The notes under the pieces are model-generated. The model worked only from the letters and a program-made list of their open reading frames with translations. It searched no databases and had not been told where the DNA came from. DNA of 64,000 nt. Source: a virus. The stretch is taken from positions 36,908 to 100,907 of IMG/VR virus record IMGVR_UViG_3300005435_000020. The stretch is one strand, 5' to 3'. The position numbers and the translations under genes were made by a program. Positions within the stretch are counted from its first letter, which is position 1, and each line of letters begins with the position of its first letter. Below, one piece after another: positions 1-64,000 of this stretch.

Positions 1-72
1 GTTTTTGTTGTGGACACGAATAGTAGAGATGAGGTGAGTGATATGTAGATTAGCTATTATAAGGCAGGTCTT

Positions 73-1152
73 TTGAGCACCTTTGAAGTCAAGGTGAGAC
101 GAGTCGTCGTCTCTGAGCACCCAGACCCTGAAGTGCATTCCCTGGAGCTAGGACAGGTTGACGACTACCACGTAGTGGTAGGAAAAGGGCAGTTTCACAC
201 AAACGATTTAGCCGTCTACATCCCAGAGCAGGCAGTGGTACCCGACGCCATCATCGAGGAGATGGGCCTCACTGGCAGGCTTGCAGGCTCAAAGAAGAAC
301 AGGGTCAAGGCCATACGCCTTCGCGGCGAGTTGTCGCAAGGTCTCCTCTATGTCCCCCAAGGCAGGGAGCTAAGGGAAGGCGAAGAGCTTGGTGAAGAGT
401 TTGGCATCTATAAGCATGAGCCTCCCATACCGCAGAGCATGGCGGGGAAGGTGCAGAGGCTTGGTCCTGGGCCTGGTCAGGAGAGTTTCGCTGAGGGCTT
501 CTTCAGGACCTACACGGATATCGAGAACATCAAGAAGTACCCTGATGCTTTTGAAGATGGCGAGGATGTTGTCATCACGGAGAAGCTCCACGGCTCTTGC
601 TGCATCGTCGGCATCGTGTCGGGTCAGCGCATCGTCTCTTCCAAGGGCATCGCAAAGCGTGACCTGATCCTGCAAGAAGAGGAGGGCAACGTCTACTGGC
701 GCATCGTCAAGCAGATGGGCCTCCACGAGAAGCTTGAGGGCTTCCTTGAGGAGTTTCAACATATTGGCATCACCGATGTCTTGCTCTTCGGTGAAGTCTT
801 GGGTGTGCAGGACTTGATGTATGGCTGCAAGCCTGGCGAGTTGGACTTCAGGGCCTTCGATGTCTACGTCAACTATGAGAAAGCTGGCCCACAGTTTCTG
901 GACCATCCCATCATGGTGTCTGTGCTCATCGGCAGCGGCATCCCGATGGTCCCTGTCCTCTACAAGGGTCCCTTCAGCAAGGAGAAGCTGACGGAGTTGA
1001 CGTCTGGCGAGTCCACGCTGGCGGGACACATCCGAGAAGGCGTCGTCGTCAAGTCCTATTGGGAGAAGGAAGACAGGAAGGTAGGCAGGAAGATACTCAA
1101 GTCCATCAGCCCAGAGTACCTGCTTCGGAAAGGAGGCACTGAGCTAGAATAA
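73..1152 (+). CDS. RNA ligase, DraRnl/Rnl5-like
   Basis: An ATP-dependent RNA ligase of 359 residues that would seal nicks or ends in RNA in the cytoplasm. The nucleotidyltransferase motif I is EKLHGS, with the lysine that would carry AMP at residue 171. FGEVLG (239-244), FRAFDVYV (259-266) and REGVVVK (321-327) match later ligase motifs. Residues 1 to about 130 precede the catalytic domain and would form an OB-like domain, as in Deinococcus DraRnl, whose length is similar. The start is a TTG after a GGCAGG-like site. It is the first gene seen of a rightward early cluster and may continue an operon from beyond the window. Family assignment is confident; the substrate (tRNA repair or other) is not known. 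Confidence 0.85.
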   Translation: MSTFEVKVRRVVVSEHPDPEVHSLELGQVDDYHVVVGKGQFHTNDLAVYIPEQAVVPDAIIEEMGLTGRLAGSKKNRVKAIRLRGELSQGLLYVPQGRELREGEELGEEFGIYKHEPPIPQSMAGKVQRLGPGPGQESFAEGFFRTYTDIENIKKYPDAFEDGEDVVITEKLHGSCCIVGIVSGQRIVSSKGIAKRDLILQEEEGNVYWRIVKQMGLHEKLEGFLEEFQHIGITDVLLFGEVLGVQDLMYGCKPGELDFRAFDVYVNYEKAGPQFLDHPIMVSVLIGSGIPMVPVLYKGPFSKEKLTELTSGESTLAGHIREGVVVKSYWEKEDRKVGRKILKSISPEYLLRKGGTELE

Positions 1153-1162
1153 TATCGTGATG

Positions 1163-1175
1163 GATATGGTATAGT
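1163..1175 (+). promoter_or_regulatory. extended -10 promoter
   Basis: The sequence GATATGGTATAGT carries an extended -10 (TGG then TATAGT at 1170-1175) in the gap before the SSB gene. No clear -35 is visible. The same TATGGTATA core recurs in other gaps of this phage. Confidence 0.5.
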
Positions 1176-1230
1176 GACTTTGTGACTAATCACGAGTGTT
1201 GGCAGTGTGGCTCAAGGAGTAGGTTTCAGG

Positions 1231-1572
1231 TTGAATACGTTTCAGGTGGTTGGCAGGCTCGGCGGTGACCCGGAGACGACGACGTTTGCGAGTGGGGACA
1301 CGAAGGTGGCCTTCAATCTCGTGGACAATCGCAAGGTCAAGGGTGTCGAGGAGTCTTCCTGGTTCAAGGTCATCGCCTTCGGCAAGACGGCTGAGATCAT
1401 CGCTTCCCATCTCCACAAGGGGAGCCAGGTCTTCGTCGCGGGGAGGATGCAGCAGCGCAAATACACAACCTCCCAAGGCGAAGAGAAGAAGGTCTACGAG
1501 GTTGTTGCTTCGCAGGTGGAGTTTATCGGACCTCGCGTGAGCAATAACGATGGAGACGAATTGCCGGAGTAG
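1231..1572 (+). CDS. ssb: single-stranded DNA-binding protein
   Basis: An OB-fold SSB that coats single-stranded DNA during replication or recombination. From the TTG at 1231 the protein begins NTFQVVGRLGGDPE, the classic SSB start, and AAGGAG lies at 1214-1219, 11 bases ahead. A GTG at 1207 would add eight residues with no support. WFKVIAFGKTAE and HLHKGSQVFVAGRM follow as in bacterial SSBs. At 113 residues it is almost only the OB domain. The C-terminus ends GDELPE, so the usual acidic DDDIPF-type tip that recruits partner proteins is missing or degenerate. It has its own promoter motif upstream. Confidence 0.9.
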   Translation: MNTFQVVGRLGGDPETTTFASGDTKVAFNLVDNRKVKGVEESSWFKVIAFGKTAEIIASHLHKGSQVFVAGRMQQRKYTTSQGEEKKVYEVVASQVEFIGPRVSNNDGDELPE

Positions 1573-1693
1573 TCTCCGACACACCGCAGGCTCCCGAGAG
1601 CAGAAGGATTACGCCACAGGGGCCTGTGCTGTTTTGGCACAAAGAAAAGAAGGAGGACTGTATTTCAGTCCCCTTTTTACTAAGGGAGGGGCG

Positions 1694-2242
1694 ATGAGGA
1701 ACCACGGCGTGAGGCTGCTGTTGGTGGCTCTTATCGGAATATGTTGTTTGGCCCTGCATCCGAATAATGCAGAGGCTGCCCCCTTACAGACGGGGGCCAT
1801 GGAAAACCAACTGAGGAGTGACGTCAACTTCGATAGGGCCAACTACCACGCGGCTCCATTGAAAGAAGACGCCACCCTCGATGCCATAGCCCACGCGAGG
1901 GCCTGGTACATCCTGACGCACCATAGCGTCACGCATTGCAGCACAGACACCCTACAGGAAGGGTGCCATCTCCAGGTGTTGGACCAGTTTTCCTGGCGCA
2001 ACATCCCGATGGATGGGAAGTGGGCAGGTGAGAACCTGGGAGCCGCAGACTATCCTGCATCCGACGTGAGTGACATGAATGGTTATTTCATGGCATCTCC
2101 TCCCCATGAGGAGAACATACTCAATAGCCACTTCACGAAGCTGGGTGTCGGTATCCTCTGCTGCTTCGAGGGCCACATCGGCTCCACGCAGATAGGACCC
2201 AATCAGCCGTTTCCCGTCTACGTCGAAGTGTTCTCAAGTTGA
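1694..2242 (+). CDS. secreted CAP/SCP-domain protein
   Basis: A 182-residue protein with an N-terminal signal peptide (about residues 1-28, hydrophobic LLLVALIGICCLAL, cleavage near AEA). A CAP (cysteine-rich secretory, SCP/PR1) fold follows: LDAIAHARAW near the start, GENLGAA in the middle, and an HFTKLGVGILC strand near the end. The ATG follows AGGGAGGGGCG. It overlaps the next gene by four bases (TTGA), which suggests translational coupling with the CHAP and amidase genes. CAP proteins are known in bacterial secretomes, but their activity is unclear. A role in envelope remodelling or lysis is inferred from the neighbours. Confidence 0.75.
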   Translation: MRNHGVRLLLVALIGICCLALHPNNAEAAPLQTGAMENQLRSDVNFDRANYHAAPLKEDATLDAIAHARAWYILTHHSVTHCSTDTLQEGCHLQVLDQFSWRNIPMDGKWAGENLGAADYPASDVSDMNGYFMASPPHEENILNSHFTKLGVGILCCFEGHIGSTQIGPNQPFPVYVEVFSS

Positions 2243-2616
2243 AGCGCCTCCTCGCCATCTTCGGGTTTGTCTTCAGTCTGGCGTTTCCACTCAAAAGCTA
2301 CGCAGGCTCCGGTGATTGCACCGCCTGGGCCTACGAGATGAGGCCAGACCTCTATGGGAGTGTCTGGGGCAATGCCGGTGGCTGGGCCATAGACGCTAGG
2401 ATGTCTGGCAGGAGTGTCGGCTTCCTACCCAAGGTGGGGGCCATCGCCGTCTGGAGACCATGGACTGGGGGAGCTTGGGGACAAGGACACGTCGCATATG
2501 TGACGAGTGTCGGAGCCTACGGCTTCACTGTCACCGAAATGCATTACCCAGTTTACGGCAGAGTAACATCTCGGTGGGTGCCGAGATATTCAGGAGCTAT
2601 GTTCATCTACAAATGA
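2239..2616 (+). CDS. secreted CHAP-domain peptidoglycan hydrolase
   Basis: A 125-residue CHAP (cysteine, histidine-dependent amidohydrolase/peptidase) protein expected to cut peptidoglycan. Residues 1-22 form a signal peptide (LLAIFGFVFSLAF, then SYA|GS). The catalytic cysteine is C27 in GDCTAWAYE and the histidine is H84 in GQGHVAYV. VGAIAVWRP is the usual CHAP strand. It is short for the family but the domain is complete. TTG start overlapping the stop of the CAP gene; its own stop overlaps the amidase ATG (ATGA). A lysis or entry role is likely. Confidence 0.85.
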   Translation: MKRLLAIFGFVFSLAFPLKSYAGSGDCTAWAYEMRPDLYGSVWGNAGGWAIDARMSGRSVGFLPKVGAIAVWRPWTGGAWGQGHVAYVTSVGAYGFTVTEMHYPVYGRVTSRWVPRYSGAMFIYK

Positions 2617-3116
2617 CTGATTACAAGAAGGCTGTTTGGGTACCATCACCCAATTTTGACCAGGGGAGGGAAGGCCACACGATAAACTCCCTAGTCCTTC
2701 ACGGTACCGCTGGCGGTGGGACTGTCCCTTGGTTCTCCCTCCCGCAAAGTTATGTGTCGGCCCACTATGTGGTGGATAAAGACGGCACCGTGACGCAGAT
2801 GGTATTGGAAGCCGACACAGCTTGGCATGCCGGAGAGGTTCCCTACAATAGCCCCTTCTATGGGCAGCCGAATCCCAATTCATGGACCATCGGCATAGAG
2901 TTTGTCAGGGATATCAATAACGCTGAGCCGCTGCCGCAAGTGCAGGTAGACGCTGGCGCTGATCTTGTGAGGGACATCTTTGCGAGGCGAGGCAGGCTCA
3001 TTGTCTTGACCCATGACGAAATTGAGCCAGGCAGAATCTGTCCAGGGCCTGGCTTTCCGGTTGAGACCTTCATGAATATTGACGCCGACACACCAGTACC
3101 GCCGATGGAGAAATAA
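2613..3116 (+). CDS. N-acetylmuramoyl-L-alanine amidase (Amidase_2/PGRP-like)
   Basis: A 167-residue zinc amidase that would cut the lactyl-amide bond of peptidoglycan; likely an endolysin. Zinc ligands fit H30 (LVLHGTAG), H134 (THDEI) and C143 (GRICPGPGF), with the usual SAHYVVDKDG strand between. TAWHAG carries a conserved histidine. There is no signal peptide, unlike the two genes before it, so export would need a holin or another route. The ATG overlaps the CHAP stop (ATGA), making CAP-CHAP-amidase one coupled unit. Confidence 0.85.
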   Translation: MTDYKKAVWVPSPNFDQGREGHTINSLVLHGTAGGGTVPWFSLPQSYVSAHYVVDKDGTVTQMVLEADTAWHAGEVPYNSPFYGQPNPNSWTIGIEFVRDINNAEPLPQVQVDAGADLVRDIFARRGRLIVLTHDEIEPGRICPGPGFPVETFMNIDADTPVPPMEK

Positions 3117-3409
3117 TGCGAGACGACGACAACAACGAAGAAGAGGAAGCACCGGCAGGAGCACTGCCACCGATAAGCACATGGCCCATCTACAGCCGCA
3201 TAGAGGTGGTGAGGGCCTTCCAAACGCTGGTACCCGTGGCGATAAAGATACCCATTCATCCCTTCCAGCAGTATGGGCAGCCTGGTGACTACATCATCGT
3301 GGGTGCCGCGAATATTATGAGGATCATGCCCAAGGCGCAGTTTGAGAAGATGTACACGTCGGGTGAGGAAGTGGCCTCGCCTGAAAAAACACTCTTGCTA
3401 GCGAGGTAA
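3116..3409 (+). CDS. hypothetical protein
   Basis: A 97-residue protein I do not recognise. The N-terminus is very acidic (MRDDDNNEEEEAP). The rest is a compact small domain with PGDYIIVGAANIMRIMPKAQF, which resembles small phage proteins of unknown function. Its ATG overlaps the stop of the amidase gene, so it is probably translated from the same message. Confidence 0.7.
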   Translation: MRDDDNNEEEEAPAGALPPISTWPIYSRIEVVRAFQTLVPVAIKIPIHPFQQYGQPGDYIIVGAANIMRIMPKAQFEKMYTSGEEVASPEKTLLLAR

Positions 3410-3410
3410 T

Positions 3411-3815
3411 ATGGCCTACTACGACGAGAACCGAGACAACTGGACCATCGACTTCCCCGTTGCGAAGCTTATCGACATCATAGAGCAGCGTCTTTTTGAT
3501 GCAGAAGCCGTCGTCAATGAGCATGCCAAGGAGGAAGCAGCAAAGCCGGTTGCGAGGAAGCGCCTCGGCTGGCTTGGCGATTTGCTTGGCCTGAATACAG
3601 ATACGTCAGGCATCTTTGGAAACTGGGAAGAAGAGTACCAGCACTATAAGAGTTACGACGAAGCCAATTTCCGAATCCGCGAGTATAAAAACTGGCTGAT
3701 GTTCCTTGGCGCGATGTACAACCCCCTCGACTGTCCGAAGTCATTGTCCCTGAATATCCGAGATGTCCTCTATTTCCAGTTGACACAGGAAGACCTCAAC
3801 CCAGGCTTGTTTTAG
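3411..3815 (+). CDS. hypothetical protein
   Basis: A 134-residue soluble protein of unknown function starting two bases after the previous stop. It has many charged and aromatic residues (EEEYQHYKSYDEANFRI) and no membrane segment or recognisable motif. Position suggests it belongs to the same early operon as the amidase, which ends here before a promoter-containing gap. Confidence 0.7.
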   Translation: MAYYDENRDNWTIDFPVAKLIDIIEQRLFDAEAVVNEHAKEEAAKPVARKRLGWLGDLLGLNTDTSGIFGNWEEEYQHYKSYDEANFRIREYKNWLMFLGAMYNPLDCPKSLSLNIRDVLYFQLTQEDLNPGLF

Positions 3816-3836
3816 CCCACATTAGTATGGTAGAAT
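3807..3836 (+). promoter_or_regulatory. putative promoter
   Basis: TTGTTT (3807-3812), 18 bases, then TAGAAT (3831-3836) preceded by TATGG, an extended -10 like those elsewhere in this phage. It lies at the start of the 132-base gap before the small membrane protein. The rest of the gap is AT-rich with no gene seen. Confidence 0.4.
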
Positions 3837-3947
3837 ATTGAGACGAGTATTATAGTGTTTGAGGAAATAATAAATCTGGTCCGTTTAGATTAGAACCTTC
3901 ACGCCAGCGTCTTGCTGACGTGGTGCCCTACTAGGAAAGGAATCTCA

Positions 3948-4097
3948 TTGTCTCCACTCGCGTGGTTCTTGCTTGTTGTCGCTGGCCTTATCTTGGTCTA
4001 TGTTTTGTATACGGTGCTGCATGTCGCCGTCGCCGTGGCTATCGTAATTGTCCTTTGTGTGATTGGCGTCGCAATCCTTGTGTCGGGAAGATATTAG
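3948..4097 (+). CDS. small membrane protein
   Basis: A 49-residue protein that is almost wholly hydrophobic: two close membrane segments (AWFLLVVAGLILVYVLYTVL and VAVAVAIVIVLCVIGVAILV) with a short basic tail. The TTG at 3948 follows AGGAAAGG with seven bases between, better than the upstream start at 3912. Function unknown; a small holin-like or regulatory membrane peptide is possible but nothing shows it. Confidence 0.6.
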   Translation: MSPLAWFLLVVAGLILVYVLYTVLHVAVAVAIVIVLCVIGVAILVSGRY

Positions 4098-4113
4098 GTA
4101 AAGGACACGTAAC

Positions 4114-4803
4114 TTGATCACTCCCACTGCCGAAGAGTTAGGCAGACTGGCTGCTGAGGCCCTCAACATAGTAGGACACGAGTCTGCTACCTACGACGAC
4201 ATGCCGGAAAAAGACCCATATATGTCGTCTAGAGAAGACATGGAAACACTAGGTGCATATATGTTTGAGGGCTTGAAGACGTATATGGGTGCAACCCCCA
4301 CAGATTTTGTGTTCAGGACTGACGATGTAGCGAAGACCCTTGCGGAAGCCTTCGGCTATCCTTGGGATGAGTTGAGTTCCGAAGATGAGGAAAATCGCTG
4401 GTCCAAGGACTTCTGGCGTATCCTTACCAACAAGGTTCTCCGCGTCATCACCGAGAAGTCTAAGCTAGTCCATTCTCTCGATATCAAGGACCCCAATCGT
4501 CGCCGTCTCGTGGAGCTTATCGACACGGCTAAGGAAATAGCCATCACACGAGGCAACGACTATGGCGACGGAGAGGACACCTTCTCCAATGTCCATTCCG
4601 TCAAGCTGAAGGGCCAGAAACCCTCCGACTACGCCTTGAGTGAGATGTGCTCAAAGCTGACCAGGGTCATCAACGTCTATCGCAAGGGTAATGTGACGGA
4701 GAGTGCAGAAGGTCTCCACAATGATGCCATTGACCTCGCCAACTACGCCATGATATTCCTGGTGATGTATGAGGAAGAGCAGAGACTGAAGGAAGGTGAA
4801 TAA
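4114..4803 (+). CDS. DUF1599/nucleotide-modification-associated domain protein
   Basis: A 229-residue protein. The C-terminal half holds RGNDYGDGEDTFSN, SEMCSKLTRV and NDAIDLANYAMIF, the pattern of the MazG-like DUF1599 family (nucleotide modification associated domain 1), which phages use in base or nucleotide metabolism. The N-terminal 90 residues are unassigned. TTG start after AAAGGA. It overlaps the deoxyribosyltransferase-like gene by eight bases, so the two probably act together on the nucleotide pool. Confidence 0.65.
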   Translation: MITPTAEELGRLAAEALNIVGHESATYDDMPEKDPYMSSREDMETLGAYMFEGLKTYMGATPTDFVFRTDDVAKTLAEAFGYPWDELSSEDEENRWSKDFWRILTNKVLRVITEKSKLVHSLDIKDPNRRRLVELIDTAKEIAITRGNDYGDGEDTFSNVHSVKLKGQKPSDYALSEMCSKLTRVINVYRKGNVTESAEGLHNDAIDLANYAMIFLVMYEEEQRLKEGE

Positions 4804-5245
4804 GCCCACCATTTATTTGGCGGGGCCACTCACTGGCATCTCTTTCGATGAGGCGAAGCTTTGGAGGAGGATGGTCCAGGAGTGGATGTCCCCCGACATA
4901 GATTGCCTATGCCCCCTCCGCAGCCAGAGCTACATCGTAGGTGAGAAGGTGCTTGCCAACACCTACGACGAGGACCCCTTCTGCACAGGGAAGTCCATCA
5001 CACTTCTGGACCACCACGACGTCAAGCGGTGTGACCTCCTCCTTGTCAACTATCTCGACGCAAAGAAAGTGAGCATCGGCACAGTCATGGAGCAGGCGTG
5101 GGCCTATGCCTATGGACATCCCGTGGTGGTTGTGATGGAAGAAAATAACCCACACTTCCATTGTATGGTGGAGGAAACCTCAACGATGGTGTTTGATGAT
5201 CTCATGGATGCCTGCTTCGCCGTCAAGACGATACTACTGCCTTAG
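4796..5245 (+). CDS. nucleoside 2-deoxyribosyltransferase-like protein
   Basis: A 149-residue Rossmann-like protein. It begins IYLAGPLTG, has a conserved aspartate in RCDLLLVN (about residue 80) and SIGTVMEQAWA, where E99 matches the nucleophile of nucleoside deoxyribosyltransferases. These enzymes exchange bases on deoxyribonucleosides; relatives in phages process modified nucleotides. GTG start overlapping the previous gene. The exact reaction cannot be read from sequence. Confidence 0.7.
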   Translation: MNKPTIYLAGPLTGISFDEAKLWRRMVQEWMSPDIDCLCPLRSQSYIVGEKVLANTYDEDPFCTGKSITLLDHHDVKRCDLLLVNYLDAKKVSIGTVMEQAWAYAYGHPVVVVMEENNPHFHCMVEETSTMVFDDLMDACFAVKTILLP

Positions 5246-5250
5246 GGATT

Positions 5251-5412
5251 ATGAGAAAGATGTGCTTCTTCACCATCTTCTTCTGGGCCATCATGATTGC
5301 GCTTCGCCTCATGATGGGCAGCCAGCTTGACATGGCCTTCTGGACCCTCGCCGTTTTCGGCTGGTTGATCTTCATGATGCTCATTGCACCAGACCCGAAG
5401 GCAGTATCGTGA
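5251..5412 (+). CDS. small membrane protein
   Basis: A 53-residue ORF: ATG five bases after the previous stop, two hydrophobic segments (CFFTIFFWAIMIALRLMM and MAFWTLAVFGWLIFMMLIA), ending PDPKAVS. Its TGA overlaps the GTG of the next gene (tcgTGA/GTGac), a coupling seen throughout this operon, which supports it being real. Function unknown. Confidence 0.6.
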   Translation: MRKMCFFTIFFWAIMIALRLMMGSQLDMAFWTLAVFGWLIFMMLIAPDPKAVS

Positions 5413-5663
5413 CACTCGGTGCAGGCTGGCGCATCACCGTATCCACCGAGTATGTCAGGTCCATCCTCCGGCGCTACCACGACAAACTAGGGAAGGATGG
5501 CGGCGAGTCAGACAGGGTGTTGATGCTCCTCAAAGTACTCTCAAGCGGCATGCCCAATAACGGCATGGAAATGAGTGTCGAAGACTTGGCACATCTCCAG
5601 GAAATCGAGAGGGGCCTGGGTACACGTCAGTGGCAGCGCCTCGTGGAGTCGGAGGGTGCCTAA
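5409..5663 (+). CDS. hypothetical protein
   Basis: An 84-residue soluble protein of unknown function, GTG start overlapping the upstream stop. It is mostly helical in appearance (YVRSILRRYHDKLG, VEDLAHLQEIERGLG). It is coupled at both ends to neighbours. No domain is recognised. Confidence 0.6.
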   Translation: MTLGAGWRITVSTEYVRSILRRYHDKLGKDGGESDRVLMLLKVLSSGMPNNGMEMSVEDLAHLQEIERGLGTRQWQRLVESEGA

Positions 5664-5922
5664 GCCTTTCGCTTCCTTTCCTACCTCTGTACCAAAAGAC
5701 GAGATGCTTGAGCTTCTCGATATACGTATATGTAAACTTGTGAGCAGCGAAAGAATCTCCAAAAGTTTATTGGCACTATGGAGATTCGATGATCACTTCA
5801 AGGCGGATATTTTCCGTATTCAGGAGTCCCTCATTGTTATGAGGGACCTCCGTCAGAAGGTTGCCGAGAGCAAAGACGACAACATAGAAGTCACCATACA
5901 GATACTGGAACAAGGGACCTAG
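5656..5922 (+). CDS. hypothetical protein
   Basis: An 88-residue protein of unknown function. I chose the GTG at 5656, which overlaps the end of the previous gene and follows GGAG by eight bases; a longer frame back to 5575 lies inside the neighbour and is less likely. The C-terminal part is helical (DHFKADIFRIQESLIVMRDLRQKV). No motif found. Confidence 0.55.
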   Translation: MPKPFASFPTSVPKDEMLELLDIRICKLVSSERISKSLLALWRFDDHFKADIFRIQESLIVMRDLRQKVAESKDDNIEVTIQILEQGT

Positions 5923-5978
5923 ATGGGCTGGCATCCCACCGGCAGAGCAAGCAGCGGGTGGAGGCTGCCTCGCAATTC

Positions 5979-6007
5979 TTGACGGTATAATACTCATATG
6001 GTATAGT
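5979..6007 (+). promoter_or_regulatory. promoter for the MazG operon
   Basis: TTGACG (5979-5984), 17 bases, TATAGT (6002-6007), with TATGG just before the -10, making an extended -10. A second TATAAT lies at 5986-5991. This is the best sigma-70-like promoter in the window and sits 36 bases before the MazG-like gene. Confidence 0.7.
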
Positions 6008-6042
6008 GAGTGTAGGAACAATAATACAGAGGAGCAGATCAT

Positions 6043-6396
6043 TTGGATGCAGACGAATACCAGCGCCTCGCCATGAAGACGGCAAACCCCAACGCCAAAA
6101 ATCTCTTCAATGCCTGCTTGGGCCTCGCGGGAGAGGCTGGTGAGGTGTGTGATCTCGTCAAGAAGCACACGCAGCAGGGGCACACACTCGATGTCAGCAA
6201 GCTAGAAGACGAGGCGTCTGATATCGCTTGGTACCTAGCACTCCTCGCCACCGTTTTGGATATCCCGCTGTCGCAGATACTCAGGCACAACGTAGATAAA
6301 TTGTCTAGTAGGTATCCGAAGGGGTTTGAGCCGGAGAAGAGCACACACCGCAAAGAGTATGTCGAAGCTGTAGCCAAAGAAGCAGAGAAGGAATAG
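6043..6396 (+). CDS. MazG-like nucleotide pyrophosphohydrolase
   Basis: A 117-residue all-alpha NTP pyrophosphohydrolase that would hydrolyse (d)NTPs or alarmone-type nucleotides to monophosphates. The metal-binding motif is complete: GLAGEAGEVCD (E31, E34) and EDEASDIAWYL (E57, D60). TTG start after AGAGGAG. Phage MazG proteins are known to alter host nucleotide pools. It heads an operon with its own strong promoter. Confidence 0.85.
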   Translation: MDADEYQRLAMKTANPNAKNLFNACLGLAGEAGEVCDLVKKHTQQGHTLDVSKLEDEASDIAWYLALLATVLDIPLSQILRHNVDKLSSRYPKGFEPEKSTHRKEYVEAVAKEAEKE

Positions 6397-6398
6397 TA

Positions 6399-7049
6399 TT
6401 GGAAGCCGAAAATACTGCCCATAACACTGAAGACGCCGAGGAGTGGGATAAGTTTTGGGACAAGGTTCTTGATGAGTTTGTCGAAGAGCTTTTCCCAACA
6501 CCGAATAATGGTGTGAAGGAAGTGAAGTCTGATACCTGGAAGCCCTGTGATCCCGGTTGCAAGGATACGTGTTCTTGCGCTGGCCTCCCACCTGACGATA
6601 TTCACGTTGAGAGTGACGCTGGCCCCGGTCAGTCTTCTGTCTTCAGTAGCAGTCCCGGTGATTTCCTCGATGGGGTCTTGGAAAGCGTCAAGAACAATCG
6701 CTTCCTCTCGAAGAAGGAGAATAAGAAATTTCGCAAGAAGCTGAAGAAACTTGCGAAGCAACAGGAGCCTGCACCCCAAGAGGCGGAAGATTGGTCCTCC
6801 GACGACGAGTTGTTCTATGGTGGTGAAGGCAATGTTCTCGAAGACGAAGAGATCACCCAGATCAGGCTCCGCAATCGTCGTCGTCGCTATGAGACGCAGA
6901 CACGCAAGGATGTGACGGCTCTTCTCAAAGAGATTGACAGGCTCAACGAGAAATACGACGCCTTCTATGATAAGGTTGGCGACTTGTCTGAGAGCCTCCA
7001 GGATGCCTTGACCTACGAAGAGGACTACGAGGAAGTCGAGTGGCCCTAA
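6399..7049 (+). CDS. acidic hypothetical protein
   Basis: A 216-residue, strongly acidic protein I do not recognise. It has a cysteine-rich stretch (CDPGCKDTCSCAG, about residues 50-62), a basic segment (KKENKKFRKKLKKLAKQ, about 104-120) and a C-terminal coiled-coil-like region (ALLKEIDRLNEKYDAFYDKVGDL). TTG start two bases after the MazG stop. Likely a multi-domain or adaptor protein; no function assigned. Confidence 0.65.
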   Translation: MEAENTAHNTEDAEEWDKFWDKVLDEFVEELFPTPNNGVKEVKSDTWKPCDPGCKDTCSCAGLPPDDIHVESDAGPGQSSVFSSSPGDFLDGVLESVKNNRFLSKKENKKFRKKLKKLAKQQEPAPQEAEDWSSDDELFYGGEGNVLEDEEITQIRLRNRRRRYETQTRKDVTALLKEIDRLNEKYDAFYDKVGDLSESLQDALTYEEDYEEVEWP

Positions 7050-7300
7050 GAGAGAGTGCCGGTGGGGAAGTGACCATCGGCACCTCCCGTATCAGGCCCA
7101 TCACACCACTCAAGCCATTGATACCCCCGTCGTTTGACGACGTATTGTCTGGGCACCTGCGAAGGTGGGTGCCCACCGCCAAAGAGGAAGGAGACGGCTG
7201 GATACTCTGCGACGCAAAGGGCAATGAGATAGACCTTTCCCGCATTGATGTGTTGATGTTGATTGCCGACGCCGTGAATAGGTATACGCCGGAGAGGTAG
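7040..7300 (+). CDS. hypothetical protein
   Basis: An 86-residue soluble protein of unknown function with DGWILCDAKGNEIDLSRIDVLMLIADAV. GTG at 7040 overlaps the previous gene; a second in-frame GTG at 7070 after GGTGGGG is equally possible and would shorten it by ten residues. Confidence 0.6.
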   Translation: MALRESAGGEVTIGTSRIRPITPLKPLIPPSFDDVLSGHLRRWVPTAKEEGDGWILCDAKGNEIDLSRIDVLMLIADAVNRYTPER

Positions 7301-7302
7301 TA

Positions 7303-7770
7303 GTGGGTAGTGTAGGCACCGTCAAGAGAAACTTCCAGAATTACGGAGGCTACGTCTTCAGGAATGGCGTATTCCACCCGAGACACACCTGGGTCAATCC
7401 CATACACTTCAATAAGAATGTCTCCTTCTTCTATGAGATGGCGCAAGGAATAGGTAAGCCACCCGACATGCACATCCTCTTAGGAGAAGGTGAGGTGATG
7501 GTTGGCTTCGAATATACTGAGGCGTGTATTTTCTATAACTACGGGGAGGAGTCGCCGGGACCCTTCCTCAAGAAGAAGAGCCTCAATAAGTATATCTGCG
7601 CCGGAGAGATAGAAGGCTATAAGTTTCTCTTGTGGTACTACAATCCCCGAGACATCAGGATGTCTTGTTATCTCGTTGAGCCTGACGGCACACGTTGGGA
7701 GGGCATATGCGGCTATAAGTATGGGCCACAGTTTTCTTCGTCTCCACCCGACACGATACCTTTCCCCTAG
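7303..7770 (+). CDS. hypothetical protein
   Basis: A 155-residue protein rich in aromatic residues and glycine (NYGGYVFRNGVFHPRHTWVNP), without membrane segments or known motifs. GTG start two bases after the previous stop. It is the last gene of the MazG operon and is followed directly by a strong terminator. Confidence 0.65.
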   Translation: MGSVGTVKRNFQNYGGYVFRNGVFHPRHTWVNPIHFNKNVSFFYEMAQGIGKPPDMHILLGEGEVMVGFEYTEACIFYNYGEESPGPFLKKKSLNKYICAGEIEGYKFLLWYYNPRDIRMSCYLVEPDGTRWEGICGYKYGPQFSSSPPDTIPFP

Positions 7771-7776
7771 CCTCAA

Positions 7777-7808
7777 GCCCTGTGCCTTCGGGTGCAGGGC
7801 CTTTTTTT
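7777..7808 (+). terminator. rho-independent terminator
   Basis: GCCCTGTGCC, TTCG loop, GGTGCAGGGC, then CTTTTTTTG. The ten-pair stem has two G-U pairs and a stable tetraloop. It ends the MazG operon. Confidence 0.9.
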
Positions 7809-7817
7809 GTCATAATG

Positions 7818-7832
7818 CCGATACGGTATAAT
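7818..7832 (+). promoter_or_regulatory. extended -10 type promoter
   Basis: CCGATACGGTATAAT: TATAAT at 7827-7832 in the phage-wide motif context. The best -35 candidate, TTGTCA (7807-7812), is only 14 bases away and overlaps the terminator tail. It precedes the PD-(D/E)XK-like gene. Confidence 0.5.
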
Positions 7833-7873
7833 GATAGTAGGGATACTATTGATTACTAATAAGAGGATTATTG

Positions 7874-8506
7874 ATGGCTACCATTGCCGACACACAAGGC
7901 TTGAAGCCTGGGCAGATTGACCTGACGGATTCCTATGTACTCGCAGCCGCGAGGAAGATGGAGCAGATACGCACCAAGAAGAAAGCAGGGTGGAGTGTCG
8001 GCCCCAACAGAAATAGCCACCTATGGGGCGCTGTCGGTGAGATATTCGTGTGTGGGCTCCTCGGCGTGACCCCAGACTGGGAGCAGAAGGACACCGATGA
8101 GGGCATCGACGGCACCTACCAAGGCGGCGTGACCTTCGACGTCAAGGTGTCCACCTTCGGCACTGGCGATGATCCCCACTTGAAGCTGCCGGTGAAGGCC
8201 AAGTACTCCGCCGACATCTACATCCTTGTCTATGCAGACCTCCAGGGACTGAAGGCGGAAGTCGTCGGCTGGGCCACCGTCGCGGAGATCAAGAAGGCAC
8301 CCGTCAAAAACTACAAGCCGGAGTGGCAGAAAAACCCTCGCCACTATCCCGATAACTATGTCCTGACTTCCAGGCAACTCCACCCCCTCTCTGAGCTTAT
8401 CGCCATGGCGGAAAATGGCACCATCAATAGCCTCAAGAGTATTGCACATACACCAGAAAAGTGTTATACTGACCTACGTAGTGCTGAAACGGCACAGCGT
8501 GGCTAG
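7874..8506 (+). CDS. PD-(D/E)XK nuclease-like protein
   Basis: A 210-residue protein with a restriction-endonuclease-like pattern: GEIFVCGLLGV (E56), DEGIDGTYQ (D79), then FDVKVST (D89, K91) and later ADIYILVYADL and VVGWATV strands. Similar phage proteins are assigned to the PD-(D/E)XK superfamily. The ATG at 7874 follows AGAGGA by six bases; a TTG three bases earlier is less well spaced. The DNA or RNA target is unknown; a resolvase or host-DNA nuclease are options. Confidence 0.6.
   Translation: MATIADTQGLKPGQIDLTDSYVLAAARKMEQIRTKKKAGWSVGPNRNSHLWGAVGEIFVCGLLGVTPDWEQKDTDEGIDGTYQGGVTFDVKVSTFGTGDDPHLKLPVKAKYSADIYILVYADLQGLKAEVVGWATVAEIKKAPVKNYKPEWQKNPRHYPDNYVLTSRQLHPLSELIAMAENGTINSLKSIAHTPEKCYTDLRSAETAQRG
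8442..8470 (+). promoter_or_regulatory. promoter inside the 3' end of the preceding gene
   Basis: TTGCAC (8442-8447), 17 bases, TATACT (8465-8470), located inside the last codons of the nuclease-like gene and about 30 bases ahead of the next start. Confidence 0.55.
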
Positions 8507-8963
8507 GCCCATCAAGGCACCCGTCCCTAGCGAAAAGGGCAAGTCGCCGGATGCCAGGAAGCCTCGGAGTAGGAGCCAGAAATGGAAACTGAGTGAGAGA
8601 GAATCTTCCGTTTTCTTACGAGATGAGGATGGTCAAGACCCGGACCCCACCATCCAGCAGCTTCAGACATCCACAGGAAGATTAGGCCACCTAACAAGCC
8701 TAGGCTACGACACATCGTCAAAGCATTACGTCGGAGAAGTGAAGCGTCGGGTGCTTCCCGCCTGGATCATCGAGGCGTGGGTGCAAATCAATCAGATAGG
8801 GTTGCGGCGAAAAAGGCATCCCGTGTTGTTTTTACACATTGCCGACACACAAGACAAGAAGTTTGAGTGTGATGGCAAGCAATACGACATACCCGAGTTA
8901 CACTGCCTCACCGCCGAGAGGCATAAACAGCTACTTGAATACGAAAGGATATGCAACTCGTGA
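8499..8963 (+). CDS. hypothetical protein, possible Holliday-junction-resolvase-like nuclease
   Basis: A 154-residue basic protein. GEVKRR after SLGYDTSSKHYV looks like the E-x-K half of a PD-(D/E)XK site, followed by WIIEAWVQINQIG and HPVLFLH. This layout resembles small phage recombination nucleases, but the assignment is weak. GTG at 8499 lies just downstream of the internal promoter and overlaps the previous gene by eight bases. The N-terminal 30 residues are rich in K, R and S and could bind nucleic acid. Confidence 0.45.
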   Translation: MARPIKAPVPSEKGKSPDARKPRSRSQKWKLSERESSVFLRDEDGQDPDPTIQQLQTSTGRLGHLTSLGYDTSSKHYVGEVKRRVLPAWIIEAWVQINQIGLRRKRHPVLFLHIADTQDKKFECDGKQYDIPELHCLTAERHKQLLEYERICNS

Positions 8964-9802
8964 GCATTGATATGGTGACGGGAGAGATTGTCGAAGGCAC
9001 CGACTCGGAGGCGCAAGGTCTCACGTCTCTCCCGCCTGAGCCAGTCTACGAGTTTCTCTCCGAAGACACAATCCCCGCGTACCGCAGCATCGAAGAGGCT
9101 GAGGATGCCCTCTATGACATGATGGCGAAAGGCGAGGCACTCCGCATCCAGCAGGTGCAGGTCCTCGCAAGAATCAGGGACCAGCGCCTCTATGAGCAGA
9201 AGCTCAATGGTGCCACCAACAAGCCCTACACCTCCATGGAGAGCTACCTCAAGGACTTGTGCAAGTCCACGGCTTCGTTTGCCTCCGATGCACCCAGGAC
9301 CCTGAAATCCTGGATGACACGCTGGGAGATTTACAACCAGCAGCTTGGCATCGACGCGGATGTGCTCCTGGAGATGGGGGCACACTTCGAGATACTCCTC
9401 CCCGTGGCTGCGAGGGAGAGGACCACCATGGAGCTTACTGAGGGGAATGTCCCGCAGCTTTCAGGTGGCATGAAGCTAGGCAAGTCAGGCTTTGAGCAGC
9501 TTACCCACGAGATCATGGAGAAGGTCAGGGAAGCAAGGAACAATCCAGGCGTTGACGAAGTAGCTTGGGGCGTGAAGGACACCCGAGAGAGGGTGAGGGA
9601 AATCCTGGGCCAAGACAACCACGCCGTCACCATCTCCTTCGGTGCCGCGATGCTCCCCGGCGACAAGATCAAGATGACGGATGTCACCTTCTGGCATCAG
9701 AAGATTCCTTACAAGGTAGGGGACACCATCCCCTTGGAAGTCTTCAAGAAGATTGTCGGCAATGCCACCGTGGAAGGGCTAGGCGACAATTGGAAGGACT
9801 AA
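8951..9802 (+). CDS. hypothetical protein, possible DNA-binding replication protein
   Basis: A 283-residue protein of unknown function. Residues about 60-150 are helical (ALRIQQVQVLARIRDQRLYEQ, SMESYLKDLCKST, APRTLKSWMTRW) and resemble helix-turn-helix segments of plasmid and phage replication-associated proteins. The C-terminal 80 residues look like a separate beta-rich domain (AVTISFGAAMLPGDKIKM). ATG overlapping the previous gene by 13 bases. Confidence 0.5.
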   Translation: MQLVSIDMVTGEIVEGTDSEAQGLTSLPPEPVYEFLSEDTIPAYRSIEEAEDALYDMMAKGEALRIQQVQVLARIRDQRLYEQKLNGATNKPYTSMESYLKDLCKSTASFASDAPRTLKSWMTRWEIYNQQLGIDADVLLEMGAHFEILLPVAARERTTMELTEGNVPQLSGGMKLGKSGFEQLTHEIMEKVREARNNPGVDEVAWGVKDTRERVREILGQDNHAVTISFGAAMLPGDKIKMTDVTFWHQKIPYKVGDTIPLEVFKKIVGNATVEGLGDNWKD

Positions 9803-10161
9803 ATAGCAATACCGTCACCGACTATAAGGCAGCCTACACATCCCATATGACCTGGCTGCATCGCCTCAAGACGCAGAGTGACGCGGCGGAAAGTGGCATC
9901 AAGCGTCAACTTGAAGCAGCGAAGCGAAACCTCGACGGGGCGCAGAAGGCAGCGGCGGAAGGGGAAGCGGGTGCAAGGAACCGGCTCCCCACCGCAGCCT
10001 TGGCAGTGAGAGAAGCAGAGAAGAATGTCGAAGCCTGGTATTTCGTAAACGCAACGTTGGAGCTTATCATCGCAAAGTCGATATCGGAAGAGAAAAGGTC
10101 AGGGCTGCCTCCAACCATACTAGAATGGATTGATGATGTCAGCCCCCGAGTGCCGAGTTAG
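9790..10161 (+). CDS. hypothetical coiled-coil protein
   Basis: A 123-residue protein dominated by an alanine- and lysine-rich coiled coil (SGIKRQLEAAKRNLDGAQKAAAEGEAGA, then AVREAEKNVEAW). The start is uncertain: TTG at 9790 overlaps the previous gene; the next in-frame ATG is at 9847 and lacks a Shine-Dalgarno sequence. No function recognised. Confidence 0.5.
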   Translation: MEGLNSNTVTDYKAAYTSHMTWLHRLKTQSDAAESGIKRQLEAAKRNLDGAQKAAAEGEAGARNRLPTAALAVREAEKNVEAWYFVNATLELIIAKSISEEKRSGLPPTILEWIDDVSPRVPS

Positions 10162-10522
10162 CTTTCGCCGCGTAGAGTTACTGGCGAAAGGCGAGAAGTA
10201 TACCATCACATCGCTATTATCAGAGGACATGAAGTACAGCCGCGATGTCGTGGAGCATCTCGTCAGGTACTTCTGGCATTTCCTCTCCACGCATTACGAG
10301 TCGAATGAGCTTTACCTTTGCATCTATTGTGATATTGTCAGCGCCGTCGAGAAGCTTGAGGACCCGAGAGAAAAGCAGGCAATGAAACTCATGATGTCAG
10401 GCTACGAGATACGAGATGCGATGAATGGCGTCGCACCTCGCCTTGGCGTTGACCAGAAACTCGCCGCCAGGATATGCAAGCGAAGTTATCGCAACATAGC
10501 GAAGCTTTTAGGTGAGAAGTGA
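10130..10522 (+). CDS. hypothetical protein with sigma/HTH-like C-terminus
   Basis: A 130-residue protein. The C-terminal third (EKQAMKLMMSGYEIRDAM ... VDQKLAARICKRSYRNIAKLL) resembles a sigma-70 region 4-like helix-turn-helix, which would fit a transcription regulator. The N-terminal part has SLLSEDMKYSRDVVEHLVRYF. The start may be TTG 10130 or the ATG codons at 10133 or 10136. It overlaps the previous gene and its stop overlaps the next GTG. Confidence 0.5.
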   Translation: MMMSAPECRVSFRRVELLAKGEKYTITSLLSEDMKYSRDVVEHLVRYFWHFLSTHYESNELYLCIYCDIVSAVEKLEDPREKQAMKLMMSGYEIRDAMNGVAPRLGVDQKLAARICKRSYRNIAKLLGEK

Positions 10523-10620
10523 CGAAGCCGATACGCCTCAATCGGGAGGCACTGAAAGCCTGGGATAAAGCCTGTCAGCAATGGGAGAAGAGAAAGCCAG
10601 CAAACAAAAAAGCTAGCTAG
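10519..10620 (+). CDS. small basic peptide
   Basis: A 33-residue ORF. GTG at 10519 overlaps the TGA of the previous gene, and the product is MTKPIRLNREALKAWDKACQ followed by a lysine-rich tail. Its TAG is seven bases before a strong terminator, so it closes the operon. Its reality rests on the coupling and position only. Confidence 0.4.
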   Translation: MTKPIRLNREALKAWDKACQQWEKRKPANKKAS

Positions 10621-10627
10621 CACATCA

Positions 10628-10660
10628 GCCGCCATGCCTCCGGGTGTGGCGGCTTTTTTT
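10628..10660 (+). terminator. rho-independent terminator
   Basis: GCCGCCA (10628-10634), a 12-base loop, TGGCGGC (10647-10653), then seven T. It separates the early operon from the integrase gene. Confidence 0.85.
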
Positions 10661-10682
10661 ATGCCAAAAGATAACCGCCTAG

Positions 10683-10695
10683 CGTTATACTAACG
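10683..10695 (+). promoter_or_regulatory. integrase promoter with overlapping palindromic operator
   Basis: CGTTA-TAC-TAACG is a perfect 5+3+5 palindrome. It contains TATACT (10686-10691), a good -10, sited 21 bases before the integrase start. No convincing -35 is visible. A repressor binding here would block the integrase promoter. Confidence 0.5.
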
Positions 10696-10711
10696 ACAGG
10701 GAGGCATGGTC

Positions 10712-12367
10712 ATGATCATCGGATTACTCAGGCGCTGGTCCACACCGAATCAGACGGGAAACTTCCGGCAGGAAGCACACTTCGAGGTGATGGAGAAAGT
10801 TGTCGCCGCGAAGGGATGGGAGTTTGCCTACTACGATGAGGGGCAAGTCTCCGGCAGGGACATGAAGAAGAGGCCCAACCTCCAGAGGCTGCTTGATGAC
10901 ATCCGTCACAAGAAGGTGCAGGGCATCGGTGCCCTGGACATCGACAGGATCACCCGCGACGAATACCTCGTGGACCCTGGCATCATCCTCTCCGCCTGCG
11001 CCGACGCTGGTGCCATCATCGTCACGAGGGACAGGGTGTATGACCCTCGGAAGAAAAACGATAGGTTCATCTTCCAGGTCCAGAGTGCCATCGCGGGGAA
11101 TGAAGTCTCCACGATACGCGAGAGGATGTATGAGGGGCTTTCACGCAAGATGATGGAGTCCCCGGTGCATCGAGGCAGGACACCGTGGGGCTATATGCGT
11201 GTGCTGGATGGCGTAGACGCGAAAGGCAATGCCATCAGGCATCTTGAGAAAGACCCTGAGCTTACTCCGGTGGTAATGAGGCTCTTCGAGTTAGCCTCCA
11301 CGTCACTCTCGGTGCAGGGTGTGTCGGCACAACTCAACGGCGAAGGCCTACTGAAACGACGCTGGAAAGACACGGAGGGTGGGCCTCGTTTCTGGACACA
11401 CGCAGACGTGGCGAGTATCGTCTTCAATCCTATTTATTCGGGTAGGCACCACGTCTTGAAGCACCCGACGAAGCCCATCTGGGAAAGCGACGTCATACCC
11501 GAAGGCTTGAGGGACAAGGTTCATTACATAGAAGACTGGGCATTCCTGGACCCTGAGGATCACGATGCCCTGATGAGGCGATTCGAGAAGACGAAGGCAC
11601 ACGGGACACGGGGCAGGCGCAACGACAATGCGCTGCTTGGCATCCTCTCGTGTCTCTACTGCGGCGGCAAGATGTATTTCTCGAAGCGGAAGCCGGGGAG
11701 TAAACTCAACGACTTCCATTTCTGCTTCAACCACATGGCGTGTAAGACTAGCTGCCGTGGGCAGACGATATCGGACCACCTCGTGAAAGCAGCCGTCTTC
11801 GACTTCATCCAGGGAAGGCTCTCGAAGTCCTTGGTGGAGGAGGTAGCCAATGAGCACCAGGACATCTTCGGCTCCGGCGCTGAAGAGGAGCTACGGAGCC
11901 TGCGCCTCCAGTTGGCGACGCTAGAAGAGAAGAGGATGCGCTTCAAGCAGATGGCGAGGGCTGCGACGTCGGAAGCACTGGAGCAGACCTACACGGAAAA
12001 CGCAGCGGAGCTACTTGACGAGATTGCTAGTGTGAGGGAGACCTTGCGACAGAAGGAGACGTTTGCCAAGAATAAGGACAGGATGCTCAGCGTTGTCGAG
12101 AATGTGGTCAGGTTCCGAGACGTCATGGAACACGCGGATAGCGCCACGCAGCATGGGCTCCTCACCCACGTGTTCCGATGGGTGAAGGTGGAAGCCTACG
12201 GTGCGATGCAGCATCGGCAAGTCAGGGTAGCAGCCTGGCACCTGATGGGGGAGGAGGAGCCCCAGACGTCTTATCTCACTGACGACGCCATATCCCCATA
12301 TAACGTCGCCATTTGGATGATGCCACCAGGAGTGTGGCGTGATGTTGTCGGTATGTTCACGGCTTGA
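10712..12367 (+). CDS. int: large serine integrase/recombinase
   Basis: A 551-residue large serine recombinase that would integrate and, with a directionality factor, excise the phage. From the ATG at 10712 (GGGAGG seven bases ahead) the catalytic serine is S10 in LLRRWSTPNQ, as in resolvases. The resolvase domain covers residues 1 to about 145 (GALDIDRITRD, STIRERMYEGL). A recombinase domain follows (GYMRV ... FNPIYSGRH), then a zinc ribbon (CLYCGGKMYF ... CKTSCRG, about 325-360) and a coiled-coil motif (about 395-460). Length and order are normal for the family. A directionality factor was not recognised. Confidence 0.93.
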   Translation: MIIGLLRRWSTPNQTGNFRQEAHFEVMEKVVAAKGWEFAYYDEGQVSGRDMKKRPNLQRLLDDIRHKKVQGIGALDIDRITRDEYLVDPGIILSACADAGAIIVTRDRVYDPRKKNDRFIFQVQSAIAGNEVSTIRERMYEGLSRKMMESPVHRGRTPWGYMRVLDGVDAKGNAIRHLEKDPELTPVVMRLFELASTSLSVQGVSAQLNGEGLLKRRWKDTEGGPRFWTHADVASIVFNPIYSGRHHVLKHPTKPIWESDVIPEGLRDKVHYIEDWAFLDPEDHDALMRRFEKTKAHGTRGRRNDNALLGILSCLYCGGKMYFSKRKPGSKLNDFHFCFNHMACKTSCRGQTISDHLVKAAVFDFIQGRLSKSLVEEVANEHQDIFGSGAEEELRSLRLQLATLEEKRMRFKQMARAATSEALEQTYTENAAELLDEIASVRETLRQKETFAKNKDRMLSVVENVVRFRDVMEHADSATQHGLLTHVFRWVKVEAYGAMQHRQVRVAAWHLMGEEEPQTSYLTDDAISPYNVAIWMMPPGVWRDVVGMFTA

Positions 12368-12381
12368 AAGGGAAGCCCACG

Positions 12382-12555
12382 ATGATCTTACTTGCTTTGA
12401 TGATCTTCGCTTTGGTAGTCTTGGTGGTAGGAGTGCCCTCGGCATTCCTCCTAGTACTTTCTATCGCTATCATAAGGATCAGTTTGAAGTTATGGTGGCT
12501 ATGGCTGATCATCGCATTGGTCTGCGTCGCGGCTGCGAATGGAGGTTCCGGTTGA
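12382..12555 (+). CDS. small membrane protein downstream of integrase
   Basis: A 57-residue protein with two hydrophobic segments (ILLALMIFALVVLVVGVPSAF and LWWLWLIIALVCVAAA). ATG 12382 follows AAAGGGAAG with good spacing; a TTG at 12364 overlapping the integrase stop would add six residues. It lies in one operon with the integrase and the lipoprotein, so it should be expressed in the lysogen. Function unknown; immunity or superinfection exclusion is possible. Confidence 0.6.
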   Translation: MILLALMIFALVVLVVGVPSAFLLVLSIAIIRISLKLWWLWLIIALVCVAAANGGSG

Positions 12556-13031
12556 GATACTTGCTTGGTTTCTTGGTTGCATTCCTGCTGGTGGGCTGTG
12601 CGGATTCGGCACAGACGGTTGTATCATCTCCCACGGCAGTAGCCCCTGCGGCTCCTAGTGCCACACCTGGGGCTGCGGCGGCTACTGTCCCTCTCGGAAG
12701 TGACTTGGAGCTTGCCAAAGTCGCCGCCGTTGCCGACATCAAAGGCGACGAGAAAACGGTGCAACAGGTCATGCAGGCCAACCCACAGGCGGTGGCACTA
12801 TTTGTCAAGACGGATAGGCAGAGCTACAACCTCGATATGTACACGGTGGTGGGTGCTGCGGTGGAACAGAAGCCATCGTCCCCCAACCAAGATGGCACTG
12901 TCATGTATTATTTGGATGTCCCCGTGAAGACCCCGCAAGGGACATCACAGCGTTTTAGTATACAAGTCAGGGTCAATCCCGTGGCACACAGAGTGACTTC
13001 CATTGATCCGATGGGCATAGGACTTGACTAG
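12552..13031 (+). CDS. lipoprotein
   Basis: A 159-residue lipoprotein. A signal peptide (RYLLGFLVAFLL) ends in the lipobox LVGC, giving a lipid-anchored cysteine at about residue 17. An Ala/Pro/Ser/Thr linker follows, then a folded domain of about 110 residues with VQQVMQANPQAVALFVK and strands MYYLDVPVKT and FSIQVRVNP. TTG start with GGAGG six bases ahead, overlapping the previous stop. Lipoproteins encoded beside phage integrase genes can block DNA injection by related phages; that role here is inference. Confidence 0.75.
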   Translation: MRYLLGFLVAFLLVGCADSAQTVVSSPTAVAPAAPSATPGAAAATVPLGSDLELAKVAAVADIKGDEKTVQQVMQANPQAVALFVKTDRQSYNLDMYTVVGAAVEQKPSSPNQDGTVMYYLDVPVKTPQGTSQRFSIQVRVNPVAHRVTSIDPMGIGLD

Positions 13032-13035
13032 ACAA

Positions 13036-13080
13036 CAAAAATAAGCCCCCTACCCGATGAAGGTAGGGGGCTTATTTTAT
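13036..13080. terminator. bidirectional terminator
   Basis: AATAAGCCCCCTACC (13040-13054) and GGTAGGGGGCTTATT (13062-13076) form a 15-pair stem with A-rich and T-rich flanks. It serves both the rightward lipoprotein operon and the leftward late genes; the stop codon of the leftward gene lies in its tail. Confidence 0.93.
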
Positions 13081-13658
13081 TGCTTCAGGAATGACGTGAT
13101 GGGGATTTGCGGGGGAGGCTCCGGCGAGGGGATAGTCACCGTCGTCGTCGTGTTGGCGGGGAATGTCGGCGCTGCCGCATTGAGTGGGGGATTGGAAAGC
13201 GAGGGGTCCACCTTTGGTGTGTAGGATTCCGGCACCTTCATGGACACCGTGACGGGGATATCGACAAGCTTCATGGCGACGTCTACAGACTGCACCAAGT
13301 CTCCAGGCTTCGTCGGTGCCTCCACAGTGGCTGCGGTGCCACTTGTCTTGTCCACCGTCTGCTTCCCAAGGAAGGCTGGGATCACTTGCGTGGCACCGTG
13401 GTAGCCGAGTACTGCGCCGCCTCCAATCAAGAGGCCACCATTGTAGAGGAGCAGGAGGATGGCCTGGCTGGACTCCGGCATCCCCGAGAACATTCCCCAC
13501 GCGACGATACCGAGGGCTATGCTCACAAGGCGGATCACGGAGTCGTGGATGCTATTGTCTGGTGTGATCTTTAGCTCAATGAAGTTCTTGATGATCTGTG
13601 TGGCGATGGCAACCATCACCGCCAGGATGAATGGCGTGAGGGCATCAGCGATGGGCAT
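13077..13658 (-). CDS. membrane protein, possible holin
   Basis: A 193-residue protein with three likely membrane segments in residues 1-95 (TPFILAVMVAIATQIIKNFI, IRLVSIALGIVAWGMF, ILLLLYNGGLLIGGGAVLGY), then a long Pro/Thr-rich soluble tail. This plan fits some large phage holins, which form lesions that release the endolysin. It is the last gene of the leftward late strand. ATG start with AAGGAG 12 bases ahead, overlapping the HNH-like gene. Confidence 0.5.
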   Translation of the reverse strand: MPIADALTPFILAVMVAIATQIIKNFIELKITPDNSIHDSVIRLVSIALGIVAWGMFSGMPESSQAILLLLYNGGLLIGGGAVLGYHGATQVIPAFLGKQTVDKTSGTAATVEAPTKPGDLVQSVDVAMKLVDIPVTVSMKVPESYTPKVDPSLSNPPLNAAAPTFPANTTTTVTIPSPEPPPQIPITSFLKQ

Positions 13659-14118
13659 GGTAGACTGTCTCTCCTTGACTTTGTAAGACGATGACTGCCG
13701 GGGCTTCTACCCCAGGCTTGAGAAATCTCTGAATCAACCATAGTGGGGCCGGGAGATGGTGTATACCCCCTATGCCAGTATGGTGAAATTTACAAAGCGG
13801 CATCAAATTTTCTTCACTTTCACACCACATGAAGAAGGCTTCTTCGTCGGGTATGTGGAATTGGGGATACAACTCAGCAAACCTACGCCAGTCTGCGTCG
13901 CCTATCAGCGCATACTCCACGAAGTAGTGATGAAGCTCAATGGACTCCTTTGAGCAATCCTTGTTGTCGATGTAGCATTTGAGCTTTCCTTCACGACGCA
14001 TCCTCTCTCGCGTCTCATTGAAGATGTGGTAGTAGGGATCACCCTCTCTTGGAATGTGTGGAGGGTAATGCTCAAGGATTTCGATGTGCTCATGCTCAAT
14101 ATGCTCTTGCTCTGACAT
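13645..14118 (-). CDS. HNH-like protein
   Basis: A 157-residue protein with an HNH nuclease-like core: CYIDNKDC, SIELHHYF, EENLMPLCKFHHTG. The paired histidines and cysteines would bind metal. The N-terminus is rich in H and E (SEQEHIEHEHIEILEH). The start is taken at the ATG at 14118; a TTG at 14130 is in frame but sits at the end of the U-tract of a terminator, and neither has a good Shine-Dalgarno site. It may act in packaging or as a homing-type nuclease; unknown. Confidence 0.6.
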   Translation of the reverse strand: MSEQEHIEHEHIEILEHYPPHIPREGDPYYHIFNETRERMRREGKLKCYIDNKDCSKESIELHHYFVEYALIGDADWRRFAELYPQFHIPDEEAFFMWCESEENLMPLCKFHHTGIGGIHHLPAPLWLIQRFLKPGVEAPAVIVLQSQGETVYHAHR

Positions 14119-14130
14119 GGGAGTGACCAA

Positions 14131-14155
14131 TAAAAAAGGACACCCGAAGGTGTCC
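14131..14155 (-). terminator. rho-independent terminator
   Basis: Read on the minus strand: GGACACC, TTCG loop, GGTGTCC, then TTTTTTA. It ends the repressor transcript, directly before the HNH-like gene. Confidence 0.88.
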
Positions 14156-14175
14156 TGTGGTGTGAAGGAAAAGGG

Positions 14176-14880
14176 TTAGCTCCTGTGGAGCATCTCGGCT
14201 AAGGCTGCGACGGTTTCCTTCTCGGTGCCGAAGCTTCGGTACATGCTCTCCACGTAGAAAAGTGGCGTCATTATCGTGGTCTTCCCGAAATGGGAGATGA
14301 CGCCTTGGCCCCTCTTCGCAACTAGCGCCAGGCCCCTACCTTCTTTGATCACGACGGGGATGCCATCGGCAAGCTCCTGGTTCTCGTAGGGCAGGCAGCA
14401 GAGGACATCGCCTTGCGAAAACTGGAAGGGGAAGGGGCCTTCCTCCAGTACAGCAATACCGCGTTTCTCACTCGACACACCGAAGGTGGGGTAGGGCACC
14501 CTCGTTGCTTGGGAAACCCTCGCCACTTCGCCACTCTTGAGCAACTCGTAGCTGATGATCAGCGTATTATTATGCGCTGCGACTAGCGACTCCTGCACAC
14601 CTTGTTGGAGTGCTTCGAGGAGAGGGATGATGGGCTCACGAAAGGGGATCACGTCTCTCGTGGGGAGTGGCGGCGGCTCATCTCCGTGGAGGAGATAGGT
14701 GGTGGATACCTCCAACACTTTCGCTATTTTCTCCAGCGTCTCCGTCGTCGGCTGCGTCTTCCCACTGAGCATCAGGGAGAGTGTCGATGCCCTGATGCCG
14801 GAGGCCAGCGCAAGTTTATTGTCAAGTGTCCAGCCACGCTTCAGCATGGTCTGCTTCAGCCTCTCGGGAAACTCCACCAC
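14176..14880 (-). CDS. CI/LexA-like repressor (HTH_3 plus S24-like domain)
   Basis: A 234-residue repressor expected to keep the phage in lysogeny. The N-terminus is an XRE-type helix-turn-helix (ERLKQTMLKRGWTLDNKLALASGI, STLSLMLSGKTQP, LEKIAKVLEVSTTYLL). The C-terminal half fits the S24/LexA fold (GDVLCCLPYENQEL, IPVVIKEG, LALVAKR). The usual serine motif (SMxP before GD) is replaced by PFPFQFSQGD, so self-cleavage is doubtful. GTG 14880 lies six bases after AGAGGA. It has its own promoter and terminator and sits below a kinase-regulator pair. Confidence 0.82.
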   Translation of the reverse strand: MVEFPERLKQTMLKRGWTLDNKLALASGIRASTLSLMLSGKTQPTTETLEKIAKVLEVSTTYLLHGDEPPPLPTRDVIPFREPIIPLLEALQQGVQESLVAAHNNTLIISYELLKSGEVARVSQATRVPYPTFGVSSEKRGIAVLEEGPFPFQFSQGDVLCCLPYENQELADGIPVVIKEGRGLALVAKRGQGVISHFGKTTIMTPLFYVESMYRSFGTEKETVAALAEMLHRS

Positions 14881-14915
14881 ACACAATCCTCTTCAACACA
14901 CCAAAACACTGCTAC

Positions 14916-14944
14916 AGTATATCAGGCGGGTGGTAGTTTCACAA
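14916..14944 (-). promoter_or_regulatory. repressor promoter
   Basis: On the minus strand: TTGTGA (14944-14939), 17 bases, TATACT (14921-14916), with TGA just before the -10 giving an extended -10. That TGA is the stop codon of the response-regulator gene. The transcript would begin about 30 bases before the repressor start. Confidence 0.65.
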
Positions 14945-15356
14945 CGGAAAGCCAGAAGTTTGAAATGGCCGATACCACCGCCATGAATTGCTCAAGGTCA
15001 AATGGCTTCGTCACGTAGCAGTTTGCGTGGAGGTTATAGCTCTGCAATACATCCTTGTCCTCCTGCGACGTCGTGAGCACCACCACGGGAATACGCATCA
15101 GGCACTCGTCTTGTTTGATGTCTTGCAGGAGTTCCCTGCCGTCTTTGCGTGGCATGTTGAGGTCAAGGAGGATCAAGTCTGGCCGAGGGGAGTCCTGGTA
15201 GGGTGCTTCGCGTTTCAGGAACCTGAGTGCCTCCACGCCATCGGTGCAGACGTTGATGTGGTTGATGACCTTGGAGTCCCTCAGCAATTCCTGCGTGAGA
15301 TCAACGTCTGCCTCGCTGTCGTCTACGATGAGTATTTCAATGGGTACTGCCACCAC
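14922..15356 (-). CDS. Rcp1-like single-domain response regulator
   Basis: A 144-residue CheY-like receiver with no output domain, closest in pattern to the Rcp1 family that pairs with phytochrome-type kinases. The acid pocket is D12 D13, the phosphate acceptor D65 (LILLDLNMP), switch residue T95/T96 (VVLTTS) and the lysine K117 (YVTKPF). HANCYVTKP and FWLSVVKLP are typical of the family. All catalytic residues are present, so it should accept phosphate from the adjacent kinase. The start is a GTG at 15356 or 15353, just after the kinase stop. It overlaps the repressor promoter at its 3' end. Confidence 0.88.
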   Translation of the reverse strand: MVAVPIEILIVDDSEADVDLTQELLRDSKVINHINVCTDGVEALRFLKREAPYQDSPRPDLILLDLNMPRKDGRELLQDIKQDECLMRIPVVVLTTSQEDKDVLQSYNLHANCYVTKPFDLEQFMAVVSAISNFWLSVVKLPPA

Positions 15357-15363
15357 CTTGCCG

Positions 15364-17196
15364 CTACTTGGAGTATTTCGGGAGGGTGAAGGAGAAGACT
15401 GAACCTTTGTCGGGGACGGAGGTTGCCCAGATGGTGCCACCATGTTGTTCTATGACTTTCTTGCAGATGGAAAGACCTATGCCGGTGCCTTCGTATTCCT
15501 CCTTGCGATGGAGTTTCTGGAATACGACGAATATCTTGTCAGAGTATTGCATATCGAAGCCAATACCGTTATCCGATATATCAATTCGCCACATTGAATG
15601 TTCATCAGTACAGCGTATCAGGATATTCGGGGGGACACCAGGCTTCCGAAACTTTATCGAGTTGGCGAGGAGGTTCTGGAAGACTTGGGTCAGCCAGATG
15701 GGATCACCCGAGACGGAGGGAAGCTGGTCCCTCTCTATCTCCGCGTGGCTCTCGTTGATGGCTGCTTGTAGGCTGTCTAGTGCCGAATCCACACAGGCAT
15801 TGAGATTGGTCTGCACCATCTCCTTCGTCTTCGACGTGACCCTCGAATAGAGGAGCAAGTCTTGGATGAGGTTCCGCATCCTCTGGGAACCGGACACTGC
15901 GTAGCCTATGTACTTCTTCGCCTTGTCGTCAAGCTGCGCCGTATACTGTTTGTCGAGGAGTTGGAGATATGACGTCACCATACGCAGGGGCTCTTGCAAG
16001 TCGTGGGAGGCGATGTAGGTGAACCTCTCCATCTCGCCGTTGCTCTTGATCAGCGCCTCCTCGTATCGCTTCCTCTCCGATACATCGCGTATGGTTGCCG
16101 TGTACATCTTGCCGTCACTCTCGGATGCCCACACGGAGATGAGAAGCTCCAGTGGGAACCTGCTGCCATCTTTCTTGACACCCTGCAACTCCATGGTGGT
16201 GCCGATGACGTGTGAGGGCCACCCCTCCGCGAGGCGTCGGATGCCGTGTTCATGCTTCGGATAGAGGTCAGGGGGGATGATCTTCTCTAGCGTGTGGCCC
16301 ACCATCTCCTCCGACGTGTAGCCAAAGATGTTCTCGGCGGCGTGGTTCCAGAAGGTCACGATGCCATCCGGTGTGATGGACACGAAGGCGTCGGTGGAGG
16401 ATTGCGTCACATTCCAGTACCACTCCTTGACCTTCTCCACTTCCTTGCGCTGCTGAAGTGTCTGCGCCTCTGCCTTCCTCGTGGCATCCATGAAGAATCG
16501 CATCCCAAGGAAATTGCCTATCACCAGGAGCACACCGAAGATGCTTCCATAGAAGGTGATGCGGAGGCTATTGCGTGTGCCCTCTAGCACCGCGTCGTAT
16601 TTCTGCTGGATGGCCTTGGACTGCCTGTCGAGGATGTTGCCCAGGAGGGTGCTGGCATCGACGCCTTGATAGAGACCTTCATCTGTCATGACGAGGGCAA
16701 CGGCTTCATCGTGGGAACCTGATTGCTCAAGCTCAATGGTCCTGAGCATCTCTGATCTCTTCTGGGTGATGAGCCTCTTCGCCTCCGAGAAGTCCCTCGC
16801 ATCGTCGGTGCTGTCTTGTGTGGTGGCCTGCGTCGCGTCTATGGCAGTGTTGATGACCTTATTCGCGTCATTGTAGGACATGAGATAGAGGGGGTCCCCG
16901 GTGAGCAGGTAGCCACGCTGCCCACTCTCCATCTGCTTCAGGTCCAACAGTGTTTGGTAGACGTTGTAGTATTCTAGCCTGGCGCTGCGATAATCTTGCA
17001 GGACATAATAGACCCTGGCGACGATGACGACGGAGTAGATATACGCCGCCACGAGGATGGCGAGTGTGCCCAGGGAACAGAAGGTCAAGAAACGCTGGGA
17101 GGTCATGAGATGAAATGGAGCAGGATGCCACACAATGTTATGATGCCGCCACATACCAGGGACCAGTTTCCGAAGAGGTGAAATCTTTGGAGCCAC
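15364..17196 (-). CDS. CHASE3-PAS sensor histidine kinase
   Basis: A membrane sensor kinase of up to 610 residues. In order: TM1 (about 37-60), a CHASE3 extracellular sensor (about 65-205, with MESGQRGYLLTGD), TM2 (about 212-232), a PAS domain (about 258-375, WNHAAENIFGYTSEEMVG), HisKA with H398 in IASHDLQEP, and HATPase_c with NSIKF (512), DNGIGFD (542-548) and GTGIGLS (570-576). All catalytic boxes are intact. The N-terminal 30 residues are doubtful; M31 (17106) is another start. It directly precedes the response regulator, so the two form a phosphotransfer pair. Confidence 0.9.
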   Translation of the reverse strand: MAPKISPLRKLVPGMWRHHNIVWHPAPFHLMTSQRFLTFCSLGTLAILVAAYIYSVVIVARVYYVLQDYRSARLEYYNVYQTLLDLKQMESGQRGYLLTGDPLYLMSYNDANKVINTAIDATQATTQDSTDDARDFSEAKRLITQKRSEMLRTIELEQSGSHDEAVALVMTDEGLYQGVDASTLLGNILDRQSKAIQQKYDAVLEGTRNSLRITFYGSIFGVLLVIGNFLGMRFFMDATRKAEAQTLQQRKEVEKVKEWYWNVTQSSTDAFVSITPDGIVTFWNHAAENIFGYTSEEMVGHTLEKIIPPDLYPKHEHGIRRLAEGWPSHVIGTTMELQGVKKDGSRFPLELLISVWASESDGKMYTATIRDVSERKRYEEALIKSNGEMERFTYIASHDLQEPLRMVTSYLQLLDKQYTAQLDDKAKKYIGYAVSGSQRMRNLIQDLLLYSRVTSKTKEMVQTNLNACVDSALDSLQAAINESHAEIERDQLPSVSGDPIWLTQVFQNLLANSIKFRKPGVPPNILIRCTDEHSMWRIDISDNGIGFDMQYSDKIFVVFQKLHRKEEYEGTGIGLSICKKVIEQHGGTIWATSVPDKGSVFSFTLPKYSK

Positions 17197-17223
17197 AGGA
17201 GCTTTCTTATTTCCTTACGAATT

Positions 17224-18078
17224 TTATGATGGGGTTGTTGTGGTAGTTGTCGTCGTGGTTGTTGTTGCTGGAGATGGTAAGGTGTGAGCACCTTCCTCAC
17301 TACTTCTATCAATGACGGAGGAGATGTCCTGCACAAGCCTGACTAACTGCTGCCTATTGAATGGCACAGGGAACAGGAAAACCTTTTCCGGTAGCTCCTT
17401 GTCCAGGGACAGATAGCTCCTCGATGACGGGTCACCAAACTCTAATGCGAGTATGAATGCGATTTTGTTGTATCCTGGCATCCTCCTGACGGTGTTCACG
17501 AATTCGTAGCTGTCGGATTTGAAGGACAGGACATCCACGATGATCACACCCAGCGTGGAGGAAGTCATCGTGGAGATGAGGTTCAGTGCATCGTTGCGAC
17601 TCTTTGCGACGACGACGGAGAAGCCGTGGTTGATGAGGAGTTCCTGCGTAGCCTCCCGTATCCTCCCTTCGTTGCCGACGACAAGCACCGTGATGCTTGA
17701 GGGGAGGCTCAAATCGCCTTCGTTGCCGATGAGGAAACCAAACGACTTGGCGGAATTCTTGACGGTGAGGATGAACCTCTCCTGCCTGTCCAGAGACGTT
17801 TGCATGTCCCTGATACGCTGGTCTTGCGTGTAGGCAGCGGCTTTCATGGCTGTCATCTGGCCATCCATCTGGTCAAGCTTCGTCTTCTGCGTGGCGGCGT
17901 CTTCCCTGAGTGTCTTCATGTCGTTGGTCAAGGAGTCGTTGAGGGTCTTCATCTGGCCTATGATCTCGGATTTGATGTCCCGGTGGTTGCGTCGCAGCAG
18001 CACATAGGAAGTCACCATGGCCCCGAAGCCGCCGAGGGCAGAGCCTATCTGGACTAAGGGGATGTCAGTGATGAGCAT
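17224..18078 (-). CDS. membrane-anchored coiled-coil protein with degenerate receiver domain
   Basis: A 284-residue protein: one N-terminal membrane segment (about 8-28), a coiled coil (about 40-105), then a receiver-like domain (about 128-255) with VLVVGNEG, IIVDV (D182 at the phosphate-acceptor position) and FLFPVPF. The acid pocket is altered and the conserved lysine is missing, so it is probably a pseudo-receiver. The tail has a run of 11 threonines. It lies 27 bases before the kinase gene and may tune or localise that system. A tail- or lysis-related role cannot be excluded. Confidence 0.65.
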   Translation of the reverse strand: MLITDIPLVQIGSALGGFGAMVTSYVLLRRNHRDIKSEIIGQMKTLNDSLTNDMKTLREDAATQKTKLDQMDGQMTAMKAAAYTQDQRIRDMQTSLDRQERFILTVKNSAKSFGFLIGNEGDLSLPSSITVLVVGNEGRIREATQELLINHGFSVVVAKSRNDALNLISTMTSSTLGVIIVDVLSFKSDSYEFVNTVRRMPGYNKIAFILALEFGDPSSRSYLSLDKELPEKVFLFPVPFNRQQLVRLVQDISSVIDRSSEEGAHTLPSPATTTTTTTTTTTPS

Positions 18079-18082
18079 TGCG

Positions 18083-19222
18083 TTACTTCAGGTAGAGTTC
18101 CACGGCACCAGCATACCACTGATCACCACGGTTATAACATTCAATAATACGATTAGTGAGCCTGACGCGATACCGTATCTCGCCATTCACAACCTCCTGG
18201 TACTCCCCGGTGAGGCAGGGTCCGGGGTTCTCCATATCCGCCGTGGGGTCGCCAGCGGCAACCAGCGCCAAGTACTTCTCGCGGAGGGGCTTCAGGCCAT
18301 ACTTATACAGTGCCGAATCAGCACTGGGAGGGTATCCATACATTCCATAGTAGGCAATAATAGAATCGGTAGACTGTGGCTGCGTGGGCACTGGGGTATC
18401 TCCTACTGTGACGTAATCGGCTATTGTGTCCAACACAGGATCAGTTAGCCGGAAGCTGTTCCAGTCTGTGTCGTTGCCGACTTGGTAGATGGTGGCACCT
18501 AGCTCCATAGCATCCGTCAGCATCGCGTCACCCAAGGCGATGAGTTGCGACGCATATACTTCGTCGGGGATGCCGTGAGCCCTATAGCCGTTAGTGTTTG
18601 TGTAGGAGGTGTCCCCTTGACTATTGGGGATCACGCCGAAGTCGATGCCAGCCTCCGAGTAGATGCGTGGCTTTGTGCCATAGCGTGGGTCAAGCTGGAC
18701 ATACTTGCGTGGCCTGAGTGCAAGCCAGTCAGACGACGTGAGGACACCGGGGGCACCGTAGGCGTGGTAGCTCCACGCATCTGCCTGCAAGACGCAGGGT
18801 GCCAGGATATCCAACACACGTCGTATGTCGTCGTCGCTGCCAGCGGGGGTGCCGACAGCCAGGGATAAATCGGAGACCTTAAGGCCAGCGCCTTGGAGGC
18901 GCTTCGTCACTTCGAGGTTGAATTTATTGTAGAAGACGGGATCACCGAGGGCTTCATTGTAAAGCTCCCAGTAGTCCACGATGCCTTTGACGGTTTGGCT
19001 CTCCGTCAGGATGGCCTGCGCCATCTCCTCTTCGTTGCCGTCTTGATTGATCATCCTTCGGCAGACGATGATGGCCTGCGGGTTGTCCTTACGTATCTCC
19101 ACCAGCGATTCTTCGTCGCTATTGAGGAATTTCAGGATGCCCCAGGAGCCGTTGCCTTTGTTGATGGCGTTTCTGGCGAGTGGCGAATAGTTATTGGCGT
19201 GTAGGCCAAGCTTCTTCTTCAA
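18083..19222 (-). CDS. tail-associated glycoside hydrolase (clan GH-A-like)
   Basis: A 379-residue protein with TIM-barrel glycosidase signatures: the acid/base glutamate in DYWELYNEA (E90) and a nucleophile-like glutamate in RIYSEAG (E190). AWSYHAYG is also typical. A small C-terminal part (RYRVRLTNRIIECY) looks like a binding or tail-attachment domain. TTG start after GGAGGT. It is the last gene of the tail block, so it probably degrades host surface glycans during adsorption. The exact GH family is unknown. Confidence 0.6.
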   Translation of the reverse strand: MKKKLGLHANNYSPLARNAINKGNGSWGILKFLNSDEESLVEIRKDNPQAIIVCRRMINQDGNEEEMAQAILTESQTVKGIVDYWELYNEALGDPVFYNKFNLEVTKRLQGAGLKVSDLSLAVGTPAGSDDDIRRVLDILAPCVLQADAWSYHAYGAPGVLTSSDWLALRPRKYVQLDPRYGTKPRIYSEAGIDFGVIPNSQGDTSYTNTNGYRAHGIPDEVYASQLIALGDAMLTDAMELGATIYQVGNDTDWNSFRLTDPVLDTIADYVTVGDTPVPTQPQSTDSIIAYYGMYGYPPSADSALYKYGLKPLREKYLALVAAGDPTADMENPGPCLTGEYQEVVNGEIRYRVRLTNRIIECYNRGDQWYAGAVELYLK

Positions 19223-19257
19223 TGGTACCTCCGTTCCATTACAACGAAACGGGGGGT

Positions 19258-19668
19258 TTACGGGAGGTAATAAGGGATTCTTACCATCACACCATCCACC
19301 TTGGCCCAGGCATAACCTTTCGGTGTGGCGGGTAGAGCCGTGGCACCTCCAGCCGTCGCGGAGGTGGACGTCTTCAGGCCCGTGAATTGCAACACGCCGT
19401 TGTCGAAGAAGAGTATGCTCTTCTTATCGACGGAAGAGAGCCTCAATGCTTCGGCGGCTGCCCTATTCGATGTCGAGATGGCGAGGGCATACTGTGTGTG
19501 GTCATCCTCTTTGATGCCATCCAGCCTGGAGTGCAAGGCGATGATGCCATAGAACCTCTCCAAGTCGTCCACCCTATCCGTCAAGTCCCGTATTTTCAAG
19601 ACGGGGTTGTAGGGGACCTTCACATCAGCCAAGAGGTCTGGTCTGAACCTATCCGGCGGTGCCGCCAC
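19258..19668 (-). CDS. tail/baseplate-associated protein
   Basis: A 136-residue protein with a predicted short coiled coil (IRDLTDRVDDLERFYGI), then an alanine- and threonine-rich stretch and the end YAWAKVDGVMVRIPYY, a form often seen in small phage tail-tip proteins. It overlaps the preceding tail gene by one base. Function is inferred only from place. Confidence 0.5.
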   Translation of the reverse strand: MAAPPDRFRPDLLADVKVPYNPVLKIRDLTDRVDDLERFYGIIALHSRLDGIKEDDHTQYALAISTSNRAAAEALRLSSVDKKSILFFDNGVLQFTGLKTSTSATAGGATALPATPKGYAWAKVDGVMVRIPYYLP

Positions 19669-20684
19669 TAGAGTACCTCCACGAGGTATCTGACGGGTTT
19701 CGCCGCGTATTCATCGACTTCCCTGCCCACAATCCTCGCGGGGAGGCTCAAGCCGTTGGGTCCAAACGACGCAAGCTGCACCGTGATGGTGTCGCCTTCG
19801 GAGGCTTGCCCCCATTCGCCATTGTTATTCGAGGCATAGAAGTCGAGAAGCTCCCTGGGCCTGTATTTCCTCTCAAGGTTTCGCCTTGCGATGTCACTCA
19901 ATGCCGAAGCGTGAACAATGTCGTATCTCACGTTGGTGGCCTGGTAGAGGCCATACTGCGTGATGCTTGCGTGGTCACTGTGTTGGGCATGCGGCGCTGC
20001 CTCCCATGCTCCGTCTCCCCTGCCGATGAATACAGTGTCATTGATAAGCTCCTCACCATCTCGTGTGTAGGTAACTTCGTCGTCTATGTTCTGGCCTTCA
20101 CTGAAGAGCACCGAGTCTGTCTTGTCCACACCTCTATTACCCGTGTGCAGGACACCCTGCCCATTCGGCAGCATCTCCACCCACCAGTCCACACCCGTGT
20201 CGTAGGGGAGACGCCTCAAGGCAGCGAGGCCACCCGTGAAGTGGAATTCCTTGGAGAGTGGCGCTGACGTGTCGGCATTGTCTGGCGACGCGATGACGAA
20301 AGGCGAAGTGAGGGCAGTAAGCTGCTTATTCAATTCCGACGCCGACTTGTAGGGGAAAAACTCGGATTTGCCGAGACGTCGCCTCGCAAATATGTAGGCC
20401 ATCTCCTTACACGTCACCGTCAAGGTCAGTCGTGTCTCGTCAATGCGTGTGATCCAGCCTCCCCACGGCGTGATACCTGCCGTCGAGTTGATCATCACTA
20501 TCCTGCCGATGTCCAACACAGGATTGTTGCTATTGAGTTTGTAGAAAGGATTGGTCTTGTCGAGGACTAGCCTGGCCTGTCCTATCCCGTTGAGAACATA
20601 GCTTCGCTGTACCGAATACAGCTTGTTTAGCTCTCCTATCTTTCTGTGGGAAAGGTCAAAGATTCCTACCTCCGCGTAAAAGAT
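19668..20684 (-). CDS. siphovirus tail protein (gp37-like), with probable AUC start
   Basis: A tail-tip protein of about 338 residues. The first ATG/GTG/TTG in frame is near 20519, but the coding sequence clearly continues upstream with YAEVGIFDLSHRKIGEL, YVLNGIGQARLVLD, the usual N-terminus of this tail family. The frame closes at a TAA just above 20696. AGGAG (20696-20692) stands seven bases before an ATC at 20684; an ATT at 20690 is only one base away. I therefore take AUC as the start. RRNLERKYRPRELLDFY and DTITVQLASFG follow. It would help form the distal tail. Confidence 0.65.
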   Translation of the reverse strand: MFYAEVGIFDLSHRKIGELNKLYSVQRSYVLNGIGQARLVLDKTNPFYKLNSNNPVLDIGRIVMINSTAGITPWGGWITRIDETRLTLTVTCKEMAYIFARRRLGKSEFFPYKSASELNKQLTALTSPFVIASPDNADTSAPLSKEFHFTGGLAALRRLPYDTGVDWWVEMLPNGQGVLHTGNRGVDKTDSVLFSEGQNIDDEVTYTRDGEELINDTVFIGRGDGAWEAAPHAQHSDHASITQYGLYQATNVRYDIVHASALSDIARRNLERKYRPRELLDFYASNNNGEWGQASEGDTITVQLASFGPNGLSLPARIVGREVDEYAAKPVRYLVEVL

Positions 20685-20720
20685 AGCAATACTCCTATAT
20701 TATAATATCAATGACAGACA

Positions 20721-23312
20721 TTACAGCCACGAATCATTCCAATCGACTTCGAGATTGACGCCTCCCACGGTGTCTTCTTTGTATTGGAGGAAGTTGTCTC
20801 CGGGGTGTAGCTGTAGCCAGAATGGGCGAATAATGCCTACGGTGGAGAGTGCCGAAGTCCTCAGCGTCTGAGTACCGTCAGGCGCTTGGTACCAGACTTG
20901 TTTGTTTCGGGTGTCAATCATAAGGCTTGCTTTCGGCTCAAGTGGTGTGGAGATGACGATGGCATCCCCGTCTCCCGCCGTCGCCTGCGTGATGGTGGCA
21001 TTCAAGTCGTAAAACGTCTGCACAGGCTGGGGCACAACCGACACCACATACTGGGGATTGAAGGCGATGGTGACACCCTCAATAGAGGCGAAGGTGCCAT
21101 CCTGATTATTCGGGATCAAAACAGACGTATTGACCTCAAACCTGACACGTTGCCTGGGAGGTACGATGGTATCGACGCGAGGGCTGCCGGAGGTTGAGTA
21201 GGCGACGGGGCCACCCGTCGTCAGGGAAGGCTGCCCCCACACGACAATGGGAGGGTATTGTGCATCTTCCGCCATGAGCCTCAAGACGTTATTATTCAGG
21301 TAGTCACTGCCGACGAAGCTTGTCAAGCCATAGTGGGTGACTTGTGTGATCCCTGCGGGATGGGATATTTCCCAACCATTCAGGGGCACCTCGCGGTTAT
21401 TCACGCCGACGCTGGAATGGAGCATCCCCATGACCTGAGCAATATTGGTGGTGGGGTCCTTGAGTGGAGTGTGGGTTGAGACGTCCACCGTGGGATAGAT
21501 GAAAGCATCGTCAAGCCTGCCGAGGCCCACACCCAGCAGCGACAATATCTGCACCGACACGCCGGTAGTCGTCGCAGTGAAGGGGAGTTGGATGTGTTGG
21601 TAGGCTTTGCTCCCAGCCGCATAATAAAAGGCAAGGATATTCGTAGTCGTGGAGTCCAATACCTGCACCACAAACGCATTGTCGGTGTCGGCCCAGACCC
21701 AGGCATCTATTGTGTAGCTCAGTCCCGAGATGAGACCCGCAGGGTTTGTGTTCCTGACGTATTCATTTGCCGCAAGGGGGGCAAAAGAGAGGGAGTAGGT
21801 ATCGAGTGAGCCTGGCGAGGGATTGGTGTTATCGACGCCTACGGTGCCTGTAGATGATACCGTCCACCCCGTGAGGCTCCCCGACGAGAAGGTCTGGTTG
21901 GTGAAGGTAATCGCAGGTGACGTCGCATACGCCGTTTCCTGTCCCCTATGCACTATATTATTGTCTTGCTTCCAGCCGTAGCCGACACCTTGGGACTGCA
22001 CAGGTGACCATGAGCCTGGTCTCGTGTTGTAGATGTAGTCGAAGAATTGTGTCCACGTCCAGCTATAGTTGTTGGAATGTGCCGTGTCGAGTATCAAGGG
22101 ATCACCCAACGCGAAGTCAGGCTGCGGATCAGGAAGCGTGTTCCCATACTGGATGTAGACGGTTTGCGACGCCTGTGCACCGAGATTCAGGAGAGCCCAT
22201 ACCTTCGTCTGCTGTGTGTTCAGGTTCTCCACCACTCGCGGCGCTGGGATGTTCCCCACCAGCACACGGATGTCGCTGCCGTCAGCCTTCATCTTCCCTG
22301 CGCTGATCAGCGCCGCCGTGTTCCACCCCGTGGTATTCGACGTCGGCAGGGCAGCGCCAGTCGTCGTCAATGCGGCGAGGGTCACCGTCAGCGTCGTCGC
22401 GTAGGGGTTTGGCTGCGATGTCGTGGATTGGAGTGTGAGGCTGCCGGGGGCACCAGCGTAGACGTTATAGGCGAAGGCATCCGTGGTGGTTGGGATGGTG
22501 AAAGTGACCTTGCCGCTGGCCCCCACCACCACCGACACCGGAGTAGCATCGCTTTCTCCGAGGGTGCCATCTAGCCTCGTCTTCTGGATGGTGACGGCAA
22601 CGGAGAGGGTCTGCGCCGGGATGGAGCCGCCACTCCCCGCCGTCGCGGTGAAGAGGGGAGGTGGCGTGTATCCTGTCAATTCGATGGGGATGCGTGTCGT
22701 CGCAGACAAAGCATTATTCGTGATGGTCACCGGCACCTGATAGGTGTAGAAGTTGCCGGTGTTGCCTGCGGCACCCTTGGGTGTGTTCCAGGTAATGATG
22801 AGTGTCGGAAAGGTATCCGTGGTGCCAGCCGACGTGATCTTGACTTGCTGACCCGACGTGGTGATGGGGACCATAACCTTGCTAGACGTCTCCGAGAGCC
22901 AGACGGCATCCGGCACCGCAAACTCAACCTGCACCCACCTTTCCGTCTTATTGATGGTGAAGGATTTTGCGGTACCAAGCACCGTCTTCGCAGTCTGGCT
23001 TGGCCTCTGGAGGCGAAGCGTCGAGAGCAACTGGCTGCGAGTGTCGAAGGCCCTCTTCAGGAGGTTGAGCTTCGACTCGAAGTCGAGATAGTTGGTGTCC
23101 CCCGCCACGTAGTGGATGTTGATGTGGAGGGTGATGGTCTTCTCTGCGGATATCTGCCCAGTGTAGACGGGAGGCCCAAACGCAACCTTCTGGATGCGTA
23201 AATCGGCGGGTGCCTGGTCATCGAGATTCGTGTTTGGGACGGAAAAACTCACGCCGTCATTGAGTTCCAGGCCATTGATCTGGATAGACGAGAGGGAAGA
23301 TAGTGCCGCCAT
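20721..23312 (-). CDS. distal tail protein with carbohydrate-binding-like insertions
   Basis: An 863-residue protein. The N-terminal 150 residues fit a Dit-type distal tail domain (LDDQAPADLRIQKVAFGPP, TITLHINIHYVAGDTNYLDFESKLNLL). The centre has DUF2341-like segments (VPVTITNNALSATTRIPIEL, MKADGSDIRVL) and a jelly-roll region (about 480-610). The C-terminus returns to a tail-like fold. It follows the tape measure directly, as Dit genes do. The insertions would bind host glycans. Confidence 0.7.
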   Translation of the reverse strand: MAALSSLSSIQINGLELNDGVSFSVPNTNLDDQAPADLRIQKVAFGPPVYTGQISAEKTITLHINIHYVAGDTNYLDFESKLNLLKRAFDTRSQLLSTLRLQRPSQTAKTVLGTAKSFTINKTERWVQVEFAVPDAVWLSETSSKVMVPITTSGQQVKITSAGTTDTFPTLIITWNTPKGAAGNTGNFYTYQVPVTITNNALSATTRIPIELTGYTPPPLFTATAGSGGSIPAQTLSVAVTIQKTRLDGTLGESDATPVSVVVGASGKVTFTIPTTTDAFAYNVYAGAPGSLTLQSTTSQPNPYATTLTVTLAALTTTGAALPTSNTTGWNTAALISAGKMKADGSDIRVLVGNIPAPRVVENLNTQQTKVWALLNLGAQASQTVYIQYGNTLPDPQPDFALGDPLILDTAHSNNYSWTWTQFFDYIYNTRPGSWSPVQSQGVGYGWKQDNNIVHRGQETAYATSPAITFTNQTFSSGSLTGWTVSSTGTVGVDNTNPSPGSLDTYSLSFAPLAANEYVRNTNPAGLISGLSYTIDAWVWADTDNAFVVQVLDSTTTNILAFYYAAGSKAYQHIQLPFTATTTGVSVQILSLLGVGLGRLDDAFIYPTVDVSTHTPLKDPTTNIAQVMGMLHSSVGVNNREVPLNGWEISHPAGITQVTHYGLTSFVGSDYLNNNVLRLMAEDAQYPPIVVWGQPSLTTGGPVAYSTSGSPRVDTIVPPRQRVRFEVNTSVLIPNNQDGTFASIEGVTIAFNPQYVVSVVPQPVQTFYDLNATITQATAGDGDAIVISTPLEPKASLMIDTRNKQVWYQAPDGTQTLRTSALSTVGIIRPFWLQLHPGDNFLQYKEDTVGGVNLEVDWNDSWL

Positions 23313-26300
23313 TTATTGTCCCATGTGCTGTGTTTGCTGCACCCAGTAATCGACGTTTTGCGGGCTGCTCATGTCCATCTTGTCCACGTTGATGTTGGTG
23401 GTTTTGTTGACGGTATGCTGCTGGTTCTCGGAGGCTGACGCGAGGCTCCTGATGGCATCGGCAACGTTGTTCAGACTGTTGGCGATGTCGCTGGTCATGC
23501 CCTGCGAGTTGTCCCCCACTGAGTACAACATATCCTTCACGCCACTTGCCACCTGCTGGATGACGTCTTGGAATGGCGTGATCTGGCTGCCGCGAGGGAG
23601 GTTCAGAAGTTCTTGCCCCTTCTCACCGACCCACGTCAAGCCGCCCATCCAGTTGCTGGTACCCGCGGCATTGTGGCCAGGAGGGGGTGTTGTCGCTGCC
23701 ACGGCGGCGGCGTGGGCAGCCTCCCATTGTGATTTGGGAAGAGCAGTCCTGCCAGCAGCCACTTCGCCTTCGTAGGTCACACCATCACCCGCCACCCCGC
23801 CACCGGAAGGGGCACTCCCGCCACCACCAAGACCCATTAGCTCTTGTATTTTTGCTTTCACCGCATTGATCTTATCGCTTATGTTTTGGATAAGACCATT
23901 GAAAGGACCAGTCAATGCAGTTTCTGCGGCGGTAATGGCGCTGGTAAACGCGGCAACTATGGCGTCTTTGAAGGTAGGCCACCACCCTGCCAAGAAGGTT
24001 CCTACAAGTTTCAATAAGGCCCCGAAGACATCGCTGATGAATTTCGAGAGACCCGCCGCGAAATCAGAAATACTGTTCCTATTCAGGAAGTCAAGCAGGG
24101 CAGTCCATATGGCCTTTACCTTGTCCCACAAGGCACCGGCCCATGTCGAGGTTTGGGATACCCAATACTTGAACCACTGGGTCATCAGGCCATCTATCCA
24201 CGTCTGGAATTGATTGAGTGGATTGGAGTCTGCCGTGATGTCATCCATGGCACCCTTCCACATCTCGGCAATCTTAGCCTCAAGGTCTGTGGCCCATTTC
24301 CCCAGCATGCTGCCAACGTGGTCTTGTATCCATTTCGACACGAGGTTGTCAATCCAGCCCTCGAAGCGTGTCTTGGGATTGTCGTCTCCTATCAGGAGGT
24401 CAAGTGCCTTGAGGAACAGGGTCAGGAGTTTATCTTTGAGGCTCTGTGACCTATTCGGCTGCTCCGAGTCCTGGTGCTTCCAGAAGGCTGGGAAAAGTGT
24501 CGTGTCAAGCCAGGCTTGTAGCTGGGCAAGTGGCCCACCGTCTGCCACGAGGCTTGCCACAGCCTGCGTGAACATCGTGAGGAAGAAGGTGAAAAGCTGA
24601 TTGGCCCAAGTCCCTAGCTGGCTCATGGCGTAGCCGATGAGCTTGACGATGAGGCCACCGAACCACACCGTGAGGTCAAGGAGCAGTTTCCCCGCAGCGT
24701 AGAGTAACTCGAAGGCTGCTTCCATCACCAAGATGAGGACAGGCCCCAACGCTGCACCCCACGCGGGAGCATTGGCCTTCACCCAGTTGACGAGGTTGGT
24801 GATCAGCTTCTCGAAACTCTTGCCCATGGAAGAGCCTCCACTCCCTTGCACCCCTCCGTCTGAGGTGATGGCCTTGTCGATGTTATTGAGAAACTCGGCC
24901 ATGATGTGGTACCAACCGGCGAGGAGTTTCAAGGCGAAGGGAACCGCTTGGGTGACGATGAAGTTGACGGCAGCGCCGATGAGGTCACCCAGCTTTGCGC
25001 CGACGATGGGTCCATATGTCTTGAGGGTGTCTCCCACCGCGTCAGTAAAACTCTTCCAGATGACGGAGAAGTTGTCGCTTATCGTCTTGCCCCACTTCGG
25101 AGCATTTGCCCTGATGGTTGCGACGATGTTCCCGATGATGGTGCCCAGCGCAGTGCCAAGGTCACCGCCTATCTTCCCGATGTCCCCGAAGATGGCCCCG
25201 AGTTTGTCTCCGAAGCTCAGGTTCTTATTGTTGAGGATGCCCATGATGTCTTGGAAGATGGGCTGCGCCGCAGACCAAAATCCTTTCAAGGCGGTGGTCA
25301 TCCCCATCCAGTTGGTCTCCCAACCGGCTTTCAACATCTGGATGATCTGGATGATGTTGAGTGCCCAGCCCACGATGGGGACAGCCCTCAAGATGCCGCC
25401 GATGATGGGAAACCTCAGGAACACACCGAGAAAATCACCGAGAAGCCCTATCAGTGGTGTGATGGCTGCTTTCGCCCCGCCTAATATGGTCCCAAAAACA
25501 CCGAAAGCACCGCCAGCCTCCGTGATAAGCCTCGCAAACATCGGGAGTGGCACCAACATGTCCTTGATGACGCCACTAAACTCTTTGATAGCAGCGATGG
25601 GGAGCCTGTCGAGACCAGTGACCTTACCGATGCCCCCGAGAATGTCTGAGCCGACACCTCCCACAGCACCGGCTGCGCTGCCAACCGCGTCGGCAGCCCT
25701 TGATCCATAGGCCAGGGGCCTTGCCAATCCCGCAAGCCTTCCCGGTGCCCCCACAATCCCGCCGCCGCTTACCGATGCCCTGATGGCGAGGTCTTTGAGG
25801 ATGTCTCCCAGCCCTTGCGTTGCGCCTGTTCCGAGGAGGTCAGCGGCACCTCCGGCAAGTCCACCTTCACCCAGGAGGGAACCAGGGAGGCGCAGACCCC
25901 TGACGAAGCCTGAGACCTGTGGGCCACCGAGAGCCCTGCCAGCGAAGAGGCCCAACACGTCGCTGAGCTTGCCACCAACGCTGCTGAGATTGGAAGCAGC
26001 GGAGGTGAGGGCTCCCAGTCCCGGTATGCCACCCGTCGCAGCCATCGCCGCCGTGATCAGCGGAAGGTTGTTGGCAACGCCGGAATCTTGCTGCTGACGG
26101 AAGCGAGACGCCGAAAGTCTGCCCTCTGTCCTGGCATTCATTCTCGTGTCGTAGAGGGCATAGTCGTGGTAGTACTGCTGCAAGGCGGCGTCTTGGTCCT
26201 CTGTGGAGCCTCCCATCCTACCGCGAAGTCTTGGCCTCGCTATGGCACCCTGGCTAGCATTGACACCAAAAGCGCCGAGGATGCCATCGGTGAAACTCGT

Positions 26301-29300
26301 GAGCTTGTCGCCAAGGACAGAGAGCTTGTCGGAAGCATCCTGTTTTGCGCCGCTGAAGCCAGCCGACACGGCATTGAAGGGATTGAGTTGCTTGATGATG
26401 TTGCCATTGGCGTCGAGGCCCATGGCCTGCATGATCTGCGCTTGGAGGGCTTCGGGGGAAAGGTCACCGGGAGACGCAGGCTTATTGATCCCCGCCAGCG
26501 CAGGCAGCCCCGTGGGGCCACCACCCCCAATGCCCATCATCTTGTCGAAAGAGGTGGGGCCTGGGCCTTTGGGGCCTTTCGCCGCTGCCGCAAGCCTCTG
26601 CTGCTGCGCCAGGGAAAGCTGATTGATCTCCTGCGCTATCTTGTCGGCTTCTTGATCAATGGCAAGCTTCGCCTTGGCAGCATCCAGTGCCTGCTGAGCC
26701 GCCTTGACTGCGGAGCCTGCGGTGCCACCAGACGTCAGGGCATCTTGCAGCGCCTTGATCTCCCTGGCGATGGGGTCCATGTCGTTGATCTTGATGCCAG
26801 CATTTGCGTGGGTGAGGGCAGCAATCCTCTCGTCAAGTTTCTTGATGCTGTCATCGACGGTTTTGGCCTGCAAGTCGATGAGCTTCTCTTGCCTGTCGTC
26901 AGCCGTGATCTGCCTGTCGATGACTTGCATCTGCTTGTCGATGCCAGCCATCTTCTTGTCTTCTGCGGCAGTCTGGTCACGGATGGCTAGCTCTTGCGCC
27001 TTGTAGGCGTCTTGCTGGCCCTTGAGGACATTGACCTGATCATTGATGTTAAGTTGCTGGTTCTTGAGGTTGTCGATGGTCTGCTGGTTGTCAAGCTTAT
27101 TCTGTGCAGCCTCCATGTTGGACTGGGCAAGCTGCATATTGTAGCTGTCGGTGGCGGCTTTCGTCTTGAGGGCAGCCTCTTGCTGCGCCGCCTTCAAGGC
27201 GTGATCCGCCACGTCATACTGAATCTGGAGTTGGTCCTCGGTGACCTTGTGCTCAGCCTTCATCTGGTCAAGCTGCGCCTGGAGTGCCTTGACCTGTGGG
27301 CTGCTGGTTGTCTGGCCCTGCGCCTTCAGTTGGTCTATCTTGAGGTTCAGCGGCTCCTCATCGAGGTTGGCCCGGTCCTTGGCGTTGTTCAGCGCCTGTT
27401 GCGCCGCATCTGCCGAGTTGGTCAGCGGCAGCAGCGCCTGGTCTGCGATGGCCTTATTGAGGTCAAGCTGGTCCTTGAGGAGGTTCAGCGTCTCCTGCTG
27501 CTGCTGGTGCTCTATGTCGTAGCGGCGCTGGATCATGTCTATCTGATCCTGCATCGCCTGCTTCTGCTGGTTCAGGACATCAATCTGATCCTGCAAGGCT
27601 TGCTTTGCGTCGTTGATGGCCTGGGTCTGCTGTTTCAGGTTGTCGAGGATGTCCTGTTCCTGGTCCTTCTGGGCCTGGAGGCCATCTTTCTCAGCATCAA
27701 GCCTCGCCTTGTCGTTTTCGTATTGCTCCTTGCCATCCTCAATGCCTTGCTTCTGGATATTGAGGCCATCCTTCTGCAAGTTGAGTTGGTCTATCGTGGC
27801 CTGATTCGCGTCGATTTGCTTCTGCGGGTCCACCAGTTTTGCCTGCAAACCGGCAATCTGGTCCTGAATGGCAGCGACGGCTTGCTGTGCCTGACCCAAC
27901 GCAAGGGTCTTCTGGATCATCGTCTCGATGTCGTCGGAGTAGGGGCCAAGGGCAGACTTGAGGCTATCCCACATATCCTGACCAACCTGCTTCCCCTGGA
28001 TGGAAAGCTGGATGATCTGCGCCATGGTGTTGCGCTGCTGCTCCCATATCGGGAAGGCATCGCTAGCATTCATCTTGTCGGCTTCAATCTCAGACTTGAG
28101 ATGGTCCATGACCATCGTGGAGAAGTCTGAGAGTATGGTGAAGTCTGCCTGCGTGAAGCCCTTGAGAAACGCCGTGGCGATGTTGGCACCCCAGACCTGA
28201 ATATTCATCAGGGCACCTTGCTTCGGCGGGGAGTGGCCCTCCAGGAAGTTGGCAATCATCTGGATCACGGCATTGATGGCGGGGACCACGTAGGCATTGA
28301 TGGCGTCTACCATGCCCTGAGCAAAGGCACCCATCACTGCCCTGCCCCACCCAATCATCGAGGTGGCGAGGCCATTGAATGTCGTGTCAATCCACTTGAT
28401 TGCGCCATTCAAGACGTCTGCGATGACCTTTCCTATTGCCGAAAAGGCATTGCCGAAGCCTGCGACGAAGGTGACGACGATATCCTGAGCCGCCGTGAAG
28501 GCTTGTTTCCAGTTGCCGGAGAAGATGCCCGCGAGAAACTGTATGACATCATTGAGGATGGTGAGGAGGGAGCCGAAGGCATCGTGGATGGCGGTGACCA
28601 TCGTCGTGACGTCTGCGGCGAGTTTGGCATTGTCCCGCATAGCCGTCTGGAATGCCACCACAACGACGATGACGGCACCTATCACCGCGATGATGGGCAG
28701 GAAAGCGCTTTCCATCACACCCATCAAGGTGCCAACAGCCATCCATACCTCTCGGAAGGCTGCGACGGCTTGCGTGGCCTTGCCGATGATGAGCAAACCG
28801 GCACCTAACGCCACGAAGAAGGTCCCGAGTATGGCGACTCCCTGGACTATCCCCAGGAAGGTGCTGCTATTCTCCCTCGCCCAGAGCCGCAAGCCATCGA
28901 GGACTTGATTGATGACCTTGATGATGGGGAGGATTGCGCCTTCCGCTGCGGTGCCCAAGTCGTAGAGTGCAAACTTCGCCTGGTTTATCTGTGAGCCAAA
29001 CTGCACCTTGATGGTTTGGCTGACCTGATCCCATTTGTCATTGAAAAGCTGCAACATCCGAGACTGGTCACCCAGCAGATTGGAGAAGGTCTGGATGTCG
29101 GGGATAAAGCCTTTGGTCACGTCGCCACCACTCTGCACAGATTTCGTGTAGGCTTCGAGGAGTGGCAGCAATTCCCGGAAGCCAACTTCGGATTCCATGG
29201 TGTGCATCGCAAGGAGTTGCTGCTCAGGCGTCAACTTCTGCATCCCATCGTAGAGTTGGTGCAATGCGCCGCTGACCTTCACACCGCTGGCGTTGGTGGA

Positions 29301-30269
29301 GTCGAGGAGTCCCACAAACTGCCCACCAGGGAATATGAAGTCACGCCAAGAGCCTTGTAGCCCCCTATTTGTGACGATGAGGCCCTGGAGCATGTCGTCG
29401 GCGGATTTGGCTGGTTTGATGAAGCTATCGAGGACACGTTGCAGTCCCCTACCGGCTTGTGTGCCCTTGATGCCCATATCCGCCATGACGCCGAGGGTCG
29501 CCGTCGCGTCACCGATGCTCTCCCCCATCGCTTTCGCTTGGGGACCCACCATCTTGAAGCTTGCGATGAGGTCATTCATCTCGGCTTCCGTCATGTGGGT
29601 GGTGTTCATCAGGACTGCGGTGACATACGCCGTCTGCGACGTGTCGAGACCAAACTCCGACATCGCGTTGGCGACGCCACGGATGACGGTTTGTGCAGAT
29701 GCCCCCGACATCACCGACGCCTTCATGATGACGTCGAGTTGCCCTGACACCTCATTGAGCTTTGCGAGGCTATCCACCGTGGTGTTGGTGGCGGCAGTCC
29801 ACAAATAGAAAGCGTGGGAAACGTCGGCGGGTGCCAATGCGCCGACACTCTCCGTCACACCCTCGATGGCCCTGCGGAAGGTGTCGTTTTGATTCGCAGT
29901 CCACTGCACCACCTGTCCAAGCTGGTTCACTTGTTCCGTGACGGCTTGGGTCTTGACGGCCCAGAAGTCGAATTCCTGCCCCGCCTCGATGCTCTTCATG
30001 ATGAGGCCATCGATGGCACCGCCGAGGATCATGAAGCTCTCACCGACACGGGACATCTGCTGCCCTGCCCTATACAAGGCGTTGATGTTGTCGGTGAGTT
30101 TCTGGATGCCAGACGCGGCAGTGGTGGCACCCTGTCCCGTCGCGGCGAGGCCAGTATTGATGGACGTGGTGGTGGCCTGGACCTGACCCCGAAGCTGGTT
30201 CAGGGAGTTGAGGAAGGGGGAGATGTCGAGGGTGGCTCTTCCCTGGATGACGTCAACGATGCCAGGCAT
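23313..30269 (-). CDS. tail tape measure protein
   Basis: A 2,318-residue tape measure, the largest gene here. The N-terminal 400 residues match the TP901-type phage tail tape measure family (IDGLIMKSIEAGQEFDFWAVK, ADMGIKGTQAGRGLQRVLDSF). Membrane-like segments occur near 470-560. A long coiled coil with Q/D/L repeats lies at about 800-1150. Further hydrophobic stretches lie near 1450-1900. ATG at 30269 with GGAG eight bases ahead. By the usual 0.15 nm per residue, the tail would be about 350 nm long. Confidence 0.95.
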   Translation of the reverse strand: MPGIVDVIQGRATLDISPFLNSLNQLRGQVQATTTSINTGLAATGQGATTAASGIQKLTDNINALYRAGQQMSRVGESFMILGGAIDGLIMKSIEAGQEFDFWAVKTQAVTEQVNQLGQVVQWTANQNDTFRRAIEGVTESVGALAPADVSHAFYLWTAATNTTVDSLAKLNEVSGQLDVIMKASVMSGASAQTVIRGVANAMSEFGLDTSQTAYVTAVLMNTTHMTEAEMNDLIASFKMVGPQAKAMGESIGDATATLGVMADMGIKGTQAGRGLQRVLDSFIKPAKSADDMLQGLIVTNRGLQGSWRDFIFPGGQFVGLLDSTNASGVKVSGALHQLYDGMQKLTPEQQLLAMHTMESEVGFRELLPLLEAYTKSVQSGGDVTKGFIPDIQTFSNLLGDQSRMLQLFNDKWDQVSQTIKVQFGSQINQAKFALYDLGTAAEGAILPIIKVINQVLDGLRLWARENSSTFLGIVQGVAILGTFFVALGAGLLIIGKATQAVAAFREVWMAVGTLMGVMESAFLPIIAVIGAVIVVVVAFQTAMRDNAKLAADVTTMVTAIHDAFGSLLTILNDVIQFLAGIFSGNWKQAFTAAQDIVVTFVAGFGNAFSAIGKVIADVLNGAIKWIDTTFNGLATSMIGWGRAVMGAFAQGMVDAINAYVVPAINAVIQMIANFLEGHSPPKQGALMNIQVWGANIATAFLKGFTQADFTILSDFSTMVMDHLKSEIEADKMNASDAFPIWEQQRNTMAQIIQLSIQGKQVGQDMWDSLKSALGPYSDDIETMIQKTLALGQAQQAVAAIQDQIAGLQAKLVDPQKQIDANQATIDQLNLQKDGLNIQKQGIEDGKEQYENDKARLDAEKDGLQAQKDQEQDILDNLKQQTQAINDAKQALQDQIDVLNQQKQAMQDQIDMIQRRYDIEHQQQQETLNLLKDQLDLNKAIADQALLPLTNSADAAQQALNNAKDRANLDEEPLNLKIDQLKAQGQTTSSPQVKALQAQLDQMKAEHKVTEDQLQIQYDVADHALKAAQQEAALKTKAATDSYNMQLAQSNMEAAQNKLDNQQTIDNLKNQQLNINDQVNVLKGQQDAYKAQELAIRDQTAAEDKKMAGIDKQMQVIDRQITADDRQEKLIDLQAKTVDDSIKKLDERIAALTHANAGIKINDMDPIAREIKALQDALTSGGTAGSAVKAAQQALDAAKAKLAIDQEADKIAQEINQLSLAQQQRLAAAAKGPKGPGPTSFDKMMGIGGGGPTGLPALAGINKPASPGDLSPEALQAQIMQAMGLDANGNIIKQLNPFNAVSAGFSGAKQDASDKLSVLGDKLTSFTDGILGAFGVNASQGAIARPRLRGRMGGSTEDQDAALQQYYHDYALYDTRMNARTEGRLSASRFRQQQDSGVANNLPLITAAMAATGGIPGLGALTSAASNLSSVGGKLSDVLGLFAGRALGGPQVSGFVRGLRLPGSLLGEGGLAGGAADLLGTGATQGLGDILKDLAIRASVSGGGIVGAPGRLAGLARPLAYGSRAADAVGSAAGAVGGVGSDILGGIGKVTGLDRLPIAAIKEFSGVIKDMLVPLPMFARLITEAGGAFGVFGTILGGAKAAITPLIGLLGDFLGVFLRFPIIGGILRAVPIVGWALNIIQIIQMLKAGWETNWMGMTTALKGFWSAAQPIFQDIMGILNNKNLSFGDKLGAIFGDIGKIGGDLGTALGTIIGNIVATIRANAPKWGKTISDNFSVIWKSFTDAVGDTLKTYGPIVGAKLGDLIGAAVNFIVTQAVPFALKLLAGWYHIMAEFLNNIDKAITSDGGVQGSGGSSMGKSFEKLITNLVNWVKANAPAWGAALGPVLILVMEAAFELLYAAGKLLLDLTVWFGGLIVKLIGYAMSQLGTWANQLFTFFLTMFTQAVASLVADGGPLAQLQAWLDTTLFPAFWKHQDSEQPNRSQSLKDKLLTLFLKALDLLIGDDNPKTRFEGWIDNLVSKWIQDHVGSMLGKWATDLEAKIAEMWKGAMDDITADSNPLNQFQTWIDGLMTQWFKYWVSQTSTWAGALWDKVKAIWTALLDFLNRNSISDFAAGLSKFISDVFGALLKLVGTFLAGWWPTFKDAIVAAFTSAITAAETALTGPFNGLIQNISDKINAVKAKIQELMGLGGGGSAPSGGGVAGDGVTYEGEVAAGRTALPKSQWEAAHAAAVAATTPPPGHNAAGTSNWMGGLTWVGEKGQELLNLPRGSQITPFQDVIQQVASGVKDMLYSVGDNSQGMTSDIANSLNNVADAIRSLASASENQQHTVNKTTNINVDKMDMSSPQNVDYWVQQTQHMGQ

Positions 30270-30289
30270 TGCGATACTCCAGGGAAGTC

Positions 30290-30646
30290 CTACAAAGCGA
30301 GGCCACGCAGTATCTCGTCTATCGTAGGCGCATTCTCAACCTTCAGGGAGTCTTGATAGGCTTCCATGTCGGCTTGGCGCTGCTGTGCACTCTCGTAGTG
30401 CTTGTCGGAGATATCTCTGTGGCCAGAGGATGTAGTGCCGTTATTCTCGCGGGATATGCGCTGATGGCGCTTTGCGAGGTATTGGAAGAGTTGTGGCAGC
30501 GTGAGTGTCCATTTGCACTCTGCGAGTGTCCAGCCGTATGCTTCCGCGAATATCTCGAAGATGGGGATGAATTGGTCATCGAGACTTACGCCGTCTCGGT
30601 TGTCGTCTCCGGCTTGCGGCTGACCTTCTTCAGGAGACGACTCACG
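30290..30646 (-). CDS. tail assembly chaperone T extension (made by -1 frameshift)
   Basis: An open frame of 118 residues in the -1 frame relative to the G gene, entered at AAAAAAC (30652-30646). It runs past the G stop and ends at a TAG at 30290, 20 bases before the tape measure start. Its product contains FIPIFEIFAEAYGWTLAECKWTLTLPQLFQYL and ends ENAPTIDEILRGLAL, like T parts of GT tail chaperones. It has no start of its own, as expected for a frameshift product. Confidence 0.8.
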   Translation of the reverse strand, partial: RESSPEEGQPQAGDDNRDGVSLDDQFIPIFEIFAEAYGWTLAECKWTLTLPQLFQYLAKRHQRISRENNGTTSSGHRDISDKHYESAQQRQADMEAYQDSLKVENAPTIDEILRGLAL

Positions 30647-31092
30647 TTTTTTTGTATCTCCTCAAGGCCCATCATGTCGATGCCGACGTCGATGACGTCG
30701 AAGACGGCTTGCGGCTCCGCGTGTTCCTTGAGTTCCTTCACCTTCACTGCGATGAGGTCATCCAGGGTGCCGTCGTCTTCCGCATCCATCACCTGCTTAT
30801 TGGGGAGCAGGATGATGGCAAGCAATTCGTAGAGCTTTGGCCTGGCGGTGTGGATGAGATTGGGAAGCTTCTCCACGAGGGCCTGGATGAAGGTCTGCTG
30901 GCTGCCATCTTGGAGCAGCGACGCGACTTCACCTTGTTCAAAAAACTCCGCGAGTAGCTCCAACCCGATGAGGGTCTTCCCCACTTTGAAGGGGGTGACT
31001 GTGTATTTGATTGGCTCCCCACTCTCGTCTCGGTAGCCAATGACGACTTCCCTGCCACGCTTGGCGAGGGTGGACTTCTCGGTGGTGGACAA
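30586..31092 (-). CDS. tail assembly chaperone G
   Basis: A 168-residue protein placed between the tail tube and tape measure genes, the usual place of lambda G-like chaperones that help the tape measure fold. TTG start with AAGGAG eight bases ahead. The sequence has LLAEFFEQGEVASLLQ and LIAVKVKELKEHAEPQAVFD, and its 3' end carries the slippery heptamer that yields the G-T fusion. Confidence 0.8.
   Translation of the reverse strand: MSTTEKSTLAKRGREVVIGYRDESGEPIKYTVTPFKVGKTLIGLELLAEFFEQGEVASLLQDGSQQTFIQALVEKLPNLIHTARPKLYELLAIILLPNKQVMDAEDDGTLDDLIAVKVKELKEHAEPQAVFDVIDVGIDMMGLEEIQKNVSRLLKKVSRKPETTTETA
30646..30652 (-). promoter_or_regulatory. -1 programmed frameshift site (AAAAAAC)
   Basis: Within CAA AAA AAC of the G frame the heptamer A AAA AAC matches the X XXY YYZ pattern. 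Slipping back one base joins G to the T frame, which stays open for 118 residues to 30290. Confidence 0.85.
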
Positions 31093-31127
31093 AAAAGAAA
31101 CTCCTTACGGGGCCTTGCATAAAAGTA

Positions 31128-31156
31128 TTGGGGTGGAGGCTATTCCACCACCCCAA
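31128..31156 (-). terminator. hairpin after the tail tube gene
   Basis: TTGGGGTGG and CCACCCCAA form a nine-pair stem. On the minus strand it is followed by TACTTTTATG. It would lower expression of genes below the abundant tail tube protein. Confidence 0.65.
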
Positions 31157-31168
31157 CAATAGACTAGG

Positions 31169-31747
31169 TTAGCTGACTTCGATTCTGCCGAAGCTCTTTT
31201 TCGTGAGGGCAGCGCCATTCTCGTCAAGGGTGGAAGCAAACGCCTCGAAGTTGAGGGTCACCTCGTCAACCTTGCCGAAAGCAGCGTCGGGAACCGTCTC
31301 CCACGCAGACATGACGGTGCAGCTATACCAGACGGCAACGACGAAGCCGCCAGTGCCATCGGGGTGCCGACCCACCATCGAAGCCCTCACCGCCACACGC
31401 GGGGGCAGAAGCTCCTCGATGGTCTGCATGTCCTTCACTTCAACCGCAACACCGGAGCCTACCAGCCCCGAATACGTGGTGGTGCCGCTGGAAGCCGACA
31501 CACCCGTGACCTTCTCGATGATGTTCAGGGAAAGCATCGACGCCTTTGCGCTGATGGTGCCCTTCTGCGTGTGATAGAACACGCCAAGTCGCGTGTCGTC
31601 GCCGTAGTACTCGACTTCCGTGACGGAACCCTTATACTGCGCCTGATTGATGCCCACCACCTGTGTCCAGGCACCCGGCGCATCCGTCGGGAGCTTGATC
31701 CACAAATCGCGGAGACTAAAAGGGGTAATAACCTTCGTGGCTGCCAT
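31169..31747 (-). CDS. major tail (tube) protein
   Basis: A 192-residue protein just upstream of the chaperone genes, the expected place and size for the siphovirus tail tube subunit. It has IKLPTDAPGAWTQVVGINQAQ, YYGDDTRLGVFYHTQKGTI and a C-terminal DEVTLNFEAFAS strand, typical of tube proteins. A hairpin terminator follows. Confidence 0.75.
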   Translation of the reverse strand: MAATKVITPFSLRDLWIKLPTDAPGAWTQVVGINQAQYKGSVTEVEYYGDDTRLGVFYHTQKGTISAKASMLSLNIIEKVTGVSASSGTTTYSGLVGSGVAVEVKDMQTIEELLPPRVAVRASMVGRHPDGTGGFVVAVWYSCTVMSAWETVPDAAFGKVDEVTLNFEAFASTLDENGAALTKKSFGRIEVS

Positions 31748-31780
31748 TGTATAGCCTATGAAAAACGGGTCACAAGACCC

Positions 31781-32215
31781 TTAGTGGGTGAAATCTGTGT
31801 CTTGCACAGTCATCTGGAACCTGATACCTGCGTTGTCGGCTTGGAAGTTGTCGTCGTAATACGCTGGCGTGTTCCACGTCCAGAGCATCCCCAAGACGCT
31901 TCGCGTATCGGGTGTGGTCACATTCAGTATCTGGTTGTGGAGGAGTTGCTTGATCCTCCGACGTATCTGACCAATGCGGTAGTAGCCGTAGTTTTGGTCA
32001 TAGATGCGAAACGTCACCGTTTCCGTCGATATGTCGGGTCCCAGGAGTGGCCTCTCGCCTTGCGAGGTGATGGTCACCAAAGGCACCTTGGTATCGAAGT
32101 TCTCCCCGGTGAGGTCCCTCTCTTCGTAGATGGACTGGGCACCGGAGTTGAGCATACCGACCAGTTGGGTGTCTGCGGCGAGTATCGCCACGATGGCGTT
32201 GAGTACATCATCCAT
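31781..32215 (-). CDS. tail terminator/completion protein
   Basis: A 144-residue protein with MDDVLNAIVAILAADTQLVGML at the N-terminus and GQIRRRIKQLLHNQ in the middle, a plan like DUF3168-type tail terminators that cap the tail tube. Its place before the tail tube gene supports this. Confidence 0.65.
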   Translation of the reverse strand: MDDVLNAIVAILAADTQLVGMLNSGAQSIYEERDLTGENFDTKVPLVTITSQGERPLLGPDISTETVTFRIYDQNYGYYRIGQIRRRIKQLLHNQILNVTTPDTRSVLGMLWTWNTPAYYDDNFQADNAGIRFQMTVQDTDFTH

Positions 32216-32266
32216 AACACACCAAGGTCATTTCTATAGACATCCTGCGACAATACATCGCTACCC

Positions 32267-32839
32267 TCAGATGAGTGTCCTGAGCAGGGCCATAATCTCG
32301 GCTTCGAGGCCAGCGATGACGTCTGCTTCGTGGTCCATCAAGATGTACTCTGTGACGGGGATACCCCTTGGCGCTGCGGAGGGATTGACGGATTGCGACG
32401 TATTCCCTGATTCCCAGGCTTGCAGATAGGCTGCGTGGTCCTCTGCCATCGTGATGAGACCCTGGATGAGTGTGGGTATCTCGGGGGGAATCGGCGTGTC
32501 CATGGAGGTATGCATCTCGGGTGCAATGGGATTGCCGGAAGGCCCCCACCTCTCTCCCGCCACGCTGAAACCCGCGAAGGGGCTTGCGTTGGCACCCACG
32601 GCGAAGCCTACCAGCGCCTCCCTCGCGGTGCCAGTGACCTTATACTTGAAGAGCCAAGGCGTCTCGACTACGGTGCCGTCTGGATTCCAGTCTGCTTCCG
32701 TCTTCGCAAGCCTCGCCATCTCCTGCATGACGTTATTCATGGCGGCTTTCGAGACGATGCCAAACTCCGTTTGCACCCTCAAGAGGCTTGAGAGGAATGC
32801 GGGATTGATGGTGAGTTGTATCTGTGCCCCGCCAGCCAT
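32267..32839 (-). CDS. neck protein (HK97 gp10-like)
   Basis: A 190-residue protein with AMNNVMQEMARLAKTEADWN, like gp10-type head-tail joining proteins in which an N-terminal helix precedes a small domain. It ends in a helix (ADVIAGLEAEIMALLRTLI). It overlaps the head-tail stopper gene by one base. The assignment rests on position and pattern. Confidence 0.55.
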   Translation of the reverse strand: MAGGAQIQLTINPAFLSSLLRVQTEFGIVSKAAMNNVMQEMARLAKTEADWNPDGTVVETPWLFKYKVTGTAREALVGFAVGANASPFAGFSVAGERWGPSGNPIAPEMHTSMDTPIPPEIPTLIQGLITMAEDHAAYLQAWESGNTSQSVNPSAAPRGIPVTEYILMDHEADVIAGLEAEIMALLRTLI

Positions 32840-33237
32840 TAGCCTGTGATGTTGAGAATGGCCTCAATCTTGTTGGTGCCATACGTGACGACGTTGATGC
32901 AACGATAGGAAACGCCGTCTACCCTCACCGTGTCCTGGTCCTTGATGTCGATGGTATTGCCCTGGACATCGGTTCCCACCCTGATCAGGAGCAAATAATA
33001 TCGCTGCGTGGAGATGCCGACTTCCGATACCTTGTCGGCACCCCTCGAAAATATGGGCCTATACGAGTCGATGCGACACTGGAAGGTGGAAACCTGGGTC
33101 AGTCCCGTGGGTGTGCCCTGCGACGTATTCCTCTGTGGCCTGTACACGACGGCGGTGGAGGGCTTCGCGTCGATGAGCCTCTGGATGGTGTCGGAGAAAT
33201 CGGTGCTAGTGAAGCGGCTAGTAGAGATGGTCCTCAT
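32839..33237 (-). CDS. head-tail stopper-like protein
   Basis: A 132-residue protein with a compact beta-rich C-terminus (DKVSEVGISTQRYYLLLI, IKDQDTVRVDGVSYRCINV), as in small head-tail stopper or adaptor proteins. It is coupled to both neighbours by one-base overlaps. Confidence 0.6.
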   Translation of the reverse strand: MRTISTSRFTSTDFSDTIQRLIDAKPSTAVVYRPQRNTSQGTPTGLTQVSTFQCRIDSYRPIFSRGADKVSEVGISTQRYYLLLIRVGTDVQGNTIDIKDQDTVRVDGVSYRCINVVTYGTNKIEAILNITG

Positions 33238-33965
33238 TAGCTGCTCCTCATCGCCACCACGCTATCGGCTATCTTCTCGATGGTCTGCGCCGTGAGGATC
33301 ATGCTCCTTCGGCGCAAGTCCTCCGGGTTGAAGTTGACTTGTGTCTGGCCCTCCCGGTAATCACCCGATTTACTGAACATCGTGGCGAGGATGTCCAGGC
33401 ACTTCGCTTCCATCATCGAGACGATGTACTGGACATCGGCGGTGGGGATGGTGGCGTAGTCGCCGTTGGCGTTGGCGACGTGGAGGGCAGAGTAGTCGAT
33501 GTTCCACAGTATATTTGCGTCAGCCGGTGCCGGATAGAAGATAACTTGCGGGTTACCTGTGTCATCGAGGGTGTAGGGAGCATAGATGGGCTGGCCAAAC
33601 TGTGCATACAGGGAAATCAGGTCATTCCTCATCATGATCAGGTCCCTGTCACCGATGATGATATCCTGAATGAAAGTCCAGGTGCCGAAGGCATTGTAGA
33701 AGTAGCTCAAGTCGAAGGAGTCGGGTGTGGTGATGTTGTCGATCCACGCGGCGTCAGGGGGCAATGCGTAGATATCCTGCCCCGCCACGGAGGTGAGGGT
33801 GGTCCTCTTCTTGTTGGGGCGGTAGGTGCTGTAGGTCTCGACGGCTTCCGCGAGGTGCCTATCCAGTTCTGCGTCGGTGAAGGTCAGCTTCGTCTGGTCA
33901 TTGGTGGGGGAATAGTCGCTAACCAAATCCCGGACACGTTGTAAGACGACGGAAGACTTGAGCAT
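33237..33965 (-). CDS. head-tail connector protein
   Basis: A 242-residue protein likely joining portal and neck. It begins with a helical region typical of adaptors (LKSSVVLQRVRDLVSDY, DAELDRHLAEAVETYS). I chose the ATG at 33965 with AGGTG four bases ahead; a GTG at 34001 would start inside a terminator stem. Confidence 0.6.
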   Translation of the reverse strand: MLKSSVVLQRVRDLVSDYSPTNDQTKLTFTDAELDRHLAEAVETYSTYRPNKKRTTLTSVAGQDIYALPPDAAWIDNITTPDSFDLSYFYNAFGTWTFIQDIIIGDRDLIMMRNDLISLYAQFGQPIYAPYTLDDTGNPQVIFYPAPADANILWNIDYSALHVANANGDYATIPTADVQYIVSMMEAKCLDILATMFSKSGDYREGQTQVNFNPEDLRRRSMILTAQTIEKIADSVVAMRSS

Positions 33966-33987
33966 GTGGCACCTGTAGAAAAAGGAA

Positions 33988-34023
33988 AGCTCCCTCACCA
34001 CCTACAACGGCACTAAGGGAGCT
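33988..34023 (-). terminator. terminator after the glycosyltransferase cassette
   Basis: AGCTCCCT and AGGGAGCT form an eight-pair stem with a 20-base loop; on the minus strand TTCCTTTTTC follows. It separates the glycosyltransferases from the neck genes. Confidence 0.65.
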
Positions 34024-34029
34024 TCTTGT

Positions 34030-34824
34030 TTAGCCGAATAACTCGGGACGAATAAAATATTCCTTCACACCCACCAACGGCTTGAGGATGGCAGGCAAGT
34101 CGTAGGGTGATGTCGTCTTGTCGAAGAGGGGACCAAACTCGCCGGAGGCAAGGGCCTGCTCCGATTCCGCCGCGAGGTCTTGGTACATCTGCTTGGCGGG
34201 ATAGAGCTTTGCGTGGTTGATCCTCTTTCTGTGGAGGTTCACCGGGAATACATAGCCGACGTGGCAGAGTGGCTTCGGAAACGACGTATTGACCATCGTG
34301 GGTCCTTTTCCTTTCCAGAAGCGCCAGCCGTCGCCGTCGCTGGACCAGCCTGCATTGGTCTTGACGAGCATTTCTGCCTGCGTGAAGCACTGCGTATTAT
34401 ATTCATCCAGCGTCTGGAAGTTATTGGCTAGGTGTAGGTAAGGAATAGAAATAGCACCCATATCGAGAGAACAGTAATGCGGAATCAGCACAGCACTCTC
34501 GGGGTGCCACACTTCGTCTGCGTGGGCACACAAGGCGTAGTCGCCGGTACACAATTCAAGGCCCCTATCCTGCGCAATACCAGACACCCTCCCTTCGCCG
34601 GAGCCATACACCTTGGTAGTGTCGGGCCACCCACCATATTCTATCCTGACCTTCTCGGGATATTTGTGGCGAAGCATCTCCCACCAATATTCGGTGTTAT
34701 CTTGGGAGCCGCATTCCAGCACCACATATTCATCCACGACGTCGATGAGACTCAACGCCGTTTCTATGTAAGGGTACCCGAGAGACAGCAAATTGCGGGA
34801 TATCGTGAAGGCAGATATCTTCAC
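34030..34824 (-). CDS. glycosyltransferase (GT2/GT-A-like)
   Basis: A 264-residue glycosyltransferase. It begins KISAFTISRNLLSLGYPYIETA, has VVLECGSQDNT and a DxD-like CAHADEVW for metal and sugar-nucleotide binding. GTG at 34824 overlaps the stop of the next upstream gene (GTGA) with GAGGAAG ahead; a longer frame to 34989 overlaps that gene and is less likely. With its partner it may add sugars to capsid, tail or host surface. Confidence 0.75.
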   Translation of the reverse strand: MKISAFTISRNLLSLGYPYIETALSLIDVVDEYVVLECGSQDNTEYWWEMLRHKYPEKVRIEYGGWPDTTKVYGSGEGRVSGIAQDRGLELCTGDYALCAHADEVWHPESAVLIPHYCSLDMGAISIPYLHLANNFQTLDEYNTQCFTQAEMLVKTNAGWSSDGDGWRFWKGKGPTMVNTSFPKPLCHVGYVFPVNLHRKRINHAKLYPAKQMYQDLAAESEQALASGEFGPLFDKTTSPYDLPAILKPLVGVKEYFIRPELFG

Positions 34825-36065
34825 GAGAGCTTCCTCATGACACCCAACAACTCTTTGACCATCACTTCCCGAGAAAACTTGCGCCTGACGTAGGAAGCGG
34901 CTTTCTTGCCTTTCGCCTTGGCTTCGTCTCGGTTGTCGTAGATGTGGCGCATGAGGTGGCTTACTTGCTCCATGTCGCAGTTCCACCAAAGAAGGGGTTT
35001 ATAGTCTCTCATGCCGAGAGGAGACTCCACCAAGGGCTTGTGCGGGTCCAGCCCCACGGTGTAGCAATATTTGTCGTCTGCCCACGCGGAGCAACCGGAG
35101 TGTGTCGGCGCAATCACCGGCAATCCCGTCGCCATGGCCTGGAGAGGCGGCATGAAAAATCCCTCACCGTGTGAGAGGAAGCAAGCAGCGTCTGCTTCGT
35201 GGGCGAGTTTCGCCAGTTGCCAGGTCTCCCACTCTTCGTCAATGATGGTGACGCGGCTATCCGCCACGGCGGGGATGCCTGCCCTGCCCACGCCGAAATC
35301 GTGGTTGCGTGTCTTCATGATCAATCTGACGTCTGGGTATTTAGAGACGGGAAATGCCTTCCAAAATGCGATAAGCGTTTCGTTGGGGCACTTGCGGCTG
35401 GACATCCGTGACCAGGAGACGAAGGTGAAGGTATCCTTCTCTTCCCTCTCCTTGTAGGCATATTCCGACACGTCAATTCCGATGGGCACCGCATACATGG
35501 GCTGAGTGCACCCGCTGCTCCTGAATATCTCTATCTGCGACTCGGCGGGGACGATGATGATATCAGCCGTCTTCAGTGGCTCATCCCAGGTGCTGGGTAC
35601 TTGCGTGGACTCGTACATCGTGGAGAGGACACGATGCTCTGTGGGAAGCTCATCTAAGGCGTTGGGGTAGCCGAAGGCGATACCCCAGCGTGTCGGGTAC
35701 TTCGGCTCCCTCTCGATAAGCTCCACGATGCCTGGGTACATCTTCGTGAGGGATTCCCGCATACTCGGGTGGACGCCATTCACTGAGGAAATGCGGACCC
35801 CGTGTTGCTCCAGGCCCAGGAGGCTGTGGATGGAATAGGTGCCGTAGCCTTCCGTGGGATGCACCGGGATGGTTGCGGTGAGGTAGAGGGTCTTCCCTTC
35901 TTTGTGCTTGCAGTCTTCCCAGGCGATGGACCAGTGCTTCGTGTCCCTGGCGAGTTTGATGCAGAGGATGGGGTCCACTTTGTTGGTGGACTCACCCGGC
36001 TCCAGCCTGACTTGGGCATCGGAGAGGTACTCGGTCCTGTTGCCGACATTCTTGAGGATGGGCAA
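34821..36065 (-). CDS. glycosyltransferase (GT-B, GT4-like)
   Basis: A protein of about 414 residues with a GT-B fold: an N-terminal domain with YGTYSIHSLLGLEQHGVRI, and a C-terminal domain with TFVSWSRMSSRKCPNETLIAFW and FLSHGEGFFMPPLQAMATGLPVIA, the EX7E-type nucleotide-sugar site. TTG at 36065 lies ten bases after GAGAAGG; a TTG at 36092 has no Shine-Dalgarno site and directly follows a U-tract. It is placed right after the capsid gene and forms a cassette with the second glycosyltransferase. Confidence 0.8.
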   Translation of the reverse strand: MPILKNVGNRTEYLSDAQVRLEPGESTNKVDPILCIKLARDTKHWSIAWEDCKHKEGKTLYLTATIPVHPTEGYGTYSIHSLLGLEQHGVRISSVNGVHPSMRESLTKMYPGIVELIEREPKYPTRWGIAFGYPNALDELPTEHRVLSTMYESTQVPSTWDEPLKTADIIIVPAESQIEIFRSSGCTQPMYAVPIGIDVSEYAYKEREEKDTFTFVSWSRMSSRKCPNETLIAFWKAFPVSKYPDVRLIMKTRNHDFGVGRAGIPAVADSRVTIIDEEWETWQLAKLAHEADAACFLSHGEGFFMPPLQAMATGLPVIAPTHSGCSAWADDKYCYTVGLDPHKPLVESPLGMRDYKPLLWWNCDMEQVSHLMRHIYDNRDEAKAKGKKAASYVRRKFSREVMVKELLGVMRKLS

Positions 36066-36096
36066 TGCGTGGCAATCCTTCTCACTGGACAAATAA

Positions 36097-36136
36097 AAAA
36101 GGGGCGTCTCCCTGTCGGTGAGGACAAAGAGACGCC
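36097..36136 (-). terminator. terminator between capsid and glycosyltransferase genes
   Basis: GGCGTCTC (36103-36110) and GAGACGCC (36129-36136) form a stem; on the minus strand TTTTTTATTT follows. It would end the capsid transcript, and it also lies downstream of a promoter. Confidence 0.85.
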
Positions 36137-36157
36137 TTCCTTTGTATCCCTATGATC

Positions 36158-36172
36158 ATTATACCATAGAGA
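36158..36172 (-). promoter_or_regulatory. extended -10 promoter
   Basis: On the minus strand TCTCTATGGTATAAT: TATAAT at 36163-36158 with TGG before it. It lies after the capsid stop and before the terminator, so RNA from it meets the hairpin within about 15-50 bases. Confidence 0.6.
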
Positions 36173-36181
36173 TGTGGCTAT

Positions 36182-37246
36182 TTAGGATAGCGTGACGGTA
36201 ACAAACTCGTCGGGAATGGTGCACTTCCTGGCTGCTCTGGTCCTGATGTTCCGCAGCCACTGATCCACCGTGGGGTCGTAGTACTGGGGCATCAGTTCCA
36301 GCGGGACATACGGCGCATAGATGTAGCCGACACCTTTGGTGCCAAGCAGAAGTTGCGTGGTATTCGGGAATTGTGGAGCCGCGTAGACTTCCCACTGACC
36401 TGCGAAGTCCCCGAAGTGCCGGACACCCATCGCAAAGTCGGTGGCGGCTGCGCCATTCGTCAAGGCGAAGGAGTCAAGCTTGCGGAGCTTCGCGACGGCG
36501 GAAGGATGGCCAACGATGTAGTTGGTCTGGTGGAAACGTCGAAGCTGCACCAACACATCGGCATCCACGATGCTCTGGTAGAGGCGGTTCCTCGCATCCA
36601 GATTCGTCTCGCCGCTGGAGATGGCGCTAGAGTAGGTGACATTCTGCGAAGCATTGGCAAGCATGTCGCTGAGCACAACCCAGTCGATTTCACCGAGGAT
36701 TTCCTGGGCCAGCGCCGCAAGCAAGTCCTGCTCCACGTTGATGTTGCCCATCGCCTGGGCATCCTCAGCCAACTCGGTGCTATACGCAGCCTGGAGAATC
36801 CACTTCTGCGCCGTGATATCGGTGGAGGCGAGGACCATCCTGCCGGTTTTCACGGTGCCAAGCTCAACGTTTGACGCATAGCTGCCGCTGTGGGTCAGGC
36901 TATTCGCGGCATTGTCGGTATAGTGCTTGTAGTACACCCTACCGATGGGGCCAGTCATAGGATAGACCTGGGCAAGCTTCGTGGCGAGAAGCTCAGGGAA
37001 GACCTGATTGATCAGGGGAAACGCAAACTTCGTCGGGAACACCGACAGGGGCAGGTTAGCCGTCGAGGAGTCCTCGTGGACAGCCTCGCGTCGGCGCTGG
37101 TTCTCGCAGAGGACAGCAACCAACTCCTGGCTGCGACGCGGCATGCCGCTGTCCTTGAACATATAGTCGTATTTCTCAACGAGGCGATTGATGTACTTGC
37201 CTCGCAGGGCATCGTTGCCTTCGTAGGATTCGTAAGAGTCTTCCAA
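36182..37246 (-). CDS. major capsid protein (T4 gp23-like fold)
   Basis: A 354-residue capsid protein. FAFPLINQVFPELLATKLAQVYPMTGPIG matches the gp23 family hallmark (PLI...VFP.L.A....V.PM.GP.G), and the C-terminus has GTKGVGYIYAPYVPLE. The first 70 residues (to the EDSSTANLPLS region) may be removed by the protease. TTG start. It follows the protease-scaffold gene and is followed by a terminator. It is shorter than T4 gp23 (521 residues). Confidence 0.85.
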   Translation of the reverse strand: MEDSYESYEGNDALRGKYINRLVEKYDYMFKDSGMPRRSQELVAVLCENQRRREAVHEDSSTANLPLSVFPTKFAFPLINQVFPELLATKLAQVYPMTGPIGRVYYKHYTDNAANSLTHSGSYASNVELGTVKTGRMVLASTDITAQKWILQAAYSTELAEDAQAMGNINVEQDLLAALAQEILGEIDWVVLSDMLANASQNVTYSSAISSGETNLDARNRLYQSIVDADVLVQLRRFHQTNYIVGHPSAVAKLRKLDSFALTNGAAATDFAMGVRHFGDFAGQWEVYAAPQFPNTTQLLLGTKGVGYIYAPYVPLELMPQYYDPTVDQWLRNIRTRAARKCTIPDEFVTVTLS

Positions 37247-37288
37247 CGTAGTTACCTGGAAATGCCGCGAGTGGCGGCAACAAAAGAC

Positions 37289-39163
37289 TTAGACGGGGAG
37301 CCCCCGCAACTGACGGAAATGAATCTCCTCTTTCGTGTAGCGAGGAGTGTCGGTGGATTCCTTCGTAACAGCACCACGGCTCTGGACAGCAGGCTTGTCG
37401 CCGCTGTTCCGCAGCGTGATGCCAGATTTCACCTTCTCAAACTGCTCATCGACGTCGGCAATGGTGTTTGCACTCTTGCGGAGCACATTTGCTATCGCCT
37501 TGCCGAATCTCTCATCAGCCGTCTTCGCGGCGATGTGGGACTCAAGTCGGCTCTTGTGGTAGGACTGCACCAACGTGTGCAGGATGTCTCGCAGCCCTTC
37601 CGCAGCCTCCGTCTTCGCCAGTCGATTCTGCTTGCTCTCTCCAGCGTCGCCGGCATCTTCCATGTCGTCTGCCGCGTCATCCATGACGTCGCAGACCTGA
37701 CGCCACGAAACCTCTTGGCCCATCGCCGCAAGGAAACTCGCGTCATCCCAATCGTTGTCGCCAAGCTCAGCGACGAGTGCCGTCTTGATGGCGGCAAGGA
37801 AGGTCAGGAGGGAGTCTGCGTTTTCCAACACAGGCTTGAGATGGGACTCCAGCGTGGCGACGCGACTCCGGCTCTCGGCCAATGCGGATTCGGCACTGGC
37901 AAGTTTCTCCTCCGCTTCAGTCAGCTTGATGCCTAGCTCTACGACTTTTTCTGTCGTTGCCGATTCCTTTTGGGCACCTTCTGCGTTGGCCTTGCCTTCT
38001 GCGGCGGGAGTTTCGGTGGAAGCCTCAAGCGTGGTCTCCGATGGTGTGACGGCTTCTCCGACGTCGATGCCAGCCGTCTTGGCGATGCCTTGCGCCTTCT
38101 TGATCAGTGCATCCTTCTCGGCTTGCGAGAGGCCCTTGGCCTGGGGGATGCGAGATAAAGCATTCTTGATGTGTGCAGGATCAACCTTGCCGTCTTTGTC
38201 CTTGTAAGGGAATTTCCTGACGTCACCCTTCACGTAGAGGAAGGCGCTGTCGGGAAGGGCATCCTTGTAGGCGGTGGACCAGACGGCTTCGTTGACGATG
38301 GACTCGTCATCCGAGTCGTCAATGCTCTCAGGCGTGGCGGAAGTCTTCGGCGGGGCACCATCGGCATTACTATTGATGGGTGCCGTCTCGGGAGCCGGTG
38401 GCTCCTTGCCGCCAGCGGGATACTCTCGCTGGGCATTGGCCTCGTCGGGAGGAAGATTCTGCGGGTCATCAGGCTTGCCCTGCGGGGTCTTCACCGCCGT
38501 AGGCTGCGGCGTGTCCTTCTCAGGGTCCTTCGGGGTGCCGTCTTCGCTGGTGCCAGACGACTCCGCGACAACCTGATCAATAAGCTCATCAAGCTTATCT
38601 TCGGATATCTTCATGATCTTGTGTTCTATTCTGTCTATGACGCGGTTGAGGGCTTCGAGGCTGCGTATTCTCGCGTCAGCGACGGAAGGCTCAACAACAG
38701 CATCGAAGGTTACGAGTTCAAAGTCTGGCTGGATGATACTTGCGTTTTCACCCTTCCATTGGCCCCTCTCCATCGTTGCATAGCCGCGAGAAGAGATGCC
38801 GACTTCGACGCCAGCCCTAATCAGGGCTTCGAGGTCTTTGCCCCGCGAAGTCCCGAGAACCTCAGCTTCAAACAATACATCACTACCATCAATACTCAGG
38901 CTGGTAAACTTGAGTGCCAAGTCCTCAACGCGAGGTTCACGATGTGGGTGATTGACTGCACCTATTCTGTCACTTCGGCTCAATCCACCCTCTACCATCC
39001 TGGAAATCTCTCTTTCCATCGTGGCCTTGGGGTAGACCCTGCCGTTTTTATTCAACACATCGACTTGCGACGCCACACCGGCGATGGTGAGCCTGCCGGA
39101 TTGCTGCGTGGCGGTTTCGATGACGCGAAGCCGCTGATAGTTGGTTTCAACTACGAGGTCCAT
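37289..39163 (-). CDS. prohead protease fused to scaffold-like region
   Basis: A 624-residue protein. Residues 1 to about 190 match T4 gp21-like (S80-type) proteases: LNKNGRVYPKATMEREI, H72 in VNHPHRE and S124/S125 in GISSRGYA. A disordered P/D/E-rich linker follows (about 215-290). Then comes a DUF6582-like domain (DSAFLYVKGDVRKFPYKDKDG ... LSRIPQAKGLSQAEKDALIKKA), then a coiled coil (about 390-450) and a helical tail. The fusion would make protease and scaffold in one chain, cleaved during head maturation. ATG after AGGAAA. Confidence 0.8.
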   Translation of the reverse strand: MDLVVETNYQRLRVIETATQQSGRLTIAGVASQVDVLNKNGRVYPKATMEREISRMVEGGLSRSDRIGAVNHPHREPRVEDLALKFTSLSIDGSDVLFEAEVLGTSRGKDLEALIRAGVEVGISSRGYATMERGQWKGENASIIQPDFELVTFDAVVEPSVADARIRSLEALNRVIDRIEHKIMKISEDKLDELIDQVVAESSGTSEDGTPKDPEKDTPQPTAVKTPQGKPDDPQNLPPDEANAQREYPAGGKEPPAPETAPINSNADGAPPKTSATPESIDDSDDESIVNEAVWSTAYKDALPDSAFLYVKGDVRKFPYKDKDGKVDPAHIKNALSRIPQAKGLSQAEKDALIKKAQGIAKTAGIDVGEAVTPSETTLEASTETPAAEGKANAEGAQKESATTEKVVELGIKLTEAEEKLASAESALAESRSRVATLESHLKPVLENADSLLTFLAAIKTALVAELGDNDWDDASFLAAMGQEVSWRQVCDVMDDAADDMEDAGDAGESKQNRLAKTEAAEGLRDILHTLVQSYHKSRLESHIAAKTADERFGKAIANVLRKSANTIADVDEQFEKVKSGITLRNSGDKPAVQSRGAVTKESTDTPRYTKEEIHFRQLRGLPV

Positions 39164-39182
39164 GGGGTTTCCTAGGAAAGCC

Positions 39183-39827
39183 TTACGAAGGAGGGATGGG
39201 ATCGGTGGAGGTGACCCACTGCGAGTTGAGGGTGGACCATCTCACGTAGGACTGGTAGAAGAGGCCACCGACGTTGTAGTGCAAGGCGAAGTAGCCGGTG
39301 GTGAGTTGCAACGTGAAGCTGCCGTCACCCGCCGTCGTGGTCTTCGCTATCACGGTTTGCAGGTCAACGATGGCGCTTTGGTCCGGTGCCAGGGCATCCT
39401 GCGCCTTGTAGGCGTAGACAACCACGCCAGCCTGCGGCACACCCGCGAGGGTGACGGTATTCGAGTAGGAGAGGCCACCACTCCCAGCGCCGATGCTGAT
39501 GTCTTGGCCTTTGTTGGCGAGGTTCATGATCCTGTCGAAGACGCTGCCCCCGACGCGGTACACGCTATCCACGTAGGCTTTGGTGGTGGTTTCGTAGATG
39601 CTGACGATGTAGACGCCGGGTATGGTAGGCGTGAAGGTGTAGGTGTAGATGCCTGCGGAAGTGCCATCGGCAGTCACCGTGATCTGGCTGGAGATGTCGG
39701 CACCGTTGGGGTCCCTCGCCAGCGGCTGGAAGACGGCAGAGCTTGTGACCCTGTTCCCCGTGGTGGGATTGATGAGAGAGAATTTCTCAACAATCGGGAC
39801 GCCAATAACGTAGCCATTATCTGCCAT
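39183..39827 (-). CDS. Ig-like/carboxypeptidase-regulatory-like tail adhesin
   Basis: A 214-residue beta-rich protein with two Ig-like parts: SSQITVTADGTSAGIYTYTFTPTIPG, then GVPQAGVVVYAYKAQD and GDGSFTLQLTTGYFAL. The ATG at 39827 follows GGAG by seven bases. It is a paralogue in plan of the gene at 50495-51175 (RLMNLANEGQ there, RIMNLANKGQ here). Likely a virion decoration or fibre connector. Confidence 0.6.
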   Translation of the reverse strand: MADNGYVIGVPIVEKFSLINPTTGNRVTSSAVFQPLARDPNGADISSQITVTADGTSAGIYTYTFTPTIPGVYIVSIYETTTKAYVDSVYRVGGSVFDRIMNLANKGQDISIGAGSGGLSYSNTVTLAGVPQAGVVVYAYKAQDALAPDQSAIVDLQTVIAKTTTAGDGSFTLQLTTGYFALHYNVGGLFYQSYVRWSTLNSQWVTSTDPIPPS

Positions 39828-39874
39828 CGGTGACTCCGAGGTAAGCGACATATCTTTCGATACAACAACACCCG

Positions 39875-42800
39875 TTACGCATAGGAAGCCCTGATATACC
39901 ATTTCGAGGTGCCGTCGCTGTAGATAGCCACGGCTTGATACTGGGAAGCCAGCACCAACGTCGCCAAGCCATCGATGGTGTCGGAGCCTGCCGCTGCGAC
40001 AACGACGCTATTGCCACTCGCGGTGTCTATTCTCTTGAATTCGTAGACCCTCCCCTTCACCACGGCGCTGGCGGCGGGGAGTGTGAAGGTGACGGAACCA
40101 GATGTCGCATCCCCGAGGAGGATGGCGTCACCCGTGGTGACCGTGTAGGAAGACGTCTTCGACGCGAGGGAGACGGCGATGCCTGCACCCGCAAACTCAC
40201 CGGCTGCCGTGACTTTGGCCTTGCCGACACCCAGTACTTGCAAGTCGAGGAGGTTGCCAGCGAATGCGGTGGGAGCATTGATGGCAAGCACAGTGCCGCT
40301 GGATGAGCCCACGAAGTGCCCACCCGTGGAGCCGTCGAAAGCGCCGCTTCCGAGGTTCAGGAGGCCATAGTTTGCCGTCGCCGTCACTGCGGTGGGGAAG
40401 ATGATCCTGTCCGTGTAGAGTGTCTGGAGTGTGGTGCCGGTGACCTGGATGTTCCCCGGAGAGGTGCTGAGATTGATGGAAGACAGCGAGAGTGTCCCGC
40501 TGATAGTCCCCGCCACCGTCAGATTGCCGGAGGCGTCTACCTTGAATTTCGAGGAACCTGCGAGTTGTGCATCTATCAGGTTGCCAGTGTACCCCGATGC
40601 CGTATTGATGGCCAACACGGTGCCATTGGCGGAACCGACAAAATGACCGGCGGAAGACCCGTCGTAGGGGGCATTCCCGAGGCTCAATAAGCCGATGGTG
40701 GTGCCATAGACGGTGGAGGATATCCTTGCCCAGATTGCGGAGGTGCTATCCTGCCATTGCTGCAAATCTGCGGTTTGCGACGCCATCCCCTTCACGACGA
40801 AGAGGGGAGACGCGACATTGTTCCGCTGGCTCAGCGTCGTGGTGGTGCCGCTGACGTCGAGGAGGGGGCCATTATTCGCGGCATTGACGATGCTAGTGCC
40901 CAAGAGTGTGGGGACCGTCACGCCACCCGTCGCGGAGACCTTGAATTTGGAGACGCCTTGCACCTGCAAATCCACGAGGTTCCCCACGTATCCCGTCGCC
41001 GTATTGATGGCGAGGTAAGTCCCACTCGCGGAGCCGACGAAGAAACCCGTGGTAGTGCCATCGAAAGCGCCATTGCCGAGGCTGAGCCTGCCGTAATTCG
41101 CAGACGCCGTGGGTGCCGTGGGGTGGAGGACCCTATCCGTGTACAGGGTCATCACCGTGGTACCCGTGACTTGCAAGTTGCCGGGGTTAGAGGAGAAGTT
41201 GATCCCCGTGAAGGAGAAGGTCCCCGTGATGGTCCCGGCAGCCGTCACATTACCGCTTGCATCCACCTTGAATTTGGAGACGCCAGCAACCTGTGCATCC
41301 GCGAGATTGCCGCCGAAACCGCTGGGTGCATTGAAGCCGACGAGGGTGCCGCTGCTGGACCCCACGAAGTGGCCTGCGGCTGCGCCATCCCAAGCGCCAC
41401 TGCCGACACTCACGGTGCCATAGTTTGCGGAAGCAGCCACGGCGGTGCCGAAGATGGTCCTATCCGTGTACAGCGTCTGGACGGTAGTGCCAGTGACCTG
41501 GAGATTGCCGGGGGACGCCGAGAAGTTGACACCCGTCACGCTGAAGGAGCCGGTGATGGTGCCAGCGACGGTGAGGTTCCCCGAAGCGTCTACCTTGAAT
41601 TTGGAGACACCCGCGACTTCCGCATTGAGCAAGTCACCCGTATAGCCGGTGGCGGGGTTGATGGCGAGGGCAGTACCCTGTGCATTCCCGACGAAGTGAC
41701 CTGCCGTCACACCATCGAAGGTGCCATTGCCGAGGTTCAGTTGCCCATAATTGGCGGAAGCCGTGATGACAGCAGGATGGATGGTCCTGTCGGTGTAGAG
41801 GGTCTGCACCGTGGTGCCGGTGACTTGCAGGTTGCCAGGATTCGACGTGAGGTTGACGCCAGCCTGCGAGAAGGTACCCGTGATGGTGCCAGCCACGATG
41901 AGGTTGCCGGAGGCATCGAGGCTTGCCTTCGACACGCCATTGACCTGTGCATCGAGGAGGTTGCCAGTGAAGCCGGTGGGCGCATTCAGCGCCTGGAGGG
42001 TGCCATTTGCGCTGCCAGCGAAGTGACCCGTGGTAGTACCATCGAATGGTGCAGACCCTGTATTGACGGTGCCATAATTCGCCGTCGCCGTGACAGCGGT
42101 GCCCTGGATGATCCTATCCGTGTACAAGGTGAGCAGCGTGGTGCCGGTGACCTGTATCGTGGAGGGGTTGGTGGAAAGGTTGATATTCGAGAGGGAGAAG
42201 CTATTGACGGCGAGGCTATTGCCGACGATGTTGCCGCCGCTGTCTACCTTGAATTTCGAGGTGCCATTGATCTGTATATTGATCAGGTCACCGCTGAATG
42301 CCGAGACAGCGTTGCCAGCCAGGAGGCTCCCATTCGCGGAGCCCACATAGTGTCCCGCCGAAGTGCCGTCGAATGGCCCGCCGCCGAGACTGAGGAGGCC
42401 ATAGTTGGCAGTGGCTGTGACGGTGTGGGGGAAGACGGTCCTATCCGTGTAGAGTGTGGCAACCGTGGTGCCGCTGATCTGGAGATTTGCGGGGGAGGCA
42501 TTGAAGTTGATGTTATTCGTCGCCAGCGTCGCAACGGAGAAGCCAGCCACCGTGAGGGTGCCGCTTCCATCGACTTTGAATTTCGAGACACCCGCAACCT
42601 GCAAATCCACGAGGTTGCCTGCGTAGGCGGCGGGGGCATTGAGGGCAATGTGGGTGCCGGATGCGCTACCGATGAAGTTGGTCCCGCCACCCGCGAAGCC
42701 GCCACTCCCTAAGTTGAGGAGGCCATTATTCGCCGTGGAAGGTGGCAGAGTCTGGGCATTGACGACGGAGCTTGTCGTGATGGCCCCTGCGCTGAGGGAG

Positions 42801-43156
42801 CCTGCCGCGACGACGTTGCCACCCGACGAGATGGAGAGCTTGCTACTCCCCGCAACCTGCACATCGAGGAGGTTCCCTGCGAAACCAGACGCAGCATTGG
42901 CGGCGATGACGGTACCGGATGAGGAGCCGACGAAATGACCAGCGGAAGAGCCGTCGAAGGCTCCGGTGCCGTGGTTGGCCTGCCCATAGTTGGCGGTGGA
43001 GGTGATAGTAACCAGCGCAATGCGCCTGTCGGCGTAGTACCTCTCCACGCTGGTGCCATTGATCTGCAAATCGCCGGGAGCAGACGGGAAGTTGACAGCC
43101 GTTGCAGTGCCGCCACTGCCCCCGCCGCCTGTGCCTGGATACCAAAGATTTGCCAC
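39875..43156 (-). CDS. long tail fibre with about 105-residue repeats
   Basis: A 1,093-residue fibre. After a Gly-rich start come about nine repeats of roughly 105 residues. The core is NPGNLQVTGTTVQTLYTDR, then ASANYGxLxLGNGxFDG, then GHFVGSASGT and GNLLDAQVAGVSKFKVDASG. One unit is altered (SGTTTTLSQRNNV ... ADLQQWQDSTS). The last 110 residues (TLPAASAVVKGRVYEFKRID, GSDTIDGLA, DGTSKWYI) form a tip domain also found in the gene at 47566. Probably a trimeric receptor-binding or side fibre. Confidence 0.8.
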   Translation of the reverse strand: MANLWYPGTGGGGSGGTATAVNFPSAPGDLQINGTSVERYYADRRIALVTITSTANYGQANHGTGAFDGSSAGHFVGSSSGTVIAANAASGFAGNLLDVQVAGSSKLSISSGGNVVAAGSLSAGAITTSSVVNAQTLPPSTANNGLLNLGSGGFAGGGTNFIGSASGTHIALNAPAAYAGNLVDLQVAGVSKFKVDGSGTLTVAGFSVATLATNNINFNASPANLQISGTTVATLYTDRTVFPHTVTATANYGLLSLGGGPFDGTSAGHYVGSANGSLLAGNAVSAFSGDLINIQINGTSKFKVDSGGNIVGNSLAVNSFSLSNINLSTNPSTIQVTGTTLLTLYTDRIIQGTAVTATANYGTVNTGSAPFDGTTTGHFAGSANGTLQALNAPTGFTGNLLDAQVNGVSKASLDASGNLIVAGTITGTFSQAGVNLTSNPGNLQVTGTTVQTLYTDRTIHPAVITASANYGQLNLGNGTFDGVTAGHFVGNAQGTALAINPATGYTGDLLNAEVAGVSKFKVDASGNLTVAGTITGSFSVTGVNFSASPGNLQVTGTTVQTLYTDRTIFGTAVAASANYGTVSVGSGAWDGAAAGHFVGSSSGTLVGFNAPSGFGGNLADAQVAGVSKFKVDASGNVTAAGTITGTFSFTGINFSSNPGNLQVTGTTVMTLYTDRVLHPTAPTASANYGRLSLGNGAFDGTTTGFFVGSASGTYLAINTATGYVGNLVDLQVQGVSKFKVSATGGVTVPTLLGTSIVNAANNGPLLDVSGTTTTLSQRNNVASPLFVVKGMASQTADLQQWQDSTSAIWARISSTVYGTTIGLLSLGNAPYDGSSAGHFVGSANGTVLAINTASGYTGNLIDAQLAGSSKFKVDASGNLTVAGTISGTLSLSSINLSTSPGNIQVTGTTLQTLYTDRIIFPTAVTATANYGLLNLGSGAFDGSTGGHFVGSSSGTVLAINAPTAFAGNLLDLQVLGVGKAKVTAAGEFAGAGIAVSLASKTSSYTVTTGDAILLGDATSGSVTFTLPAASAVVKGRVYEFKRIDTASGNSVVVAAAGSDTIDGLATLVLASQYQAVAIYSDGTSKWYIRASYA
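40250..43096 (-). repeat. tandem fibre repeats (about 315 bp units)
   Basis: DNA and protein repeats inside the long fibre gene, about nine imperfect copies with conserved YTDR, SANYG and GNLLDxQVxGxSKFKV blocks. They differ enough to be stable but could recombine. Confidence 0.8.
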
Positions 43157-43165
43157 TGATCTACC

Positions 43166-44827
43166 TTACGACATACCAACCGCAGAAGCGATTTGCACCC
43201 AGTTAGTACCGTCTACGTTGAGAAACGTGATGGAGTTCTTCTTATTCGCCGTGGTGGTGGGGGACCAGTTCTGGTGGAAGTTGGTGCCAAAACTCGTGAC
43301 CCTGCCTCCGGTGGCGTCTTGTGTGAGAATATACGTCAACTGGCAGCCTGCGTGGCCCGTCACCGGATTGGCAAGCGTAATGGCCCCCGTCAGCGTGATG
43401 CTCACGAAGCCGCCACTATAGGGATTGACGGCCACGGAAGCCGCATACGCAGGAGTCTCCGTCCCAAGTTGGTTGTTGATGATGATGGTGTTGCCACCCG
43501 CCCAGCCGCCGTTGCCATTATTGATGAAATGCAGGCTATCCGCGAAATACCCCTGGGCCTGGATGTAGTTACCGCCGGATGAGCCAGCAAACTCCACGAT
43601 TTGGTCCAGATGGCTGCCCCCGTAGGGAGGAGTACCGCCTACAAACCTATCCAAGGCGACGAAACCCGTGATGGAGTTGAAGTTGCCGTTATTGATCTTT
43701 ATGGCGGCGTGGGTCGTGGAGGTGCCATTATTGCAGCTATCAGCGTTGCACCCCGACATGACCTGATTGCTGGCACCGTCGAGGTAATAGCCCTCCATGG
43801 CGCAGTCTTGTGCATCGCAAGAAGAAAGGAAATTCGGCTGGATATTGCCAGGATTGATGTGCCAGCCCCACCCCGACGCGGAGACGGAGCCGGTGAGGTT
43901 CCCCGCCAGGTTCCCCTTGCAGTTGACGAAGTGGTTATTGCCGCCGAGTATCGCCCAGCACTCCAGTTGGCACTGTGTGACGTCGCAGTTGACGAAGTAG
44001 TTGTCGATGGTGCAGACAATGCCCCTACCAACAGCGGAATACACGAAAATATCGCTGAAGACGTTGGTGGACTCCGAGGTAAGCTGGAGACCATCACCCG
44101 CCGTGTCCCTCACATAAATATTATGGATGGACTGCCTGGCTTCGGCGGATTCGTCGGTATTCACCAAGTCAACGCCGGAGAACACTGTGTTCCACACCAC
44201 TCCATGGCAGGCAGTAGGCGTCGTGCCCTGGCAGACTCGGTTTCCCTGTATGGTGATGTTCTCAAGGCCAAGCTGCCTGGCGTGGCTGTCCCCCTGGATC
44301 ATGGCTGCGCCGATGTCTGGCGCTGCACACAAGATGACGTGTTTACCGGCACCCTTGATGGTGGTGTGGTGGTACTGCGTCAGTGTGCTGCTGATAATCG
44401 TGGAAGCGGGGATGAACACCACGGCACCGTCTTCTTGCGCCGTCGTCTTCGCCGCCGTGTGGGCAGCCGTCAGTGCAGCCTGTATCGCCGCCGTGTCGTC
44501 GGTGCCCCAGAAAAGCGTGGAGATGTTGGGAGACGCGGGGGAGCTTGCCGTCGCGTTACCGGAGAGGGTGATCTGCGTGGCTGATTGCACAGAGGCGATG
44601 GTGACGTTTTTCACCACCACGGAATAATTCTGGAAGTTGATGATCCACGCCTTCTTGCCGACATCGGCAGACGTGAAGTTTGCGGTGGCAGACGTGACGA
44701 TGGCAGAGCCAGACGTTGCGACGGCATCCTGCACCTGTTTCAAGTCGCATTTTGCGCCGAATCGTGTCACATCGAGGTATTGTTGTGACCAGGGAGATGC
44801 TGGGAAGACAACCTTCTGGAGGGCCAT
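43166..44827 (-). CDS. pectate-lyase-like beta-helix tailspike
   Basis: A 553-residue right-handed beta-helix protein. DDTAAIQAALTAAHTAA and GAVVFIPASTIISSTL are typical N-terminal tailspike signatures. Repeated N/G-rich rungs follow (LENITIQGNRVCQ, NCKGNLAGNLTG, GCNADSCNNG). The C-terminal 100 residues (NPVTGHAGCQLTYILTQDATGG ... NWVQIASA) form a tip domain like those on other phage fibres. It would bind or cut host polysaccharide. Confidence 0.8.
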   Translation of the reverse strand: MALQKVVFPASPWSQQYLDVTRFGAKCDLKQVQDAVATSGSAIVTSATANFTSADVGKKAWIINFQNYSVVVKNVTIASVQSATQITLSGNATASSPASPNISTLFWGTDDTAAIQAALTAAHTAAKTTAQEDGAVVFIPASTIISSTLTQYHHTTIKGAGKHVILCAAPDIGAAMIQGDSHARQLGLENITIQGNRVCQGTTPTACHGVVWNTVFSGVDLVNTDESAEARQSIHNIYVRDTAGDGLQLTSESTNVFSDIFVYSAVGRGIVCTIDNYFVNCDVTQCQLECWAILGGNNHFVNCKGNLAGNLTGSVSASGWGWHINPGNIQPNFLSSCDAQDCAMEGYYLDGASNQVMSGCNADSCNNGTSTTHAAIKINNGNFNSITGFVALDRFVGGTPPYGGSHLDQIVEFAGSSGGNYIQAQGYFADSLHFINNGNGGWAGGNTIIINNQLGTETPAYAASVAVNPYSGGFVSITLTGAITLANPVTGHAGCQLTYILTQDATGGRVTSFGTNFHQNWSPTTTANKKNSITFLNVDGTNWVQIASAVGMS

Positions 44828-44844
44828 CGCACCATAAAGAGAGA

Positions 44845-44870
44845 TGGCACCAGAGTCTTCTCTGGTGCCA
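44845..44870 (-). terminator. strong hairpin, probable terminator
   Basis: TGGCACCAGAG and CTCTGGTGCCA form an 11-pair stem with a four-base loop. On the minus strand TCTCTCTTTATG follows, a weak U-tract. It ends the transcript of the small gene at 44882 and precedes the tailspike. Confidence 0.65.
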
Positions 44871-44881
44871 ACGTGGCGAGA

Positions 44882-45166
44882 TTACGCGGTAGGCGGGACT
44901 GCCGGAGTAGTCGCGGGTGCCGGAGTCGGAGCCGGTGGGTTGAGCTTGGCGAGGATGCCATTGATCTCGTCAAGCACCGACTGGTGCTCAGCCGCAGAAG
45001 ACGTCTCAGCCTTCGAGATGCCATCCTGATCCTGGGACTGCTTGGCGAGATTGTCTCGATTCGTCGCAGCCGTGGCGGCGTTGGCGGTGTGGGTGTCCAC
45101 GATGCCCTTGATCTTGTCCCTCACGGAGGTCAAGTCGGTGACTACCTGCTGGTCATTCGGGTCCAT
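44882..45166 (-). CDS. small coiled-coil protein
   Basis: A 94-residue, alanine-, aspartate- and proline-rich protein. A coiled-coil-like region (QQVVTDLTSVRDKIKGIVDTH ... LDEINGILAKL) is followed by a Pro/Ala tail. Small proteins of this form often act as fibre chaperones or connectors. No family recognised. Confidence 0.55.
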   Translation of the reverse strand: MDPNDQQVVTDLTSVRDKIKGIVDTHTANAATAATNRDNLAKQSQDQDGISKAETSSAAEHQSVLDEINGILAKLNPPAPTPAPATTPAVPPTA

Positions 45167-45251
45167 GGTATCCTTATGAAGAGAACACTAGCATAGCGCC
45201 AGTATTATTCCTTACGTCTCTTACAACGGCACTGGGAGGGGAGGCGACGCA

Positions 45252-46676
45252 TCACCCTTGGTGACGTATCGCGTCTGCGTAGTCGGAGAGGGTGACGCCT
45301 GTCCCGTTTGCATCGGTGAGACTGTAGTATTTGTAGAGGTCAGCCTCGAAGGCCCAGCAAAACTCGACGTAGCTCCCCGACAAGGCGGATTCCATGCAGC
45401 CCTGGAGCATGAGCCTATTGTAGTTTGTTTGCCCCAAGCTATTATTGGCGGAATCGGTGTGTGAAGGATTCTCCCCGCCTTTCAGCCACCCTTTCCTGTC
45501 AGCCAGGAAGGCTATCCATCGCTGGCTGGCCCACGAGTTGATGTCGGAGCTAGTCAAGTAGGTGTTCCCTGCGTTGGGGCCATAACGCAGGATATCGGAG
45601 CTATTCGGTATGCGCTGGGAGTCTGGCAAGGAGGAGCCGCTAGTGTCCCACACGCTGCTGCAATGGAGGATGATCTTCGAGTCGTTGTTGAGGAGGTCAG
45701 AGAGCTTGTGGAAGACACAAGCCCTTCCCATCACGCTATTGGTATCAGAAGTGCCATTGAGCCTATTCGTGAGGTTGGGTCCATACTCCGATGGCCTGAT
45801 GCCGAGACCAGCGAAGTCCACCATGAAATAGCCAGTGTAGCCGAGTCCCCTCAGCGTGGACATCTGCCAGTTGATCACGTCTGCCAATGCGGCAATGTAC
45901 CAATTGAACCACGTCTCCGTGTTGGAGCCGACACCCGCCGTGAAGGCTGCGCCTTGGTATTGCGTCTCCCCTGGGGACCACCAAAACGTGGAGCCGGATG
46001 CCCCTCCCGTGGTGCCATTATTCGCGTAGCCGGTGCCCTTGAATGGGCACACTGGCACCGACGATGGCCTATCCGTCGCATTGCCTTGGGCATTGGCATT
46101 GTAGCCCCAATATTGATTGGAGCCGTCGCCACTCACCACATTCATATACGGGAAACCCGACTCGACTTGTCCCCCGCCGCCGATACGGATGCCCCAGATG
46201 TTTTTCCAACCTAAGACGTTGCCGATTCGCGTAAGATACGCGGCAGCCTTGGTCCTCACCGTCTGTGAGAAAGCAAACGACGCGGTGCCACTGGCGTGTC
46301 CAAGCTGATTGACGTCTTGCGTATTCGCCAAGGCGAGGAGCCAAGAAGGGGGGTAGTGGAGGTCCGGGGTAAGAAAGACCTTCATGCCATTGCTGAGATA
46401 CGTCTGAAGTTCTGCTACCCTTTGCGCCTCGAAACTCGCGGAGAATACGCCATCTGCCGTCTCCCAGACATTCCAACCAGTTTCCATGCCTGCTACCGTG
46501 ATGCCAGCAGACACGTCGGTGGGTGCCTTCGCTGATGTAGGCTGGAGCACACCGAAGAGGGTGCCGGAGCTATTGGCGCTGGCATCATTGAGGCCATCAT
46601 CGAATGTGGGGGACGTCATCGTCACCCTCCCCGACTTCGCTGTGCTCCCCACCCTCCCTTGCTTCAACGCCGCCAT
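45252..46676 (-). CDS. TIM-barrel glycosidase-like adhesin
   Basis: A 474-residue protein. ITVAGMETGWNVWETADG, VAELQTYLSNGMKVFLTPDLHYPPSW, NIWGIRIGGGGQVESGFPY and GYTGYFMVDFAGLGIRPSEYG follow the order of a TIM-barrel glycoside hydrolase (GH42-like or similar). Catalytic glutamates are not certain. The ATG at 46676 overlaps the stop of the preceding gene (TGATG). A depolymerase or glycan-binding role fits the adhesin cluster. Confidence 0.55.
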   Translation of the reverse strand: MAALKQGRVGSTAKSGRVTMTSPTFDDGLNDASANSSGTLFGVLQPTSAKAPTDVSAGITVAGMETGWNVWETADGVFSASFEAQRVAELQTYLSNGMKVFLTPDLHYPPSWLLALANTQDVNQLGHASGTASFAFSQTVRTKAAAYLTRIGNVLGWKNIWGIRIGGGGQVESGFPYMNVVSGDGSNQYWGYNANAQGNATDRPSSVPVCPFKGTGYANNGTTGGASGSTFWWSPGETQYQGAAFTAGVGSNTETWFNWYIAALADVINWQMSTLRGLGYTGYFMVDFAGLGIRPSEYGPNLTNRLNGTSDTNSVMGRACVFHKLSDLLNNDSKIILHCSSVWDTSGSSLPDSQRIPNSSDILRYGPNAGNTYLTSSDINSWASQRWIAFLADRKGWLKGGENPSHTDSANNSLGQTNYNRLMLQGCMESALSGSYVEFCWAFEADLYKYYSLTDANGTGVTLSDYADAIRHQG

Positions 46677-47530
46677 CAGACTAGCTCCAGATAGATGTCC
46701 AGGTTCCATCCCGAGGTTAGCTGCTGCACCGCGAGTTTGAATGCCGTGGCCCCGTGGCAAGGGTAGGAGAAGACCTGATACAAAGGCTGCCCTATGCCGG
46801 TGAGTGCCGACACGATATAGGGGCTCCCCGCCAGCCATCGCTGCGTGTCCAGCGTATTCTGCTCAAACGGGACAAGGATGCACTGGAGGGGGGTCCTGGG
46901 GTCGCCATACTGGGGGGTCCTCGGCGTAAGCTCCACGAAAATCCTGACTTCGCTTTTATTCTGCGTATTGACGGAGGTGGGGATGGTGATGTCGATGCCA
47001 GTGAGGGAAGACCAGGGAAGGCTCCCCATCGTGGGGCCACTCGTGTAGCCGGAAGCACCCACGGTGACGGTACCCGCGGTGCCACCCGTGGCACCCGTGA
47101 CGGGAGCACCACCGGCAGCCGGTGGGTTACCATTGATCACGAAGCCAGCAGCCCTTTGCGCCTCCGTGATCCTGCCGATCCACCGCGTATTCGGGGGGTC
47201 CTGGTTGGTGTCGCTGCCTTCGTCGGCAAAGATATCGTAGAACCACCCGCCGTCTGCGCCACTCGGCTGTGGTATGACCAGGACAAACGCATTATTGGTG
47301 CCACCGGGAGTTTGGTGGCCTGAATTCCACGGGGACATGGGGCCAAGATGGTTATTTGCGATGACGCTGACGTTATAGTAGCTGCCGCCGCTGAGTGTGC
47401 AGCCAGCCACGGTTGCCGGTGTTATCGACGTCACTGACGTGGTGCCGACATCCGTGATGGCCTGATTCTTGTATTCTGAGCCTAGTGCTGTCCTGCTGCC
47501 AAACGGCTCAACTGCCGCAAAGTAGCTCAT
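46676..47530 (-). CDS. tail/receptor-binding associated protein
   Basis: A 284-residue beta-rich protein with a fibronectin-like stretch (YYNVSVIANNHLGPMSPWNSG ... GGWFYDIFADEG), a Gly/Thr linker and a C-terminal domain of about 110 residues. Coupled by overlap to the glycosidase-like gene. No known family. Confidence 0.55.
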   Translation of the reverse strand: MSYFAAVEPFGSRTALGSEYKNQAITDVGTTSVTSITPATVAGCTLSGGSYYNVSVIANNHLGPMSPWNSGHQTPGGTNNAFVLVIPQPSGADGGWFYDIFADEGSDTNQDPPNTRWIGRITEAQRAAGFVINGNPPAAGGAPVTGATGGTAGTVTVGASGYTSGPTMGSLPWSSLTGIDITIPTSVNTQNKSEVRIFVELTPRTPQYGDPRTPLQCILVPFEQNTLDTQRWLAGSPYIVSALTGIGQPLYQVFSYPCHGATAFKLAVQQLTSGWNLDIYLELV

Positions 47531-47565
47531 AATGAACCTCTAGGAAAATAACGCCAGACGGCGGA

Positions 47566-48024
47566 TTAGATGAGATACCAGTGGGATGAGCCGTCGCCTA
47601 TCAGCGTCATGGAATTCCATTGGCTGCTGATTACCTGAGTGGCGAGGCCATCTATCGTGTCGGTGCCAGCGGCTGCCACCGTGATGGCGTGGCTGGAAGA
47701 ATCAATCTTCTTGACGACGTATTGCTTCCCCGCCGACACTCCATTCGCCGCTGGTAGCGTGACGGTGAAGGCTGCGGAGGTGCCGTCACACACAACCACG
47801 GCATCGGAGGCTGTGATGGTGTAGGCTGCCGTCTTCGATGCGAAGGCGACGGCGAGACCCGACGTGACCAGCCCATTCCCCGTGATGGTCAACTTATGGC
47901 CACTCGCTGGCGCTGCCGTCATCTCCCCCGTATTATCGATGAGGAAAGAAGCACCGGCATTGCTGAGGTACCCGCCTGTGACGGTTCCCTGGCTGCCTGA
48001 TATCGTGAGGGAGGACATGGGCAA
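47566..48024 (-). CDS. short fibre protein with shared tip domain
   Basis: A 152-residue protein. A short N-terminal beta part (LTISGSQGTVTGGYLSNAG) is followed by a tip domain: TVTLPAANGVSAGKQYVVKKID, GTDTIDGLATQV, GDGSSHWYL. That domain closely matches the end of the long fibre at 39875. It seems to be a truncated or duplicated fibre tip. Confidence 0.7.
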   Translation of the reverse strand: MPMSSLTISGSQGTVTGGYLSNAGASFLIDNTGEMTAAPASGHKLTITGNGLVTSGLAVAFASKTAAYTITASDAVVVCDGTSAAFTVTLPAANGVSAGKQYVVKKIDSSSHAITVAAAGTDTIDGLATQVISSQWNSMTLIGDGSSHWYLI

Positions 48025-48050
48025 GGCTCATGAATGCCAGTGTTGGCGGC

Positions 48051-48428
48051 TTACTGCTTCACGAAATATTCTGTGAGCACTCTCTGTATAGTTTCCTGCA
48101 CACCATCTGCGTAGGAAACGACGAGACCATCGCGGAAACCCTCGGATGGGTCACCTAGCTGGTAGTGCTGGTGGACATGCTCAAGCATGACCTTCTCGAA
48201 GAGGTCTTGTGGCGTATTCACGTCATAGCGTTGCATCCTCACCTCGTCAACGAAAGTGAGGAGGTGGTTGTCAGCCTCGAAGTGCTTGATCTCCACGACG
48301 TTACCTTCCTCGTCTTTCGTGACGGGTATCTCGTCTTTCCTGGGGAGGTCAAGGATGAGCCGGAGGTGTGGGCCATCGCTGCGGTTCTCGACGCCACACG
48401 CCGTGACGATGATATGGGGAGTGTCCAT
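48051..48428 (-). CDS. hypothetical protein
   Basis: A 125-residue soluble protein of unknown function (LRLILDLPRKDEIPVTKDEEG, LLTFVDEVRMQRYDVNTPQDLFEKVM). It is charged and unlike the beta-rich adhesins around it, so it may be a fibre assembly chaperone. The ATG at 48428 is just after the preceding stop. Confidence 0.55.
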   Translation of the reverse strand: MDTPHIIVTACGVENRSDGPHLRLILDLPRKDEIPVTKDEEGNVVEIKHFEADNHLLTFVDEVRMQRYDVNTPQDLFEKVMLEHVHQHYQLGDPSEGFRDGLVVSYADGVQETIQRVLTEYFVKQ

Positions 48429-48429
48429 T

Positions 48430-50175
48430 TTAGAGTGTTCCCATCGCAAACCAAGTGCAAGCTATGCTAGTGCCAGCGCCGCTTCCATAGGTGGTGGACC
48501 TATACAACGTGAATGACGACGTGGAAGGCGACTGTGCATAGAAGCTGATGTTGCCGGTGATTCCGCCGTTGGGGGACACGGCAACGTTGGGTGTGCCGGA
48601 AAATGCCGTGGGGAAACCGACACTGATGCTTGTCGCATCTGCGGCGATACCAGATGACACGCCAGACTGGATGGCATAGTTGTTCCCGACGGGTGTCCTC
48701 AGCACATATTGACCATTGGCCTTGACGTTGCCGCCGTTGGAGATGGAAAATCGGGAGATACCAGCCGTGAAAAAGTCGAGGCCATTCTGGTTGCCGCCAG
48801 TCCTGTTGGAGCCGATGCCCTCGCCGGAGCCTGATGCCCCGAAGGAAATGGTCAGGCCACCGCCATTGAGGTTCTGTGTGTCGAGGAGTAGCTCACTCCT
48901 CGTCAAATAGGCACCCATCGTGGCACCGAAGTACCATTTGTGCATCCCACCCGTGGCGTCACCAGTGCTATACCACAGTGTGGAGCCATCCACCCCGATG
49001 GTATAAGAGTTTGCATCTGTTCCCGTGTCGTAGAAGATGAGTTTGGTGCCGGCACTGTAGCCTGTGCCGCTGGGGGGAGCCGCCGTCTGGTTGAATATAA
49101 TATGATTGTTGAGCCTAACGACGGAGCTTTTATCGAATCCCAAATAGATGGAGCCTGTGCCGGATGGATTGATAATAAGATTGGTTCCGTCGCTGCGTAT
49201 CCATGGCCTTCCTGGGTCGGTGGAGCTATTTTGGTTGTTGATGATGATGCCGTTTGCACCACCCAGATAAATAGCATTCCCCGTGTCGTAGGCGAGGGCC
49301 ACATAGTTGCCTGTCTTCGGGTTGAGGAAGACGCTGCCGCCATCACTCCTGAGCCACGGCATGCCAGGATCAACGTTGCTATTGTCGCTGCGTATCTGGA
49401 AGCCGAAGCTGCCATTGACGACGGAGAAGGTGTTGATGACGTTGACGCCGCCAGCAGACTTGTAGGTGACTTGCGGGTGCCAGTTGGTGCCATCATCGAA
49501 GCCAAACACCACGTCGTCGCTATTCGCTGCCCTGAGCCATCCTGCGGCTTGCGAGACGCCATTCCCTAGCTTGATGCCCTCCACATTCGCCGTATTGCTG
49601 ATGCGGTTTGCGGAGAGTTGGGCATTGGATAGTCGCATCGTGGTGCCGACGTTGGCTTGTGCCGTCACCACACCCGCTGCCGTCATGGACAGGAGGGAGC
49701 TTCCGTCTCCGTAGACTGCGAAGGTCTGGGCACCCGTGATGGTGAGGCTGAAGGCACCCGTGAAGGTGATCCCGCCGCTGCCGGTAAGCTGCCCCGCGTG
49801 ATTGATGCTCAGGAGGGGATTGCCGCTTTCATCCTGCCACTGCTGGATGTCGGAGGCATTGGAGACGTTGCGCTTCACGCTGAAGCCGATGCCGCTGCTC
49901 CCCTGCACCACCTGGCTGCTAGAGAAGCTGAGGGCACCCGTGGAGGAGAAATTCCCCGCCTGGTCGAAATAGGCAACCCTCGTATTCGAGGAGTTGTAGA
50001 TTTCTAGGAGGTTGCCAGTCTGCCCCGTGGCAGTGTGTAGCTCCAGCGTCGCAGTAGACGCGGAGGGGGCACCCGTGATGACAAGGCGCTTCTGAAACGT
50101 CTGTGTGCCCAGCCAAGTCCTGTCACCCGCAAGAGTGAGTGGGATACTGAGGAGAGCACCGCCGCCTCCACGCAT
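48430..50175 (-). CDS. tail fibre protein
   Basis: A 581-residue fibre. It opens SIPLTLAGDRTWLGTQTFQ and has fibre repeats like those of the long fibre (TGNLLEIYNSSNTRVAYFDQAGN, SDIQQWQDESGNPLLSI), then WLRAANSDD, WLRSDGG and WIRSDGT segments. The end (TPNVAVSPNGGITGNISFYAQSP ... STTYGSGAGTSIACTWFAMG) resembles an H-type-lectin-like tip. Likely a receptor-binding fibre. Confidence 0.75.
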   Translation of the reverse strand: MRGGGGALLSIPLTLAGDRTWLGTQTFQKRLVITGAPSASTATLELHTATGQTGNLLEIYNSSNTRVAYFDQAGNFSSTGALSFSSSQVVQGSSGIGFSVKRNVSNASDIQQWQDESGNPLLSINHAGQLTGSGGITFTGAFSLTITGAQTFAVYGDGSSLLSMTAAGVVTAQANVGTTMRLSNAQLSANRISNTANVEGIKLGNGVSQAAGWLRAANSDDVVFGFDDGTNWHPQVTYKSAGGVNVINTFSVVNGSFGFQIRSDNSNVDPGMPWLRSDGGSVFLNPKTGNYVALAYDTGNAIYLGGANGIIINNQNSSTDPGRPWIRSDGTNLIINPSGTGSIYLGFDKSSVVRLNNHIIFNQTAAPPSGTGYSAGTKLIFYDTGTDANSYTIGVDGSTLWYSTGDATGGMHKWYFGATMGAYLTRSELLLDTQNLNGGGLTISFGASGSGEGIGSNRTGGNQNGLDFFTAGISRFSISNGGNVKANGQYVLRTPVGNNYAIQSGVSSGIAADATSISVGFPTAFSGTPNVAVSPNGGITGNISFYAQSPSTSSFTLYRSTTYGSGAGTSIACTWFAMGTL

Positions 50176-50191
50176 CGTGAACCTCTAGAGA

Positions 50192-50461
50192 TTACCCTTC
50201 GGTGGGTGCTGTTTCGTTGTCGCTGGGGACCATCTGGAGGGGGGCCTTCTCCTCCGTCGCCTTGGGTACCGGCACAAACGTCTTCGTATCGGCGTCGAAG
50301 GTGTGGTCCTCGATGGAGATGCCCAAATCCTTGGCGACACCCGCCATATAGGTCTGAAGCTCACCGTAGGCGGCATTCGCTGGCTTCGCAAGCTCCTGCC
50401 ACTTCTCGAAGAGATAATCGAAAACCGCAACCTGCTTGTCGTTGAGACTGAGATTAGCCAA
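50192..50461 (-). CDS. small hypothetical protein
   Basis: An 89-residue acidic protein with a helical N-terminus (NDKQVAVFDYLFEKWQELAKPANAAYGELQ) and a P/E-rich tail. It may be a fibre chaperone or adaptor; nothing is recognised. Confidence 0.55.
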   Translation of the reverse strand: MANLSLNDKQVAVFDYLFEKWQELAKPANAAYGELQTYMAGVAKDLGISIEDHTFDADTKTFVPVPKATEEKAPLQMVPSDNETAPTEG

Positions 50462-50494
50462 GACTGGGAAAACCTTTCACTGAGGATTTATTCT

Positions 50495-51175
50495 TTAGGA
50501 GGGATTTATCGGTGTCTGCTGCAACGTAAATGTGGTAGCCGTCACGAGACTGAGGTACCACACGGGTTGGGCACCATTCTGGTCAATCGTCGTGAAGAAG
50601 TAGTAGCCAGGGTTGAGGGCAACCTGGAAGCTGCCGGTGCTCGACGTCAGTGCCTCCGCAATCTGCGAAGAGAAATCTATCTGCGTCGTCTTATTACTGT
50701 TGCCGCTGTCGATGATGGTGGTGGCATTATAGAAACGCAGCGTCGCGTTGGTGACGGGAGTTGAGCCCTCCATCAGGGTGTCGGTGAAGATGATCTGTCC
50801 TGCGCCTGGGCCTAGCGTCACCGGCTGCCCCTCGTTGGCGAGGTTCATGAGCCGCGTCGAAAGCTCCACGTCGTTGTTGTTGCCTACCAACACCTCATAG
50901 AAGAAGTGGGCCGGTATCGTCGTCTCGTCCACCTTGACGGAGTACTGACCAACCACGCTGGGCGTCCAGGAATATGCGTAAATACCGGCAGGCGTCGCGG
51001 CATCAAGCTCCGTCATACTGGCGAGGTTGACAATCTTCGTGAGACTGATGGTACTACCCGCGATGACTTCCTGGTAGATGGTTACTTTCGGGGTTTTCCC
51101 CGTGGCGGGATTGCCACTCCCATCCAGAATCTCCTGGACTATGAAGAAAGGGACGTTGACTTTGGCATCAATCAC
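50495..51175 (-). CDS. Ig-like/carboxypeptidase-regulatory-like adhesin
   Basis: A 226-residue beta-rich protein: PAGIYAYSWTPSVVGQYSVKVD (Ig-like), TRLMNLANEGQPVTLG, then VTNATLRFYNATTII and STGSFQVALNPGYYFF (carboxypeptidase-regulatory-like). It parallels the gene at 39183-39827 in order of domains, so the adhesin block seems to hold duplicated modules. Confidence 0.6.
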   Translation of the reverse strand: MIDAKVNVPFFIVQEILDGSGNPATGKTPKVTIYQEVIAGSTISLTKIVNLASMTELDAATPAGIYAYSWTPSVVGQYSVKVDETTIPAHFFYEVLVGNNNDVELSTRLMNLANEGQPVTLGPGAGQIIFTDTLMEGSTPVTNATLRFYNATTIIDSGNSNKTTQIDFSSQIAEALTSSTGSFQVALNPGYYFFTTIDQNGAQPVWYLSLVTATTFTLQQTPINPS

Positions 51176-51219
51176 GAGGAATCTCCTGCCTCTACACCGT
51201 CACAGGCGCAGAGTTGCGA

Positions 51220-51504
51220 TTAGGGAAAAACGCTTGGCCTGACATCGAATTGGGCCTCTTGCGCCGCCGTGGCGACGCCTGTGCCTTCGACGCGATACCA
51301 CCACACGCCACACGTCGCAACGAGGATATCGACGTGATAGTTGCCGGTGGAATCTTTGATAACGGCAGCACCCGAAGATGTGGTGATATTTCCCAGCGGG
51401 TCCATGACCTTGAAGATCACCGTCGAAGGGTCTTGAGGCGCATTGTTCACGTCGAAGACGGCACTGAGCCTCACCTCGGTGCCCTTCGTATAGCTATTGT
51501 TCAT
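51220..51504 (-). CDS. single Ig-like domain protein
   Basis: A 94-residue protein that looks like one Ig-like domain (KGTEVRLSAVFDVNNAPQDPSTVIFKVMDP ... GNYHVDILVATCGVWWYRVEGTG). It probably decorates the virion or links fibre modules. Confidence 0.6.
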   Translation of the reverse strand: MNNSYTKGTEVRLSAVFDVNNAPQDPSTVIFKVMDPLGNITTSSGAAVIKDSTGNYHVDILVATCGVWWYRVEGTGVATAAQEAQFDVRPSVFP

Positions 51505-51511
51505 CGGTTAC

Positions 51512-53071
51512 CTAGGGATTTGTGTCACTCTCCAGGACTGTCGAGAGTGGTGTGTCGGAAAGTGACACCGAAGTAATGGTCATGTCGTTGAGTGCAGCCG
51601 TCGCTAGCGCAGCATCATTGACGGAGACGTGTGCCGGGAGGACACTGAAACTGAGGAGTACCGTGGCCCCGGCGGAAGCAGTGGATGTCTTCTTGAGGAG
51701 GACAATGCCGCCAGCACTCGGCGCTAGTCGGTTCAGGAAGACGCAAGCCCCCGCAGATGCTTGCCCTTGTCGTGACAAGAGGGTGCTTGCGGGTGAGACT
51801 AGGCTTCCAATACGTTTCAGGAGAAGGTGTGCCGGTGCCACGCCTTGCGCCTGGGCCTGCAACACTACAGCACTACTAGCGGCAAGTGGCCTCGTGGAGG
51901 CGAGGAGTGCCGATGCCGGAGCCTGAGTCGCTGCGACTTTCGACAGGAGCACCACGGAACCAGCCGACACACCACCTTGTCTGCGTAGGAGAGTGGTGGC
52001 GCTGGCCTGATCAGCGGAGGCGCTGAGGAGCACCACGGAGCCGGGTGCCGACGCTGCGTGGCTTTGTCCTAGAAGCACCGAGGCGGGAGCCGCTTTCGAC
52101 GTCTTCAGCGTCAGGATTGCCGTTGACGTCGATGTGGCGGGGAATGTTCCCTTCAAGAGTGCCGTCGCAGGGCCTTGCTGCGGGATTCCCGTGTTCTTGA
52201 GCAGGACATGGCCAGCCGCAGATGCCTGATAGCTCCCCGAGAGGAGCACCGATGCCGGTGCCGATGTGGACCTTGTGATGCCGAGTAAGGCGTGTGACGA
52301 GGCAGCAAGGCTCCCAGCCTTCTTCAGGAGTGTGTGGGAGGCTGCCTGGTCAGAGAATGTGCCCTTCAGGAGAGTAGACGCGGGAGCCGGAGACGCTATC
52401 GCCTTGACGAGTAAGACGGAGGCGGGAGCTACGCCAGTCCTGGTGCCAGCCAGCAAGACATGGGAAGGGGCCGACACGCTATGCGACGCGATGAGGACTG
52501 CGTGTGCCTGTGCGGAATCCGCATTGACCTTCGAGAGGATGGTGTGGGCACCGGCAGAGTCACTCCCTGCCTTTGCCAAGAGGGTGTGGGAAGGCGCAAC
52601 GACAGTCCCAGACTTTGCGAGGACCACACACGAAGCTGCGCTGCTGGTCCCTGTCCTCTTGAGGATTGCCTGGGAAGGAGACGACGCAGAGAAAGTGCCC
52701 TTGAGGAGGGTGTGGGCAGGGGCTATCCCGGTCCCCGACTTTGCGAGGAGCACCTGAGTAGAGGCGGTGTCGGTGCTTTGCTTCTGAAGCTGCGCCAATG
52801 CAGACGCGAGGCTGGTCCCCGTCTTCGTCAGAAGCGTGTGGGCAGGTGCGGTATCGGTGAAGCTGCCCTTGAGTAGGGCAGACGCGGGGGCGATGTCGGA
52901 GCCGCTTTTGGCGAGGAGGACATGGGCTGCGGCGTTATCGGTGCCTTGTTTCTTGAGGAGGGTGTGTGCTCCCGCAGGGTCTGTGGCAGCCTTCGAGAGG
53001 AGTACCGTGGCGGCTGCTGGCGCTGTAGAGGTAGCCGCAGATGCTGCGGGTATATATCGCCAAACAGCCAC
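51512..53071 (-). CDS. repeat protein with about 33 tandem 14-residue units
   Basis: A 519-residue protein of low-complexity look but clear order. After about 16 residues it is built of roughly 33 units of 14 residues with the pattern A-P-A-H-T-L-L-x-K-x-G-T-x-x (examples APAHTLLTKTGTSL, APSHTLLAKAGSDS, AASHTLLKKAGSLA). It ends in about 45 non-repeat residues (HVSVNDAALATAALNDMTIT). It has only two cysteines in the repeat block, no catalytic motif and no signal peptide. A fibrous shaft, such as a beta-spiral or solenoid, is likely. I know no named family with this repeat. Confidence 0.7.
   Translation of the reverse strand: MAVWRYIPAASAATSTAPAAATVLLSKAATDPAGAHTLLKKQGTDNAAAHVLLAKSGSDIAPASALLKGSFTDTAPAHTLLTKTGTSLASALAQLQKQSTDTASTQVLLAKSGTGIAPAHTLLKGTFSASSPSQAILKRTGTSSAASCVVLAKSGTVVAPSHTLLAKAGSDSAGAHTILSKVNADSAQAHAVLIASHSVSAPSHVLLAGTRTGVAPASVLLVKAIASPAPASTLLKGTFSDQAASHTLLKKAGSLAASSHALLGITRSTSAPASVLLSGSYQASAAGHVLLKNTGIPQQGPATALLKGTFPATSTSTAILTLKTSKAAPASVLLGQSHAASAPGSVVLLSASADQASATTLLRRQGGVSAGSVVLLSKVAATQAPASALLASTRPLAASSAVVLQAQAQGVAPAHLLLKRIGSLVSPASTLLSRQGQASAGACVFLNRLAPSAGGIVLLKKTSTASAGATVLLSFSVLPAHVSVNDAALATAALNDMTITSVSLSDTPLSTVLESDTNP
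51640..53023 (-). repeat. 42-bp tandem repeat array within a CDS
   Basis: About 33 in-frame copies of a 14-codon unit, diverged at the DNA level, with one 15- and one 13-codon unit (near GPATALLKGTFPAT and AGACVFLNRLAPS). Divergence between copies argues for an old array under selection for the protein pattern. Confidence 0.75.
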
Positions 53072-53112
53072 GAGAGTTGCCTACGAAAGTTTCACATCCC
53101 GTAGATGTGGTG

Positions 53113-53892
53113 TTAGACGCTGTGAAGATGCTGGTAGGGCCTCTCGAATCGAGACAGCAATTCGGCGCTGGACAACCTTCGTGTCCAAATACCAGCGGAG
53201 AGGATGGTGCCCTTGAATCCCGTCAGATTTTGCGTGGGATACGGGTAGGAGAGCACACAGATAGGTTGATTGACAATAAGTATCGGCTGCGCCGACCCAA
53301 ACCAGAGTGATTGTGGAGAATCCACCTGAAAGCCGTCTCGATAGAAATTGCAGTAGGCACCGTCGAAGGCCATTACGTATTCGTGAATATTGCCGTCACC
53401 CAATACGTAGGGATTGGTTGCCCCACTTGCATACATATCGGTGGTGCCAGCGTCGCTGCTATTCCAGTGTGCCTGATTATTGGTGCTATTCATCTGGAAG
53501 TTGACGCCATACGGGGAAGAGTTTGTGGAGTTATAGGGAATAGTGAGTATGGAGTTGTAACTTATGGTCGGCAACGAGTCGATAACGCAACGCACCATTA
53601 CCGTGAGTTGCTTCCACGTCCCTTTCAAGTGACCCGACATGGGCCAATATGCGGATTGCGTGTTCTTTGCTCCTCCGATGGGGCAGCGGAGCCCAGGGCC
53701 TTCTAATGACGGATAGTTGGTCTTGTAATCCCCCAACACAGGGGGAATGCCGGAAACCAGGTCTTCCATGGCCCCCGTCGTCGGCGCAACAAACCACCGA
53801 AGGTCTTGGCTGTGTGGGTGCCCCTGGTTGATGGTCACGGCATCCTGGAGTTGCTTGCCATACTGAAGGGAAAGCGTGTAGGGTCTCGGCAT
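53113..53892 (-). CDS. LamG/concanavalin A-like lectin
   Basis: A 259-residue protein ending in a LamG-like domain: KQLTVMVRCVIDSLP, HEYVMAFDGAYCNFYRDGFQVD and GFKGTILSAGIWTRRLSSAELLSRF are the usual strands and final motif. It is expected to bind carbohydrates on the host. It starts two bases after the stop of the gene at 53894. Confidence 0.75.
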   Translation of the reverse strand: MPRPYTLSLQYGKQLQDAVTINQGHPHSQDLRWFVAPTTGAMEDLVSGIPPVLGDYKTNYPSLEGPGLRCPIGGAKNTQSAYWPMSGHLKGTWKQLTVMVRCVIDSLPTISYNSILTIPYNSTNSSPYGVNFQMNSTNNQAHWNSSDAGTTDMYASGATNPYVLGDGNIHEYVMAFDGAYCNFYRDGFQVDSPQSLWFGSAQPILIVNQPICVLSYPYPTQNLTGFKGTILSAGIWTRRLSSAELLSRFERPYQHLHSV

Positions 53893-53893
53893 A

Positions 53894-54394
53894 TTACTGG
53901 CTCTGGTATTGCATGGGGAGCAGCGTCACTTTGCATTGGGTACTCTGCCCTGCGGTACCCGCGAAGGCCAAGCCGCTTTGGTTCTCCAACACGAAAACAA
54001 CACTATCCGGTATGTCCCCGAGAAGCGCCACGAGGTGCTTGCCACTGAAGTATTTAGTGACGTTGGCGGTGTCGATGGGGAGGTAGAGCACCGCCATGGT
54101 GGGGTTGGTGAGCATCGTGTAGGCTGCGTCGCCATCCGTCACACCATCGGTGTAGTTGGTGCCCCCGACGCTGGGTATCGCCACCCAGAGCCTGGCATAT
54201 GCGGGGGAACCGAGGGTACCTGTTGCGGTGTTGAGTTGGACACGTATCCACGCATTGTCAATGGTCCCGGTGAGCCCACCGATGCCGGAAAGCGTGACTT
54301 TGGTAGACTTCCTGGCGGCACCCGACGCAATGCCGTCTGCGCTGAGAGTGACGGTTACTTCAGTACCATAGGTAGGACCAATAATGGCAGCCAT
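53894..54394 (-). CDS. tail/adhesin protein of unknown type
   Basis: A 166-residue beta-rich protein (TEVTVTLSADGIASGAARKSTKVTLS ... IDNAWIRVQLNTATG, KHLVALLGDIPDSVVFVLEN). It resembles small virion adhesin or decoration proteins. Next to the LamG gene and probably part of the same structure. Confidence 0.55.
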   Translation of the reverse strand: MAAIIGPTYGTEVTVTLSADGIASGAARKSTKVTLSGIGGLTGTIDNAWIRVQLNTATGTLGSPAYARLWVAIPSVGGTNYTDGVTDGDAAYTMLTNPTMAVLYLPIDTANVTKYFSGKHLVALLGDIPDSVVFVLENQSGLAFAGTAGQSTQCKVTLLPMQYQSQ

Positions 54395-54396
54395 GG

Positions 54397-54750
54397 TTAG
54401 TCAACGACTCCGGCGATGGCATTCCAAAAATTGGTGATTGCCGTGAGTAGCTGTGCATCGGTGAATGTCTGCGCCGTCACACTGCTATTGGTTACCGTGG
54501 TCCCCGCCTTGACGTTTGCATCGAAGGTACACGCGAAGGCCAGTCCCAAGACGGAGTTATTGGTGACCACGGGATTGTTGAGGACTGCCATGGCGAGGCG
54601 ACTGCGACGTTGCCAGTTGCTCACGGTGCCGTCGTGGGCCTCATTCTGCACAGTGCCCCCCGCATACTGCATCGCAGCCATCAGGACACGCTGCTGATAG
54701 GTGGCGTTTTGAGAAAGGACAAACTGATCCGTATAAAGACTGATGGCCAT
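54397..54750 (-). CDS. hypothetical virion protein
   Basis: A 117-residue protein (FVLSQNATYQQRVLMAAMQYAGG, NWQRRSRLAMAVLNNP, FTDAQLLTAITNFWNAIAGV) that looks like small phage structural proteins lying near decoration genes. It is coupled by a two-base gap to the next gene. Function unknown. Confidence 0.55.
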   Translation of the reverse strand: MAISLYTDQFVLSQNATYQQRVLMAAMQYAGGTVQNEAHDGTVSNWQRRSRLAMAVLNNPVVTNNSVLGLAFACTFDANVKAGTTVTNSSVTAQTFTDAQLLTAITNFWNAIAGVVD

Positions 54751-54765
54751 TGGTGTGTAGGTCCT

Positions 54766-55176
54766 TTAGATGAGGGTGTCTTCATCCGTGACGTAGGAGA
54801 CACCTTCTTCGTTGATGTAGGTCAAGCTCTTGAAGTTGGTATCGTTGACAGTCCTCTGGAAGCCGATAACCTGGAAGGAGGGTCCTTGGTGCTGGTGAAC
54901 AATGTCAATGTCGTCAGACGCAACGTAGCCAAGGGCACCAATCCTCTGACGGAGTCGATAGAAGATGAGGCGTCTTCCATTCCCGAGTTGCACTGCAAAC
55001 TGTGGGAGCCCAGGGATGAGGGGATAAAGGATCAGGCCACCAAGCTTATTCTGGTCAATCTCGGCGTACCCGTGGAGGGTGCCGTCGTCTTCGATTTCTT
55101 CCAGGGTGCTGCCGTCGTTATAGATGGCCTGCCACATCCAGTGGTCAATATGTTCAGCAGGAATGACTTTCGGCAT
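54766..55176 (-). CDS. hypothetical protein
   Basis: A 136-residue protein with HIDHWMWQAIYNDGSTLEEIED near the start, LIFYRLRQRIG, and VIGFQRTVNDTNFKSL later. Similar charged proteins occur in phage structural clusters, but no family is recognised. Confidence 0.55.
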   Translation of the reverse strand: MPKVIPAEHIDHWMWQAIYNDGSTLEEIEDDGTLHGYAEIDQNKLGGLILYPLIPGLPQFAVQLGNGRRLIFYRLRQRIGALGYVASDDIDIVHQHQGPSFQVIGFQRTVNDTNFKSLTYINEEGVSYVTDEDTLI

Positions 55177-55240
55177 TGTATTGCCCTTTCTTGGCCCTTG
55201 TATGGGATTGTTGAGGCTGTTGTGTTACCTATTAGTAACC

Positions 55241-56002
55241 CTATTGTTCCTGATACGTAAGAACCAGATTCGGAAGCGCAATGGTCCCCGTCGTCGTCAC
55301 CGTCTGGTCCACACCAAACAAGAGACGCTGGAAAGCTCCATTTGCCGTGGCGGGAGCAGTGTTCTGCGTCGCTGCGCCAGCGACACTCGTGGTGTCGTAG
55401 TTGGCGGGGGTCGTCGTCATCGCGGCGTTATAGCCAGTGGGAACAGCGCCAGCAGTGCCGCCATTGGCGGGAGCCGCAGCACCTTGCACATACGACGAGT
55501 CGTTGGCAGTCTTCTGGAAGAGGTACATGCCACTCGGCATGCCAGACGCGATGGAAAGCTGTCGATTCGAGATGTTGGATTGGGGAGACGCGGCAGTGAC
55601 GATGCCCAAACCGACGACAATCTCTCGGGAGTAGGCGGTACCCGTAGACGTCGGGATTTGAATAGCCGTGGTGCCTGTGTTGGAATCATCGAGAGTGAGA
55701 CGGAAAGGAACCGCCACCACACCACCCGACGTGTAGGCACCGGGAGCCGCCATCGTCAGGGTAAACGTGGTCCCCGTGGCCGTCGTGACGGCGAAGGTGC
55801 CATTGACACCCGTAGCGCCGACAACACCTGAGATGGTGACATATTGGCCCGCAACCAACCCATGGTTGGAAGCTGTGGTGATGGTGGGGTTGGTGACATT
55901 CGTGACGTTGGTGATGCCGCCACCCACCGAGGTAGACAGGGGAGTGCCTACCTGGGATGCAGCAGCACCCGTATATCTGACTATCGTAGTAGTTGCAGCC
56001 AT
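55241..56002 (-). CDS. Ig-like/major virion adhesin or decoration protein
   Basis: A 253-residue Thr/Ala/Gly-rich beta protein. It has a segment typical of ubiquitin-activating-like adhesin repeats (NHGLVAGQYVTISGVVG, GTFAVTTATGTTFTL). It could be a head decoration or fibre protein. Abundant T and A codons match the neighbouring virion genes. Confidence 0.55.
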   Translation of the reverse strand: MAATTTIVRYTGAAASQVGTPLSTSVGGGITNVTNVTNPTITTASNHGLVAGQYVTISGVVGATGVNGTFAVTTATGTTFTLTMAAPGAYTSGGVVAVPFRLTLDDSNTGTTAIQIPTSTGTAYSREIVVGLGIVTAASPQSNISNRQLSIASGMPSGMYLFQKTANDSSYVQGAAAPANGGTAGAVPTGYNAAMTTTPANYDTTSVAGAATQNTAPATANGAFQRLLFGVDQTVTTTGTIALPNLVLTYQEQ

Positions 56003-56051
56003 TGTTGTATCCGAAAAAGCGAGGAAGAGTCCTCAGTAAGTACAGTGCTAC

Positions 56052-56336
56052 TTAGGCCATGGTCAGCGGGATGGAGACGGAATCGGAGCCCACGGGGAGG
56101 CTGATGTTCTGCAATACCTGCCCCCTCACGGAGATGTTGAGGCTCTCATTGTCTCGGTGGGGGATAAACGGGAAGGTGACCTTCCCTTGTGCATCCGTCT
56201 TCACGACGTATTCTTCCTTCACCTCACCATCGAGGAGGAGTTGGAGTGTGATGGGGCAGAATGCCCAGAAGCCGCCAAACATCCTATTCAGGGTGATGGT
56301 GACCTGGATAGGCGTTACTTTTCCCTGTTGCAGCAT
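56052..56336 (-). CDS. Ig-like/transthyretin-like small protein
   Basis: A 94-residue beta protein: LQQGKVTPIQVTITLNRMFGG, CPITLQLLLDGEVKEEYVVKTDAQGKVTFPFI, SLNISVRGQVLQNI. The KTDAQGKVTF turn is typical of Ig-like or Cna-B-like extracellular domains. The ATG overlaps the zinc-ribbon stop (TGATG). Confidence 0.55.
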   Translation of the reverse strand: MLQQGKVTPIQVTITLNRMFGGFWAFCPITLQLLLDGEVKEEYVVKTDAQGKVTFPFIPHRDNESLNISVRGQVLQNISLPVGSDSVSIPLTMA

Positions 56337-56545
56337 CAGTGTGCCGAATCCGCATTGACTGCCCACTCACGCTGGCGACGTCGTTGCTTTTTCCCTGCCT
56401 GCGTGAGTTGGGAGATCATCTCGCTATTGTTTGCGTAGTGTGTGTCACACACCGGGCAGATATACACGTTACGTTTGTGTAGAAACCTGACCTCTACACC
56501 TTCCAGGCAGTACTTGCAATAAAGCAAGGGAGCTTCGTGGGCCAT
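56336..56545 (-). CDS. zinc-ribbon protein
   Basis: A 69-residue protein with CKYC (residues 10-13) and CPVC (30-33), a zinc ribbon, followed by a basic tail (GKKQRRRQREW). The role is unknown; the overlap with the next gene suggests coupled translation. Confidence 0.65.
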   Translation of the reverse strand: MAHEAPLLYCKYCLEGVEVRFLHKRNVYICPVCDTHYANNSEMISQLTQAGKKQRRRQREWAVNADSAH

Positions 56546-56731
56546 TTACTTCTTTCGTGAAGGTTGGGGCGTCGTTACTTTCGTGTTTGGTGTGTAGGAT
56601 TTGCGTGTGGTGTCGGGAGCACCCCGATTCGAGAGCCCTGGGACGCTGCCTGGGTAGTGGTTGTGGAGCAGTGGCTGGATGTCAGCGTCAGTCTCCGTGT
56701 TGCCAGGCTGTGGTGTCGGATCAATGTCCAT
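56546..56731 (-). CDS. small Pro/Thr-rich protein
   Basis: A 61-residue protein rich in P, T and N (DPTPQPGNTETD, PQPSRKK). The ATG at 56731 follows TTGGAGGT by about six bases, better than an upstream start at 56761. Disordered; function unknown. Confidence 0.5.
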   Translation of the reverse strand: MDIDPTPQPGNTETDADIQPLLHNHYPGSVPGLSNRGAPDTTRKSYTPNTKVTTPQPSRKK

Positions 56732-56764
56732 GGTGTACCTCCAACCCATACACCGCGACATGAA

Positions 56765-56802
56765 TCAAAAAAGCCCTTTCTGGATTGCTCCAGAAAGGGC
56801 TT
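56765..56802 (-). terminator. rho-independent terminator
   Basis: AAGCCCTTTCTGGA and TCCAGAAAGGGCTT form a 14-pair stem with a four-base loop. On the minus strand a run of T follows. It ends the transcript of the gene at 56816. Confidence 0.9.
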
Positions 56803-56815
56803 GTGGTGAATAGGG

Positions 56816-57232
56816 TCAGAAACTCATCATATTGTCGGAATACTCTATTTTCTCATCGGGGGCGATGGCCTCTTCTTGCTTCTTGTTCCAGGCTTCCAAT
56901 TCGATGAGGTAGCGGTGCTCATCCCAAAACGGCACCCACTCCTTATAGCCTATCGACGGCTGATTATCCCACTCTAGCGTGTCGTCGTCTCGGAGCCTGA
57001 GGAGGGCTATGACGGGGTGGGGGCCATCGTCTCTGGCCTCCTCATAGATTCGGATTTCCCTCCCTGGCACCATGAGCTTGCGCCAGTTTTCGAGGCGGGA
57101 GCCTTCACCAAACTTGTCGAGGTTGTAAACGACAGGCCCACCGGCACCGGAGTCTTGGGTTGAGGTCAGTCGCAATTCTCCCTTGACAGTCCTGATACCC
57201 TTCGCTAGCGTAAACTCCGCATACTTCTGCAA
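56816..57232 (-). CDS. hypothetical protein
   Basis: A 138-residue acidic soluble protein of unknown function (RKLMVPGREIRIYEEARDDGPH, YKEWVPFWDEHRYLIELEAW). TTG start with GGAGGG ahead. It forms a single-gene unit with its own upstream promoter and downstream terminator, inside the late region. Confidence 0.6.
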   Translation of the reverse strand: MQKYAEFTLAKGIRTVKGELRLTSTQDSGAGGPVVYNLDKFGEGSRLENWRKLMVPGREIRIYEEARDDGPHPVIALLRLRDDDTLEWDNQPSIGYKEWVPFWDEHRYLIELEAWNKKQEEAIAPDEKIEYSDNMMSF

Positions 57233-57312
57233 CGACAGGCACCCTCCAAGTTATGAAATTTGGGTTGAGATTTTACCCACACGCCACCAAAGGGTTACGA
57301 AACCTTAGGGCT

Positions 57313-57323
57313 TATGGCATACT
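57313..57323 (+). promoter_or_regulatory. possible rightward extended -10
   Basis: TATGGCATACT in the 272-base divergent gap matches the phage motif with one change. It would read toward the gene at 57505. No clear -35. Confidence 0.3.
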
Positions 57324-57399
57324 AGATAGTCAGCCAATCCATCAAGATATGATATGAATCGCCACTATAAATTCTGCCTACACAACCACCACATATTTA

Positions 57400-57408
57400 G
57401 TATACCAT
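57400..57408 (-). promoter_or_regulatory. extended -10 promoter, leftward
   Basis: On the minus strand TGGTATACT: TATACT at 57405-57400 with TGG before it. It would drive the gene at 56816-57232 with a leader of about 160 bases. The rest of the gap (57233-57504) is AT-rich with small imperfect repeats and no other gene. Confidence 0.5.
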
Positions 57409-57504
57409 GTCCATGCGTAACGCGACGAGGCATCTCCCGTAGTTATATGTGGGGGTGTCAGCTCCGGCACCTAGAACAAATATTCTAAAGGATACCTCTC
57501 AGCG

Positions 57505-57744
57505 TTGTATGCCGACGAAGAAGAATCCCCCCTGAGTTCTTACTGCATCTCCGTCTGCCCAGCGGTGCAGTGCCTCGATACTGATGGGCAGACCCTCCAC
57601 CTCTGTCGGATTGTGGGCTGCCCCATTCATCAGAAACTCGATAAGGACAAGAAGGGAACCATCTCTTTCGACTTCCCCGGTGACCCGCCGGAAGACGCAA
57701 GCCCACCAAGAGACTTCAGGCCAGAGGCCAGCCAGCCGCCGTGA
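57505..57744 (+). CDS. small cysteine-rich protein, opposite to late genes
   Basis: A 79-residue protein on the plus strand in an otherwise leftward region. It has YCISVCPAVQC and LCRIVGCPIHQKL, which could bind zinc, and an acidic/proline-rich tail (DFPGDPPEDASPPRDF). TTG start with AAAGGA 12 bases ahead; coding triplets use C/G-ending codons as in other genes here. It overlaps the end of the C39-like gene by 29 bases, tail to tail. An antisense frame here looks less like a protein. Confidence 0.55.
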   Translation: MYADEEESPLSSYCISVCPAVQCLDTDGQTLHLCRIVGCPIHQKLDKDKKGTISFDFPGDPPEDASPPRDFRPEASQPP

Positions 57745-58501
57745 AGACCTGACGCCTCTCCTTGGCCTCAATTTGACTCGTCTTCCCTGTGTGCCAGTGG
57801 AGGACTATCCCGTTATCCAGCGGCAAATACGCATCGGTGCCGTTGGCCCACTCCGAATAGAGTGGGGGCGTGGGATTGAGTACATCATCCTGGCCATTCT
57901 GGACCCAGTTGCGATACATACGCATCCACGCCAATCCCAGTGCCGTAGGATTCCATTTGGCCCCAAAGGTCTCGAAATAGGCGATGCCAGCCTGTAAAAC
58001 GGAGTCCACAGTTTCCTTCTTCTTGGTGATCACAATAATGTAGTTACCGAGGGCATACTGGTTGACCTGATCCCAGGTCCACTTGTTCTCAACACCCTGC
58101 CACGGGTTATTGATAATCGCAAATGGTGTGTCGGCGTCTCCTCTGATAACCGTGAAATGCCCACCCGTCAGGGTGTCAAGATTCCAGTACCTCAAATAAA
58201 TTATCGGAAAAGAGTCATTATTCGCCTGCTTCACCGAGGCGGCGACGTCTTGAGGCTGCGCTATATAACAAGGCAGCCCCTTCCGACTCAAGAAGTCGGC
58301 AAGCTGGCTCACATAGGTATAGCCCTGATAATATGCATCGCCTGTTTCAGTGGTGATGATGTCCTCCACGGAATCGTCAAGCCCATAATAACGCAGGATC
58401 ATGAGCACAGACTCGGGGCCACACGAGTTGGCCCTATTTTGGGGATCATTGTCGTCAATAGGAGATAGTTGGTCTAGCAGTGGTATATCAAGAAGTGTCA
58501 T
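57716..58501 (-). CDS. C39-like cysteine peptidase
   Basis: A 261-residue papain-fold protein. The catalytic cysteine is C27 in NSCGPESVLMIL, the histidine H115 in GGHFTVIRG, and N131/N132 in INNPW supports the third site. SQLADFLSRKGLP is a usual helix between. The C-terminal 100 residues (AYFETFGAKWNPTALGLAWM ... GNDAYLPLDN-like) are specific. It may process virion or host proteins. The ATG overlaps the neighbour's stop. It lies between portal and adhesin genes. Confidence 0.7.
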   Translation of the reverse strand: MTLLDIPLLDQLSPIDDNDPQNRANSCGPESVLMILRYYGLDDSVEDIITTETGDAYYQGYTYVSQLADFLSRKGLPCYIAQPQDVAASVKQANNDSFPIIYLRYWNLDTLTGGHFTVIRGDADTPFAIINNPWQGVENKWTWDQVNQYALGNYIIVITKKKETVDSVLQAGIAYFETFGAKWNPTALGLAWMRMYRNWVQNGQDDVLNPTPPLYSEWANGTDAYLPLDNGIVLHWHTGKTSQIEAKERRQVFTAAGWPLA

Positions 58502-58755
58502 TTGTCTAACGTATACGTCTCCCTGGGCTGCCGTGGCGTCTTGTAGTAGGACTTCTCCACAAGCTCCGTGTGGCGGGTGCCATACAGCGTCTTGATCAGG
58601 TCCAAGAGGTGCTGCACAGGCACCATGAATTGGGCTCCGTCTTGCTTCTGGAAGATGGCGAAGAGGGCACCGTATTCAGTCCTGTGCCAGTCCTGAATGT
58701 GCATCATGCCCCTCGCCTTCTTGGGCAATTCTTTCGTGTTATTCTCCATCTTCAT
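58498..58755 (-). CDS. hypothetical protein
   Basis: An 85-residue basic protein (GMMHIQDWHRTEYGALFAIFQ, MVPVQHLLDLIKTLYGTRH). Function unknown. It overlaps both neighbours, so it is translated in the late operon. The start may be ATG 58755 or 58749. Confidence 0.55.
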   Translation of the reverse strand: MKMENNTKELPKKARGMMHIQDWHRTEYGALFAIFQKQDGAQFMVPVQHLLDLIKTLYGTRHTELVEKSYYKTPRQPRETYTLDK

Positions 58756-59017
58756 ACTCGATGCTCATATCCGACACGGCATTGACGCCGTGGGGATCAC
58801 ACATATGATCCGGCGATTTCTTGAGTCCAAAGCCCTGGAAAGACGGTGCCTCCAAGGGCTCATCATTCTCAAGTTTGTCGTAGCACTCTGGGCACACCCC
58901 GAGTACCTGCGCCGCTATCAGGACAAGCTGCGGTGCCTTCCTGGTGAGGCTCCTCACCTCGCCGCAGACGGGACAGGAATAGTACTGGGGTAGCTCCGCG
59001 AAATTGAGGGTGGCCAC
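58739..59017 (-). CDS. zinc-ribbon protein
   Basis: A 92-residue protein with CPVC (residues 15-18) and CPEC (42-45), which would bind one zinc, then an acidic tail (SDMSIEYEDGE). It starts three bases after the portal stop and overlaps the next gene. Such ribbons may bind nucleic acid; unknown. Confidence 0.65.
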   Translation of the reverse strand: MATLNFAELPQYYSCPVCGEVRSLTRKAPQLVLIAAQVLGVCPECYDKLENDEPLEAPSFQGFGLKKSPDHMCDPHGVNAVSDMSIEYEDGE

Positions 59018-59020
59018 GTA

Positions 59021-60670
59021 TTAGTTGCTTTCTTCTGCCTGGGTTGGTGTGACGCCTGGCGGCGGGTAGGCTGCGAGTGTCACTAAGTCGTGTTGGTGCT
59101 GTTCCTTGGCCTTTGCGCCGCCTTTCTGCCCACCAGTCTTCTGCTTCGATTTGGTGGTGGCGTCTGCCGGTGTGTCGGGTGGTTCAGGTGCTTCCGGCGT
59201 GGCTCCGAGTTTGCCGAGACCTTCACCCTCGCCTTGCCCACTATTCGTCGGGAAGAGGGTGCCAAACTCCTTCAACTCAGCCAGTACCTGCTTCGCTTCG
59301 GCGTCGCTTTCCTCTTTCGACATCCCAAACTCACGCATCCTGATGGTCTGCTTCGATATGGCACCCATGGCGTTATAGTTCTGGTCCTTCATCGAGTTTC
59401 GGAATGCGCCGTCAGCGTAGCGCCAGTCTGTGTGGACGAAGGGCCTGGGGAAGATGATGTCGTAGGCGATGTTCATGTAGCCCTGCGCCAGGAGAGACCT
59501 GTCGATGATCTGACGGAGGCCCACTTCTATCTGCCGCTGCACATGCTGCGTGAATTTCGCCAAGGCGATGTCCTGAGGCGTCATATCACCCTGGCTTGCA
59601 TCCACGATGCCCACGGTGGCAGCGGGGACCCTATTGAAGAGCTTGCGGCGCAGGTAGACAACATCGGTGATGGTGCCGATGCCATTGAGTGTCGGGTCCA
59701 GCATCTGCAAGCTGTCGAGTTTGGGGTAATTCTTGCCGTCTGTGCCGGTGACGTAGCCTGTGGAGAGGAAATAGTCTTCATCAGGCTGCATCGGTGCCTG
59801 CTGCTCCGCACCCGATGCCGTCTTCTTCCTAGTAATACCTTTGATAAAGTCAGCCATCTTCTGGGTTGCGTCTTTGAGGCTCTTCCCTGTCATGTCTCGG
59901 AGCCACACAAGGCGTGGATAGGCCCTTGAAGCCCTCGCCACCACCATACCCTGCTCAAGCCAGTTGAGCTTCTTCCAGTCAAACCTAATTGTGTCAAGAA
60001 GGCTGCGTATCGAGTAGACGTGTTTCTTACTCGGGTAGAGCTTGAAGTGGACCATCTCGAAAGGCTGCCATCCCGCTATGACCTTACCTCCTGATGCCCT
60101 TTGCTGATAGGCGAGAGGATTGCCCTTGTCGTCGGTGCCTAGCTCAAAGTTGCCTTTGTTGTCCTTGCCGACAAACATATCCCTGACGATGTGGGGCTGG
60201 ATGCCACTGAGCCTGTCTTCCGAATCCCAGAGTAGCTCCACGAATTCGTCACCATACTTCAGGAGGTCCCTCGTGATGGGCCTCAACTCCTGGCGCAAAT
60301 CCGTCTCTTCCAGCATTGTCCTGACGACTTCTTTGGCCTTCGCGGGTGCAGACTTGAAGTCAATCTTGAAGCAGTCTGCCCTCAGGAGGATGTCGTCTTG
60401 GTTGGTGGGGTTCTCCTCGAAATTCAGCGCCTGGTCCACCACGGTATCGAGGATGATAGCGACGTCACCCGTGTCCATCTGGTCGAAGTCGTCGTAACGG
60501 CTGCGCCTATCCAGGGGCAAGCCGAAGGCTTCCTCCCAGCTACGCAATGTCGTGTGGGGGAAGGTGTCGCTTGCGCTGACGGCACCCTTCGTCTCCGTAT
60601 CCTGTTCTGCCTTCACGACAGCCATCTGCTGGCGAAACACTCTGCGGGAAAGTGCCTCAAAGATATTCAT
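59021..60670 (-). CDS. portal protein (T4 gp20-like)
   Basis: A 549-residue portal, the ring at the capsid vertex through which DNA is packed. RYDDFDQMDTGDVAIILDTVVDQAL, LLKYGDEFVELLWD and PRLVWLRDMTGKSLKDATQKM follow the gp20 pattern. The C-terminus is rich in A, E, P and T. It lies directly after the terminase large subunit, as expected. Confidence 0.85.
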   Translation of the reverse strand: MNIFEALSRRVFRQQMAVVKAEQDTETKGAVSASDTFPHTTLRSWEEAFGLPLDRRSRYDDFDQMDTGDVAIILDTVVDQALNFEENPTNQDDILLRADCFKIDFKSAPAKAKEVVRTMLEETDLRQELRPITRDLLKYGDEFVELLWDSEDRLSGIQPHIVRDMFVGKDNKGNFELGTDDKGNPLAYQQRASGGKVIAGWQPFEMVHFKLYPSKKHVYSIRSLLDTIRFDWKKLNWLEQGMVVARASRAYPRLVWLRDMTGKSLKDATQKMADFIKGITRKKTASGAEQQAPMQPDEDYFLSTGYVTGTDGKNYPKLDSLQMLDPTLNGIGTITDVVYLRRKLFNRVPAATVGIVDASQGDMTPQDIALAKFTQHVQRQIEVGLRQIIDRSLLAQGYMNIAYDIIFPRPFVHTDWRYADGAFRNSMKDQNYNAMGAISKQTIRMREFGMSKEESDAEAKQVLAELKEFGTLFPTNSGQGEGEGLGKLGATPEAPEPPDTPADATTKSKQKTGGQKGGAKAKEQHQHDLVTLAAYPPPGVTPTQAEESN

Positions 60671-60687
60671 GTTGTCTGGTTTTCTGG

Positions 60688-62331
60688 TTATACGAGGGCA
60701 GCGGCAAGCCGCGTGATCTCGTCTTCTTCGTCATCTCCGTAGGGAGAGAAGTCGATGTTGAGTTTGTCGCTCCCGGCGACATACAAGCCGGAGGCGCTGC
60801 GCCTCACCGTGAACACCATGCCATCGGGGGATTCCAGAGTCTCGGGGGATTCCTTGAGCAGAATCTCATTGATGGCGTGGTTTGCCAACGCGAGGGACAT
60901 CACGTAGTCAGTCTGGAGCTTCTTGTCCTCCCACTCGTAGTACACAAGCTGGTCCACGAGTTTAGGGATATGCGGAAACAGCACAGACGTGTCCTGAATG
61001 GCCATCTGCAACTCGATGAGGAGGTTCTCTTTCGCGGAGCCTCCGGCGAAGTTGTAGCCTTCGGCGTCGAGGTTGTAGGGCTCCTTCTGGAGGGCCTCTA
61101 ACGGGGCATCGCCCATGCCGGTGGAGTCAACCATCACGGGGCAATTGCCATACGACATGGCGAGGTTCTTGACCATATCGTAGATATTGGTCCAGGATGT
61201 GTTGGTCAACTCTCGATACGCGACGAGTTTGTGGGGTGGACCCATCTGCAAGACGATGGCTACGGTGGAGTCATGTTTCCTCGCCAAGTCAACGCCGACA
61301 ACGTAACGGAACCTCTTACTCGATTTCTTGACTTCGACAAGCTGCTCAACGTTGACGCCATCACCTACTGTAGAGTACTCGACGGTGTAATTCATCGGTA
61401 TCGGCAGGAGATGGCCATAGTTCTGGTTGACGGTACAACGCATCACGGCTTCTGCGGGGAAAACCGTCGCCATCTCCGCGAATCTGCCGTAGATGTTCTG
61501 CTCCACCCACGTCGGGGACATCGACTTCATCATACGACGGATATAGTCTTGCGAGACGTTGGGGTTCTCGAAGACTTCGCCGCGACGCGAGAAGTAGTAA
61601 CTATCCGTCGTCTGGCCCATCTGATAGAAGCGCCAGAACCAGTTTTTGCCGTTTGGTGAGGAGATCAAGTCGATTTTCCCTGCTTGATCCGCCATACGCA
61701 TCCTCAAGACGGCATCCATGATGGACTCGCCATCTAAATCGAAGGCTGCCTCGTCGTAATTCAGGAAGTTGAAGGTCTTGCCGAGGAGGAATTTGGCCCT
61801 GTGTGCCGTGGACCTTGCCCAGATATCGGAGAGTATCCTGTCGTGACCAGATGGCGCATTGGAGATGGTGATGCAAGGGAAGGGGGCACCGATAACCTTC
61901 ACGACAAACTGCCGGAAGCGTGGTGCCATCGTGGCGAGGCGGTGTGCATCATTCCACGCTAGCATCGCCTGGTCAAGGGACATCGCCACGTTGACGGCTT
62001 TGTAGGGCCTGGGCCTACCCAACGTGTCGAAGTTATATTGGTCTGGCCTGATCTGGTAGAATGCGTGGTGGAGGAGCTTCACTCCGGCTGCGAAGCTTTT
62101 TCCCCACCTATTGGCGCAGGAGAGGGCAGCTTCTCCCGCGTCTGACTTGATAATGCCGTCGTTGGTCTTCCTATCCCACCAGTCTCTCTGTCCTTGATGA
62201 GGCTCAACATCGAGGAAATCCTCAGCGAAATTCCCGATATTGTCGTAGCCCCTCTCAAGGCACTCCGAGATGATGCGGCGGTTGATCTGATTGGCTGGCT
62301 TCTTCGCGGCAGCCTGCGCCTTGATGCTCAC
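60688..62331 (-). CDS. terL: terminase large subunit (T4 gp17-like)
   Basis: A 547-residue packaging motor. Walker A is ANRWGKS (73-79), Walker B FNFLNYDEA (D193, E194), and SSPNG (224-228) is the coupling motif. The nuclease domain has VVGVDLA (D348) and MVDSTGMGD (D402). ATPase and nuclease parts are both complete. Its ATG overlaps the end of the small subunit gene (ATGA-type). Confidence 0.92.
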   Translation of the reverse strand: MSIKAQAAAKKPANQINRRIISECLERGYDNIGNFAEDFLDVEPHQGQRDWWDRKTNDGIIKSDAGEAALSCANRWGKSFAAGVKLLHHAFYQIRPDQYNFDTLGRPRPYKAVNVAMSLDQAMLAWNDAHRLATMAPRFRQFVVKVIGAPFPCITISNAPSGHDRILSDIWARSTAHRAKFLLGKTFNFLNYDEAAFDLDGESIMDAVLRMRMADQAGKIDLISSPNGKNWFWRFYQMGQTTDSYYFSRRGEVFENPNVSQDYIRRMMKSMSPTWVEQNIYGRFAEMATVFPAEAVMRCTVNQNYGHLLPIPMNYTVEYSTVGDGVNVEQLVEVKKSSKRFRYVVGVDLARKHDSTVAIVLQMGPPHKLVAYRELTNTSWTNIYDMVKNLAMSYGNCPVMVDSTGMGDAPLEALQKEPYNLDAEGYNFAGGSAKENLLIELQMAIQDTSVLFPHIPKLVDQLVYYEWEDKKLQTDYVMSLALANHAINEILLKESPETLESPDGMVFTVRRSASGLYVAGSDKLNIDFSPYGDDEEDEITRLAAALV

Positions 62332-62948
62332 GCCTCTTCCCCGTCTTCGAGGGTAGGCGTGTAGATATCCTGTAGGGCATCACGAGGCGTGATGTCGATG
62401 ACCTTGGGCTTCGACTTCTGGCGTCGCTTCTTCTGGTACTCTTTCCATTCGTCTGCGACGGTATTCTCGTCTTGGAGCCCCTGCACATCCTTCAGGAGCC
62501 TCATCGCCACCACGAAATCCTTGCTTTGTATCTTCTCGGGGTGGCGCATCAGGGTTTCGTAGGCAACCTGCACAAAGCTCTTGAGGATTTTCATGGGGTC
62601 AATCATCTCGACGGGTGTGCTGTCGCTGCGACAAACCTCCCCATCTCGGATGATGTAGCCTTCGGTGTGCTGCTTGACCCTCTTCTTGTAGCGGCTCAGG
62701 TGGATGGTGGTCAGTTGGTTGGCGGGGTCCGGGTACTTCGCATTCAGCGCCTTGACAAGATTGACTGCGGTTTTGATGTAGACGCCATCAACCCTCGTCA
62801 CGCCGTTATTGATCCACTCCACAATCTCTTCGAGACCAGGGTGCATCTCCACTTTGGAGCCGTCGCTTTTCGGAAGGCTAGGAGATATCGGTGTCAGACT
62901 CGTCGGTGTCGTCGGTGTCATTGGTTTCGTCTTGGGTATAGGCGTCAT
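62328..62948 (-). CDS. terminase small subunit-like protein
   Basis: A 206-residue protein immediately upstream of the large subunit. The N-terminal 30 residues are Pro/Thr-rich. A helical core follows (GLEEIVEWINNG, TAVNLVKALNAKYPD, HLSRYKKRVKQHT) that could bind the packaging site, then a basic C-terminus (EYQKKRRQKSKPK). The family is inferred from position. The start is uncertain because GGAGG touches the ATG at 62948. Confidence 0.6.
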   Translation of the reverse strand: MTPIPKTKPMTPTTPTSLTPISPSLPKSDGSKVEMHPGLEEIVEWINNGVTRVDGVYIKTAVNLVKALNAKYPDPANQLTTIHLSRYKKRVKQHTEGYIIRDGEVCRSDSTPVEMIDPMKILKSFVQVAYETLMRHPEKIQSKDFVVAMRLLKDVQGLQDENTVADEWKEYQKKRRQKSKPKVIDITPRDALQDIYTPTLEDGEEA

Positions 62949-63258
62949 CCTCCGTGTGATCCTCTATGAAGGGCCTCATGTACTCTTCGTAGCTGATGAC
63001 GTCGGGGGTGATGCCTGCGGTTTTCAGTCGGTATATCCGCATCCTGCGTGACTTCTCCTTGCGGATCAGGTCACACATCCACGGCTTCTCTTTCTCGTCT
63101 TTGAACAGACGATAGCAGCGCATACATAGCTCATCAGGGAAGCTGCGCTGCTTATTGAGGCGAAGGGGCACTCCGCAATAAGAACAAGCATAAGGAATAT
63201 TATCAAGGTTGGCATTGATGGTGATGTATCCAATATCCGGCGAGGAGTCGGTGATGAT
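62878..63258 (-). CDS. zinc-ribbon protein with probable AUC start
   Basis: A protein of about 126 residues. The first usual start gives only 97 residues and cuts off half of the zinc ribbon: upstream in the same frame lie GYITINANLDNIPYACSYCG and then the CMRC pair. The paralogue at 63376 begins MKLGPILGYAYTPPTEEIPY and aligns with this upstream part. There is no ATG, GTG or TTG in it. AAAGGAG (63272-63266) stands seven bases before ATC ATC at 63258. After the ribbon comes KPWMCDLIRKEKSRRMRIYR and an acidic Asp/Thr tail. Confidence 0.65.
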   Translation of the reverse strand: MITDSSPDIGYITINANLDNIPYACSYCGVPLRLNKQRSFPDELCMRCYRLFKDEKEKPWMCDLIRKEKSRRMRIYRLKTAGITPDVISYEEYMRPFIEDHTEDDAYTQDETNDTDDTDESDTDIS

Positions 63259-63320
63259 TGGATGGCTCCTTTGGGTGTCGGCTTTGCTTGAAACTACAAC
63301 GATACGGCAGACAAAAGAAA

Positions 63321-63345
63321 AGACCCCGGTTTGTTGCCGGGGTCT
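63321..63345 (-). terminator. rho-independent terminator
   Basis: AGACCCCGG and CCGGGGTCT form a nine-pair stem with a seven-base loop; TTTCTTTTGT follows on the minus strand. It lies between the two zinc-ribbon genes. Confidence 0.85.
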
Positions 63346-63375
63346 CTCGGGGTATAGCGGCGTATAGGCGAAGGC

Positions 63376-63678
63376 TTAGATAGCCTGAAACTCCTGTTGC
63401 CTGCACTCCTCATAACTGATCATGGGGATTGAGTCGGTCCTGCCGTTGCGCCGCCTCCACATCCTCATTCTTCTGGCTTTCTCCTGTCGGAACAGGAAGA
63501 GCAACCAAGGTTCCTGCTTCTGTGTCTCGTAGGAGTCGTAGCAACGTGTGCAGAGTTCATCGGGGATATTGCGACGCTGCCTGAAGGGAGGGACCGCCAC
63601 ACCGCAGCAGGCGCAGACATAGGGAATTTCCTCGGTAGGAGGCGTGTAGGCGTATCCCAGTATGGGGCCAAGCTTCAT
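63376..63678 (-). CDS. zinc-ribbon protein
   Basis: A 100-residue protein with CACC and CTRC pairs around a basic loop (VPPFRQRRNIPDEL), then LLFLFRQEKARRMRMWRRRNG and ISYEECR. It is a paralogue of the gene at 62878 (shared PDELCxRCY, QEKARRMR, ISYEE). The ATG at 63678 overlaps the stop of the thyX gene (ATGA). Possibly a nucleic-acid-binding accessory of packaging or replication. Confidence 0.7.
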   Translation of the reverse strand: MKLGPILGYAYTPPTEEIPYVCACCGVAVPPFRQRRNIPDELCTRCYDSYETQKQEPWLLFLFRQEKARRMRMWRRRNGRTDSIPMISYEECRQQEFQAI

Positions 63679-64000
63679 TCGGATGCCCTCACTTTGGGTA
63701 CGATGTCCACGCGGGAGATGTGGGGGCGTATATGGCAATGCTGGTCCCGATTCCTACTTTCTCTGCATACCCCTTCCGCTATACACCGAATAGTCAGGTG
63801 GTCTTTCATCCAGGGAATGGCTTTCACTGTCTCTCGTCTCACCGCAGCCATCAACCGCCTTATCTCCCACTGTGAGAGAACACAAAGTCTGACGTGGCAA
63901 ATGTTTATGAGACTGTTCAAGTTAGCCGTCATTATCAGGTTGGTTGGTGTCGCGTTGGGGAGCACAAACCTCGCATCTTCTGACGGCACTCCTGCGCTTA
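63675..64000 (-). CDS. thyX: flavin-dependent thymidylate synthase ThyX (C-terminal part, cut by window edge)
   Basis: The last about 108 residues of ThyX, which makes dTMP from dUMP with flavin and methylenetetrahydrofolate. EDARFVLPNAT, LIMTANLNSLINI, HVRLCVLSQWEIRRLM and the final cysteines (RCIAEGVCRE, QHCHI) fit the family. The frame is open to the window edge with no start, so the N-terminus lies beyond 64000. It supports phage control of thymidine supply, with the nucleotide-pool genes at 4-6 kb. Confidence 0.8.
   Translation of the reverse strand, partial: SAGVPSEDARFVLPNATPTNLIMTANLNSLINICHVRLCVLSQWEIRRLMAAVRRETVKAIPWMKDHLTIRCIAEGVCRESRNRDQHCHIRPHISRVDIVPKVRASE

Follow-up and report, generated by a model that had tools for sequence, protein, structure and literature searches.

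A tandem 14-residue repeat protein encoded among the structural genes of a metagenomic phage: a candidate strand-turn fibre or decoration

Fibres built from short repeats determine the reach and the stiffness of phage adhesins and, to our knowledge, few types of them have been described structurally. In the triple beta-spiral, each repeat contributes two hydrophobic strand segments placed around a Gly/Pro turn. The adenovirus fibre shaft forms this fold with repeats of 15 residues (PMC7248032), and the YadA-type left-handed beta-roll, as seen in BpaC, is built from 14-residue layers that carry a conserved glycine (PMC9543794). The protein described here consists almost entirely of 14-residue units, and its gene lies in a window of 64,000 nucleotides, i.e., the whole stretch of DNA that was analysed, which is the final 64 kb of a 100,907-base IMG/VR virus record (IMGVR_UViG_3300005435_000020). 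Metagenomic DNA is the sole source of this phage. The relevant features are listed in Table 1.

Table 1. The repeat gene, its parts and the surrounding genes (window coordinates)
Feature	Position	Strand	Remarks
Repeat-protein CDS	51512-53071	-	519 aa, GTG start, predicted pI 10.3, 50.8 kDa
N-terminal 18 non-repeat residues	53018-53071	-	possible anchor (inferred)
Array, about 34 x 14 residues	51632-53017	-	protein residues 19-480, 462 aa
C-terminal 39 residues	51515-51631	-	other motif (VNDAALATAALNDMTITSVSLSDTPLSTV)
Terminase	60688-62331	-	
T4-like portal	59021-60670	-	
C39-peptidase-like protein	57716-58501	-	
Protein with E1_FCCH match	55241-56002	-	
Lectin-like protein, upstream neighbour	53113-53892	-	Laminin_G_3, E 6e-4, below family cut-off
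Small protein, downstream neighbour	51220-51504	-	Ig-like by eye only
Beta/Ig-like protein, downstream neighbour	50495-51175	-	by eye, without family match
Fibre-like protein	48430-50175	-	C-terminus weakly H-type lectin / gp53-like
Pectin-lyase-like (beta-helix-like) protein	43166-44827	-	
Repetitive fibre-like protein	39875-43156	-	
S77 prohead protease	37289-39163	-	
Gp23-type capsid protein	36182-37246	-	

The GTG start of the open reading frame at 51512-53071 (-) is preceded by an in-frame TAG, and the other five frames of this interval contain 7 to 22 stops. When the units were compared with each other, identity at codon positions 1, 2 and 3 was 0.44, 0.54 and 0.31, versus 0.28, 0.31 and 0.29 expected from composition, and the fourfold silent sites agreed at 0.29, versus 0.28 expected from codon use. 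Conservation of the first two codon positions, with silent sites near saturation, indicates that this frame is a real gene; likewise, the maintenance of the residue pattern at this degree of silent divergence reveals that the units are old copies under purifying selection. The array is real, old and held by selection, and its reading frame is fixed. Tandem Repeats Finder detected no DNA array at the site of the gene.

The first-pass annotation of this DNA had described about 33 tandem units of 14 residues over about 460 residues, and the recount agrees, with about 34 units in the 462 residues from 19 to 480. These correspond to 32 units placed from residue 19 onward by a segmentation script, plus a divergent unit (314-327) and a unit of 13 residues (440-452); the script's final placement, at residue 487, fits badly and is perhaps not a unit. 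Besides the 13-residue unit, the array is interrupted only by one extra Gln at position 299. The consensus of the unit is A-[PAGS]-[AS]-[HS]-[TVA]-L-L-x-[KG]-x-[GF]-[TS]-x-x, with A1, L6 and L7 as the conserved positions. Self-identity at lag 14 was 0.31 versus 0.11 expected (z 13), and lags of 14, 28, 42 and 56 gave 0.29-0.34 (z 11-16, expected 0.11). Identity between units is highest when they are four units apart, i.e., 56 residues, and this maximum may be the trace of an old multi-unit duplication. In the 100.9-kb contig the repeat protein is the only strongly periodic protein, antisense frame of the same gene aside. By eye, a shorter and different repetitive motif, LNDMTITSVSLSDTPLSTV, is observed in its 39 C-terminal residues.

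With respect to the fold of the array, a coiled-coil (heptad) fibre is disfavoured, given that no self-identity signal appears at lag 7 and that 15 of the 32 units carry a proline at position 2. AlphaFold produced all-beta models without helices, both for the full protein alone (mean pLDDT 41) and for eight units, where the input alignment comprised three blocks of that protein (mean pLDDT 51); the pTM values were 0.34-0.37, and in both models nearly every unit contains one strand, at positions 3-10. At this low confidence no topology can be assigned to the models, and the predicted strands may merely mirror the V/T/L content of the protein. The regular beta structure proposed initially is therefore retained in part: the prolines at position 2 and the low-confidence AlphaFold strands favour a beta rather than a helical character, and no particular fold emerged from the models.

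The very low confidence of AlphaFold would also be expected if the array were a mostly unfolded, extended chain that displays about 34 docking motifs ([HS][TVA]LLxK) for many copies of a partner, e.g., the lectin-like or Ig-like neighbours or the capsid. This is the main rival to a strand-turn fibre, and other traits of the array are in line with it, i.e., its richness in Ala, Ser and Thr, the frequent Pro2, and the fact that only about half of the positions of the unit, centred on LL, are well conserved. However, the exact spacing of 14 residues has been kept almost without insertions, which would be needless for linkers, and the repeat protein is hydrophobic overall (GRAVY +0.40) with few charges, unlike typical disordered chains. 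The composition argues against plain disorder and, together with the exact spacing, makes a docking chain less likely; we regard it as an unlikely explanation, and a disordered repeat protein would be a minor finding.

Two more specific proposals of the first-pass annotation found no support. The triple beta-spiral is disfavoured by a period of 14 instead of 15 residues and by the hydropathy of the unit, in which positions 5-7 form a single strongly hydrophobic segment and positions 8-14 are near zero or negative. The stacking of histidines as a metal ladder along a fibre was also suggested, but His occupies position 4 in just 12 of the 32 units (Ser in 8), and the longest run comprises four consecutive units (those at 159-201); with such a patchy distribution a continuous metal-binding ladder is unlikely, and single metal sites at His4 are possible.

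The YadA-type beta-roll is not supported either. The glycine conserved in each YadA_head layer (G@8) is absent from the units, whose best Gly column is position 11 (12 of 32 units), Pfam gave no YadA_head match in the protein, and in hhalign the array aligned to YadA_head repeats taken from a bacterial genome with a profile score of 2.9, a value reached by 92% of the permuted controls, versus 74.6 for the two halves of the array used as a positive control. These results also bear on the idea that the protein forms a trimeric fibre with one of the known 14- or 15-residue folds, i.e., triple beta-spiral or YadA-type beta-roll, whose sequence has drifted past recognition. The similar length of the unit (14 residues in the YadA-type layers; PMC9543794) and the fibre-like setting speak for such a drift. 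A Foldseek search with the eight-unit model yielded no match at E below 0.001 (best E 0.013 among viral proteins, 0.75 in the PDB), and the weak PDB rows, mostly beta-solenoid proteins, are a hint at most in the same direction. Nevertheless, the beta-spiral repeats have 15 residues (PMC7248032) and the YadA-type glycine and profile are missing, hence we consider a drifted known fold improbable.

The initial failure to match the unit to a known family was borne out by the searches: comparison with Pfam, PHROGs, NCBIfam and PDB sequences gave only weak matches at chance level, tblastn against phages gave none, although the BLAST low-complexity filter may mask part of the protein, and a single-protein scan of IMG/VR revealed no relative. 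A profile search in 398 genomes returned four matches, one of them the antisense of a YadA-like array and the rest unconvincing, and in the literature no description of the 14-residue repeat was found with queries that were partly narrow. As no relative is known, there is no conservation across phages on which to draw for this protein. The portal and the major capsid protein were likewise scanned against IMG/VR, with no close relative detected; in annotated phages the portal has distant relatives, with 22-26% identity among the matches listed.

Scans with a DNA pattern of the unit were also carried out. The three-unit pattern detected 85 stretches in IMG/VR, mostly 7-residue-periodic or stop-containing frames, and the most convincing of the remaining ones, L066, was picked by eye. 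A stricter four-unit pattern left four stretches: three contigs share a short Ala/Val-rich frame, and the fourth stretch, L216, has units rich in Thr and Asn; in bacterial genomes the four-unit pattern gave nothing resembling the unit among the matches listed. L216 reached a high profile score, but the test is unfair, since L216 had been selected by the unit pattern of the repeat protein itself.

The contig L066 encodes an FN3-like domain followed by units of the SADRALAYTVLG type (also given as SADRALAYTVLGSA), in a gene directly upstream of those for a ClpP protease and the capsid. When the L066 protein was used in tblastn, arrays were found in two huge uncultured phages and in the Aeromonas phages BUCT552 and AVP3, whose putative tail protein carries C-terminal units of the PYNLRSTVQAELLx / PYGLQPGVIADLTx type. 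A scan of the L066 type uncovered another IMG/VR contig, L226, with about 30 SDLDLRYAIRxxVS units; this array (L226:10932-12860, -) ends in IKVWNGTAW-type motifs and precedes a 174-aa gene, followed by tail and tape-measure genes. Arrays of 14 residues occur, then, in the structural modules of several phages. The 14-residue array of the two huge uncultured phages, L090 and L091 (YSEYLAENLDKNIx), lies within a large protein and has a sequence unlike that of the repeat protein.

Kinship between these arrays and the repeat protein found no support: profile comparison of the repeat protein with L066, BUCT552, AVP3 and L226 was no better than permuted controls, and its hydropathy profile is uncorrelated with those of L066 or L226, which resemble one another in hydropathy. 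Judging from these comparisons, L066 and L226 share with the repeat protein only the period and the setting, a coincidence that gives no evidence of kinship and yet merits pursuit. It could be envisaged that the array forms a fibre, either a beta-solenoid or a sheet, with an undescribed topology, and that sequence-unrelated arrays of period 14 recur convergently as head or tail fibres of phages; we see this as rather unlikely. If several unrelated 14-residue arrays were to share one backbone layout, they would hint at a common principle by which phages design repetitive proteins.

The genomic setting gives further clues. The repeat gene is located in the interval between the portal and the protease, on the same strand as the lectin-like, fibre-like and pectin-lyase-like genes, and it is separated by 41 bases from the lectin-like gene and by 7 from the next gene, all on the minus strand. 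The lectin context pointed out initially was thus recovered, with lectin-like and fibre-like neighbours, and the Ig-like neighbours were recognised by eye only. Given the lectin-like, fibre-like, pectin-lyase-like and Ig-looking neighbours, the repeat gene belongs to a module of surface proteins. A protein that is not part of the virion, e.g., a cytoplasmic protein or one that modifies the host surface, could have come to lie in the structural module by chance, and the repeat protein indeed matches no virion family; nevertheless, its gene is tightly packed with structural genes of the same strand, and we hold this possibility to be quite unlikely.

Other features of the window can be mentioned. 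The fibre-like proteins encoded at 39875-43156 and 47566-48024 (-) resemble each other, by eye, over a C-terminal segment (TITASDAVVVCDGTSAAFTVTLPAA / TVTTGDAILLGDATSGSVTFTLPAA). Two glycosyltransferase-like ORFs (34030-34989 and 34821-36092, -) lie immediately downstream of the capsid gene, ahead of the tail genes. The product of 10706-12367 (+) shows an integrase match (PHROG 95) and a weaker DNA-invertase match; as the portal, protease and capsid genes are of the T4 type, the phage may combine a T4-like head with a temperate lifestyle.

From the repeat, its selection and its setting we infer an elongated protein of the virion surface, i.e., the shaft of a tail or head fibre, or a decoration, made of strand-turn units and serving adhesion, a proposal to which we give an even chance. 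The regular period, the selection acting on the units, the AlphaFold strands, the gene setting and the arrays of other phages count in its favour; the low confidence of AlphaFold, the lack of relatives and the fact that the other arrays are alike in period only count against it. In each unit, positions 3-10 would make a beta-strand of about 7-8 residues, with a turn of polar character (Gly/Thr/Asp) after it; the stacking of about 34 units would produce a regular beta-structure. The odd positions of the strand, A1, A/S3, V/T/A5 and L7, could pack together as one face; Leu6 would provide another, against which a partner sheet or sister chain could lie. Exposed Lys/Arg residues at positions 8-9 would create a basic surface, in keeping with the predicted pI, suited to anionic polymers of the cell surface. 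The array could then act as a stiff spacer or shaft that carries or spaces the lectin-like and Ig-like proteins encoded alongside. A repeat for which the searched collections contain no relative, and which has been under selection unit by unit, offers a clean test of whether phages invent new fibre folds.

In comparison with known systems, the triple beta-spiral shares with the repeat protein the short tandem repeats and the setting of a virus attachment fibre, and the YadA-type beta-roll shares 14-residue layers rich in small residues. The arrays of BUCT552 and AVP3 coincide with it in a period of 14, in having >10 units and in belonging to a phage structural protein, and differ from it in that profile similarity is absent. 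L066 and L226 are also alike in the period, in their location in a phage structural module and in their beta-looking units; in both, the array is fused to a different N-terminal part, which is FN3-like in L066 and, by eye, beta-sandwich-looking in L226. The best reading of these comparisons is that the sequence of the repeat is new, with no relative found, and that the strand-turn fibre or decoration it would form is of a known general kind.
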